From assembly GCA_017517745.1 (NCBI GenBank), contig JAFWYJ010000021.1:1-36363 (forward strand): DNA of 36,363 nt. Direction: 5' to 3'. A program made the translations under genes and the position numbers. Below, one piece after another: positions 1-36,363 of this stretch. The notes under the pieces are model-generated. The model was given only the letters and a program-made list of their open reading frames with translations, was not told the origin of the DNA and searched no databases. Source of the DNA: Clostridia bacterium. Its GTDB lineage: Bacteria > Bacillota > Clostridia > Oscillospirales > CAG-272. Every line of letters starts with the position of its first letter. Position 1 is the stretch's first letter.

Positions 1-4
1 AAAA

Positions 5-24
5 GCTTCTTGCAAAGAAGTTTT
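5..24. terminator. Short hairpin with T-runs on both sides
   Basis: The inverted repeat CTTCTT-GCA-AAGAAG is followed by TTTT on the plus strand and by CTTTT on the minus strand. It lies just downstream of the minus-strand radical SAM gene and could end its transcript. The stem is only six pairs and AT-rich, so this is a weak call. Confidence 0.35.
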
Positions 25-40
25 CCTTCCCCCGCAAATC

Positions 41-1480
41 TTATCCCCTCAAAAAAGACGGCGGATTTTTGTTTTCGTGTTGTGAAAAATCGGCACAGAG
101 CATTTCCTTGAGGGCGTCCGCGTCAACCCACGGAAGGCTTTTCGCATACGCCAACAAATGCCGGAAGGCGTCTGGCTGGGAGATCTTTTGCAAGGGACGC
201 GGATCGGATTTTTTCAGATACGCGCAAAGCCCCTCCCAAAAGGCAAACGGCGAGGGCATGCGCGCATCAAGATAGAAAAGCGCGTGGCAAAAGCGACCGC
301 TTTCAAGATAGCGCTCCAGAACCTCGGCAATGCCAAACAACTTTTGCATCTCGGGATAGGAAATCCATTTGCTTTCCAAAACGGTGTAGGGTGGGATCGG
401 CAGACAGCGATAGCCGTATTCCTCCTTTTTTTTGCGCAATTCGGTGCCGTAAAGCAGCTTGAGAAAGCCGAGTTGCAAGAGATCAGCAGAGCCGTAGGCA
501 TCGTCGAAGGACTTTCCAAAGCGCGCGTAGGTTTCATACGGCAATCCCGCAATCAGATCAAGATGCACGTGGATATTCCCCACGTTACGGATCCGCTTGA
601 CCGCCGCGATCACCTTCCCCGGATCGATCTGCCGAGAGGATGCCGCGAGGGTTTCTGGATTGGTGCTTTGCAGACCGAATTCAAGCTGGATCTTTCCCTT
701 TGGAAAGCGCGAGAGAATCTCAAAGCTTTCCTCGTTCAGAAGCGAGGCACAGACCTCGAAATGATAATGCTTGGTGAATTTCTCTTCCAGAAGCCCTCGC
801 CAGATCTCGTTGGCGCGTGCGACGTTGGCATTGAAGGTGCGGTCGACGAACTTGATGACCTTGCAGTCGCCGTCCAAGCGTTCAAACTCCTCCAGGTCGG
901 CAAGCACCTGCGCGGTCGGTTTCATGCGCACGCCGCGCGTGGCGGAGGAAAGACAGTAGGCACAGGAATACGGACAGCCGCGTGAGGATTCGTAATACAG
1001 AATATTTTCGCAGGCTTCCCCATCGCGATAAAGGATCCCCTCATCGCGCATGACGTTCGCCGCCTCTCCCTGCCAAACGCGTTCCAAGTCTTTGCCATCG
1101 CGGATCGCGCGACAGATCTTTGGCATGACCTCCTCGCCTTCTCCGCAGACGATGGCATCGATCCAATCCATGCCGTCGAAGCGCTCGGTCTCAAACGACA
1201 CCTCGGGACCGCCGAGCACGATCTTGCTCTTCGGCAAAAGCTCGCGCAAGGCTTGTGCCAGCGGAAGCGTTTGCGCAAGATTCCAGATATAGCAGGAGAA
1301 GCCGTAAACGTCGGCGCGCTCGGAATAGAGATGCTCGAGAATATGCGCCGTACGATCGCGCAGGCTATGCTCGATCAGCACCACCTCAAACCCCTCGCGC
1401 TCCAAGGGCTTGCGCAGACATCGCAAGGCAAGGCAAGAATGCACCCATGAGCCGTTGATGGCAAATAAAACCACTTTCAT
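41..1480 (-). CDS. B12-binding-domain radical SAM protein (DUF4080-type)
   Basis: A 479-residue protein with an N-terminal Rossmann-like B12-binding-type domain (about residues 1-130, including LGGPEVSFE) followed by a radical SAM barrel. The cluster motif CPYSCAYC places the three cysteines near residues 169, 173 and 176, and a C-terminal DUF4080-like region follows. Such proteins use a [4Fe-4S] cluster and S-adenosylmethionine to start radical chemistry, with cobalamin as a possible second cofactor; the substrate is unknown. I chose the ATG at 1480 because GGAGG lies 10 bases upstream (1491-1495). An in-frame ATG at 1507 has no ribosome binding site. The gene is monocistronic or follows the ATPase at 1529-2611, and it has its own promoter-like sequence at 1515-1543. 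Family placement is confident, function is not. Confidence 0.85.
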   Translation of the reverse strand: MKVVLFAINGSWVHSCLALRCLRKPLEREGFEVVLIEHSLRDRTAHILEHLYSERADVYGFSCYIWNLAQTLPLAQALRELLPKSKIVLGGPEVSFETERFDGMDWIDAIVCGEGEEVMPKICRAIRDGKDLERVWQGEAANVMRDEGILYRDGEACENILYYESSRGCPYSCAYCLSSATRGVRMKPTAQVLADLEEFERLDGDCKVIKFVDRTFNANVARANEIWRGLLEEKFTKHYHFEVCASLLNEESFEILSRFPKGKIQLEFGLQSTNPETLAASSRQIDPGKVIAAVKRIRNVGNIHVHLDLIAGLPYETYARFGKSFDDAYGSADLLQLGFLKLLYGTELRKKKEEYGYRCLPIPPYTVLESKWISYPEMQKLFGIAEVLERYLESGRFCHALFYLDARMPSPFAFWEGLCAYLKKSDPRPLQKISQPDAFRHLLAYAKSLPWVDADALKEMLCADFSQHENKNPPSFLRG

Positions 1481-1514
1481 CTGAAAACGTCCTCCAAAAA
1501 GCTTCATCCTCTAT

Positions 1515-1543
1515 ATTTTACCACACATTCAAGTGTTTTGCAA
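1515..1543 (-). promoter_or_regulatory. Sigma-A-type promoter for the radical SAM gene
   Basis: On the minus strand TTGCAA (1538-1543) is followed after 17 bases by TAAAAT (1515-1520), 35 bases before the chosen start codon. The -35 box sits inside the 3' end of the upstream ATPase gene. The match is 4/6 and 5/6 to consensus. Confidence 0.5.
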
Positions 1544-2611
1544 GTCAAACAAACGCTCGCAAAAGATTTTTGTGAAATCCTCCTTCTCCGAGAATCGCAT
1601 CGCGGCACTATAAATTTCTTCCAAGGCAAAATGATGCTCTCGCACACACGCCAAAGCCTCTTTTGCACCCTCAATCATCAAACGGCGCATCCGCTCACAA
1701 AAGTTGCTCTCTCCGCGCACGCCGCGCATGGCTGCCGTGTCGAGAAATTTGCGCATGCGGATGCGCTTGCAAGGATAGGCACACTCCTCGTCGGACGCGA
1801 TTACAAAGGCGATCCGTCGCTCGCACAAAAAGATGCCGTCAATGCGATCGGGAAGAATCGGATCGTGCGACAGAAGAATCCGCAAGCCTTTTTCTTTGGC
1901 GATGCCAAGGAGTGTCCGCGTCAGATATTGCGCAATCCCTCGGCAATCCTCAATCAAAAAAAGCTTCTCCGCACGTCGGAAATAGGTGTCGAATCCAACC
2001 TCGCCGCGCATGCCGACCGAACGAATGAGGGCGGGATAGATCTCGCTCCCGCCATCGGATTTTACGTCTCGCATCAGTCGTTTGGCAAGCGCTTCGACGG
2101 CGTCGGTATCGACGTAAGGCTTCACCAGAGCATCGCGATTCTCGCACAGCACCCCGACTGCGGCAAGATAGCGGTATGCACGCTCGTATGCCTGTGATTT
2201 GTCCCGTTGGAGCCGCTCGATTTCGGTTGACCTTTGCACCAGCCTCCCGGCATCCCAGAAGGCACCGAGATTGACGATTTCCTCGCGAAAGCCGGGGCGC
2301 GACGGCTCGTAAACGTGCGGTGCGGTCGCATCCAACAGAGCAATCCCATCCTCGCCGCGAGAAAGAATGATACCGTCCAGAGAATCGGGATCGGAGGAAC
2401 AGTAAATATATTCGCATCGATACCCCACGCGCTCCCCACACAAGGCTACCTCGCGTAAAAAACGGCTCTTTCCTGTCCCAGGACCGCCCTTGACCGCAAA
2501 GAGACGCCTGATGCGAGCGCGGTCAAATACAGCGGAATAATCGCTGTAAAAACCTCCGGCACTGTTCGAGGCTGCGAAATAGGCGTCCTCTCCGTTCGAT
2601 CTGATCGTCAT
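1529..2611 (-). CDS. P-loop ATPase, PRK06851-type family protein
   Basis: A 360-residue protein with a Walker A motif GGPGTGKS at residues 42-49 and the stretch YCSSDPDSLDGIIL at about 70-83. This resembles the uncharacterised ATPase family PRK06851 of spore-forming Firmicutes, whose members usually carry two P-loop-like halves. The second half here (ILLSHDPILPDRIDGIFLCERRIAFV) repeats the DPxxxDGI pattern but I do not see a second full Walker A. The start is set by GGGAGG at 2620-2625, eight bases from the ATG. The gene is divergent from the spoIIIA operon with a 144-base shared intergenic region. The biological role is unknown; a link to sporulation is only suggested by taxonomic spread and position. 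Confidence 0.7.
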   Translation of the reverse strand: MTIRSNGEDAYFAASNSAGGFYSDYSAVFDRARIRRLFAVKGGPGTGKSRFLREVALCGERVGYRCEYIYCSSDPDSLDGIILSRGEDGIALLDATAPHVYEPSRPGFREEIVNLGAFWDAGRLVQRSTEIERLQRDKSQAYERAYRYLAAVGVLCENRDALVKPYVDTDAVEALAKRLMRDVKSDGGSEIYPALIRSVGMRGEVGFDTYFRRAEKLFLIEDCRGIAQYLTRTLLGIAKEKGLRILLSHDPILPDRIDGIFLCERRIAFVIASDEECAYPCKRIRMRKFLDTAAMRGVRGESNFCERMRRLMIEGAKEALACVREHHFALEEIYSAAMRFSEKEDFTKIFCERLFDLQNT

Positions 2612-2666
2612 AGAAAAAACCTCCCGTTCGTTTTTGTTATCAGCATATTCGCCTGTGCAAAAAAGG

Positions 2667-2695
2667 TTCTATTTTTCTTTTTTGGCGCATATAGT
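2667..2695 (+). promoter_or_regulatory. Sigma-E-like promoter of the spoIIIA operon
   Basis: TTCTATT (2667-2673), 14 bases, then CATATAGT (2688-2695). This fits the sigma-E consensus KMATATT-N14-CATACANT with 4/5 core matches in the -35 and 7/8 in the -10. spoIIIA is a sigma-E operon in Bacillus subtilis, so location and sequence agree. The predicted transcript start would be near 2702, about 54 bases before spoIIIAA. Confidence 0.6.
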
Positions 2696-2755
2696 GGCTG
2701 TAGAATCAACGGAATCCGAAAAAACAAGATGATTTGAACAGAAAGGATGAGACCT

Positions 2756-3682
2756 ATGCAAAGTGTCAAAAAAATTTTTCCCCCGCTCTCTCTTCCCACC
2801 ACGCTCTCAAGTCTGCTCCCCTCGTTTTTGCTTGAAGCGATTCGGCACTGCGGCGCGATGAGCGCAGAGGAGGTGCGACTGCACACCGACCGATTTGCCA
2901 CCGTCACCTGCTGCGGAAGAAGCCATTCCACGGGCGTCACGCTGACGCGCGACGAGATGCATGAAATTCTCGGGCGCATGTGCGGCGGCTCGCTCTATGC
3001 CTTTGCGCAAAGCATCAATCAAGGATATTTGACTCTGGAGGGAGGCATCCGCGTCGGGATCTGCGGAACCGCAGCACTTGACGGTGAGCGCGTCATCGGT
3101 GTCAGTGCGATATCGGGATTGGTGATCCGCATTCCGCACGATCTGACCGTCAATGCCACTCCCATCACACAAGCGCTTTACGAGCAAAGAGGGACGAGCG
3201 GTATCCTGATTTTCGCGCCTCCCGGGATCGGAAAAACCACGCTCCTGCGCGCAGTTGCCAAAGAGATCTCCTCCCCCGACTACGGCTGGAGAACCGTTGC
3301 GGTGGATACACGCGGAGAACTTGGCTTCTCTTTACATAAAAAAGAGCTGTCGCTTGATCTGCTTGTGGGATACCCGCGCCGCATCGGCATTGAGATTGCG
3401 GTCAGAAGTCTGGGCGCACAGCTTGTGGTCTGCGACGAAATCGGAAGCACTTCGGATGCCGAAGCCATTCTTGCCGCCGCCAATTGCGGCGTTCCACTGC
3501 TTGCATCCGCCCACGCCGCGTCGATTTCCGAGCTGCTTTGCCGTCCCGCGCTTCGCTCGCTCCATCAAGCACGCGTATTTGGAATCTACGTCGGGCTTTC
3601 TCGCGAGAGCGGCGGCTTTCGCTACCGATTTTACGACCGACGAGAAGCCGACGAAACGCTTGAAAAGGAAGGAATTTTATGA
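2756..3682 (+). CDS. spoIIIAA: Stage III sporulation protein AA (ATPase)
   Basis: A 308-residue AAA/secretion-type ATPase with Walker A APPGIGKTT at residues 154-162 and Walker B-like LVVCDEIG at 223-230. It is the cytoplasmic motor of the SpoIIIA-SpoIIQ channel that links the mother cell and the engulfed forespore. An in-frame ATG at 2747 overlaps the Shine-Dalgarno sequence AAAGGA (2742-2747), so I use the ATG at 2756, which is spaced eight bases from it. The stop codon overlaps the spoIIIAB start by four bases (ATGA), indicating translational coupling. Length and gene order match the family. Confidence 0.95.
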   Translation: MQSVKKIFPPLSLPTTLSSLLPSFLLEAIRHCGAMSAEEVRLHTDRFATVTCCGRSHSTGVTLTRDEMHEILGRMCGGSLYAFAQSINQGYLTLEGGIRVGICGTAALDGERVIGVSAISGLVIRIPHDLTVNATPITQALYEQRGTSGILIFAPPGIGKTTLLRAVAKEISSPDYGWRTVAVDTRGELGFSLHKKELSLDLLVGYPRRIGIEIAVRSLGAQLVVCDEIGSTSDAEAILAAANCGVPLLASAHAASISELLCRPALRSLHQARVFGIYVGLSRESGGFRYRFYDRREADETLEKEGIL

Positions 3683-4155
3683 TCGGCGTCAAGCTTGCGG
3701 GTACGGTTTTGATCCTTGCGGCGGGAGGAATCGCCGCATGCGGCAAGGCAAGAAACGAACGACAAAAGCTTGGCGTGTTGGATGCATGGATCGACCTGCT
3801 CTCCTTCGTCCGCGGACAGATTGATCTCTATCTGACACCGATGGACGAGATCTTGCGAACTGCCGACCGATCGATCCTCAAGCGTCTGGGAGTCGACTCG
3901 GCTTGCATCACCCTGCGCGCTTGCCTGCAGGCATCTCTGCCGCATCTTGATTCCGAAAGCCGACGCTTGCTTCTCATCTGGGGACGCGAATGCGGGAGCA
4001 GCTATCGCGACGAGGAGCTTCGCCGCTGTGACCACACGCTTCGAGAACTGCGAGAGCAACGCGATCGGCTCGCCTCGCAGCTTCCGTCTCGGATGAAGCT
4101 CACGATTGCTCTGCCGATCTGTCTTTCCTTGGGAACAGCGATCCTTTTATGGTAA
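3679..4155 (+). CDS. spoIIIAB: Stage III sporulation protein AB
   Basis: A 158-residue protein with one N-terminal membrane segment (about residues 4-21), a soluble helical middle rich in Arg, Leu and Glu, and a C-terminal membrane segment (about 140-158). This matches SpoIIIAB, which resembles GspF-type inner-membrane proteins of type II secretion systems and is thought to anchor the SpoIIIAA ATPase. The start codon lies inside the spoIIIAA stop (ATGA overlap). Identification rests on size, topology and its fixed place as the second spoIIIA gene. Confidence 0.93.
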   Translation: MIGVKLAGTVLILAAGGIAACGKARNERQKLGVLDAWIDLLSFVRGQIDLYLTPMDEILRTADRSILKRLGVDSACITLRACLQASLPHLDSESRRLLLIWGRECGSSYRDEELRRCDHTLRELREQRDRLASQLPSRMKLTIALPICLSLGTAILLW

Positions 4156-4198
4156 ACACAAAGAACATTTCGTTTCAAATCACGGAGGAATATCAGCC

Positions 4199-4393
4199 AT
4201 GGACATCTCTTTGATCATCAAAATCGCCGGCATCGGCATCCTTGTCGCGGTCGCATCGCAAATTCTTTCCAAAAGCGGGCGGGACGAGCAGGCAACGTTC
4301 GTGACCATCGCGGGAATCATTGTGGCTCTCATGCTTTTGATCACCGAAATCGGCGGGCTGTTTGATTTGGTGAGATCGATCTTCGGAATGTAA
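4199..4393 (+). CDS. spoIIIAC: Stage III sporulation protein AC
   Basis: A 64-residue, two-helix membrane protein beginning MDISLIIKIAGIGILV. SpoIIIAC is normally about 65-68 residues. The frame is open further upstream to 4106, but GGAGG at 4184-4188 sits 10 bases before the ATG at 4199 and homologues begin here. It is thought to form part of the mother-cell membrane platform of the SpoIIIA complex. The 43-base gap after spoIIIAB is the largest in the first part of the operon. Confidence 0.93.
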   Translation: MDISLIIKIAGIGILVAVASQILSKSGRDEQATFVTIAGIIVALMLLITEIGGLFDLVRSIFGM

Positions 4394-4394
4394 A

Positions 4395-4787
4395 ATGGAC
4401 AGTCTGAAAATCTGTATGCTCGCGGTTGTCGGGGTTGCCGCCGCGCTGATCGTCAAACAATGGAAGAGTGATTTTCTCCCCTTGCTGCACGTTGCTTTGG
4501 TGATTCTGTTTGCGATTGCCGCGCTTCGCATCGCTTCTCCCGTGATCTCCTATCTGTCGGAATTGACAAAGCAAGAAGGGCTTGCGCCTTACGCCGCGTT
4601 GCTTCTCAAAGCGCTCAGCATTGCCATCCTGACACAGTGCTGTGCCGAGATTTGTCGGGAATGCGGAGAAGGCGCCGCGGCAAACGGTGTTGAACTGACC
4701 GGGAAAATCGAGATTTTGCTTTTGAGCCTGCCCATGATCCACGAAATTCTGAGCGTTGCCGGTCAACTGCTCTCCTTGGGGGAGTGA
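4395..4787 (+). CDS. spoIIIAD: Stage III sporulation protein AD
   Basis: A 130-residue integral membrane protein with about four hydrophobic segments, including VVGVAAALIV, HVALVILFAIAAL and KALSIAILTQCCAEI, typical of SpoIIIAD (about 130 residues). It starts one base after the spoIIIAC stop codon and has only a weak ribosome binding site, so it is probably translated by coupling to spoIIIAC. SpoIIIAC and SpoIIIAD are related in sequence and are regarded as export-platform components of the feeding-tube apparatus. Confidence 0.93.
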   Translation: MDSLKICMLAVVGVAAALIVKQWKSDFLPLLHVALVILFAIAALRIASPVISYLSELTKQEGLAPYAALLLKALSIAILTQCCAEICRECGEGAAANGVELTGKIEILLLSLPMIHEILSVAGQLLSLGE

Positions 4788-4791
4788 CGCC

Positions 4792-5946
4792 ATGAAATTT
4801 CACCGCAGGTTTCTCTTCCCTCTTCTGCTCGCCCTGACGATTTTTTTGGCGACGATCGGCGTATCCGCCAAGGAGACCGCCCCCGCAACCGATCAAATGC
4901 CCGAAGAGTTTTTCACGCTTTTGGAGAGTGTTCCCGAGGATATTGCCGAGCTCCTCCCGGAAGAACTTTTCTCTTCCGACAGAACACAGGTCGGGGATGC
5001 AGTGGTACAAATGAGCGATTTTGGATATCTGATGCAGGTTCTGCTTTCGCTGATCGGCGCAAATCTGACCGAATGTCTCGGGCTTCTGGCATCGGTTTGC
5101 GGACTTCTGATCCTTTCGTCGGTGTGCGGCACACTTCGCACCTCCTTCCGCAACGAAGGTGTGGGACAGGCATTTTCCTTTTGCTCGACGCTTGTCATTC
5201 TGCTCTCGTTTTTCTCTCAAAGCTACCGCTGTCTGGAATCTGTCACCGATTATTTTGCAAAGCTGTGCGGCTTCAGCTCCGCCTCGGTACCGATCATGGG
5301 CGTGCTCTACGCCATGGGAGGAAACGTCTCAACTGCGGTCGCCGCCTCCTCGGGGCTTTCGGTTTTCATGGCGGTGCTGGAGCAGGCGGTCGGAAAAACC
5401 GTCCTTCCCTTCTGCGGGATCTGCATGGCACTCGCACTGATATCCGCTCTCAATCCCGCTCTTCGAACGGGCACTCTGCTTTCCACGCTGAAAAAGAATT
5501 ACACCACGGCACTCACCTTTCTGATGATGCTTCTGCTCGCCATGCTTGCCGCCCAAACCACGCTTGCCGCGAGAAGTGACACGCTTGCCATGAAAAGCGT
5601 AAAATTCGCCGCGGGGAACCTCATCCCCGTGGTCGGCGGATCGGTGTCGGAGCTGTTGCGCACCGTCAGCGCGGGCGTGGGATTTTTGCGCGGCACGGTT
5701 GGGATCTGCGGGGTTCTGCTCCTGATTCTGATGCTGATGCCCACACTGGTGAAGCTGTTGCTGTTCCGCTTGACCTGGCAGCTTTCGGCGTCTCTTGCCG
5801 ATCTGCTCGGCTGTGATCTTGAAAAAAAGCTTTTGGATGAATTTGCCTCGCTTCTCGGCTATCTTGTCGCCGCCGTCAGCATTTGCTCCTCGGTTCTGGT
5901 TCTTTCGCTGACGCTTTTGACACATTGCGCCTCGGCGATTGGCTGA
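4792..5946 (+). CDS. spoIIIAE: Stage III sporulation protein AE
   Basis: A 384-residue polytopic membrane protein. A cleavable signal-like N-terminus (FPLLLALTIFLATIGVSA, cut after about residue 26) is followed by a short acidic extracytoplasmic region and roughly seven membrane helices, as in SpoIIIAE, the largest spoIIIA membrane protein. The frame is open from 4756, but GGGGGAG at 4778-4784 positions the ATG at 4792 as start; this Shine-Dalgarno overlaps the end of spoIIIAD. It probably forms the core of the inner-membrane channel. Confidence 0.94.
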   Translation: MKFHRRFLFPLLLALTIFLATIGVSAKETAPATDQMPEEFFTLLESVPEDIAELLPEELFSSDRTQVGDAVVQMSDFGYLMQVLLSLIGANLTECLGLLASVCGLLILSSVCGTLRTSFRNEGVGQAFSFCSTLVILLSFFSQSYRCLESVTDYFAKLCGFSSASVPIMGVLYAMGGNVSTAVAASSGLSVFMAVLEQAVGKTVLPFCGICMALALISALNPALRTGTLLSTLKKNYTTALTFLMMLLLAMLAAQTTLAARSDTLAMKSVKFAAGNLIPVVGGSVSELLRTVSAGVGFLRGTVGICGVLLLILMLMPTLVKLLLFRLTWQLSASLADLLGCDLEKKLLDEFASLLGYLVAAVSICSSVLVLSLTLLTHCASAIG

Positions 5947-5964
5947 CGGAAGAAAGGAGTGCGA

Positions 5965-6459
5965 ATGAAGACCTATTTACTGACACTCATTACCACCGCC
6001 TTTGCCGTCACGCTTGCCGGGATGCTATCGCCGCGCGGCGAGGGAGGCGGCATCGCAAAGCATCTCAAACTTCTCGGCGCCCTCCTTCTGGTCTGTGTTC
6101 TGATCTCGCCCCTGAGCGGCATCATAGAGGGACTCCGTGCATTTGCAAACGGTGAGATCGACCTCTCTTGGACCGAGGACAAGGATTCGGAAGACTATCG
6201 CGAAGACCTGCAAGGAACGCTCGACGGAGCATCACGGCAATACGTTTGCGAAATGCTGACACAAACGCTGGAACAACGCTTCTCTGTTTCCCGGGGAGAG
6301 ATCCGATGCGCGATCCAATGGAGCGAGAAGGAAAACACGCCTCGTCCCTCACACGTAAGCGTCATTCTCTCGGGGCAGGCGATCTGGAAGTCACCGAAGG
6401 AGATCGAGACGTTCGTCACAGAGCTTTTAGGATGCGGATGCTCGGTCGCGATCGAATAA
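5965..6459 (+). CDS. spoIIIAF: Stage III sporulation protein AF
   Basis: A 164-residue protein with two N-terminal membrane helices (about residues 3-21 and 36-54) and a soluble C-terminal domain of about 100 residues with the ring-building-motif size seen in SpoIIIAF. AAAGGAG (5953-5959) overlaps a possible GTG start at 5959, so the ATG at 5965, five bases downstream, is preferred. Sequence similarity in this family is low; position between spoIIIAE and spoIIIAG carries much of the identification. Confidence 0.9.
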   Translation: MKTYLLTLITTAFAVTLAGMLSPRGEGGGIAKHLKLLGALLLVCVLISPLSGIIEGLRAFANGEIDLSWTEDKDSEDYREDLQGTLDGASRQYVCEMLTQTLEQRFSVSRGEIRCAIQWSEKENTPRPSHVSVILSGQAIWKSPKEIETFVTELLGCGCSVAIE

Positions 6460-6478
6460 AAAAGAAAGGAGGAACAAT

Positions 6479-6991
6479 ATGTTTTCATTCTGGAAAAGCC
6501 GTGACGGAGCAGACAAAAAAGAAAGCTCGGTGCGTCCGTTCCTGATCGTCATCGCTGCCTTGGTGGGCATTGCGCTTTTGCTCTTCGGCGATCGGATCCC
6601 ATTTGGAAAGGAAACGGTGCAGGAAAGCTGCGAAAATTCCGACGAGGATGAGCTGATGCGCTATCAAGACTATCTGGAAGAGCGTGTGAAGCTGCTCTGC
6701 GAATCGGTCGCGGGTGTGAAAAACGTCACCGCCGTTGTCACACTTTCGGGCGGATTTGAGAAGATCTATGCCACAGAGATCGTGGAGGGTGGAGAGGAAT
6801 ACGTCATCATCGGAAGCGGATCGTCCGCCGAGGCGCTCTTCCTTTCGCGTGCCGCCCCCACGATTGAGGGCATCGGGATCGTCTGTCAAGGCGGCGGAAA
6901 TCCCGCGATCAAGCAGGAGCTCACCGCGCTGCTCAGCGCCACCTTTCATCTTTCCAGCAATCGCATTTATATCACCGAATCGCAAAAATAA
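6479..6991 (+). CDS. spoIIIAG: Stage III sporulation protein AG (ring component)
   Basis: A 170-residue protein with a short cytoplasmic tail, one membrane helix (FLIVIAALVGIALLLF, about residues 21-36) and a soluble domain. The domain contains the SpoIIIAG hallmark stretch ending GSGSSAEALFLSRAAPTIEGIGIV and a ring-building-motif fold resembling the EscJ/FliF group. SpoIIIAG multimerises into the large ring of the SpoIIIA-SpoIIQ channel. AAAGGAGG at 6468-6475 precedes the ATG. After this gene the operon has a 100-base gap that contains a second promoter-like sequence. Confidence 0.95.
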   Translation: MFSFWKSRDGADKKESSVRPFLIVIAALVGIALLLFGDRIPFGKETVQESCENSDEDELMRYQDYLEERVKLLCESVAGVKNVTAVVTLSGGFEKIYATEIVEGGEEYVIIGSGSSAEALFLSRAAPTIEGIGIVCQGGGNPAIKQELTALLSATFHLSSNRIYITESQK

Positions 6992-7027
6992 AATCACAGA
7001 TCTTTTTTCACAAATTGATCGGACACG

Positions 7028-7056
7028 GCATATTTAAAAGACACGGTTCATAATGT
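7028..7056 (+). promoter_or_regulatory. Internal sigma-E-like promoter before spoIIIAH
   Basis: GCATATT (7028-7034) and CATAATGT (7049-7056) are separated by exactly 14 bases. The -35 matches the sigma-E pattern KMATATT fully and the -10 keeps CATA-A and the final T except for one position. The predicted start near 7063 gives spoIIIAH its own short leader. An internal promoter in the spoIIIA locus is known from Bacillus subtilis, though at a different place. Confidence 0.6.
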
Positions 7057-7091
7057 TATAACGAACAAAAAAACACGGAGGAAATTTACCT

Positions 7092-7691
7092 ATGAAAACT
7101 CAAACAACCGCACTTTGCGAAGTGAAAAAGAACAACAAATTCAAAACCGTCATTCTCAAGTTTGGAAAAAGGAATCTCATCATTGCCTGCTCTGTCCTTC
7201 TGATCGGCGCGGCGGTCCTGCTCAATTGGATCCTCTTCACGGGCGGAAACAGCGACGGCGGCTACGACGGATATGATCAGCCCAGCGGAAACATCTCCGA
7301 CAATTTGAACCAGACGCCTCCCTCGAACGATGCAACCAACACCGACAACACCTATTTCTCCGCAACGCAGGTCAGCCGTCAAAGAGCACGCGACGAGGCG
7401 CTGGAGGTGCTTCAAGCAGTGGTTGACAACGCAGAATCGAGCGAGACCGCAAAAGCCGAAGCACTCGCAGGAATCTCCGCGATCGCGGACGAGATCCAAA
7501 AAGAAGCCAACATTGAGTCTCTCATCACTGCCAAGGGCTTTGAGCAGTGTGTCGCAGTCCTCAACGGCGACAGCATCAGCATCATCGTTTCGGCTGACAC
7601 CCTCCAGCCCGCTCAGCTCGCGCAGATCAACGCCATCGTCTATGAGCAGACCGGCATCGCTCCCGTCGGCGTGACTGTGATCAACAAGTGA
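7092..7691 (+). CDS. spoIIIAH: Stage III sporulation protein AH
   Basis: A 199-residue bitopic protein with a cytoplasmic N-tail, one membrane helix (about residues 29-49), a Gly/Asp/Asn/Pro-rich linker (50-85) and a C-terminal ring-building-motif domain beginning YFSATQVSRQRARDEALE and ending TGIAPVGVTVINK. SpoIIIAH reaches across the intermembrane space to bind forespore SpoIIQ; spoIIQ is not in this window. GGAGG precedes the ATG. It is separated from spoIIIAG by 100 bases with its own sigma-E-like promoter. Confidence 0.95.
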   Translation: MKTQTTALCEVKKNNKFKTVILKFGKRNLIIACSVLLIGAAVLLNWILFTGGNSDGGYDGYDQPSGNISDNLNQTPPSNDATNTDNTYFSATQVSRQRARDEALEVLQAVVDNAESSETAKAEALAGISAIADEIQKEANIESLITAKGFEQCVAVLNGDSISIIVSADTLQPAQLAQINAIVYEQTGIAPVGVTVINK

Positions 7692-7706
7692 AAAACAGAT
7701 CGTGGA

Positions 7707-7728
7707 GAAGGAAAGAATTCTTTCCTTC
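7707..7728. repeat. Perfect 22-bp palindrome in convergent intergenic region
   Basis: A perfect inverted repeat centred on GAATTC between 7717 and 7718, just after spoIIIAH. It extends imperfectly to GTGG (7702-7705) and CCAC (7730-7733). No T-run follows directly, so it may be a transcript-end structure or a protein site rather than an intrinsic terminator by itself. Confidence 0.6.
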
Positions 7729-7760
7729 CCCACTTCTTTCAAGAACCTTTCTGACAAAAG

Positions 7761-7811
7761 AAAAGAGAAAGCGTTTCTCGGTGCGACACCGTGAAATACT
7801 TTCTCTTTTTT
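7761..7811. terminator. Bidirectional terminator between spoIIIAH and the minus-strand gene
   Basis: AAAAGAGAAAG (7761-7771) pairs with CTTTCTCTTTT (7799-7809), with an inner helix CGGTG/CACCG. T-runs follow on both strands. It separates two convergent genes. Confidence 0.75.
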
Positions 7812-7827
7812 CGTCTGAAACGTGGAA

Positions 7828-9909
7828 TCAGGCTTCTCCTCGCTTGACGTCGATGATCGTCAATCCGCAGGGCGCGAGCTTGACCGAAAAGATCTTTCTT
7901 GCCGTGTTTCCCGCCTCTTTTTCATAGTCGGACAAGCCGTGACGGAGGAATATCCTCTCACTTTCCTCGTCTGCAAAGAAACGGACCGGCAAAACCGGAA
8001 ACGCGCTGACGATCACGGAATCCTCAATATTGGCTTCGGAAACCACTCTTGCCGAGGTGTAAGCGTCATCGTATTTGTTGAACAAGAAAAGTCGATCGAA
8101 TCCGTTCTTCATGCGCAGCGCCAGCATCGGCATCGACGAGGAAACGGCAAATTTTGTGTACGTCATTGCCTTGAGTATGACGGCACAAGCCTCCACGAAC
8201 CCCTTCGTGAGCTTTCTGAAAGGCAATTCGGCAACAGGCGGATGGATATCACACTCGGGCTCGTCGGCACGGGAGAGCGCTCCGTCATCGACGGCGCAAA
8301 GCGCGTCGATGCTTGCCTTGTCCGCTTCGGTCAAATCAAAGCCGCAAGCAAACGCCCGCAGAGGGTAATCGCTGAAGCGATCCTTGCAATCAAACGTGGG
8401 GATGATCCCGTATGGACCGAGATCAAAGTCCGCGGGGACGGTTCCCACCCACGCGCCGCCGTAAGTCGCAAGCTCTTCCTTCTCTGCCTCGGAAAGCAGA
8501 TCAAAGTTGGGGACGAACAAAGATCCCTCGAATCCTTTGAGTCTGTCGCTGCGCACCGAGCCGCCAAAGGGGACACCCGCGCGAAAGATCTCGGTGCACT
8601 GTTTGTGAGGCGTTGGTCTGCGCGTCGAAAGATATTCGTGCAACATTCTCCGCTCCGCTTCATCGGACCAATATATCATGGGAGACCAAGAAAACTCGGC
8701 ATCGGCACTGAACCCGATCTCCATACGCTCCTTGAGAAACTCCCACTGTCTTGACGTCAATCCGTCACCGAGGCAGATGTAAAAGCCTTCGGTTGCCGAT
8801 TCGCAGCTCTTCTCTCCTCTGCCGCAGAAGGCTGTCATCGTGTACGCGTCTCTCTCAAGCCTGACGGGGAGATGGTCGATCACGCTGAACTCCTCCGACG
8901 CGTCCTGCACGCTGAGCATCGTGACGACCGAGTGATCCTTCACCTGCGCGCGAAGCAGGGGGAGTGTCATATGTATTTTATGGAAAAGATCGGGGAATTG
9001 ATGGGTTTCGTGATATACGCTTGTCGGCACGATGTTCGCGGTGATGCAATCCACGCCCGCGTCCATGACACGTCGGGTGTCAAAGCCGTAAACGTATTCG
9101 GTCTCAAAGGGATCGGAGCAATACATGCCCAGCACCCACACTTCCCTGCCGACGGCGTGAACCGCGTCGCATATCTTTTTGAAGAAGCCCTCCCAACGCC
9201 ATTCGTAGAATCGGATCCACTCCTCGCGCAATTCAAGGTTTCCCCAAAGAACCGCTTGACGCACCCTGCGCGCTTCCAACGAATCGTCTCCGATCAGAAG
9301 TGCATCCTCCAGCTCGGTGCGCTTGCTGTGAGCAAGGAATTGTTCCGCCATATCGCTCGAATAGTCGGATTTATACAAATGCTCCGACGGGCAGAAGGTG
9401 TCGGCAAGATGCACGCCCGCAAGATCGTAATCGACCATGGTTTCCACCAGCTTTTGGGAGAAGAAATCCTCGTAATACGTGCCGTCTTTCAAACGCTTGA
9501 GACACATCAGATGTCCGTCACCCTTGAGCTTCGCACAGCGCATTTCGGGATGATCCGACAGCCACTCGCGGTGAAAAATGTTTTCCACGTAAGTTCCAAA
9601 CACGCTTGCGTAAAATTTGACACCGCGCGCCTTGAGGTTCGCGATCAGTGCTCGGAGATCATAATTCGTCCAATCCTGACGCTCTCGCTCGGTGTTTCTC
9701 GGCACCGCGCGATAGGAGCAATTATCCTTGAAAAGAGGGTATTCCGCCCCCATTCCTCGATGAAGATGGAAAAAATCGGGATGGAAAAGGAGCGCGTGAA
9801 TGCTCTTTGGAACAAAGCCCATCCTGTTCAGAAATCTCTCGGCTCCGCGGTCTGCATCGTTCTTCTCAAATCCGAACATCTGCATCCATACGTTAACACT
9901 TTTTTTCAT
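7828..9909 (-). CDS. Uncharacterised large protein, TIM-barrel glycosidase-like
   Basis: A 693-residue cytoplasmic protein (no signal peptide) that I cannot assign to a named family. The N-terminal half looks like a TIM barrel related to glycoside hydrolases: aromatic and acidic motifs recur at strand ends, for example FHLHRGMGAEYP, VKFYASVFGTY, DLAGVHLADTFCP and EVWVLGMYC. The middle, with sequences such as FVPNFDLLSEAEKEELATY, recalls the class-I glutamine-amidotransferase-like domain of family-42-type beta-galactosidases, and the C-terminus is beta-rich. The start is the ATG at 9909, with AAGGAG at 9916-9921 six bases away; in-frame ATGs at 9930 and 9933 lack a Shine-Dalgarno. Substrate and activity are unknown. 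It lies downstream of the leucine-rich-repeat lipoprotein gene on the same strand. Confidence 0.7.
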   Translation of the reverse strand: MKKSVNVWMQMFGFEKNDADRGAERFLNRMGFVPKSIHALLFHPDFFHLHRGMGAEYPLFKDNCSYRAVPRNTERERQDWTNYDLRALIANLKARGVKFYASVFGTYVENIFHREWLSDHPEMRCAKLKGDGHLMCLKRLKDGTYYEDFFSQKLVETMVDYDLAGVHLADTFCPSEHLYKSDYSSDMAEQFLAHSKRTELEDALLIGDDSLEARRVRQAVLWGNLELREEWIRFYEWRWEGFFKKICDAVHAVGREVWVLGMYCSDPFETEYVYGFDTRRVMDAGVDCITANIVPTSVYHETHQFPDLFHKIHMTLPLLRAQVKDHSVVTMLSVQDASEEFSVIDHLPVRLERDAYTMTAFCGRGEKSCESATEGFYICLGDGLTSRQWEFLKERMEIGFSADAEFSWSPMIYWSDEAERRMLHEYLSTRRPTPHKQCTEIFRAGVPFGGSVRSDRLKGFEGSLFVPNFDLLSEAEKEELATYGGAWVGTVPADFDLGPYGIIPTFDCKDRFSDYPLRAFACGFDLTEADKASIDALCAVDDGALSRADEPECDIHPPVAELPFRKLTKGFVEACAVILKAMTYTKFAVSSSMPMLALRMKNGFDRLFLFNKYDDAYTSARVVSEANIEDSVIVSAFPVLPVRFFADEESERIFLRHGLSDYEKEAGNTARKIFSVKLAPCGLTIIDVKRGEA

Positions 9910-10002
9910 CGTTTTCTCCTTGGTTTTCATCAAACAGACTGAATTTTAATCACCTTGTAGAGGTGTTTTCTCTAAAAAGCATCTCCAAAAAGCCATACCC
10001 GA

Positions 10003-10305
10003 TCATCCCTGCGCCAACTCGTTACCATCCTCAAACGTGACGTTCTCGACGGGTGTCACGGAGGTGAGCGCGTTGCAGTTACGGAAGGCGTTCTTCCCCA
10101 CGTGCGTCACGCCGCCGAGGTCAACCGTTGCCAAAGAGGTGCAATCGGCAAAGCACGATGCAGGCAAAGCAGTCAGCGTCTTGGGAAGTCGCACGTCGGT
10201 CAATGCGCTGCAACCGTAGAAGGCGTTGAGGCCGATGGAGGTAAGCTTTGCATATTCCCCGAACGTCACACCCTTCAGCTTCTTGCATCCGACAAAGGCG
10301 TTTGC
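10003..10305 (-). pseudogene. 3' part of the LRR lipoprotein gene, out of frame
   Basis: This frame continues the leucine-rich-repeat pattern of the upstream piece without a break in homology: NAFVGCKKLKGVTFGEYAKL and later NAFYGCSALTDVRLPKTLTAL, then FADCTSL and FRNCNALTSV. It lacks its own start and ribosome binding site. Adding one G to the run at 10305-10307 (read CCC on the plus strand) joins it in frame to the 5' part and gives a single product of 481 residues. The cause is a true frameshift or a base-calling or assembly error. Confidence 0.8.
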
Positions 10306-11447
10306 CCGATTGCCGTAACGCTGTCGGGAATGCGGAGCTCTTCAAGCCGTACACAACCCGAAAAGGCGCGCACGCCGATCGAGGTCAAGCCCTCGGGAAT
10401 CTCCACGCGCAAAAGCGAAGCGCAGTCAAAAAACGCGTGATCGCCGAGCGAAGCGGCAGAAAGCAGTTTGACGTCCACCAAATAGGTCGGATAAAATCCC
10501 CCCGAAAACGCAGGAGACGTTGCACCGAAGATATATCCGAGATAGTTATTCTCGGTCTGCGATCCGCCGACAAAGGGCAACACCGCGTTGCGCACCTTCC
10601 AACAGCCTTCAAACGCGCCAAAGCCGATCGAGGTCAAATTCCGCCCAAGCTCCAAGCGCGTCAAAGAAGCGCAAAAGCTGAGTGCGCCTTCTCCGATCTC
10701 GATCAATCCGTCCAAATTGACCGCCAGCAGGCTGCTGCACTGAAACATCGCGTATTTGCCAAGTGTTCTGAGGGTGCTCGGAAGATGGATATCCACCAAA
10801 TCATTGCAATCAAAGAGTGCATAGTCGGGAATCGAAGTCACTCCCTCTCCAATCTCAAGATATTGCAAACTCGGAGGCACGAGGGAGGCATTGTCCTCGT
10901 ATGTGACAGCCACTGGCTTCGTCTCATCGGTTCTTACGGCAAACAAATATCCCAAAAAAGGCATATCCGGCGTTCCCAGCACCGACGTGTGCAACGCACG
11001 CAGCTGTGTGGTGCCTGCCAGGATCCCCTCTCCAACCGCGGTCACGCTGTCGGGAAGATAGAGTGCCGTGATCGCCGTGTTTTGCGCAAACGCGCCGTCA
11101 CCGATGGCAACCACGGGAAGCCCGCCGATTTCCGAGGGTACGCGAACCTTCAGGTCATTTCCGACGTATCCTGTAATCGTCACCTTGCCGTCCTCCACCA
11201 AAGTCGAAAAACTTTCGGCGGGGGTTTGCGCGAGATCCCGGAAGGTATCCTCAAAAGCCTGCAGATACGCCAACCGCTCTTCGTTGTCGGTGTAATCGGT
11301 TTGCATCTCGGACGGGATCGGTGCCAGCGTCTCGGTCTCCTCCGTGTCGGTCTCGGTCGGTTTTTCCTCTTGATTTGCACACGCCGCCAAAGCAATACAC
11401 AGCATCAAAAACGCCAAACCGATTGCCATGATCTTTCTCCAAGCCAT
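10275..11447 (-). CDS. BspA-type leucine-rich-repeat lipoprotein, frameshifted
   Basis: The N-terminal 390 residues of a secreted lipoprotein. A signal peptide ends in lipobox LAAC (Cys23), a Glu/Thr-rich linker follows, and then TpLRR/BspA repeats of the type SIGFGAFEGCWKV and ALFDCNDLVDIHLPSTL. Such repeats form curved surface domains used in adhesion or protein binding; the ligand is not known. ATG 11447 is preferred because AAGGA (11457-11461) lies nine bases away, while the ATG at 11456 abuts it. The frame ends early at 10275, about 30 bases past a G-run where a single base appears to be missing (10305-10307); the repeats continue in another frame to 10003. A full product would have 481 residues. 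Confidence 0.8.
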   Translation of the reverse strand: MAWRKIMAIGLAFLMLCIALAACANQEEKPTETDTEETETLAPIPSEMQTDYTDNEERLAYLQAFEDTFRDLAQTPAESFSTLVEDGKVTITGYVGNDLKVRVPSEIGGLPVVAIGDGAFAQNTAITALYLPDSVTAVGEGILAGTTQLRALHTSVLGTPDMPFLGYLFAVRTDETKPVAVTYEDNASLVPPSLQYLEIGEGVTSIPDYALFDCNDLVDIHLPSTLRTLGKYAMFQCSSLLAVNLDGLIEIGEGALSFCASLTRLELGRNLTSIGFGAFEGCWKVRNAVLPFVGGSQTENNYLGYIFGATSPAFSGGFYPTYLVDVKLLSAASLGDHAFFDCASLLRVEIPEGLTSIGVRAFSGCVRLEELRIPDSVTAIGQTPLSDARS

Positions 11448-11468
11448 TTCAAACATTCCTTTCCAAAA

Positions 11469-11487
11469 ACGGTTTTGTGAGAACCGT
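11469..11487 (-). promoter_or_regulatory. Attenuator-like hairpin in the LRR lipoprotein leader
   Basis: Between the promoter and ribosome binding site the minus strand reads ACGGTT, seven bases, AACCGT, then TTTTTGG. This has the form of a weak intrinsic terminator in the 5' leader. It could attenuate transcription or belong to a terminator on the plus strand, where GCTTTTTT follows the same stem. Confidence 0.35.
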
Positions 11488-11506
11488 GCTTTTTTCTGTT
11501 TCCCTT

Positions 11507-11535
11507 ATTGTATCACAAAAAAACAATTTTCGCAA
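11507..11535 (-). promoter_or_regulatory. Sigma-A-type promoter of the LRR lipoprotein gene
   Basis: On the minus strand TTGCGA (11530-11535), 17 bases, then TACAAT (11507-11512), preceded by an extended TGA motif. It is followed by a leader of about 55 bases. Confidence 0.65.
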
Positions 11536-11585
11536 GACTTCCGCGTCACAATTCATAATTATTTCAATTCTCTCGCAAAATCTTC

Positions 11586-11614
11586 TTGTATTGCGAGAAA
11601 AAGAATGCTATAAT
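11586..11614 (+). promoter_or_regulatory. Sigma-A-type promoter of the pseudouridine synthase operon
   Basis: TTGTAT (11586-11591), 17 bases, TATAAT (11609-11614) with an extended -10 TGC just upstream. The start codon of the first gene lies 36 bases downstream. Confidence 0.7.
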
Positions 11615-11649
11615 AATGGTATCAAGGATTGCGAAAAGGAGGGATCGGC

Positions 11650-12573
11650 ATGCAAATAACCGTTTTGCCGAAATTTGAAGGCGTTTTGTTGCGCCAGCTT
11701 TTGCGCACAGAGCTTCACCTCTCCTCCAAAATGATCAAGCATCTCAAATTTCTTCCGAACGGCATCCTGGTCAACGGTATGCACGTGACGGTGCGATACG
11801 TCCTGCGGACGGGAGACGTGATTTCTCTCGCGATCGAGGACAGCGAGGACGCGCCCATCGAACCGGTCGATCTGCCGATCGAGATCCTCTACGAGGATGA
11901 CGATCTCGTCATTCCCTCCAAGCCCGCGAACATGCCGACACACCCCTCGCACGATCACCACGGAGATACCGTCGCAAACGCGCTGGCATACCGTTACAGA
12001 GAAAGCGGAAAGGCTTTCGTGTTTCGTCCGATCAACCGACTCGACCGCAACACCAGCGGTCTTTTGCTGATCGCGCGCAACCGTCCCACGGCAGGAAGGC
12101 TGAGCGAACAAATGAAGAAAAAGCAGATTGAGAAGACCTATCTTGCCATCCTGGACGGAGAAATGCAAACGAAGGAGGGCGTGATCGATGCCTGTCTGCA
12201 CCGCACTGCGGAAAGCATCATTCTGCGCGAGGTATGCTCTCCCGACGCGCCCGACGCCGATGCCGCTCTGACCGCATACACGGTTCTTGCCTCCCAAAAC
12301 GGACACACCTTGGTGAAGGCACATCCGCTGACGGGGCGCACCCATCAGCTCCGCGTGCATTTCGCGTCGATCGGACATCCGATCACGGGAGACGATCTTT
12401 ACGGCACCCTCTCCCCCGATATTCCGCGTCACGCGCTCCACGCGTACCGACTTGTCTTTTCGCATCCGACCGATGGAAAACGAATGGATCTCCACGCCCC
12501 GCCGGCAGAAGATTTTCTGGCTTTGCTTCGGCTTTATTTTCCCACCGTGGAACAGGAAAGGAATCTGATATGA
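11650..12573 (+). CDS. RluA/RluD-family pseudouridine synthase
   Basis: A 307-residue RNA-modifying enzyme. An S4-like RNA-binding domain (about residues 10-62) precedes the catalytic domain, with the family motif NRLDRNTSGLLLIAR at 129-143; Asp132 is the catalytic aspartate. The later motif PLTGRTHQLRVHFASIGHPI is also typical. These enzymes isomerise uridine to pseudouridine in rRNA or tRNA; the target here cannot be told from sequence. ATG 11650 is chosen because AAGGAGGG lies just upstream; the open frame reaches back to a TTG at 11629. The usual VxKPAG motif reads SKPANMPTHPS. The stop codon overlaps the start of the next gene (ATGA). Confidence 0.9.
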   Translation: MQITVLPKFEGVLLRQLLRTELHLSSKMIKHLKFLPNGILVNGMHVTVRYVLRTGDVISLAIEDSEDAPIEPVDLPIEILYEDDDLVIPSKPANMPTHPSHDHHGDTVANALAYRYRESGKAFVFRPINRLDRNTSGLLLIARNRPTAGRLSEQMKKKQIEKTYLAILDGEMQTKEGVIDACLHRTAESIILREVCSPDAPDADAALTAYTVLASQNGHTLVKAHPLTGRTHQLRVHFASIGHPITGDDLYGTLSPDIPRHALHAYRLVFSHPTDGKRMDLHAPPAEDFLALLRLYFPTVEQERNLI

Positions 12574-13679
12574 CCAACGAAAACTCCCGCACCCGACGCC
12601 ATCTGCCGCGTTTTTGTATCGGGGTCTATATTCTGACTGCTGTCAGTGCTCTGCTCTATTTTGCTTTCACCAAAAGTGCCGCCTTTTCCGATTGGTTCAA
12701 CCGCAACGTCTCGCAATGGGGACGTCGATTGCTTGCCGCAATGACCTCTTGGCTTCCTTTTTCCTTTGCCGAGCTTTTGCTCCTGCTTCTGCCCTTTTTG
12801 ATCGTCCTCGTGATCGTGATCGGCGCGAAATATTATTGCGACAGCAACCGCTCTCTCCTGGTTTATATCGGCATCCTCTTCTCTGCCGTCTGCATCTGTC
12901 TGATCTTGTTCGTTTGGAACTTCGCACCGGGATATTACGCTTCGCCATTGCATGAAAAAATCGGATTGGCACGCGAAAAATGCAGTGCGGAAGAGCTTTA
13001 TCAAACCGCCGAAATTCTCTCGAATGAGCTTCACAACGTTTCCGAGGAGATTCTTTTTTTGGAGGACGGAACCTCTCTGATGCCCTATTCTTATGAGGAG
13101 TTGAACCGAAAGCTCCTGGCGGCATACGAGTCCTTTTGTGAGAAAAACGACTTTATGGATACCTTCCGCTCCCGCGCCAAGCCCATCATGCTCAGCGAGC
13201 CGCTCTCCTACACGCACATCACGGGAATCTACACGTTTTTCACGGGAGAAGCCAATCTCAACGTCAATTTCCCCGATTATACCAAGCCCTATACCGCCGC
13301 ACACGAGCTGGCGCATCAACGCGGCATCGCGCGCGAGGATGAGGCGAACTTCGTCGCCTTTCTCGTTTGCATGGAGTCAGACGATCCTTATATCCGTTAC
13401 AGCGCACTGCTCAACGTCTATGAATACGTCATCTCGGCACTTCGCTCCGCCAATAAAAAGCTCTACCGTCTCTCTTATGAAAACCTCCCTCTGACGGTCA
13501 AAAACGAAGAAATCGCTTATTCCGAATTTTTTGAAAAATACCGCGAAAACGTCGCCGCAGACATCAGCGAGGCAACCAACAACTCCTATTTGCAATCCCA
13601 AGGCGCGCCGCAAGGCACCAGAAGCTATCACATGGTGGTCGATCTCGCAGTGGCATATTACCGCCCCGCTCTCGACTGA
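12570..13679 (+). CDS. DUF3810-type membrane metalloprotease-like protein
   Basis: A 369-residue protein with three N-terminal membrane helices (about residues 15-33, 60-85 and 92-114) and an extracytoplasmic domain carrying HELAHQRGIAREDEAN. This is a zincin HExxH motif with a downstream glutamate suited to be the third zinc ligand. That combination matches DUF3810, a family common in Firmicutes with no established substrate. The ATG overlaps the stop of the pseudouridine synthase by four bases, with AAAGGA about eight bases upstream, so the two are translated together. Peptidase activity is inferred from the motif only. Confidence 0.85.
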   Translation: MTNENSRTRRHLPRFCIGVYILTAVSALLYFAFTKSAAFSDWFNRNVSQWGRRLLAAMTSWLPFSFAELLLLLLPFLIVLVIVIGAKYYCDSNRSLLVYIGILFSAVCICLILFVWNFAPGYYASPLHEKIGLAREKCSAEELYQTAEILSNELHNVSEEILFLEDGTSLMPYSYEELNRKLLAAYESFCEKNDFMDTFRSRAKPIMLSEPLSYTHITGIYTFFTGEANLNVNFPDYTKPYTAAHELAHQRGIAREDEANFVAFLVCMESDDPYIRYSALLNVYEYVISALRSANKKLYRLSYENLPLTVKNEEIAYSEFFEKYRENVAADISEATNNSYLQSQGAPQGTRSYHMVVDLAVAYYRPALD

Positions 13680-13786
13680 TTTCGCACACTTTTTCGGGGA
13701 AGATCATAAACTGACACCGAAGCGTCTTTTTTGGTGAAAATCGGCAGAAAAAAACCGAATTTTTTTGAAAAAATATCCAAAAAGCT

Positions 13787-13816
13787 CTTCCATTTGCATA
13801 AAATATATGTTATAAT
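13787..13816 (+). promoter_or_regulatory. Extended -10 promoter of murA
   Basis: TGT-TATAAT (13808-13816) is a full extended -10 box, with a poor -35 (CTTCCA, 13787-13792, 18-base spacer). It lies about 43 bases before the murA start in an AT-rich region. Confidence 0.5.
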
Positions 13817-13858
13817 AATTTTATATGATATTATGAATTCTTCGCGGGAGGTAGCTGT

Positions 13859-15151
13859 ATGTCAACAAAGATCGTCATTCGGGGCGGAAAGCCTCTGTAC
13901 GGTGACATTTCGATCAGCGGAATGAAAAACGCCGCGCTCCCCATTCTCTTTGCCACCATTCTCGTCGGGGACGTTTGCACACTCGAAAACATCCCGGACG
14001 TCAGCGATATTGATACGTCTCTTGAGATCCTCTCTGCGATGGGCGCGCGCATTTCGCGCCGTTCGGGAGGTGTCGTGCGCATTGACACCACCCACATCAG
14101 ACAGGGCTCGTCTCCTTATGACCTGGTGCAAAAGCTGCGCGGTTCTTCCTATCTGTTGGGTGCTGAACTCGGCCGTTTCTGCCAAGCCGCAGTCGGCTGG
14201 CCCGGCGGATGCGATTTCGGCTCCCGCCCGCTCGATCAGCACATGAAAGGATTCGAAGCACTCGGTGCCGTCGACCATACCGACAGCGGATATATCAAGC
14301 TCTCCGCGCCAAACGGACTTTCGGGAACCTCGGTCTATTTTGACGTCGCATCGGTCGGCGCGACGGTCAACGTCATTCTCGCCTCCGTGCTTGCGAACGG
14401 AACGACGGTCATCGACAACGCCGCGCGTGAGCCGCACATCGTCGACTTGGCGAACTTCCTCAACTCCTGCGGTGCCAACATCACCGGAGCCGGAACACCG
14501 ATGATCAAGGTGCGCGGTGTCACCGAGCTGCACGGCTGTACCTACACCATCATCCCCGACATGATCGAGGCAGGCACCTACATGGTTGCCGCGGCGGCGA
14601 CAGGCGGCTGTGTGCACGTCCGCTCGGTGATTCCCAAGCACGTGGAAACCATCACGGCAAAGCTCTGCGAAATGGGAGTTTGCGTGGAGGAATACGATGA
14701 CTCGGTTCTGGTCAAATCGACGGGTGAGCTTCGCAACGTCAATATCAAAACGCTGTATTATCCCGGTTTCCCCACCGACATGCATCCGCAATTCGCCCCC
14801 CTTCTCTGCTTGGCAAGCGGCGTGAGCTGCATTCAGGAGGGCATTTGGGAAAACCGCTTCCGTTACGTCGACGAGCTGAGAAAAATGGGCGCGACCGTCA
14901 TGCTCGACAGCCGTACCGCGACCTTTGTCGGTGTGGAAAGACTGGTCGGCGCTCCCGTGAACGCCGTTGACCTTCGCGCGGGTGCCGCAATGGTGATCGC
15001 GGGACTTGCCGCGGACGGTGTGACCGAGATCAGCGGCATCGAATATATCAAGCGCGGCTACGTGGACATCGTCGGAAAGCTCCGCGCGCTTGGCGCGTCG
15101 ATCGAGGAAGTGACCGTTCCCGACGTTGAGCCCGCAAGAAAAGCAACCTGA
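13859..15151 (+). CDS. murA: UDP-N-acetylglucosamine 1-carboxyvinyltransferase
   Basis: A 430-residue enzyme that transfers the enolpyruvyl group of phosphoenolpyruvate to UDP-GlcNAc, the first committed step of peptidoglycan synthesis, in the cytoplasm. The Lys-Asn pair of GMKNAALPI (residues 21-29) and the catalytic cysteine (Cys118 in GWPGGCDFGSRPLD) are present, so the enzyme should be fosfomycin-sensitive in principle. PTDMHPQFAPLL corresponds to the conserved aspartate loop. GGGAGG (13846-13851) sets the start. Many Clostridia carry two murA copies; which one this is cannot be decided here. The stop is followed by a palindromic element with a T-rich tail. Confidence 0.96.
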   Translation: MSTKIVIRGGKPLYGDISISGMKNAALPILFATILVGDVCTLENIPDVSDIDTSLEILSAMGARISRRSGGVVRIDTTHIRQGSSPYDLVQKLRGSSYLLGAELGRFCQAAVGWPGGCDFGSRPLDQHMKGFEALGAVDHTDSGYIKLSAPNGLSGTSVYFDVASVGATVNVILASVLANGTTVIDNAAREPHIVDLANFLNSCGANITGAGTPMIKVRGVTELHGCTYTIIPDMIEAGTYMVAAAATGGCVHVRSVIPKHVETITAKLCEMGVCVEEYDDSVLVKSTGELRNVNIKTLYYPGFPTDMHPQFAPLLCLASGVSCIQEGIWENRFRYVDELRKMGATVMLDSRTATFVGVERLVGAPVNAVDLRAGAAMVIAGLAADGVTEISGIEYIKRGYVDIVGKLRALGASIEEVTVPDVEPARKAT

Positions 15152-15211
15152 ACACAAAAGAAGCCGAGGAGCGCGACTTTGGGATTGTAACATACGCAAA
15201 CCAAACAATCC

Positions 15212-15262
15212 CTCAGTCACCTTCGGTGACAGCTCCCTTTACACAAGGGAGCCTTTCTTATT
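15212..15262 (+). repeat. Double-hairpin palindromic element, copy 1
   Basis: Two adjacent hairpins: GTCACC-TTC-GGTGAC (15216-15230) and GCTCCCTT-TACAC-AAGGGAGC (15232-15252), followed by CTTTCTTATT. The same architecture recurs at 16136-16187 and inverted at 16043-16092. The T-rich end could also terminate murA transcripts. Confidence 0.75.
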
Positions 15263-15304
15263 CCGGAAACAATTCTGTATTTAGATAAAAAGTGGAGAAT
15301 TTCT

Positions 15305-15955
15305 ATGACGAAATCGCAAAAAAAAGCACGCATGGCGTGCATCGTAGAAAAGCTGAAAGAACTCTACCCCGAGGCTCTCTGCGCGCTGGAATGGGAGGGT
15401 GAGCCTTGGAAGCTTCTAATCATGGGACGGCTCTCGGCGCAGTGCACCGACGCGCGCGTCAATCTCGTTTGCCGCGAGCTCTTCGCCGCCTACCCCTCCC
15501 CCGAGGCGCTGGCAGAGGCGGAGGTGACGGAGATTGAACATTACATCCGCTCGTGCGGTCTTTATCACGTCAAGGCGCAAAACACCAAGGACGCCTGCGC
15601 GATGCTGGTCAACGACTTTGGCGGCGTTCTGCCCGACACCATGGAGGATCTGCTCAAGATTCCCGGTGTGGGACGAAAGGTGGCAAATTTGTTGCTGGGC
15701 GACGTCTACCACAAGGGCGGCACGGTTGCCGACACGCACTGCATCCGCATTTGCGGTCGCTTTGGAATGTATCCCGAGTCGCTCAAGGATCCCGTAAAGG
15801 TCGAGCGCATCATGGACGAGCTGATCGAGCCCGAGGAGCGCTCGGATTTCTGCCATCGCGTGGTACAGTTCGGGCGCGACGTCTGCACAGCCCGCTCGCC
15901 CAAATGCCGGACTTGTCCACTCTCGGAGCTTTGCGAGCATGCGAAAAAAGTGTAG
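15305..15955 (+). CDS. nth: Endonuclease III (DNA glycosylase/AP lyase)
   Basis: A 216-residue base-excision repair enzyme that removes oxidised pyrimidines. It has the helix-hairpin-helix LLKIPGVGRKVANLLL (residues 116-131) with catalytic Lys125, catalytic Asp143 in VADTHCIRI, and a C-terminal [4Fe-4S] loop with Cys194, 201, 204 and 210 in the standard C-x6-C-x2-C-x5-C spacing. GGAG (15294-15297) is seven bases before the ATG. It stands alone between two palindrome-containing spacers. Confidence 0.96.
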   Translation: MTKSQKKARMACIVEKLKELYPEALCALEWEGEPWKLLIMGRLSAQCTDARVNLVCRELFAAYPSPEALAEAEVTEIEHYIRSCGLYHVKAQNTKDACAMLVNDFGGVLPDTMEDLLKIPGVGRKVANLLLGDVYHKGGTVADTHCIRICGRFGMYPESLKDPVKVERIMDELIEPEERSDFCHRVVQFGRDVCTARSPKCRTCPLSELCEHAKKV

Positions 15956-16042
15956 AATACAACTTGAAAGTAATACGATTTACAAACGATCAAATCAACA
16001 CAAACTTTTCGGACGTATGCGAGTATATCGATGGCGCTGTAA

Positions 16043-16092
16043 AAGCCTCCCTCCGAGAGGGAGGTGGCACGGCGTAGCCGTGACGGAAGGAG
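16043..16092 (-). repeat. Double-hairpin palindromic element, copy 2 (inverted)
   Basis: Read on the minus strand it has CACGGC-TAC-GCCGTG (16068-16082) then CCTCCCTC-TCG-GAGGGAGG (16046-16064) and a CTTTT end, the same plan as copies 1 and 3. The first stem differs completely in sequence but is still fully paired. Confidence 0.75.
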
Positions 16093-16135
16093 CCTGCGTG
16101 ACTTTGAATTTGTACTGATTATATCGCAACGCGCT

Positions 16136-16187
16136 CTCCCTCACCCGACTTCGTCGGGAGCTCCCTCCCGGAGGGAGCCTTTGGTTT
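16136..16187 (+). repeat. Double-hairpin palindromic element, copy 3
   Basis: CCCTCA is followed by CCCGAC-TTC-GTCGGG (16144-16158), GCTCCCTC-CCG-GAGGGAGC (16160-16178) and CTTTGGTTT. It faces copy 2 in inverted orientation, 43 bases away. Confidence 0.75.
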
Positions 16188-16341
16188 GTGTCCCCGAAAG
16201 TCTATCTACTTTTCCTGACAAGCACTGCTTTAGTGGACACAAAAGCGAACCCCCGCCCAAGGCGGGGGCAAAATATTAGAAAATATAATCGGTTACACAA
16301 TCGTACCAATGCACGTAGATTTCACCATTGATGAATAAAAA

Positions 16342-16368
16342 TGGCGCACCTGCTTTGCAAGTGCGCCA
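16342..16368 (-). terminator. Terminator of the minus-strand methyltransferase-like gene
   Basis: TGGCGCAC (16342-16349) pairs with GTGCGCCA (16361-16368), with TGC/GCA continuing the stem inside. On the minus strand the hairpin is followed by TTTTTA. It lies 16 bases past the stop codon at 16384. Confidence 0.85.
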
Positions 16369-16383
16369 ACAATAAAACTTTCT

Positions 16384-17397
16384 TCACAGCGCCCGCAGAT
16401 CGGGGGCAAGGCGGCGAAGAAACTCGTTGGAAAGAAATTCCCGTGGCGAGACGCCGTCAAGCTTTATCGGCGCATCGGCATCGGTCAGCTTGTCCCAAAC
16501 CATTTGCCGCAGAGTGGAAAGCATCGACGGCTCGATCCAATAATCCACCGCGCCGATCCCCAGAGCCTTTTCCATGCGCCGCAGACGGAGATACATCGGA
16601 AGTCCGTCGGATTGGTCGTGCCAGAGGTCTGCAAATAAATAGTCAAATTTCTCCCCTATTTTTGGTTGCTCCAGATAGGCAAATGCGTCCGTCTGCACGA
16701 TCTCGATCTTGTCGGCGTGCGGAAATTGCGGCAGAAGATGCTCGCGGAAAAGCGAGATGACTTCTCCGTCGCGCTCAACCACCGTCACGCGCTCGACGTC
16801 TGGCTTTTGCGAGGCGCAGAACGCGAAATAGCCCAATCCCAAGCCGAGCGTCAGCACGCGTCCGCGCGCCCTTGCGATCGGCTCGCGCATGGTGGCGATC
16901 TCGTTCGGCGTCACGGTCATCCACTCCACGCCGTTCTCCAGAATGGCGGGAAATTCGAATCTTTCTTGAAAATATCCGATCTGCGGGATCTCCCGAAGCT
17001 CCTCGGTCAGGACGGGATGACCGCAGACGAAGGGCTCGTAGGGCGCGTAGAAGCCCTGCTTCATCTCCCATTTCCCACTTTTGACGTTGGGAAATCGGAC
17101 GGTACGCGCGTATTCATCATTTTGAAACTCCGCGGGATCAAGACGGTGCAATCCCGTGCGAATATAGGCTTTCTCCAGCGTGCGGTGCATCGGCTCGGTG
17201 TCGGGCTCGAGTCCGCAAGCCGCGCAAAAGAAGGACAAAAACGCCTCGTGCGCGTCGATTTGACAGTCCTTTGCCAGATTTTCCACCATTTCCGAGGTCA
17301 CAAATCTCGGTAGCTCGTTGAGATAGCGACTGTAGGCATACGCGATGATCTCGTTTTGCATCATCACGGCATGTAATTCATTCATTTTGTCGCTCAT
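16384..17397 (-). CDS. SAM-dependent methyltransferase-like protein
   Basis: A 337-residue cytoplasmic protein. A helical N-terminal region of about 160 residues, not recognised, precedes a Rossmann core with the glycine loop VLTLGLGLGYFAFC (181-194), an acidic residue after strand 2 (VVERD, 206-210) and FDYLFADLWHD, a layout of class I methyltransferases and the spermidine-synthase group. No motif identifies the substrate. The ATG at 17397 is preceded by AGGAGAGGTG. It has its own promoter and terminator and so is probably monocistronic. Function remains open. Confidence 0.7.
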   Translation of the reverse strand: MSDKMNELHAVMMQNEIIAYAYSRYLNELPRFVTSEMVENLAKDCQIDAHEAFLSFFCAACGLEPDTEPMHRTLEKAYIRTGLHRLDPAEFQNDEYARTVRFPNVKSGKWEMKQGFYAPYEPFVCGHPVLTEELREIPQIGYFQERFEFPAILENGVEWMTVTPNEIATMREPIARARGRVLTLGLGLGYFAFCASQKPDVERVTVVERDGEVISLFREHLLPQFPHADKIEIVQTDAFAYLEQPKIGEKFDYLFADLWHDQSDGLPMYLRLRRMEKALGIGAVDYWIEPSMLSTLRQMVWDKLTDADAPIKLDGVSPREFLSNEFLRRLAPDLRAL

Positions 17398-17425
17398 TTG
17401 ACACCTCTCCTCTCGTTCTGCATCT

Positions 17426-17454
17426 ATTATACATCATTTTCGCAATCGGCGCAA
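17426..17454 (-). promoter_or_regulatory. Sigma-A-type promoter of the methyltransferase-like gene
   Basis: On the minus strand TTGCGC (17449-17454), 17 bases, then a perfect TATAAT (17426-17431), 28 bases before the start codon. Confidence 0.7.
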
Positions 17455-17636
17455 GTCCTATCTTTCAAAAAACGGATTTTTTAAAAAATTACGACAAAAA
17501 ATTTGCTTTTTTTCAAAAATTAACATTTTGTAAACAGAATTGAAGCAATTCAATCATAATGAAAACATATAATATAAACTGAGTTGGTATTTCACTCAAA
17601 AACTGCAGCAAACCTCACGGAAGGAAAAAAACGATC

Positions 17637-18782
17637 ATGAAAATATTGATCACAACCGATCTGTTTACCGTCACAACCAACGGTGTGGTAACCTCGGTCC
17701 GAAATCTGACCGAAGCCCTGCGGAACCGGGGACACGACGTGCGCATCCTGACACTTTCGGAAAAGTATAAAAGCCACCGCGAGGGTGACGTTTATTATAT
17801 CCGCTCGCTCCCCGTCGCGGTCTACCCCGGCGTTCGCATGTCCTTCGCATCACATCATTCCTTGATCAAGGAGTTGATCCAATGGAAGCCCGACGTGATC
17901 CACAGTCAATGTGAATTTTTCACCTTTCGCTTCGCACGCCGTATCGCAAAAAAGACAGGTGCTCCGATCGTTCATACATATCATACCATGTACGAACAGT
18001 ACGTCTCCTACCTCATCCCCGGAAAAAAGCTGGGGCGGTGGTTCGTTCGCACCGCGGCACGCCATCTACTGAACAAGGTGAATGCCATCATCGTTCCGAC
18101 ACCGAAGGTGGAGGATTCGTTGCACGGCTATCAGATCAAGCCGCCGATGGAGGTGATCCCCAGCGGCATCTCGCTGGAGCAGTTCCAATTGCGCCTCTCC
18201 CCCGCGGAGCGCATCGCAAAGCGCGCCTCCTTGGGCATTACCGAGGATCAGACGGTACTGATCTCGCTCGGACGCTTGGGATATGAAAAAAATCTGGACG
18301 AGCTGATCCGTTTCTTTGAGCAGGCGGTGGCATCACATCCCGAGCTACTCTTGATGATCGTCGGAGACGGTCCCGCAAAAAGCGATCTCGAAAAGCTCGC
18401 CCAAGAAAAACAAATTTCCGACAAAGTCATTTTCACCGGAATGGTTCCGCCCGCAGAGGTGCAAAACTACTATCAGCTCGGTGACGTTTTCGTCAGCGCT
18501 TCCACCAGTGAAACGCAGGGCTTGACCTATATCGAAGCCGCGGCAAACGCGCTTCCTCTTCTCTGCCGCCGTGATCCCTGCCTTGAGGGCGTGGTCATCA
18601 CGGGCGAAAACGGCTACACCTACACCGCCGACAACGAATTCTTCGACGCGTTGGATCGGATTCTGCGAGATCCTCAATGGATCAAAACCGCAGGAAAACG
18701 GAGCGAGCAGATCGCGGAAACCTTCGGAAAGGAACGCTTCGGAGAGGCGGTCGAGACACTTTACACAAAACTCATAAAATAA
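17637..18782 (+). CDS. Glycosyltransferase family 4, diacylglycerol-glucosyltransferase-like
   Basis: A 381-residue GT-B glycosyltransferase. The N-terminal acceptor domain starts MKILITTDLFTVTTNGV and includes HTYHTMYEQYVSYL. The C-terminal GT4 donor domain has SLGRLGYEKNLDEL, MIVGDGP and the E-x7-E motif SETQGLTYIEAAANALPLL. This pattern resembles the 1,2-diacylglycerol 3-glucosyltransferases that make membrane glycolipids, but related enzymes with other acceptors cannot be excluded. GGAAGG lies before the ATG. It is followed after 25 bases by trxA and is probably cotranscribed with it. The 240-base AT-rich region upstream holds TATAAT-like sequences without a convincing -35. Confidence 0.85.
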   Translation: MKILITTDLFTVTTNGVVTSVRNLTEALRNRGHDVRILTLSEKYKSHREGDVYYIRSLPVAVYPGVRMSFASHHSLIKELIQWKPDVIHSQCEFFTFRFARRIAKKTGAPIVHTYHTMYEQYVSYLIPGKKLGRWFVRTAARHLLNKVNAIIVPTPKVEDSLHGYQIKPPMEVIPSGISLEQFQLRLSPAERIAKRASLGITEDQTVLISLGRLGYEKNLDELIRFFEQAVASHPELLLMIVGDGPAKSDLEKLAQEKQISDKVIFTGMVPPAEVQNYYQLGDVFVSASTSETQGLTYIEAAANALPLLCRRDPCLEGVVITGENGYTYTADNEFFDALDRILRDPQWIKTAGKRSEQIAETFGKERFGEAVETLYTKLIK

Positions 18783-18807
18783 CTCAAAAAAAGGAAGGAA
18801 AAAAATC

Positions 18808-19116
18808 ATGTCAGTCATGCAGATCACACAACAGAATTTTGAACAAGTAAAGCAGAGCGAAAAAACGGTTCTGCTCGATTTCTATGCCGATTGGTGCGGT
18901 CCTTGCCGCATGGTCTCCCCGACCGTGGACGAGATCGCAGAGGAAAATCCGCAATATCTCGTCGGCAAGGTCAACGTGGATGCCGAGCCCGATTTGGCAA
19001 GCGCGTTCGGTGTGATGAGCATCCCCACTCTTGTGGTCCTGAAAAACGGAAAGATCGTCAACCAAGCCGTCGGCGTTCGTGCAAAGGAACAGATTCTCGA
19101 CATGCTGAAGCCTTGA
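18808..19116 (+). CDS. trxA: Thioredoxin
   Basis: A 102-residue single-domain thioredoxin with the active site WCGPC (Cys30, Cys33) and the cis-proline motif SIPTLVV. It reduces protein disulfides in the cytoplasm. AAAGGAAGG lies about ten bases before the ATG at 18808; a second in-frame ATG at 18817 is possible. No thioredoxin reductase gene is in the window. The genes before and after it lie 25 and 35 bases away. Confidence 0.95.
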   Translation: MSVMQITQQNFEQVKQSEKTVLLDFYADWCGPCRMVSPTVDEIAEENPQYLVGKVNVDAEPDLASAFGVMSIPTLVVLKNGKIVNQAVGVRAKEQILDMLKP

Positions 19117-19151
19117 CACAAAATCTCACTTGACAGAGGAGACGGATTTTC

Positions 19152-19910
19152 ATGACAATGGTATTGCTCACGGCGATCGGTGTCGGCGGTGCAACCGTCA
19201 TCGGCGCGCTGATCGGCTTCATCTTCAAAAAAATCTCCCACCGATTCTCTGACATCGTCCTGTCGTTTGCGGCAGGCGTGATGCTTGCGGCGGCGGTGCT
19301 CGGTCTCATCATGCCTTCGCTCGAATACGGCGGAAAATTCGGTATTCTCGTCACGGTGGTGGGCATCTTTGCGGGTGCGGTCTGTCTGAATCTGATCGAC
19401 AAACTGGTCCCCCATCTGCACAAACTCGCAGGCGTGGACTCGGAAACCCATCCCAACGCCAACGCCAATTTGAGCCGCGTTCTGCTCTTTGTCACTGCCA
19501 TCGCCATTCACAATCTTCCGGAGGGTATCGCCGCGGGCGTCGGGTTCGGTGCAGACGATCCCACGCAAGCGATCCTGATCGCCGTCGGAATTGCCTTGCA
19601 AAACGTCCCCGAGGGCATGGTCATCATCGGTCCGATGCTGGCGGCGGGTGTCTCACCCAAGAAAACATTCCTCTTCGCCTTGTTTACCGGAGCTGTGGAG
19701 GTGGTGGGAACCTTCATCGGATATTTCGCCGTCAATCTGGCCGCCGCCATCCTTCCCTTCGCGCTTGCCTTTGCGGGAGGCACGATGCTCTACGTCATCA
19801 GCGACGAAATGATCCCCGAAACGCACGCGCACGGAAGCGAGCGAGGCGCGACCTATGCGCTCCTCGTCGGCTTTTGTCTGATGCTGGTTTTCGACGTGCT
19901 GTTGGGTTAA
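19152..19910 (+). CDS. ZIP-family metal transporter
   Basis: A 252-residue membrane protein with about eight helices. Helix 4 carries HNLPEG and helix 5 carries QNVPEG, the binuclear metal-site signatures of ZIP (ZupT/GufA-type) transporters; FAAGVMLAAA and GGTMLYVISDEMIPE are also typical. It probably imports Zn2+ or other divalent metals. The loop after helix 3 is short with few histidines (HLHK). It is probably the last gene of a glycosyltransferase-trxA-ZIP transcript and is followed by a long hairpin array. Confidence 0.92.
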   Translation: MTMVLLTAIGVGGATVIGALIGFIFKKISHRFSDIVLSFAAGVMLAAAVLGLIMPSLEYGGKFGILVTVVGIFAGAVCLNLIDKLVPHLHKLAGVDSETHPNANANLSRVLLFVTAIAIHNLPEGIAAGVGFGADDPTQAILIAVGIALQNVPEGMVIIGPMLAAGVSPKKTFLFALFTGAVEVVGTFIGYFAVNLAAAILPFALAFAGGTMLYVISDEMIPETHAHGSERGATYALLVGFCLMLVFDVLLG

Positions 19911-19934
19911 AATCAAAAAATACGGCGCAGCCCA

Positions 19935-20150
19935 ATGGGCACGCGCGATAACAAAGGTTTTCCTAAAGTTGTCGATGCGTGCCCATAATGAATTGCCCTT
20001 GTGGGCATGAATTGGCTTTCGCCATGATTTGCACCGATCGTGCATGAATTGCCTACGGCATTAAAAATAGGGCAATTCAATTCGTGAAAACGCAGTTTTC
20101 AAATCATGAAGCCGAGGGCTTCTATTCATGACGCAACGCGTCAATTCATT
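19935..20150. repeat. Array of short hairpins with conserved ATGAATT/AATTCAT linkers
   Basis: A 10-bp stem (19935-19944 with 19977-19986) with an extended inner helix is followed by at least seven small hairpins. Their stems are TGCCC (19994), TGGC (20013), TGCAC (20030), TGCC (20050), TGAAAAC (20085), GAAGCC (20108) and TGACGC (20129), each with a 3-5-base loop. Left-half linkers read ATGAATT or ATGATTT; right-half linkers read AATCAT, ATTCAT or AATTCAT, so the two halves are in opposite orientation. The outermost linkers AATGAATTG (19987-19995) and CAATTCATT (20142-20150) form a 9-bp inverted repeat. The stem sequences all differ. Confidence 0.7.
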
Positions 20151-20182
20151 CCTATCGGGAGAAAGCTTGTGCAAAGCAACAC

Positions 20183-20228
20183 AAAAGCACTTATGACCAA
20201 CGATTTTTTCATTATCATAAGTGCTTTT
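20183..20228. terminator. Strong bidirectional hairpin terminator
   Basis: AAAAGCACTTATGA (20183-20196) pairs over 14 bases with TCATAAGTGCTTTT (20215-20228), with a T-run on the plus strand. It ends transcripts from the ZIP transporter side and shields the riboswitch operon. Confidence 0.8.
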
Positions 20229-20287
20229 TCTAAAACTTCGTTATAGGGTTTACGCAAAAATCGGCTGCGTTTTTTTGCAAAAAGCTC

Positions 20288-20316
20288 TTGAAAAAAGAAG
20301 AATTTTGTGCTACAAT
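20288..20316 (+). promoter_or_regulatory. Sigma-A-type promoter of the riboswitch operon
   Basis: TTGAAA (20288-20293), 17 bases, TACAAT (20311-20316) with an extended TGC. The transcript would start near 20323, just before the cobalamin aptamer. Confidence 0.7.
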
Positions 20317-20340
20317 AGACTCACAAAAAAGAATAAACAC

Positions 20341-20500
20341 AGTTCATCGGGTATGCCCGGCATATCCGTTGTCGGGCGTACCGCGTGAAGGTATCGCTCG
20401 GGGATAAGGAAATCGCGGTGAGAATCCGCAGCAACAGCCATTACCGTATCTCAGCTCACAAGAGTCTGTCAAGTCGGAATGCTTATCGTTCTGTGCCTCG
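20341..20500 (+). ncRNA. Cobalamin riboswitch aptamer
   Basis: The core reads GGATAAGGAAATCGCGGTGA then GAATCCGCAGCAACAGCCAT then TACC. This matches the conserved GGGAA...GGUGxxAAUCC...GCxGCC(B12-box-like) core of cobalamin aptamers. Further on, AAGTCGGAATGCTTATCG corresponds to the conserved AGUCAGGAxACCUGCC segment. The first gene downstream encodes a DUF4430 lipoprotein and the second an ECF S component, so the ligand and the cargo agree. Exact helix borders were judged by eye. Confidence 0.85.
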
Positions 20501-20579
20501 TAAAAGATCTCTTGGGCAACGTGGGGAGATGCGAGCGATGCGGATACGGGCAGGGTATCCGTCCTTTTGCGCGCTTTCG

Positions 20580-20606
20580 GCACCCACGGAAGGGTGCTTT
20601 TATTTT
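20580..20606 (+). terminator. Riboswitch expression-platform terminator
   Basis: GCACCC (20580-20585), loop ACGGAA, GGGTGC (20592-20597), then TTTTATTTT. It lies 43 bases before the DUF4430 start codon. It is the likely off-state terminator of the cobalamin riboswitch. An additional helix CGGATAC/GTATCCG upstream may be the competing structure. Confidence 0.8.
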
Positions 20607-20648
20607 ATCCTTTTCTGTAAAAAACAAAACAAGAAAGGATTCAAAATT

Positions 20649-21074
20649 ATGAAAAAAACAGTTGTTTCGATCACCTCTCTCCTGCTCTCTTTGCTCACCC
20701 TTCTCTGCCTCGTCTCCTGCAACACCGTGGACAAAATCGGTGTTTGGGAAACCGCCGTCTATCTCAAGGACACCGAGCTTGGCAAAGGAGCGAAAACCGT
20801 TGTGGTTGAAGTAAAAGCCGAGGAACAGAGCATCACCTTCACCATCCACACCGATGCCGAAACCGTCGGTGCCGCGCTGCTCGAGCACGAGCTGATCGCG
20901 GGAGACGAGGGGCAGTACGGTCTATACGTCAAGGCGGTAAACGGCCTGATTGCCGATTATGACACCGATGGAAGCTATTGGGCGTTCTACGTCAACGGCG
21001 AATACGCCATGACGGGTGTCGAAAAGACAAAAATCACCGAAGGAGAGACCTATCAGCTTGTCCACACAAAATGA
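20649..21074 (+). CDS. DUF4430 (transcobalamin-like) lipoprotein
   Basis: A 141-residue surface lipoprotein. The signal peptide ends with lipobox LVSC (Cys24). The mature part is a single DUF4430 domain, the beta-grasp-like fold also found at the C-terminus of vertebrate transcobalamin and intrinsic factor. It ends in the characteristic DYDTDGSYWAFYVNGEYAM and ITEGETYQLV. Control by a cobalamin riboswitch and an overlapping ECF S component argue that it captures cobalamin or a corrinoid outside the membrane. AAAGG lies ten bases before the ATG. The open frame extends further upstream into the riboswitch, which is not coding. Confidence 0.88.
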   Translation: MKKTVVSITSLLLSLLTLLCLVSCNTVDKIGVWETAVYLKDTELGKGAKTVVVEVKAEEQSITFTIHTDAETVGAALLEHELIAGDEGQYGLYVKAVNGLIADYDTDGSYWAFYVNGEYAMTGVEKTKITEGETYQLVHTK

Positions 21075-21633
21075 AAATCGCACGGGGCGAAAAAAATCAA
21101 CTCTGATGCTGGCGGAGCTCATCCTGTTTGCCATGCTCGGTACACTGATGTTTTGCTCCAAGATCATCATGGAGGCTCTGCCGAACGTTCACCTGCTCGG
21201 AATGCTCACAGTGACCTATACCCTTGCTTTTCGCGCCAAGGCACTGATCCCGATTTATATATTCGTGTTTCTAAACGGTCTGTTCTTCGGGTTTGCCGCA
21301 TGGTGGGTTGCCTATCTTTACATCTGGCTCCCGCTTTGGGCTGTCACAATGCTTTTGCCAAAACACATGCCGAAAAAGATCCAATACGTCGTGTTTCCCT
21401 TGGTATGTTGCCTGCACGGACTCGCCTTCGGAACGCTCTATGCGCCGGCGCAGGCATTGCTCTTCGGGCTTACCAAAGAGCAAACGATCGCCTGGATCAT
21501 TGCGGGGCTGCCGTGGGATCTTTTGCACGGGATTTCCAATCTTTTCACCGGATTTCTCGCGATTCCGCTCTCCGCGCTGTTGCAAATGCTGATGCGAAAA
21601 GCAAATCTTTCCGCTCCGAATCGGATCGAATGA
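21058..21633 (+). CDS. ECF transporter S component, probably cobalamin-specific
   Basis: A 191-residue membrane protein with about six helices (LAELILFAMLGTLMFCSKII, LLGMLTVTYTLAF and so on), the size and topology of an ECF substrate-binding S component. The energising EcfA and EcfT subunits are not in the window and are presumably shared. I place the start at TTG 21058, with AAGGAG at 21040-21045 and a 17-base overlap with the DUF4430 gene, implying coupled translation. The spacing is long (12 bases), and an ATG at 21106 without Shine-Dalgarno is the alternative. Cobalamin specificity is inferred from the riboswitch. Confidence 0.82.
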   Translation: MSTQNENRTGRKKSTLMLAELILFAMLGTLMFCSKIIMEALPNVHLLGMLTVTYTLAFRAKALIPIYIFVFLNGLFFGFAAWWVAYLYIWLPLWAVTMLLPKHMPKKIQYVVFPLVCCLHGLAFGTLYAPAQALLFGLTKEQTIAWIIAGLPWDLLHGISNLFTGFLAIPLSALLQMLMRKANLSAPNRIE

Positions 21634-21654
21634 AAAATCAACATCCTTGAACAT

Positions 21655-21690
21655 GGGGCGCTCTCGTTTGCAATGAAACGGGAGCGCCCC
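21655..21690. other. GC-rich long hairpin without T-run
   Basis: GGGGCGCTCTCGTTT (21655-21669) pairs with AAACGGGAGCGCCCC (21676-21690) with one mismatch. It is followed by A6, not T6, on the plus strand. It lies between the ECF gene and the Rieske oxidoreductase gene and may block 3' degradation or pause transcription rather than act as a classical terminator. Confidence 0.6.
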
Positions 21691-21770
21691 AAAAAACGAT
21701 TGCGATCTGCGGCACACATATTTTTTTCAAGAAAGCAAATACTAATCCCAAAAACCTCGGAGGGATGAAG

Positions 21771-23078
21771 ATGGAATCAATTTGGCAATCGGACGTGCCG
21801 CGCGTGCGCTTTGACGCATTGGAGGAAAACAAAAGCACGGATGTATTGATCATCGGAGGCGGAATCGCGGGGATTTTGTGCGCTTACAAGCTCAAAACCG
21901 CGGGTGTGGACTGTCTCTTGGTGGAAGCCGACCGCATCTGCGGCGGTGTCACGGGCTGTACCACAGCAAAGATCACGCTCTCTCACGGATGGATCTATGA
22001 CAAGCTGATCCGACGTTTTGGCGAAGAGCGAGCTCGACTTTATCTTGAGGCGCAGATCAACGCCACCAAGGAATATGCCGGACTTTGCCGTGAAATCGAT
22101 TGCAATTTTGAAAGAAAAGATTCTTACGTCTATTCCCTTCACAATCTCAAAAAAATCGAAAAGGAGGTCATCGCGCTGAACAGCCTCGGCATCGGTGCCG
22201 AATTTTCGAGAGCGCGAGAACTTCCCTTCGAGATCGCAGGCGCTTTGCGCGTCAGAAATCAGGCACAGTTTCACCCTTTGAAATTCTTATATGCGATCGC
22301 CAAGGATCTGCTGATCTATGAGCACACCAAGGTGATAAACCTCGAACCCAATCGGGCAATCGCAAACCAATCCGCAATCGCCTTCAAAAAGCTGATCGTG
22401 GCAACTCACTTTCCTGTGTTCAACAAGCACGGCGGCTATTTCCTCAAACTCTATCAGCATAGATCCTACGTCCTCGCGCTCAAGGGGGCGCCGACTATGT
22501 GCGGCATGTACGTGGACGAATCCGACACGGGACTGTCCTTCCGTACCTTCGGCAATCTTCTGCTGCTCGGAGGCGGAGGTCACCGCACCGGCAAACAAGG
22601 GGGATGCTGGCAAGAGCTGGAAGAATTCGCGAAAAAATACTACCCCAACGCCGAAATTGTCGGCAAGTGGGCAACGCAGGATTGCATGACGCTCGACGGG
22701 ATTCCCTATATCGGACAATACGCCAAGTCCCTGCCGAACGTATTCGTTGCAACGGGCTTCAACAAATGGGGCATGACGAACGCCATGGTCGCGTCTGATA
22801 TCCTCTGCGATCTCGTCAAGGGCAACAGCACCCCCTATGCCACCGTCTTTTCGCCCGCGCGCACGGTCCTGCGCCCACAGCTTGCCGTCAACGCTTTCGA
22901 GTCTGCCGTGGGGCTTCTTACCCCAACCGCCCCTCGCTGTCCTCACCTGGGATGTGCGCTCAAATATAACCGCGCCGAGCACACCTGGGATTGCCCCTGC
23001 CACGGCTCTCGTTTCACAAAAGACGGCGAGCTGATCGACAATCCCGCCACCGATGATCATCCGTCGATCAATCCATAA
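21771..23078 (+). CDS. FAD-dependent oxidoreductase with C-terminal Rieske motif
   Basis: A 435-residue protein: a DAO-type FAD fold with the dinucleotide motif DVLIIGGGIAGILCAYKL near residue 24, then a C-terminal Rieske [2Fe-2S] site with Cys390/His392 (CPHLGC) and Cys408/His411 (CPCHGS), plus the paired Cys395 and Cys410. It resembles the YhfW-type family of Firmicutes but the Rieske part is short: the ~50 residues that normally precede the first cysteine are nearly absent. The electron donor and substrate are unknown. The ATG at 21771 has GGAGGG six bases upstream; the ATG at 21765 touches it. A clear terminator follows, so the gene is a single unit. Confidence 0.88.
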   Translation: MESIWQSDVPRVRFDALEENKSTDVLIIGGGIAGILCAYKLKTAGVDCLLVEADRICGGVTGCTTAKITLSHGWIYDKLIRRFGEERARLYLEAQINATKEYAGLCREIDCNFERKDSYVYSLHNLKKIEKEVIALNSLGIGAEFSRARELPFEIAGALRVRNQAQFHPLKFLYAIAKDLLIYEHTKVINLEPNRAIANQSAIAFKKLIVATHFPVFNKHGGYFLKLYQHRSYVLALKGAPTMCGMYVDESDTGLSFRTFGNLLLLGGGGHRTGKQGGCWQELEEFAKKYYPNAEIVGKWATQDCMTLDGIPYIGQYAKSLPNVFVATGFNKWGMTNAMVASDILCDLVKGNSTPYATVFSPARTVLRPQLAVNAFESAVGLLTPTAPRCPHLGCALKYNRAEHTWDCPCHGSRFTKDGELIDNPATDDHPSINP

Positions 23079-23093
23079 AAAATGCCTTCGAGA

Positions 23094-23120
23094 CGTTATG
23101 GACGTTCTCGGAGGCTTTTT
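23094..23120 (+). terminator. Intrinsic terminator after the Rieske oxidoreductase gene
   Basis: GCCTTCGAGA (23094-23103) pairs with TCTCGGAGGC (23106-23115 region) through GCCT/AGGC and CGAGA/TCTCG, followed by TTTTT (23116-23120). Confidence 0.85.
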
Positions 23121-23209
23121 ATCATCAACGTTGGTTTCTACAAGCCTGCCTTCTGCCATCCTGCGGCGAACGGGCAAAACAAAATACCGAACGAAAAATC
23201 GAAAACGAC

Positions 23210-23238
23210 TTGCAATCTTCAAGAAACAGTGCTATAAT
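23210..23238 (+). promoter_or_regulatory. Sigma-A-type promoter of the hdr-flox-frd operon
   Basis: TTGCAA (23210-23215), 17 bases, TATAAT (23233-23238). It is the only good promoter seen before the ten-gene operon. The predicted transcript start near 23245 leaves a leader of about 147 bases. Confidence 0.8.
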
Positions 23239-23244
23239 AAGAGG

Positions 23245-23391
23245 AATAAACTTTTCAAAACGACAGTCGCATACGCGAGCCGTTCCATGACAGCCGCTCT
23301 CAAGAATCTTGGCGGAGCTTGCTTTCCCGACGGCTGAAACGTTCGATGCGGTTTCCATCCCGAACAGACGGGATCAATCGGAGGTAATTAC
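23245..23391 (+). ncRNA. Structured 5' leader of the hdr operon, unidentified
   Basis: A leader too long for a simple untranslated region. AGCCGT (23278-23283) can pair with ACGGCT (23330-23335), enclosing GCTC-CAAG-AAT-CTTG-GAGC (23296-23318). A separate hairpin ATCCCG-AACAGA-CGGGAT (23357-23374) ends six bases before GGAGG and could cover the ribosome binding site. I do not recognise a known riboswitch class. It contains no credible gene. Confidence 0.45.
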
Positions 23392-24186
23392 ATGAAGGTT
23401 CGTTATTTCCCGGGATGCACTTTGAAGAACCGAGCGAAGGATCTGGATACCTACGCGTACAGATCCGCCGAGGCTCTGGGGATCACTCCGGAAGAAATTG
23501 AAAATTGGCAGTGCTGCGGCGGTGTCTTTACCACCGCTCGGGACGAGGTGGCAACCAAGCTTGCTTCGGTTCGCGCGCTGAAGGACGCGAGTGACAGCAA
23601 CCTCCCCCTCGTAACGGTTTGCTCCGCTTGTCACAACGTGATCAAGCAAACGAATCACGCGATGCAAACGAACAAGGAATTCTCCGACAAGGTCAACCGC
23701 TATCTGGAAGCCGACGGCGGCTACAACGGCGAGGCAGAGGTCTATCATTACCTCGAAATGCTGCGCGACCTCGTTGGCTTTGAAAAGGTAAAGGAACGGG
23801 TTGTGAACAGCTTGAAGGGCAAGAAGATCGCGGCATATTACGGTTGCCTGCTTCTCCGCCCCCACAAAGTGATGCGCATGGACGATCCCGAAAACCCCAC
23901 CGTCATGGAGGATCTCCTCCGTGCGCTTGGCGCGGACGCGGTGGTATATGCCAGAAGAAACGAGTGCTGCGGCGGATACATTTCGGTGGAAAGCCCGGAC
24001 GCCGCCAAGAAAAACGCGAATGCCATTTTGGAAAATGCAAAGGCAGCGGGTGCCGAGATGATCATCACAGCTTGTCCGCTTTGCAAATACAACCTTGTGA
24101 AAAACGGCGCGGATATTCCCGTTGTTTATTTCACCGAGCTTCTCGCAGAAGCTTTGGGGGTGAAGGGAGAGCCCAATGAAACATAA
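23392..24186 (+). CDS. hdrB: Heterodisulfide reductase-like subunit B
   Basis: A 264-residue protein with two complete CCG domains: Cys9-x31-Cys41-Cys42-x34-Cys77-x2-Cys80 and Cys152-x39-Cys192-Cys193-x34-Cys228-x2-Cys231. In methanogen HdrB these motifs bind two noncubane [4Fe-4S] clusters that split disulfides. With all ten cysteines present the clusters should form. This organism shows no methanogenesis genes here, so the substrate is not CoM-S-S-CoB; in Hdr-Flox complexes the HdrB end passes electrons to a high-potential acceptor. GGAGG is seven bases before the ATG. It overlaps hdrC by 11 bases. Confidence 0.92.
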   Translation: MKVRYFPGCTLKNRAKDLDTYAYRSAEALGITPEEIENWQCCGGVFTTARDEVATKLASVRALKDASDSNLPLVTVCSACHNVIKQTNHAMQTNKEFSDKVNRYLEADGGYNGEAEVYHYLEMLRDLVGFEKVKERVVNSLKGKKIAAYYGCLLLRPHKVMRMDDPENPTVMEDLLRALGADAVVYARRNECCGGYISVESPDAAKKNANAILENAKAAGAEMIITACPLCKYNLVKNGADIPVVYFTELLAEALGVKGEPNET

Positions 24187-24565
24187 CAACGATCTTCGCG
24201 AAGAGATCCTCCGCATGAGCGGTGTGGACACTGCCAAGTGCATGAAGTGCGGCAAATGCTCCGCCACCTGCCCTGCCTACGATGAAATGGAATATCATCC
24301 GCATCAATTCGTGGGAATGGTGGAGATCGGAGAGATCGAACCGCTTCTCTCTTCGGAGTCGCTCTACAAATGCCTCTCCTGCTTCGCTTGCGTCGACAGA
24401 TGTCCCAGAGGCGTGGCGCCCGCAAAGGTGGTGGAAGCCGTTCGCCTGACCGCAATCAGACGCCAAGGCGCGAACCACATGACCGCCAACGACGTCCCGC
24501 TGATCTTGGAAACGGATACACCCCCACAGCTTCTCGTAAGCGCTTTCAGAAAATACACCAAGTAA
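24176..24565 (+). CDS. hdrC: Heterodisulfide reductase-like subunit C
   Basis: A 129-residue electron-transfer protein with two [4Fe-4S] sites: Cys22/25/28/32 (CMKCGKCSATCP) and Cys66/69/72/76 (CLSCFACVDRCP). It relays electrons between HdrA and HdrB. Its start lies inside hdrB, and it is followed after 15 bases by hdrA. No membrane segment is seen, so the complex is of the soluble HdrABC type, not the HdrDE type. Confidence 0.92.
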   Translation: MKHNNDLREEILRMSGVDTAKCMKCGKCSATCPAYDEMEYHPHQFVGMVEIGEIEPLLSSESLYKCLSCFACVDRCPRGVAPAKVVEAVRLTAIRRQGANHMTANDVPLILETDTPPQLLVSAFRKYTK

Positions 24566-24580
24566 AGGAGGAAAAGACAC

Positions 24581-26575
24581 GTGCAAAGAGTTGGAGTTTT
24601 TGTGTGTTGGTGCGGAAGCAATATTGCCGGTACGGTTGACGTGCAGGCAGTCTCCGAGGCTCTCAAAAACGAGCCCGGCGTGGTCTTTTCCGCCAATTAT
24701 CAATATATGTGCTCTCAGGCGGGTCAGGAAATGATCAAGACCGCCGTCAAGGAACACCACTTGACGGGAATCGTCGTCTGCTCCTGCTCCCCCCGCATGC
24801 ATGAGGCGACCTTCCGCAAAACGGCTGTCGCGGCAGGGCTGAACCCTTACATGGTTGAGATCGCCAATATCCGCGAGCAATGCTCCTGGGTACATAAAGA
24901 CGTGACGGCAGGCACCGAGAAGGCAATCATTCTCGGCAAGGCGGCAATCGCGAAGGTCAACCTCAACACGCCTCTGACGCCCGGTGAGTCTCCCGTCACC
25001 AAGCGCGCCCTTGTCATCGGCGGCGGTATCGCGGGGATCCAGACGGCTCTGGATATTGCCGATGCGGGTTTCCCCGTCGACGTCGTCGAAAAGCAGCCCA
25101 CCATCGGCGGCAAGATGGCACAGCTCGACAAAACCTTTCCCACGCTGGACTGCGCAGCTTGTATTCTGACGCCCAAGATGGTGGACGTTGCGCAGAATGA
25201 CAAGATCCGCATCTTTTCTTACAGCGAAGTGACCGACGTCCGAGGATTTGTCGGAAACTTTGACGTCACCATCAAGAAAAAAGCAAGATTCGTCAAGGAA
25301 GACGTTTGTACCGGATGCGGCGCGTGTGTCGAAAAATGTCCGATGAAGAAGATCCCAAACGAATTCAACCTCGGCATGGACAACCGTCACGCAATCTATA
25401 TTCCCTTCGCACAGGCTGTGCCAAAGGTCGCGACCATTGATCCCGATGCCTGCAATATGCTCAAAAACGGCAAATGCGGAATCTGCTCAAAGGTCTGCGC
25501 GGCAGGCGCGATCGATTACAAGCAAAAGGATGAGATCATCGAGGAAACATACGGTGCGATCGTTGTCGCGACGGGCTTCAATCCCATCAGCATGGAGAAA
25601 TTCGACGAATATGCATACAGCCAATCCAAGGACGTCATCACGTCTCTGGAATTCGAACGTCTGACCAACGCGGCAGGACCCACTGCAGGCATGCTGGTCC
25701 GTCCCTCCGACGGAAAACATCCTCACACCCTCGTGTTCGTTCAGTGTGTGGGCTCGCGCTGTGAATCCTGTGCCGAAAAGGGCAAGGAATATTGCTCGAA
25801 GATCTGCTGTATGTATACCGCAAAGCACGCGATGCTCACAAGAGACAAATATCCCGACACCGAGGTCTACGTCTTCTACGTCGACGTCAGGACGCCCGGA
25901 AAGAACTTTGACGAGTTCTATCGCCGCGCGGTGGAGGAATACGGCGTGAAGTACGTCAAGGGCATGGTCGGCAAAATCGTGCCCGAGGGAGACAAGCTCA
26001 AGGTGCAAGCCTCTGATCTGATCGCAAACAAACAGCTTCACCTCGATGCCGATCTCGTGGTCCTCGCTGCGGCGATCGAACCCGATCACTCGGCACGGCC
26101 TCTCGCAACCATGCTGACCGCAAGCATGGATACCAACGATTTCTTCACCGAAGCACATCCCAAGCTCCGTCCCGTGGAAAGTCCCACTGCGGGAGTCTTC
26201 CTTTCGGGCACTTGCCAAGGTCCCAAAGATATTCCGGAGACCGTATCTCAGGCGGGCGCGGCGGCATCCAAGGTCATCGGTCTCTTGGTCAAGGATAAAC
26301 TCACGGGAAATCCCTGCGTCGCAATCGCGAACGAGCTGACGTGCAACGGCTGCTCGAGCTGCGAGAGAGTCTGCCCCTACGGCGCGATCTCTTATCTTGA
26401 TAAGGAATTCCGCATGCCGGACAGAACCACCAAGATCCGACGTGTGGCGTCTGTCAATCCCGCTGTCTGCCAGGGGTGCGGCGCATGTACCGTCGCTTGT
26501 CCTTCGGGCGCGATGGATCTGAACGGATTCATGAACAATCAAATCATGGCGGAGGTTGATGCAATATGCAAGTAA
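24581..26575 (+). CDS. hdrA: Heterodisulfide reductase-like subunit A, bifurcating flavoprotein
   Basis: A 664-residue flavoprotein. An N-terminal domain has cysteines at 9, 11, 44, 67, 69 and 101. The FAD-binding GGGIAG lies at 147-152, with the HdrA-specific LDCAACILTPKM (Cys191, Cys194). Ferredoxin-type motifs occur near 243-253 and 286-306, and two more at the C-terminus (Cys588 and Cys630 begin them). In bifurcating complexes this FAD splits electron pairs between ferredoxin and the HdrB branch. The start is GTG at 24581 with AAAGGAGG upstream. Its last bases overlap the next gene by ten. The domain order matches the single-HdrA form, without a fused MvhD. Confidence 0.93.
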   Translation: MQRVGVFVCWCGSNIAGTVDVQAVSEALKNEPGVVFSANYQYMCSQAGQEMIKTAVKEHHLTGIVVCSCSPRMHEATFRKTAVAAGLNPYMVEIANIREQCSWVHKDVTAGTEKAIILGKAAIAKVNLNTPLTPGESPVTKRALVIGGGIAGIQTALDIADAGFPVDVVEKQPTIGGKMAQLDKTFPTLDCAACILTPKMVDVAQNDKIRIFSYSEVTDVRGFVGNFDVTIKKKARFVKEDVCTGCGACVEKCPMKKIPNEFNLGMDNRHAIYIPFAQAVPKVATIDPDACNMLKNGKCGICSKVCAAGAIDYKQKDEIIEETYGAIVVATGFNPISMEKFDEYAYSQSKDVITSLEFERLTNAAGPTAGMLVRPSDGKHPHTLVFVQCVGSRCESCAEKGKEYCSKICCMYTAKHAMLTRDKYPDTEVYVFYVDVRTPGKNFDEFYRRAVEEYGVKYVKGMVGKIVPEGDKLKVQASDLIANKQLHLDADLVVLAAAIEPDHSARPLATMLTASMDTNDFFTEAHPKLRPVESPTAGVFLSGTCQGPKDIPETVSQAGAAASKVIGLLVKDKLTGNPCVAIANELTCNGCSSCERVCPYGAISYLDKEFRMPDRTTKIRRVASVNPAVCQGCGACTVACPSGAMDLNGFMNNQIMAEVDAICK

Positions 26576-27000
26576 CCGAATATAAACCCTTGATCGTTGC
26601 ATTTTGTTGCAACTGGTGCTCCTACGCGGGTGCCGATCTTGCGGGAAACAACCGCCTGGCATACCCCGCCGACGTCAAGATCATCCGTGTTCCCTGCTCC
26701 TGCCGCGTGAATCCCACGTTCATTCTTCGCGCGTTCCAACGAGGCGCTGACGGCGTGATCATCTGCGGCTGCCACCCGGGTGACTGCCATTACACCTCGG
26801 GCAACTATTACACCCGTCGCCGTATGGCGACACTCTTCTCGATGCTTGACTTCCTCGGCATCGAGAGAGAACGCACCCGCGTTGAGTGGGTATCTGCGGC
26901 AGAGGGGGCTAAGTTTGCCGCAACGATGAACGAGTTTGCACAAAAGGTAGCGGCACTTGGCGAAAATAAGAGATTGGAGGATCTGAGATGCAAAAAATAA
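26566..27000 (+). CDS. mvhD: MvhD/FloxD-type iron-sulfur subunit
   Basis: A 144-residue protein of the hydrogenase delta-subunit family, which binds a [2Fe-2S] cluster and connects an electron-input module to HdrA. Conserved cysteines are Cys14/15/18, Cys44/46, Cys67/69 and Cys74, including the family stretch IICGCHPGDCHYTSGNYYT. No hydrogenase subunits (MvhA/MvhG) follow, so electrons must arrive from the NAD-binding module encoded next. It overlaps hdrA and the next gene on both sides, consistent with a fixed-stoichiometry complex. Confidence 0.9.
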   Translation: MQVTEYKPLIVAFCCNWCSYAGADLAGNNRLAYPADVKIIRVPCSCRVNPTFILRAFQRGADGVIICGCHPGDCHYTSGNYYTRRRMATLFSMLDFLGIERERTRVEWVSAAEGAKFAATMNEFAQKVAALGENKRLEDLRCKK

Positions 27001-27986
27001 CGCGTGAACAGCTGATTGATCAAGCATCCGAGCTCCTCGCGAACGGCACGGTCAGCACTGTACTCGGTTGGGGTGCGGGCGAATTTGGCTACGACGTGAC
27101 TCCGACTCTTTTCAAAACCGCGGAAGAGATGCAAAACGGCTTTGTTTTCAACGATTTCTGCGGAGCAAACTTTTCCAAATATCTCGTTTCCAAAACGAAA
27201 ACGCTTGAGGGAAAGCTTCTCGTTTTCCTCAAGCCTTGCGACACGTACAGCTTCAATCAACTCCTGACCGAGCATCGCTTCGACCGCGAAAAGGTCTATG
27301 TCGTGGGGATTCCCTGCGAAGGCATGGCTGATATCGCCAAGGTCAAGGAAATCTCGGGAGAAGGGATCTCCTCGATCGCGTCGGACGGCGACCGGATCGT
27401 GGTCACCACTCTGTACGCCGACGCGCCCGTGAAAATCGATGCGCGCAACGTGCTTGCCGAGCGTTGCATCCATTGCAAGAGCAAAAAACACGTGGCTTAC
27501 GATACACTTCTCGGCGAGGAGGGTGACGTTGTGGCATCTGCTCGCTTTGACGAGGTCACGCGACTGGAGTCCATGACGCCGGACGAACGCTTTGCCTTCT
27601 GGCAGAACGAGCTCTCCAAGTGCATCCGTTGCAACGCCTGCCGTGACGCTTGCCCTGCTTGCACTTGCGAAACGTGCGTTTTTGACAATCCGAAATCGGG
27701 CGTGGAAAACAAATCCCCCTCCAACAGCTTTGAGGAACAGATGTTTCACATCATCCGAGCCTTTCACGTCGCAGGCCGTTGCACCGACTGCGGCGAATGT
27801 GCAAGAGTTTGTCCTCAAAACATTCCGCTCCACCTGCTCAACCGCAAATTCATCAAGGACATCAATACGTTCTACGGCGAATATCAGGCGGGAGCCGAGG
27901 TCGGTTCGAGATCGCCTTTGACAGACTACACCACCGAAGATCTTGAACCGAGCGAGATTTTTGTCGGGAGGAATGAACATGCTTAA
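26988..27986 (+). CDS. Flox-type Fe-S subunit (FloxC-like, FrhB/4Fe-4S)
   Basis: A 332-residue protein. The N-terminal half resembles F420-hydrogenase beta/formate-dehydrogenase beta proteins (KPCDTYSFNQLL at 82-93, VVGIPCEGM at 105-113). Cys160/163 and then two ferredoxin sites follow: Cys212/215/218/222 (CIRCNACRDACP) and Cys265/268/271/275 (CTDCGECARVCP). Extra cysteines at 225, 227 and 230 may hold another cluster. It belongs to the input arm between the NAD-binding subunit and MvhD. Assignment as FloxC rather than FloxB follows gene order and is provisional. TTGGAGG precedes the ATG. Confidence 0.85.
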   Translation: MQKITREQLIDQASELLANGTVSTVLGWGAGEFGYDVTPTLFKTAEEMQNGFVFNDFCGANFSKYLVSKTKTLEGKLLVFLKPCDTYSFNQLLTEHRFDREKVYVVGIPCEGMADIAKVKEISGEGISSIASDGDRIVVTTLYADAPVKIDARNVLAERCIHCKSKKHVAYDTLLGEEGDVVASARFDEVTRLESMTPDERFAFWQNELSKCIRCNACRDACPACTCETCVFDNPKSGVENKSPSNSFEEQMFHIIRAFHVAGRCTDCGECARVCPQNIPLHLLNRKFIKDINTFYGEYQAGAEVGSRSPLTDYTTEDLEPSEIFVGRNEHA

Positions 27987-29007
27987 ATGCTCTCTTGACA
28001 ACGTTCAAACCCTCTTTGCCGAAATTGCAAAAGAGGCGAAGCTGTATCTGCCCATCGACAACGCGGACGGAACCGCCGTCTTTGGCGAATGGAGCCGAGG
28101 TGTCGCGTGGTCGAACGCGCTGAACACCGCAAAAAGCCCCAAGGATTTCTTCTTTCCCCAGACCGAGGATCTGATGAGATTCCGTACCGAGGGCAAAAAG
28201 ATCGAGGTCATCGACGTCAGACGTGAATCCGATGATTTCGTGGTCTTTGGCGTCCGCGCGTGCGACGTCAAAAGCTTTGACGTGCTGGACAGAGTCTTCC
28301 TCAGCGAGCCTTGCGACAGTTTTTATGCCGAGAAACGCGCGCACGGCATCATCGTTTCTCTGGCTTGCACAAGGCCCGCCGAAACCTGCTTTTGCGGCAT
28401 ATTCGGCATCCATGCGGCCGAGCCGGCGGGAGACGTCAGCGCATGGAAGACCGAAGATGCGCTCTATCTTCGCGCCAACACCGAAAAAGGAACCGCACTT
28501 GTTGCCCGTCTTTCCTCTGTTTTGGAGGAATGCTCCGACGATGCGGTAAATGCTCAGAAGGAAAGCATCGCGAAGATCATGAACAAGCTCCCCCTGAAGG
28601 ACCTTTCCACCGAAGCCTTCGGCGGCGGAAAAACGCAAGACCTCTTCCATTCTCCCGCTTGGGACGCGCTTTCTTCGGCATGTCTGGGGTGCGGCACCTG
28701 CACCTTCGTTTGTCCCACCTGTCAGTGCTATGACATCAAGGACTTCAACACCGGAAACGGTGTCATCCGTTACAGATGTTGGGATTCCTGCATGTATTCC
28801 GAGTTCACCAAAATGGCACACGGAAACAACAGACTCACACAAAAGGAGCGTTTCCGACAGAGATTTATGCACAAGCTGGTCTACTACCCCGAAAACAATG
28901 ACGGACTCTTCGGCTGTGTTGGTTGCGGCAGATGCCTCGCAAAGTGCCCGATCTCGATGAATATCGTGAAAGTAATGAAACAGATCGGAGGAAACAAAGG
29001 TGAATAA
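27979..29007 (+). CDS. Flox-type Fe-S subunit (FloxB-like; sulfhydrogenase beta/AsrA-like)
   Basis: A 342-residue protein of the HydB/AsrA type. The N-terminal region includes FGVRACDVKSF (90-100), and the C-terminal pair of [4Fe-4S] motifs is Cys235/238/241/245 (CLGCGTCTFVCP) and Cys313/316/319/323 (CVGCGRCLAKCP). The same family occurs in sulfhydrogenases, anaerobic sulfite reductase and Flox complexes. The catalytic subunits of the first two are absent here, so Flox is the best fit. I set the start at ATG 27979, seven bases after GGGAGG; the ATG at 27973 is too close. It overlaps both neighbours by eight bases. Confidence 0.86.
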   Translation: MLKCSLDNVQTLFAEIAKEAKLYLPIDNADGTAVFGEWSRGVAWSNALNTAKSPKDFFFPQTEDLMRFRTEGKKIEVIDVRRESDDFVVFGVRACDVKSFDVLDRVFLSEPCDSFYAEKRAHGIIVSLACTRPAETCFCGIFGIHAAEPAGDVSAWKTEDALYLRANTEKGTALVARLSSVLEECSDDAVNAQKESIAKIMNKLPLKDLSTEAFGGGKTQDLFHSPAWDALSSACLGCGTCTFVCPTCQCYDIKDFNTGNGVIRYRCWDSCMYSEFTKMAHGNNRLTQKERFRQRFMHKLVYYPENNDGLFGCVGCGRCLAKCPISMNIVKVMKQIGGNKGE

Positions 29008-29833
29008 CATGGGCGACACTTTGATTCCTTCTGTCGGAGTCATCACCGACGTGCGCATCGACACCCCCGATATCAAAACCTTCCGTGTGGTAACCTCAGA
29101 CGGAAAAAAGGCGTTTGATCACCGTCCGGGGCAATGCGCGATGCTCTCGATTCCCGGAGTCGGAGAGGCGATGTTCTCGATCACCTCTTCTCCCACAAAC
29201 ACCGAATATATGGAGTTCTCCATCAAGAAGTGCGGATGTGTGACCGAATGGCTCCATCAAGCAGAGGTGGGGCAGCAAATCACCATCAGAGGCCCCTACG
29301 GCACCCCCTTCCCCGTGGATGACGTGTTTGCGGGAAAGGATCTGCTCTTCATCGCGGGTGGTGTCGGATTGGCACCTTTGCGCTCTGTCATCAACTACTG
29401 CCGTCATTATCGCGACCGCTACGGAAACATCGACATCGTTTACGGCTCGCGCAGCAAGGCGGATCTGCTGGACTACCGTGAGATCATCGAAGAGTGGGCG
29501 AACGATGCGGGCGTAAAGGTCCATCTCACGATCGACAATCCTCAACCCGATTGGGACGGACACGTCGGCTTTGTTCCAAGCTACGTCAAGGAGCTTGGCT
29601 TTGACACCGACAAAACCGCAGTGCTCTGCGGTCCTCCCATCATGATCAAATTCACTCTGGAAGCGCTTGTCGCCCTCGGCTTTGACAAAAGGCAGGTCTA
29701 CACCACGCTTGAGCTTCGCATGAAGTGCGGCGTCGGCAAGTGCGGAAGATGTAACGTGGGCGCGAAGTACGTTTGCAAGGACGGTCCCGTGTTCAGATGC
29801 GACGAGCTTGAAGAGCTGCCGAGCGAATATTAA
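29000..29833 (+). CDS. Flox-type FAD/NAD(P)-binding subunit (FloxA-like; HydG/AsrB-like)
   Basis: A 277-residue ferredoxin-NADP-reductase-type module: an FAD-binding barrel with RPGQCAMLSIPG and FSITSSP, an NAD-binding fold with LFIAGGVGLAPLRSVINYC and AVLCGPPIMIKF, and a C-terminal [2Fe-2S] loop with Cys243, 248, 251, 259 and 267. It should oxidise NADH or NADPH and feed electrons into the complex. I use the GTG at 29000, eight bases after GGAGG and overlapping the previous stop; an ATG at 29009 with AAAGGTGA in front is an equal alternative. Confidence 0.9.
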   Translation: MNNMGDTLIPSVGVITDVRIDTPDIKTFRVVTSDGKKAFDHRPGQCAMLSIPGVGEAMFSITSSPTNTEYMEFSIKKCGCVTEWLHQAEVGQQITIRGPYGTPFPVDDVFAGKDLLFIAGGVGLAPLRSVINYCRHYRDRYGNIDIVYGSRSKADLLDYREIIEEWANDAGVKVHLTIDNPQPDWDGHVGFVPSYVKELGFDTDKTAVLCGPPIMIKFTLEALVALGFDKRQVYTTLELRMKCGVGKCGRCNVGAKYVCKDGPVFRCDELEELPSEY

Positions 29834-29845
29834 AGGAGAAAACCC

Positions 29846-30520
29846 ATGGAAAAGACAGTCAATATATTTCTTTTCGGCAAAAAATACGCAGTTCCCGAAA
29901 ATCTGACGATTATGACGGCGATGGAATATGCGGGCTATCAGCTCGTGCGCGGATGCGGCTGCAGAAACGGTTTTTGCGGTGCTTGCGCTACCATTTACCG
30001 CATCAAGGGCAACCGTCAGCTGCACGCTTGCCTCGCTTGTCAGACAAAGGTCGAGGACAATATGTACGTCGCAACCCTGCCCTTCTTCCCTCTCGTCAAA
30101 GAGGTCTATGATATGGAAAAGATCCCCGTCAACGAAACCGTGATGATGCAGCTCTATCCCGAGATCTATGCCTGCATCGGATGCAACGCCTGCACCAAGG
30201 TTTGTCCCCAGGGATTGAACGTCATGCAGTACGTTGCCTATGCACAGCGCGGCGAGTTTCAAAAATGCGCCGAGGAATCCTTCGACTGTGTCATGTGCGG
30301 CATTTGCTCGTCGAGATGCCCTGCAGGCATCTCTCACCCTCAGGTTGCCATGCTCGCAAGAAGAATCAACGGCAAATATCTGGCTCCCGGTTGCGCCCAT
30401 CTTGAGGAGCGTGTCAAGGAGATCAAGAACGGTGACTTCAACGAGCTGATCGAGGCTCTGATGCAAAAGCCCATCGAAGAAATGAAAGAGCTCTATCACA
30501 ACCGCGACATTGAAAAATAA
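29846..30520 (+). CDS. Ferredoxin-like fumarate reductase/succinate dehydrogenase iron-sulfur protein
   Basis: A 224-residue FrdB/SdhB-like protein. The N-terminal plant-type ferredoxin fold has Cys39, 44, 47 and 62 (CRNGFCGAC core) for a [2Fe-2S] cluster. The C-terminal dicluster domain has Cys110/113/116/120 and Cys148/151/154/158. Both C-terminal motifs keep four cysteines, so two [4Fe-4S] clusters are expected, unlike canonical SdhB with its [3Fe-4S] cluster facing the quinone site. Loss of that arrangement suits a soluble, quinone-independent enzyme. It follows the FAD/NAD subunit by 12 bases and precedes the flavoprotein by 13. Confidence 0.85.
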   Translation: MEKTVNIFLFGKKYAVPENLTIMTAMEYAGYQLVRGCGCRNGFCGACATIYRIKGNRQLHACLACQTKVEDNMYVATLPFFPLVKEVYDMEKIPVNETVMMQLYPEIYACIGCNACTKVCPQGLNVMQYVAYAQRGEFQKCAEESFDCVMCGICSSRCPAGISHPQVAMLARRINGKYLAPGCAHLEERVKEIKNGDFNELIEALMQKPIEEMKELYHNRDIEK

Positions 30521-30533
30521 GGAGAAGGCAAAC

Positions 30534-32138
30534 ATGTATTCTGAGCTGTTTCAAGAATCTCTGGCACGCGTGGAAGCGTCCAGAGAAAAAAACATTGCCC
30601 TTGATCCCATCCGCATGACGGCAGAGCAAAAGGAAACCGTGCTTGCTTCCTTCCATCCCGACTACAAGGTCGACGAATTTGCGGTCTTGACCGTCGGCCC
30701 CAACAAGGGGGACAAGGTTCCGAAGGAGCTTGCCGAAATTCTGCAGGCACACAGCCGCATTACCCCGAAGAGCGTATGCCTTGAGCATCCCGACTATGAA
30801 ACCGACGTGCTGATCATCGGCGGCGGTGGTGCGGGCGCGTCTGCCGCGATCGAAGCACACGAGGCGGGGGCGGACGTCACGGTCGTAACCAAGCTTCGTA
30901 TGGGAGATGCCAATACGATGATGGCAGAGGGCGGCATTCAGGCAGCCGACAAGCCAAATGATTCCCCCGCGATCCACTTTATCGATGCGTTCGGCGGCGG
31001 ACATTTCGCGGCAAAGAAAGAGCTGCTCAAAAAGTTGGTTTGCGACGCGCCCGAGGCCATTCAGTGGTTGAGCAATCTTGGCGTTGAGTTTGACAAGGAA
31101 GAGAACGGAACCATGGTAACCACCCATGGCGGCGGCACCTCCCGCAAGCGTATGCATGCGGCAAAGGACTATTCGGGGGCAGAGATCATGCGCACGCTTC
31201 GCGACGAAGTGATGAACCGCAAAATCCCCATCATTGATTTTACAGCGGCAATCGAGCTGATCCTCGATGAAAACGGCAACGCAGCAGGTGCGGTTCTCAT
31301 GAACATGGAAACCAAGGAGTTGCTCGTCGCAAAGGCAAAGACGGTTGTCATCGCAACCGGCGGCGCGGGAAGAATGCATTATCAGGGCTTCCCCACCTCC
31401 AATCACTACGGCGCAACCGCGGACGGTCTGGTTCTCGGCTACCGTGCAGGCGCGAAGCTTCTTTACGCCGAGACTCTGCAGTACCATCCCACCGGTGTCG
31501 CATTCCCCGAGCAGATCTTCGGCGCACTTGTGACCGAGAAGGTTCGCTCTCTCGGTGCAAAGCTGGTCAACAAGCATGGTGAAGTATTCATGCATCCGCT
31601 GGAAACCCGCGACGTGACCGCGGCTTCGATCATTCGCGAGTGCTCCGAGCGCAACAACGGCATTGATTGCAACAACGGCCACGGCGTTTGGCTCGATACG
31701 CCCATGATCGAGAAGATCGGCGGCGAGGGTACGATCATGAAGCGCATTCCCGCAATGTGGAGAATGTTTGAAAAGTACGGAATTGACATCCGATATGAGC
31801 CGATCCTCGTCTACCCCACGCTTCACTATCAAAACGGCGGCCTTGACATCACCGATGACTGCATGACCACCAACGTCAACAATCTCTTCGTTGCGGGTGA
31901 GGCGGTCGGCGGTATTCACGGCAAAAACAGACTGATGGGCAACTCACTGCTTGACATCATCGTCTTCGGCAGAAGCGCAGGCAAAAATGCAGCCGCAAAG
32001 GCAAAAAACACAAGGGTCGGCAGGCTGACGCTCGCTCACGTCGAACGATTTGAAAAGGAGCTGGCAAAGGCAGGCATCAAGACCGAAACGGTATCCCCCA
32101 AGCTTCTCCCCAACTACACCAAGCAAAACAACATTTGA
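30534..32138 (+). CDS. Fumarate reductase/succinate dehydrogenase-like flavoprotein
   Basis: A 534-residue FAD enzyme of the FrdA/SdhA/NadB superfamily. A non-canonical extension of about 88 residues precedes GGGGAG (96-101). Residues corresponding to the dicarboxylate site are present: His318 (HPTG), Arg359 (TRD, the proton-shuttle arginine), His431 (HY..GG) and Arg466 (HGKNRL). The histidine that binds FAD covalently in FrdA is Asn127, so FAD is probably non-covalent. The C-terminal capping domain of FrdA is missing. The start is ATG 30534 with GGAG upstream; the frame is open back to a TTG at 30510. No signal peptide is seen. The substrate is inferred as fumarate or a related enoate; aspartate oxidation is less likely given the context. 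Confidence 0.87.
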   Translation: MYSELFQESLARVEASREKNIALDPIRMTAEQKETVLASFHPDYKVDEFAVLTVGPNKGDKVPKELAEILQAHSRITPKSVCLEHPDYETDVLIIGGGGAGASAAIEAHEAGADVTVVTKLRMGDANTMMAEGGIQAADKPNDSPAIHFIDAFGGGHFAAKKELLKKLVCDAPEAIQWLSNLGVEFDKEENGTMVTTHGGGTSRKRMHAAKDYSGAEIMRTLRDEVMNRKIPIIDFTAAIELILDENGNAAGAVLMNMETKELLVAKAKTVVIATGGAGRMHYQGFPTSNHYGATADGLVLGYRAGAKLLYAETLQYHPTGVAFPEQIFGALVTEKVRSLGAKLVNKHGEVFMHPLETRDVTAASIIRECSERNNGIDCNNGHGVWLDTPMIEKIGGEGTIMKRIPAMWRMFEKYGIDIRYEPILVYPTLHYQNGGLDITDDCMTTNVNNLFVAGEAVGGIHGKNRLMGNSLLDIIVFGRSAGKNAAAKAKNTRVGRLTLAHVERFEKELAKAGIKTETVSPKLLPNYTKQNNI

Positions 32139-32153
32139 TAGGAGTATATAACC

Positions 32154-32504
32154 ATGGATTTGCATGTTCTGACAGACCTCTTTGAGGCATTGACCATTTT
32201 TTGTTTCGGTCTTTCCTGGCCAATCTCCATCCGCAAATCGCTGATTTCCCGAACCGCCAAGGGCAAGAGCCTGTTCTTCGAGGTCTTCCTGTTGATCGGT
32301 TACGCCTTCGGCATTGCGCGAAAAACCATTCAGGTCGCCGCGCTTGGCTATCCGCTTGCGGGAACGGGAACTCTGGGCACCGTGATCTTCATCCTCAGTT
32401 TCTTCTTCTACGTTCTCAACTTCATCGAAATTTCGATCGACGTCGGACTCTATTTCCGCAACACCAAGCTGGACAAGCTGAGAGAAGAGGGCAAGGAAGT
32501 TTAA
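32154..32504 (+). CDS. Small PQ-loop-like membrane protein
   Basis: A 116-residue protein with about three membrane segments (roughly residues 8-27, 39-57 and 68-98) and a charged C-terminal tail. The stretch FGLSWPISIRKSLISRTAKG resembles a PQ-loop/SWEET-type half repeat, which normally forms small transport or cargo-sensing membrane proteins. It contains no histidine inside a membrane segment and so cannot be a heme-b anchor like FrdC or SdhC. It follows the flavoprotein by 15 bases with AGGAG nine bases before the ATG, so it belongs to the operon. Its role (dicarboxylate transport, membrane docking) is unknown. Confidence 0.75.
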   Translation: MDLHVLTDLFEALTIFCFGLSWPISIRKSLISRTAKGKSLFFEVFLLIGYAFGIARKTIQVAALGYPLAGTGTLGTVIFILSFFFYVLNFIEISIDVGLYFRNTKLDKLREEGKEV

Positions 32505-32550
32505 TTTCAAGGATCCAATCCAAACCACTTCCCCATATAAAGAAAAAATA

Positions 32551-32579
32551 TTGACAAACCAAACTTTTTGTAGTATAAT
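32551..32579 (+). promoter_or_regulatory. Consensus sigma-A promoter of the ceramidase-fold gene
   Basis: TTGACA (32551-32556), 17 bases, TATAAT (32574-32579): a perfect match in both boxes and spacing. It starts a new transcript with a leader of about 94 bases after the hdr-flox-frd operon. Confidence 0.9.
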
Positions 32580-32679
32580 GACGGTGATCTTAAATCAACG
32601 GACACGCCGTCTTGGAAAAAACAATTCGCGGCACAAAATTCAAATACGGCACCAAAGGTGCAAAAAGGAGAATAACGTT

Positions 32680-34065
32680 ATGAGTCATCAGCTTTCCGTG
32701 GGCTTTTCCCGCATGAACATTACCCCGATGCGCGGCATCGCCATTGCCGGCTACTTCATTCCCCGCTACGCGGAGGGTGTGTTGGACGATCTTCACGTGC
32801 GCGCCACTGCGGTAACCGTGGGAGAAGATACCGTGCTTCTGATTGCTTTGGATCTGTTGAACGTCCAAACTCCCATCATGAACCAATACCGCAAGCAGAT
32901 CTCCGAGGCGACCGGCGTTCCGGTTTCCGCGATCTACGTGCACTGTCAGCATACGCACACGGGGCCCTACGTGGATCCCGCATATGAAAGCAAATCGAGC
33001 GGCAAGAATGCCCACCCTACAACTCAGAAAATTCTGGACTATCAAAAGTTCCTCGGACAGCGCTTGGTGGACGCCGCAATGACCGCAATGGAGGATCGCA
33101 AACCCGCGCGCATGGGCTATGGCGTCGGCAAAGCGAGCAACATTGCTTTCATTCGCCGTTTCCGCATGAAGGACGGCAGCGTGCGCACCAATCCCGGTGT
33201 CAACAACCCCGACATCGTGGCTCCCATCGGCGAGCTTGACGAGCGCGTCAGCGTGATCCGCTTTGACCGCGAGGGCGGCAGCAGCGTGGTGATGGTCAAC
33301 TACGCCGATCACCCCGACGTGGTGGGCGGCAATCTGATCTCCGCCGACTGGCCCGGATTTTTGTGTCACACCGTCGAAAAAGCACTCGACAACGTGGACT
33401 GCATCTTCTTCAACGGTGCGCAGGGCGACGTCAACCACGTGAACGTACACCCCGCTCCCGGCTTCCTCAACGATATGTTTATGGACTTTGATGACGTATC
33501 GCGTGGCTACGGTCATGCCCGTTATATGGGACGCGTGGTAGCCGGAGCCGTTCTTCAGGTCTTTGATAAGGTCGCATACGTAGACGAGGTCGATCAGATC
33601 CGTTTCCTCGAGAAAAAGGTCGAGATCCCCTCGAACATGCCCACGCCCGAGGAGCTGGTCGAAGCAAAACGCATCAACGATCTTCACCTTGCAGGCAAAG
33701 ACGCGGAGATTCCCTTCGAGGGCATGATGCTGACCACCGTCGTGGCAGAGGCAGGACGCATGATCCGCCTTGCAGACGGTCCCACCAGTTTCCCCGTCTC
33801 CTTTACTGCCGTGGCAATCGGCAAGGTTGCATTCTTCGGTATCCCCGGCGAGCCCTTCAACGGCATCGGTCGTGCCATCAAGGACACCGAGGGCTTTGAT
33901 CTGATCATTCCCTGCTGTCTCGTCAACGGATCCGAGGGCTACTTCCCCATGAAGGACGCCTATGACGAGGGTGGCTACGAGGCAAGAAGCTCGATCTTCA
34001 AGGCGGGCGTTGCCGAGCTGATCATCGCGCAGGGCAAAGAGATGCTGACCGAGCTTGCGAAGTAA
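32680..34065 (+). CDS. Neutral/alkaline ceramidase N-terminal-domain protein
   Basis: A 461-residue protein with the fold signatures of the neutral ceramidase family: an early FSRMNITP, the zinc-type motif HTHTGP (His91, His93), a second histidine in NYADHPDVVGG, and the glycine-rich NGAQGDVN around residues 245-252. In true neutral ceramidases that last motif carries the catalytic serine (GDVSPN); here it is GDVN, so ceramide hydrolysis is doubtful. There is no signal peptide and no C-terminal ceramidase domain. It is probably a metal-dependent hydrolase of unknown substrate. AAAAAGGAG sets the start; the frame is open back to 32551 through the promoter. Confidence 0.8.
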   Translation: MSHQLSVGFSRMNITPMRGIAIAGYFIPRYAEGVLDDLHVRATAVTVGEDTVLLIALDLLNVQTPIMNQYRKQISEATGVPVSAIYVHCQHTHTGPYVDPAYESKSSGKNAHPTTQKILDYQKFLGQRLVDAAMTAMEDRKPARMGYGVGKASNIAFIRRFRMKDGSVRTNPGVNNPDIVAPIGELDERVSVIRFDREGGSSVVMVNYADHPDVVGGNLISADWPGFLCHTVEKALDNVDCIFFNGAQGDVNHVNVHPAPGFLNDMFMDFDDVSRGYGHARYMGRVVAGAVLQVFDKVAYVDEVDQIRFLEKKVEIPSNMPTPEELVEAKRINDLHLAGKDAEIPFEGMMLTTVVAEAGRMIRLADGPTSFPVSFTAVAIGKVAFFGIPGEPFNGIGRAIKDTEGFDLIIPCCLVNGSEGYFPMKDAYDEGGYEARSSIFKAGVAELIIAQGKEMLTELAK

Positions 34066-34085
34066 TAAAATTCCGTAATTGAAAA

Positions 34086-34125
34086 AGCCTCGGCAGAAAG
34101 TTTTCTTGCCGAGGCTGAATTTTTT
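34086..34125 (+). terminator. Terminator after the ceramidase-fold gene
   Basis: AGCCTCGGCA (34086-34095) pairs with TGCCGAGGCT (34107-34116), followed by GAATTTTTT. A near copy ends the next gene at 35517. Confidence 0.88.
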
Positions 34126-34179
34126 GAAATACGTATATCTTTTGAAATGGATATTTTGTTGAAAAAAGCGCAAAACTCC

Positions 34180-34208
34180 TTGCAATTTCAAACTGAGAGG
34201 TGTATAAT
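34180..34208 (+). promoter_or_regulatory. Sigma-A-type promoter of the MFS transporter gene
   Basis: TTGCAA (34180-34185), 17 bases, TATAAT (34203-34208), about 31 bases before the start codon. Confidence 0.8.
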
Positions 34209-34239
34209 ATATTTGATTTTTTGAAAGAGGCGAAGAAGA

Positions 34240-35502
34240 ATGAAACGAAAATTCGATTATACCTGGGTCATCATCGGCGTTTCCTGCTTGATGGTGCTCG
34301 TCTGCCTTGGTTTTGCCAGCTCAACCAAATCGCTTTTTCCGGATGAGATCGCCAAAGACCTCGGCACGGAGCGAAGCCTGGTTGCCATTGGAGAAAGCTG
34401 CCGTTATATTACCACCGCGGTGGTCAATCTCTTTTTCGGCTTTCTTGTGATAAAATTCGGCCCCAAAAAACTGATCTTTGCGGGCTTTTTTTCGCTGGTT
34501 TCCTCCGCTCTTTTGTATTCCTTTGCAACCGAGCTTTGGCAGATTTATATCGCCGGAACACTGATGGGACTTGGCTTTGCATGGACAACCACAACGATGG
34601 TCGGTTACGTGGTCGGTCGTTGGTGTCCCAACCGCAAAGGAACGGTAATGGGAGTGGTTCTTGCATCGAACGGCATCGGCGGAGCAATCGCCATCCGGCT
34701 GGTTGGACAGATCATCGACGTGAACGTCGTGGGAAGTTACCGAGCTGCGTACCGTATGATCGCGATCGTAATTGCCGTGACGGCAGTCATCGTTCTGATC
34801 TTCTTCCGCAACGCCCCTAAAGGCGTGTCCGCGGAGGCGCCCACCCATAGCAACAAAAAGCGTGGCAAGGATTGGGTAGGATTCGAATTTTCCGACACGG
34901 TACGCAAATGGTATTTTTGGGGAGTATGCGTCTGTATTTTTTGCTCGGGACTGATTTTACAGGGCAGTCACGGCATCGTGGCAATGCACTATAAGGACGT
35001 CGGAATGGACTATTCTGCCGTGACGGGAATGCTCTCCTTCGGTTCACTCCTTCTTGCCGGGGCAAAGTTTCTGACAGGATTTCTGTATGATAAATTCGGT
35101 CTGCGCACGTCAGCTACACTGTGTACCGTATTTGCCGTCATTTCGACGTTGATACTTGCAATGGTGCAAGGAAATAGCATGGGAATTCCTCTTGCCGTCG
35201 CTTTCACGATCTTCGGTCAGCTTTCTCAACCGCTTGAAACCGTGATGCTTCCGCTGTATGCATCGGATCTGTTCGGCAATCGCTCCTATGCCAAGGTGCT
35301 TGGCATTTTCGTCTCAATGAACACCGCGGGATGTGCCGTCGGCGCACCTGCCTTCAACCTTTGCTATGATATTTTCGGGAGCTACGTCCCCGCCCTGCTT
35401 CTCGTCGCGGGCGTGATGGCAGTCATTCTCATCCTTTTGGAATTCGTGATCTCGGCGGCGCACAAAGAGCAGAAAAAAATCGAAGCGGCTTCTCAAGAAT
35501 AA
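34240..35502 (+). CDS. Major facilitator superfamily transporter (OFA-like)
   Basis: A 420-residue protein with about 12 membrane helices in two halves separated by a basic loop near residues 195-215 (HSNKKRGKDW). The loop after helix 2 has IKFGPKKLIF and that after helix 8 has YDKFGLRTSAT, both MFS A-motif variants. Overall it resembles oxalate/formate-antiporter-type and monocarboxylate MFS proteins; the substrate cannot be assigned. It has its own promoter and terminator and so stands alone. AGAGG lies nine bases before the ATG. Exchange of a dicarboxylate for the frd-like operon is possible but unsupported. Confidence 0.88.
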   Translation: MKRKFDYTWVIIGVSCLMVLVCLGFASSTKSLFPDEIAKDLGTERSLVAIGESCRYITTAVVNLFFGFLVIKFGPKKLIFAGFFSLVSSALLYSFATELWQIYIAGTLMGLGFAWTTTTMVGYVVGRWCPNRKGTVMGVVLASNGIGGAIAIRLVGQIIDVNVVGSYRAAYRMIAIVIAVTAVIVLIFFRNAPKGVSAEAPTHSNKKRGKDWVGFEFSDTVRKWYFWGVCVCIFCSGLILQGSHGIVAMHYKDVGMDYSAVTGMLSFGSLLLAGAKFLTGFLYDKFGLRTSATLCTVFAVISTLILAMVQGNSMGIPLAVAFTIFGQLSQPLETVMLPLYASDLFGNRSYAKVLGIFVSMNTAGCAVGAPAFNLCYDIFGSYVPALLLVAGVMAVILILLEFVISAAHKEQKKIEAASQE

Positions 35503-35516
35503 AAATCAATCACCAA

Positions 35517-35556
35517 AGCCTCGGCAGGGAGTTTCCTTGCCGAGGCTGAATTTATT
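35517..35556 (+). terminator. Terminator after the MFS gene
   Basis: AGCCTCGGCA (35517-35526) pairs with TGCCGAGGCT (35538-35547), then GAATTTATTT. The stem and flanks are nearly identical to 34086-34125; only the loop side differs, with compensating changes (GAAAG/TTTC to GGGAG/TTCC). Confidence 0.85.
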
Positions 35557-35567
35557 TCAAGACATTC

Positions 35568-35596
35568 TTGCATTAAATACGTTTATGTGTTATAAT
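35568..35596 (+). promoter_or_regulatory. Sigma-A-type promoter of the HTH regulator gene
   Basis: TTGCAT (35568-35573), 17 bases, TATAAT (35591-35596) with an extended TGT. A second, weaker candidate (TTGTGC, 16 bases, TATAAG) lies at 35644-35671. Confidence 0.6.
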
Positions 35597-35704
35597 AAAC
35601 TCAACGCAAAGTTGAATTGAACTCGTTTTTAAGTCGCTTCTTTTTGTGCAAATAGTATGCGATAATATAAGCACAAATCAAATACCCAACAAGGAGGTTC
35701 GATT

Positions 35705-36363
35705 ATGAAAGAAACAATGGGGCAGATCATACGCCGATTACGTAAAGAAAGAAATCTTACACAAGAAGAGCTTGCCGAACAGCTTGGCGTTACTTTTCAA
35801 GCTGTTTCAAAATGGGAAAATAATACCGGAATGCCCGACATCTCGCAAGTCGTTCCGATAGCGCACGTGTTTGGCGTGAGTACAGACGTGTTGTTCGGAA
35901 CGTTTGGGACAAATGATACGGAAGAAGTTTGGAAAATAGTCAATAACGCTCAAGCTCTTCTTTCGCGCCCACTTACCTCTGAAAGTCTTTTCCAAAAGTA
36001 TCTTGCTATAAAAGAAGGATTGAAGCTATATCCCAACAATACAATTCTTCTTATGCACTGTTTGGAAACGGGTATTGCACTCTCCTATCCCGAAAACGAT
36101 GAGCTTTATGATTCTGAACGCGCTGAGGATATCTACAAAGAATGTGTCCGATATGCCAAGCTTGTTATCTCATATTCAAAGAACATTTCAGACATTTTGC
36201 GCGCTCATATGATAATGGTTATTTTGCACTCGGCGTATGGGAATTTTGAGAAAGCGTGGTTCCATGCAGAACAATTTCCGTATCGTGCCGACTTTAATAA
36301 TCATGTTATGTACGCTTACTATGCGCATTGGAAAAAGGATTACAAACTTGAAGCCCAAAGCTG
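35705..36363 (+). CDS. Cro/CI-type HTH transcriptional regulator (partial, 3' end cut)
   Basis: The first 219 codons of a protein that runs off the window. The N-terminal HTH_3 domain (residues 1-65) begins MKETMGQIIRRLRKERNLTQ and contains QAVSKWENNTGMPDI, the recognition-helix pattern of Xre/Cro-CI regulators. The remainder is helical with TPR-like pairs (LKLYPNNTILLMHCLE), as in many multi-domain Xre regulators of Clostridia. AAGGAGG at 35691-35697 is seven bases before the ATG. The gene is clearly more AT-rich than everything to its left, a hint of recent transfer. Targets are unknown. Confidence 0.85.
   Translation, partial: MKETMGQIIRRLRKERNLTQEELAEQLGVTFQAVSKWENNTGMPDISQVVPIAHVFGVSTDVLFGTFGTNDTEEVWKIVNNAQALLSRPLTSESLFQKYLAIKEGLKLYPNNTILLMHCLETGIALSYPENDELYDSERAEDIYKECVRYAKLVISYSKNISDILRAHMIMVILHSAYGNFEKAWFHAEQFPYRADFNNHVMYAYYAHWKKDYKLEAQS

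Follow-up and report, generated by a model that had tools for sequence, protein, structure and literature searches.

A candidate NADH-driven, electron-bifurcating fumarate reductase encoded by an hdr-flx-frd operon in a Clostridia bacterium

A ten-gene operon in the genome of a Clostridia bacterium probably specifies a single cytoplasmic complex in which electrons from NADH reduce both fumarate and ferredoxin by bifurcation, a reading to which we assign a probability of roughly three in four. The operon was identified in a window of 36,363 nucleotides, which is the whole stretch of DNA that was analysed. To judge from the sequence comparisons below, it is very likely a further member of a proposed, unproven type of bifurcating fumarate reductase.

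Results

Gene layout and putative promoter

The genes hdrB-hdrC-hdrA-flxD-flxC-flxB-flxA-frdB-frdA, followed by a gene for a small membrane protein, were located on the + strand at positions 23392-32504. All ten genes listed in the preliminary description of this DNA were present, and their tight spacing was confirmed; with the start codons chosen here, neighboring genes either overlap by 8 to 13 bases or are separated by gaps of 12 to 15 bases. The features are as follows:

23210-23238, + strand, promoter-like sequence TTGCAA-17-TATAAT with a TG before the -10 element, matching 10 of 12 consensus positions
23392-24186, + strand, hdrB, with two CCG domains and 10 Cys for two noncubane Fe-S clusters
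24176-24565, + strand, hdrC, with two [4Fe-4S] motifs
24581-26575, + strand, hdrA, GTG start, contains ferredoxin domains and is predicted to be the FAD-dependent bifurcating subunit
26566-27000, + strand, flxD/mvhD, FlpD family (PF02662, E 2e-55), putative electron entry subunit to HdrA
26988-27986, + strand, flxC, Fe-S subunit with two [4Fe-4S] motifs and extra Cys
27979-29007, + strand, flxB, AsrA/ShyB-like Fe-S subunit (ShyB 186 bits, Fer4_22 104 bits)
29000-29833, + strand, flxA, GTG start, FAD/NAD binding with a DHODB-type Fe-S domain (PF00175, PF10418, PF00970)
29846-30520, + strand, frdB, with one 2Fe-2S domain and two [4Fe-4S] motifs
30534-32138, + strand, frdA, ATG start, fumarate-reductase-type flavoprotein
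32154-32504, + strand, small membrane protein (PQ-loop-like family), candidate dicarboxylate permease

The named Pfam matches of the operon proteins were above the cut-off, and all NCBIfam matches presented here for the ten proteins were below the curated cut-offs. The most likely start codon of flxB is the ATG at 27979, which is preceded by GGGAGG at a distance of 7 bases. An alternative ATG is located at 27973, and the longest frames of flxB and frdA begin with TTG at 27943 and 30510, respectively.

The genes had been placed behind a single promoter. The TTGCAA-17-TATAAT match exists, but it is weak evidence, as the scan identified 3 promoter-like sites versus a mean of 4.3 in shuffled sequences. 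Zero promoter-like sites were found inside the operon, giving no sign of independent transcription, although this is a weak test because the scan as a whole was not above the shuffles.

The Flx and Hdr subunits

The family scans were consistent with the assigned gene names. The HdrA protein scored 776 bits against the HdrA2 family and matched the solved HdrA structure 5odc_A over its full length with 677 bits; its FAD site and ferredoxin domains are present. With a score of 186 bits against FlpD/MvhD, FlxD completes a full Flx set that also includes a NAD- and FAD-binding FlxA and the Fe-S subunits FlxB and FlxC, as recognized at the domain level, where no dedicated Flx model was matched. The domain content of FlxA predicts that it is the entry point for NADH.

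Both cysteine-cluster (CCG) motifs are retained in HdrB, and its 10 Cys were invariant in all 96 class sequences and all 10 sequences extracted from outside the class. Similarly, the 8 Cys in HdrC were invariant in 97 of 97 class and 13 of 13 outside-class sequences. The HdrB protein scored equally well against SdhE (155.8 bits) and against HdrB of methanogens (155.4 bits), SdhE being the HdrB-like subunit of 8-methylmenaquinol:fumarate reductase.

The FrdB and FrdA subunits

The best named family for FrdA was TfrA, with 346.8 bits against a cut-off of 718, and the best for FrdB was the N-terminal part of TfrB, with 44 bits. In the coordinates of the TfrB profile, FrdB aligned with positions 19-94, HdrC with 132-220, and HdrB with 262-487, all with scores far under the TfrB cut-off. 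The three proteins thus map to successive parts of TfrB, such that a single chain of a methanogen fumarate reductase carries all three. This fusion, along with the synteny described below, suggests that HdrB contacts FrdB and may transfer electrons to it directly. The structure model of FrdB had a pLDDT of 58 and was unusable.

An indirect form of coupling, in which Flx-Hdr would reduce a small disulfide and FrdBA would oxidize the resulting thiol to reduce fumarate in the manner of TfrAB, was considered unlikely. The noncubane clusters of methanogen HdrB cleave a disulfide, and the retention in HdrB of all Cys of the two clusters would fit such a reaction, as would the placement of FrdA nearest to TfrA. 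However, the family scans did not match a CCG domain of the TfrB kind in FrdB, leaving FrdBA without an obvious thiol site, and the host genome contained no match to DsrC, the one thiol carrier for which it was searched. Direct transfer from HdrB to FrdB is the preferred reading.

The FrdA protein has an N-terminal extension of about 85 residues, and the C-terminal Succ_DH_flav_C family was not matched. The fold of the fumarate reductase superfamily and the catalytic His/Arg/Glu/Thr set are present, and the seven catalytic residues, which are presumably those that bind or protonate fumarate, were invariant in an alignment of 157 of the 159 loci, except for a single T to S replacement (the split gene L149/L150 was excluded). 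The active site thereby favors fumarate over a generic enoate as the substrate. At the position of the FAD-linking His, the protein has Asn127, and Asn was found in all 157 rows. In E. coli FrdA, loss of this His is tied to loss of succinate oxidation.

Co-inheritance within the class

The counts below draw on the best 80 of 470 candidate stretches encoding a relative, referred to as the named loci, which represent close kin (FrdA 77% to 91%), and on samples of at most 400 genomes each from the class and the phylum, the latter restricted to matches at E <= 1e-90. The short loci L151-L159 were excluded from the counts.

Among 390 other genomes in the class, 52 contained both FrdA and HdrA, 1 contained FrdA alone and 4 contained HdrA alone (Fisher p 1e-58, a value that ignores kinship). 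The locus in the FrdA-only genome, G071, is cut by a contig end, and the identical FrdA occurs in G043, a genome with both proteins. The two genes shared contig and strand in 46 of the 52 genomes and were on different contigs in the other 6, and hdrA was located 3 to 5 kb ahead of frdA in 45. Moreover, the distances for HdrA and FrdA were strongly correlated (r 0.95) across those class loci, 91 of 120, from which all five compared proteins were obtained.

The nine-gene block was whole in 64 of the 80 named loci, with the other 16 cut by contig ends, and in 31 of 40 further class loci. The class loci lacking the whole block comprised 24 such cuts and L130, which is rearranged yet has the pair beside hdrBCA. 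For the named loci, a cut was defined as less than 1.2 kb left upstream, and a block counted as whole with intergenic gaps of up to 1.5 kb. No drift of frdBA away from hdr-flx was thus seen in the class. The earlier proposal that the high-potential branch ends in the FrdAB-like pair gains support from this co-inheritance and synteny, in combination with the active site.

Directly upstream of the operon, a fumC gene was found in 54 of the 61 named loci with enough sequence, 50 of which also contained an mdh-type gene, and a gene for an AspT-type permease was located downstream in 65 of the 80. These neighbors favor fumarate as the substrate.

The frdBA pair outside the class

Outside the class, the frdBA pair usually occurs without Flx. 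It was accompanied by HdrA in 16 of 39 loci and by only HdrB and HdrC in 4 more, and no clear Hdr gene was in view beside FrdBA in the remaining 19, some of which were short or cut. The core also varies, with L163 representing a type that has a second fusion protein resembling HdrA, together with FlxD and a subunit weakly similar to FrhB/FdhB, and L171 a type with a bare hdrBCA core. In L190-L192, FrdBA is encoded beside a Fer4/cytochrome b561 protein; this context and the 19 loci without Hdr suggest a module that is able to draw electrons elsewhere. A weak HdrC-like match (28%) was noted in L183.

The pair also clusters with genes for malic enzyme and pyruvate carboxylase outside the class. 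This would suit a complex running mainly in reverse, with succinate oxidized alongside reduced ferredoxin to yield NADH (confurcation), as a syntrophic lifestyle would demand, and enzymes of the SDH/FRD type are reversible in principle. We consider this improbable given the Asn in place of the FAD-linking His in every row and the standard potentials, which disfavor this direction. In addition, a ruminant gut sample was named in the titles of 50 of the 80 relatives, pointing to fermentation as their likely lifestyle. The direction of fumarate reduction is therefore preferred.

The small membrane protein

Treated at first as a constant part of the operon, the small membrane protein is accessory, its gene being present in just 13 of the 80 named and 4 of the 40 further loci, or 17 of the 120 class loci altogether. 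It had no Pfam match, and its homolog in L117 had a weak PQ-loop match of 19.9 bits against a cut-off of 22. In the 110 loci with 1.5 kb of downstream sequence, the AspT-type permease was present in 2 of 14 loci with the membrane protein versus 79 of 96 loci without it (Fisher 9e-7). We also scored 110 rows on a FastTree phylogeny of FrdA that included the window but not the two split-gene loci. Here, the membrane protein differed within 8 independent pairs, and AspT was opposite in 7 of these on average (median p 0.016, range 0.008 to 0.125). From these patterns, the small membrane protein tends to alternate with the AspT-type permease. A role as the membrane anchor of the reductase was rejected on the basis of its presence in only a minority of the class loci and this alternation, and is also countered by L047 and L075, which carry its gene about 3.9 kb past the frdA start together with AspT.

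The host genome

The preliminary description had noted that neither DsrC nor a hydrogenase was present. For DsrC this extends to the host genome, in which PF04358 was unmatched with E. coli as a positive control. The statement about hydrogenase is true of the window, but the host genome contained two [FeFe]-hydrogenase matches above the cut-off. Matches to Rnf and one HdrA at E <= 1e-100 were also present. No match to the UbiA family was found in the host genome, whereas 14 of 14 control genomes were positive; the cell might use a scavenged quinone. Among the ten operon proteins, no anchor of the SdhC/D or FrdC/D type was matched.

Neither a fumarase nor an AspT permease nor a close MDH of the operon type was found in a search of the host genome, which is 97% complete, part of this search being without a positive control; this leaves the main reading short of a fumarate source in this host and counts against it. 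A Lyase_1 match was rejected as fumarase, as it represents ArgH beside ArgG, both named from sequence. Misbinning of the contig was rejected as well, since its tetranucleotide composition correlated at 0.80 to 0.85 with stretches taken from three further contigs of the genome, which correlated at 0.78 to 0.84 with one another, although this check is not proof, as L031 from another genome correlates at 0.69 to 0.78 with the same stretches.

The acceptor had initially been given as fumarate or a related enoate. Another enoate, such as an aromatic or amino-acid-derived acrylate, might serve at least in this seemingly fumarase-less host, but we regard this as the least probable of the alternatives, since all seven residues of the active site are retained and fumC lies next to the operon in most close relatives that share these residues. 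The fumarate part of the claim is thus favored by the active site and by the mdh, fumarase and AspT neighbors in the relatives, and the generic enoate is disfavored.

Discussion

In the mechanism we consider probable, NADH would be oxidized at FlxA, and FlxB/FlxC and FlxD would relay the electrons to the FAD of HdrA, where they would split. One electron per pair would reach ferredoxin via the [4Fe-4S] domains of HdrA itself, and the second would travel by way of HdrC and the two cysteine-rich clusters in HdrB to FrdB, ending at the FAD of FrdA, where fumarate would be reduced to succinate. The net reaction would be 2 NADH + fumarate + oxidized ferredoxin -> 2 NAD+ + succinate + reduced ferredoxin, with the reduced ferredoxin re-oxidized by Rnf, generating an ion gradient, or by the [FeFe] hydrogenase.

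The coupling idea is not new, having been in print since 2019-2020 for a related bacterium, Pseudoclostridium thermosuccinogenes. The "succinate operon" described there contains genes for a fumarate hydratase, Flx-Hdr, a fumarate reductase and a putative transporter, and the reduction of fumarate was proposed to be coupled to that of ferredoxin (PMC7282089). The locus tags RS03360-30 correspond to seven Flx-Hdr subunits, RS03325-20 to the fumarate reductase and RS03315 to a possible succinate transporter; the operon was about 4-fold upregulated under CO2 limitation, which was not significant for all subunits (PMC7282089). By annotated order, Flx-Hdr genes are followed by frdB-frdA in both operons, and the proposed coupling is the same, whereas the fumarate hydratase gene is absent from our window, in a comparison made by annotation. 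A limited text search of the literature turned up no biochemical test of the bifurcating fumarate reductase hypothesis.

The operon also resembles several other systems in part. In sulfate reducers, for example Desulfovibrio vulgaris, the FlxABCD-HdrABC complex is built from matching types of Flx and Hdr subunits and is NADH-driven with proposed bifurcation. Its high-potential acceptor is the DsrC disulfide, whereas DsrC was unmatched here and FrdBA is encoded in the same operon. As for HdrABC-MvhAGD of methanogens, HdrA and HdrB are homologous to the solved chains over nearly their full length and the HdrC and MvhD families match, but an NAD-binding Flx module replaces the hydrogenase and a fumarate reductase would replace the CoM-CoB heterodisulfide as the sink. 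The TfrAB enzyme of methanogens is related through TfrA, the closest named family of FrdA, and through the parts of TfrB that match FrdB, HdrC and HdrB. However, TfrB is a single chain that receives electrons from thiols, whereas the parts are separate here and occur alongside HdrA and Flx, with scores under the TfrA and TfrB cut-offs. Finally, complex II and 8-methylmenaquinol:fumarate reductase (SdhABE) share the flavoprotein fold, the active site and an SdhE that HdrB resembles; they differ in that the operon here has no FAD-linking His and no matched SdhC/D-type anchor, and no UbiA-family gene was found.

More tentatively, FrdBA could be a plug-in terminal reductase for several HdrABC cores, including Flx, the L163 type and the bare hdrBCA of the L171 type, in a widespread form of fumarate respiration that would conserve energy without quinones and have Rnf or H2 as its end point. 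The present host, without a fumarase of its own, might then be fed by imported fumarate or by fumarate from ArgH in arginine synthesis, with the PQ-loop-like protein replacing the AspT-type permease as dicarboxylate transporter. We hold this extended scenario to be possible but doubtful.

If the main reading is true, these Clostridia would conserve energy from the reduction of fumarate to succinate without quinones or a membrane enzyme, gaining one reduced ferredoxin per fumarate for use by Rnf or for hydrogen release. Carriers are plentiful, the genome collection having yielded 470 candidate stretches that encode a relative, and the reduction of fumarate to succinate is a hydrogen sink in the rumen.

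Operon in the window

The host draft genome comprises 2.17 Mb and is 97% complete, and the window is its contig C19. The ten unidirectional, tightly packed genes of the preliminary description were present at 23392-32504, with neighbours overlapping by 8-13 bases or spaced 12-15 bases apart. Family scans backed the identities of nine of the products, namely HdrB, HdrC, HdrA, FlxD/MvhD, two Fe-S subunits, a FAD/NAD subunit, and the FrdB-like and FrdA-like proteins. The genes had also been placed behind one promoter; a matching site exists, but such matches were no more common than in shuffled sequence.

Features of the window (strand in brackets)
41-1507 (-): B12-binding radical SAM protein, type uncertain; scores far below cut-off for every named family
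2747-7691 (+): spore-formation genes, with SpoIIIAB and SpoIIIAH above curated cut-offs, SpoIIIAA and SpoIIIAE below
10275-11456 (-): BspA-type leucine-rich repeat protein, a probable surface protein
21765-23075 (+): FAD-dependent oxidoreductase (DAO) with a C-terminal Rieske [2Fe-2S] domain, at the place of fumC in most relatives
23392-32504 (+): ten-gene operon, hdrB-hdrC-hdrA-flxD-flxC-flxB-flxA-frdB-frdA and a small membrane-protein gene
32551-32579 (+): perfect TTGACA-17-TATAAT promoter match directly past the operon, preceding genes for a ceramidase-like protein (named by reading; Pfam gave nothing at E 0.1) and for an MFS transporter

The spore-formation genes, all within the first 8 kb, are consistent with a clostridial host, which probably descended from spore formers.

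Integrity of the gene block within the class

The class sample contained 391 genomes, 390 without the host, and was searched for FrdA at E <= 1e-60 and HdrA at E <= 1e-100. FrdA was identified in 53 and HdrA in 56 of the 390 genomes, 52 of which contained both. The only genome with FrdA and no HdrA (G071) was 75% complete, its locus was cut by a contig end, and its FrdA was identical to that of G043, which contained both proteins. HdrA occurred without FrdA in four genomes, one of which was 62% complete, while the HdrA matches in the other three were 44-49% identical. The two genes were located on the same contig and strand in 46 of the 52 genomes and on different contigs in the other six. In 45 of these 46, hdrA ended 3-5 kb ahead of frdA (median over the 46, 3,991 bases), and the order was reversed in G269, the lone exception.

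Examined gene by gene, hdrBCA-flxDCBA-frdBA was intact in 64 of the 80 named loci, which are the best 80 of 470 candidate stretches, and in 31 of 40 further class loci. Contig ends cut the block in 16 named and 8 further class loci, and the sole remaining non-intact block was the G269 locus (L130), in which frdBA was followed by hdrBCA. No drift of the frdBA pair away from hdr-flx was thus seen within the class. Pairwise distances of HdrA and FrdA were correlated (r 0.95) across the 91 loci from which each of the five proteins under comparison was obtained. In one genome (G173:C34:71790-73771), hdrA was split into two pieces that overlap and differ in reading frame, which is a frameshift or an assembly error.

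The small membrane protein matched no Pfam family, and a homolog in locus L117 matched PQ-loop below the cut-off. Its gene was found in 17 of the 120 class loci, in every case behind frdA and in the same orientation, and tended there to stand in for that of the AspT-type permease. The protein is a candidate dicarboxylate permease.

Variants outside the class

The outside-class set consisted of 39 loci with FrdA proteins of 50-63% identity. HdrA was in view in 16 of these, and another 4 showed HdrB and HdrC but no HdrA. In 12 loci no Hdr was clear, but fumarase, malic enzyme or pyruvate carboxylase was present. Three loci showed only a Fer4/cytochrome b561 protein, which two of the 12 matched as well, and the last 4, one of them cut by a contig end, had none of the above. 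The Flx type was represented among the 16 HdrA-bearing loci by L177 only, with hdrC ahead of hdrB. Ten of the 16 had the following gene order, or cut versions of it.

Cluster type outside the class (positions relative to frdA)
-9000 to 0: L163-type cluster, hdrC-hdrB-hdrA - HdrA-like fusion - flxD - Fe-S subunit - frdBA; L163-L167, L169, L194-L197

Two of these products were read in L163 only: the HdrA-like fusion, which is about 1070 residues long, and the Fe-S subunit, which weakly resembles FrhB/FdhB. Such a cluster may encode a bifurcating fumarate reductase that takes its electrons from another donor. L176 resembled it with a different upstream order, and frdBA-hdrBCA was the order in L171, L172, L182 and L185. 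In L190, L191 and L192, a protein was encoded downstream of frdBA, with Fer4 and cytochrome b561-type domains in L190, which suggests a quinone-linked version of the frdBA pair.

Proposed electron path

When aligned to the profile of TfrB from the thiol:fumarate reductase of methanogens, FrdB matched positions 19-94, HdrC 132-220 and HdrB 262-487, each scoring far below the TfrB cut-off. A natural fusion therefore joins three parts that are separate in the operon, and, judged from these alignments, they follow one another as required for a wire running from HdrB to FrdB. HdrB matched SdhE, the HdrB-like subunit of 8-methylmenaquinol:fumarate reductase, as well as it matched methanogen HdrB (155.8 versus 155.4 bits).

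The redox potentials are -320 mV for NADH, about -500 mV for ferredoxin and +33 mV for fumarate. The proposed reaction, 2 NADH + fumarate + ferredoxin -> succinate + reduced ferredoxin, would release about 33 kJ/mol by these values and is therefore possible. Electrons could instead pass between Flx-Hdr and FrdBA by a thiol-mediated route, but this is less likely because FrdB is without a CCG domain and because a search of the whole host genome found no DsrC, extending the absence noted in the preliminary description. Direct bifurcation is the most economical reading.

Fumarate as the likely substrate

Upstream neighbours were counted in the 61 named loci whose sequence extended 8.7 kb or more ahead of frdA. 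The fumC gene was located just ahead of hdrB in 54 of these and was missing there in seven, and a gene of the lactate/malate-dehydrogenase family accompanied fumC in 50. An AspT-type permease gene followed directly after frdA in 65 of the 80 named and 22 of the 40 further class loci; within the stretch read, the latter contained class-I fumarase in 17 cases and FumC in 11. None of fumC, the dehydrogenase-family gene and the AspT-type permease gene was found beside the operon in the window. L034, among the nearest kin of the window FrdA in the tree, keeps fumC together with a small membrane protein like that of the window.

The succinate operon of Pseudoclostridium thermosuccinogenes, as presented in passages of PMC7282089, consists of fumarate hydratase, Flx-Hdr, fumarate reductase and a hypothetical protein, the last of which its authors suspected of succinate transport. 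The same passages assume that fumarate reduction is tied to ferredoxin reduction, "as proposed previously", citing a 2019 preprint. Passages of PMC6776011 mention rumen fumarate reductases, and a link to Hdr is absent from those passages. The succinate-branch neighbours in relatives, together with the P. thermosuccinogenes operon, point to fumarate as the substrate. The coupling was already proposed (PMC7282089), so the operon in the window is a new member of a proposed kind.

Host metabolism and possible transfer

The host genome contained one RnfC above cut-off, two [FeFe]-hydrogenase matches and one HdrA at E <= 1e-100. No UbiA-family protein (14 of 14 controls positive), class-I fumarase or AspT permease was found in it, nor a close copy of the operon-type MDH, for which the best match was 33%. 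FumC was found in the host neither by family (controls positive) nor by protein (a search without a positive control, whose empty result carries no weight by itself); the family search also missed the expected PurB, so that its sensitivity or the completeness of the genome is in question. The sole Lyase_1 match was rejected as a fumarase and is ArgH by reading. Arginine synthesis or an outside source could supply the host with fumarate.

The window FrdA and HdrA were 88% and 91% identical to the copies in G291 and G359, which belong to the same class and another order, and 78% and 82-83% identical to those in G246 and G298, the two positive genomes among the 17 listed from the host's own order. 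With the closest sampled copies located in other orders and the operon missing from 15 of these 17 genomes, the sequence comparisons suggest that it may have moved as a block between lineages.
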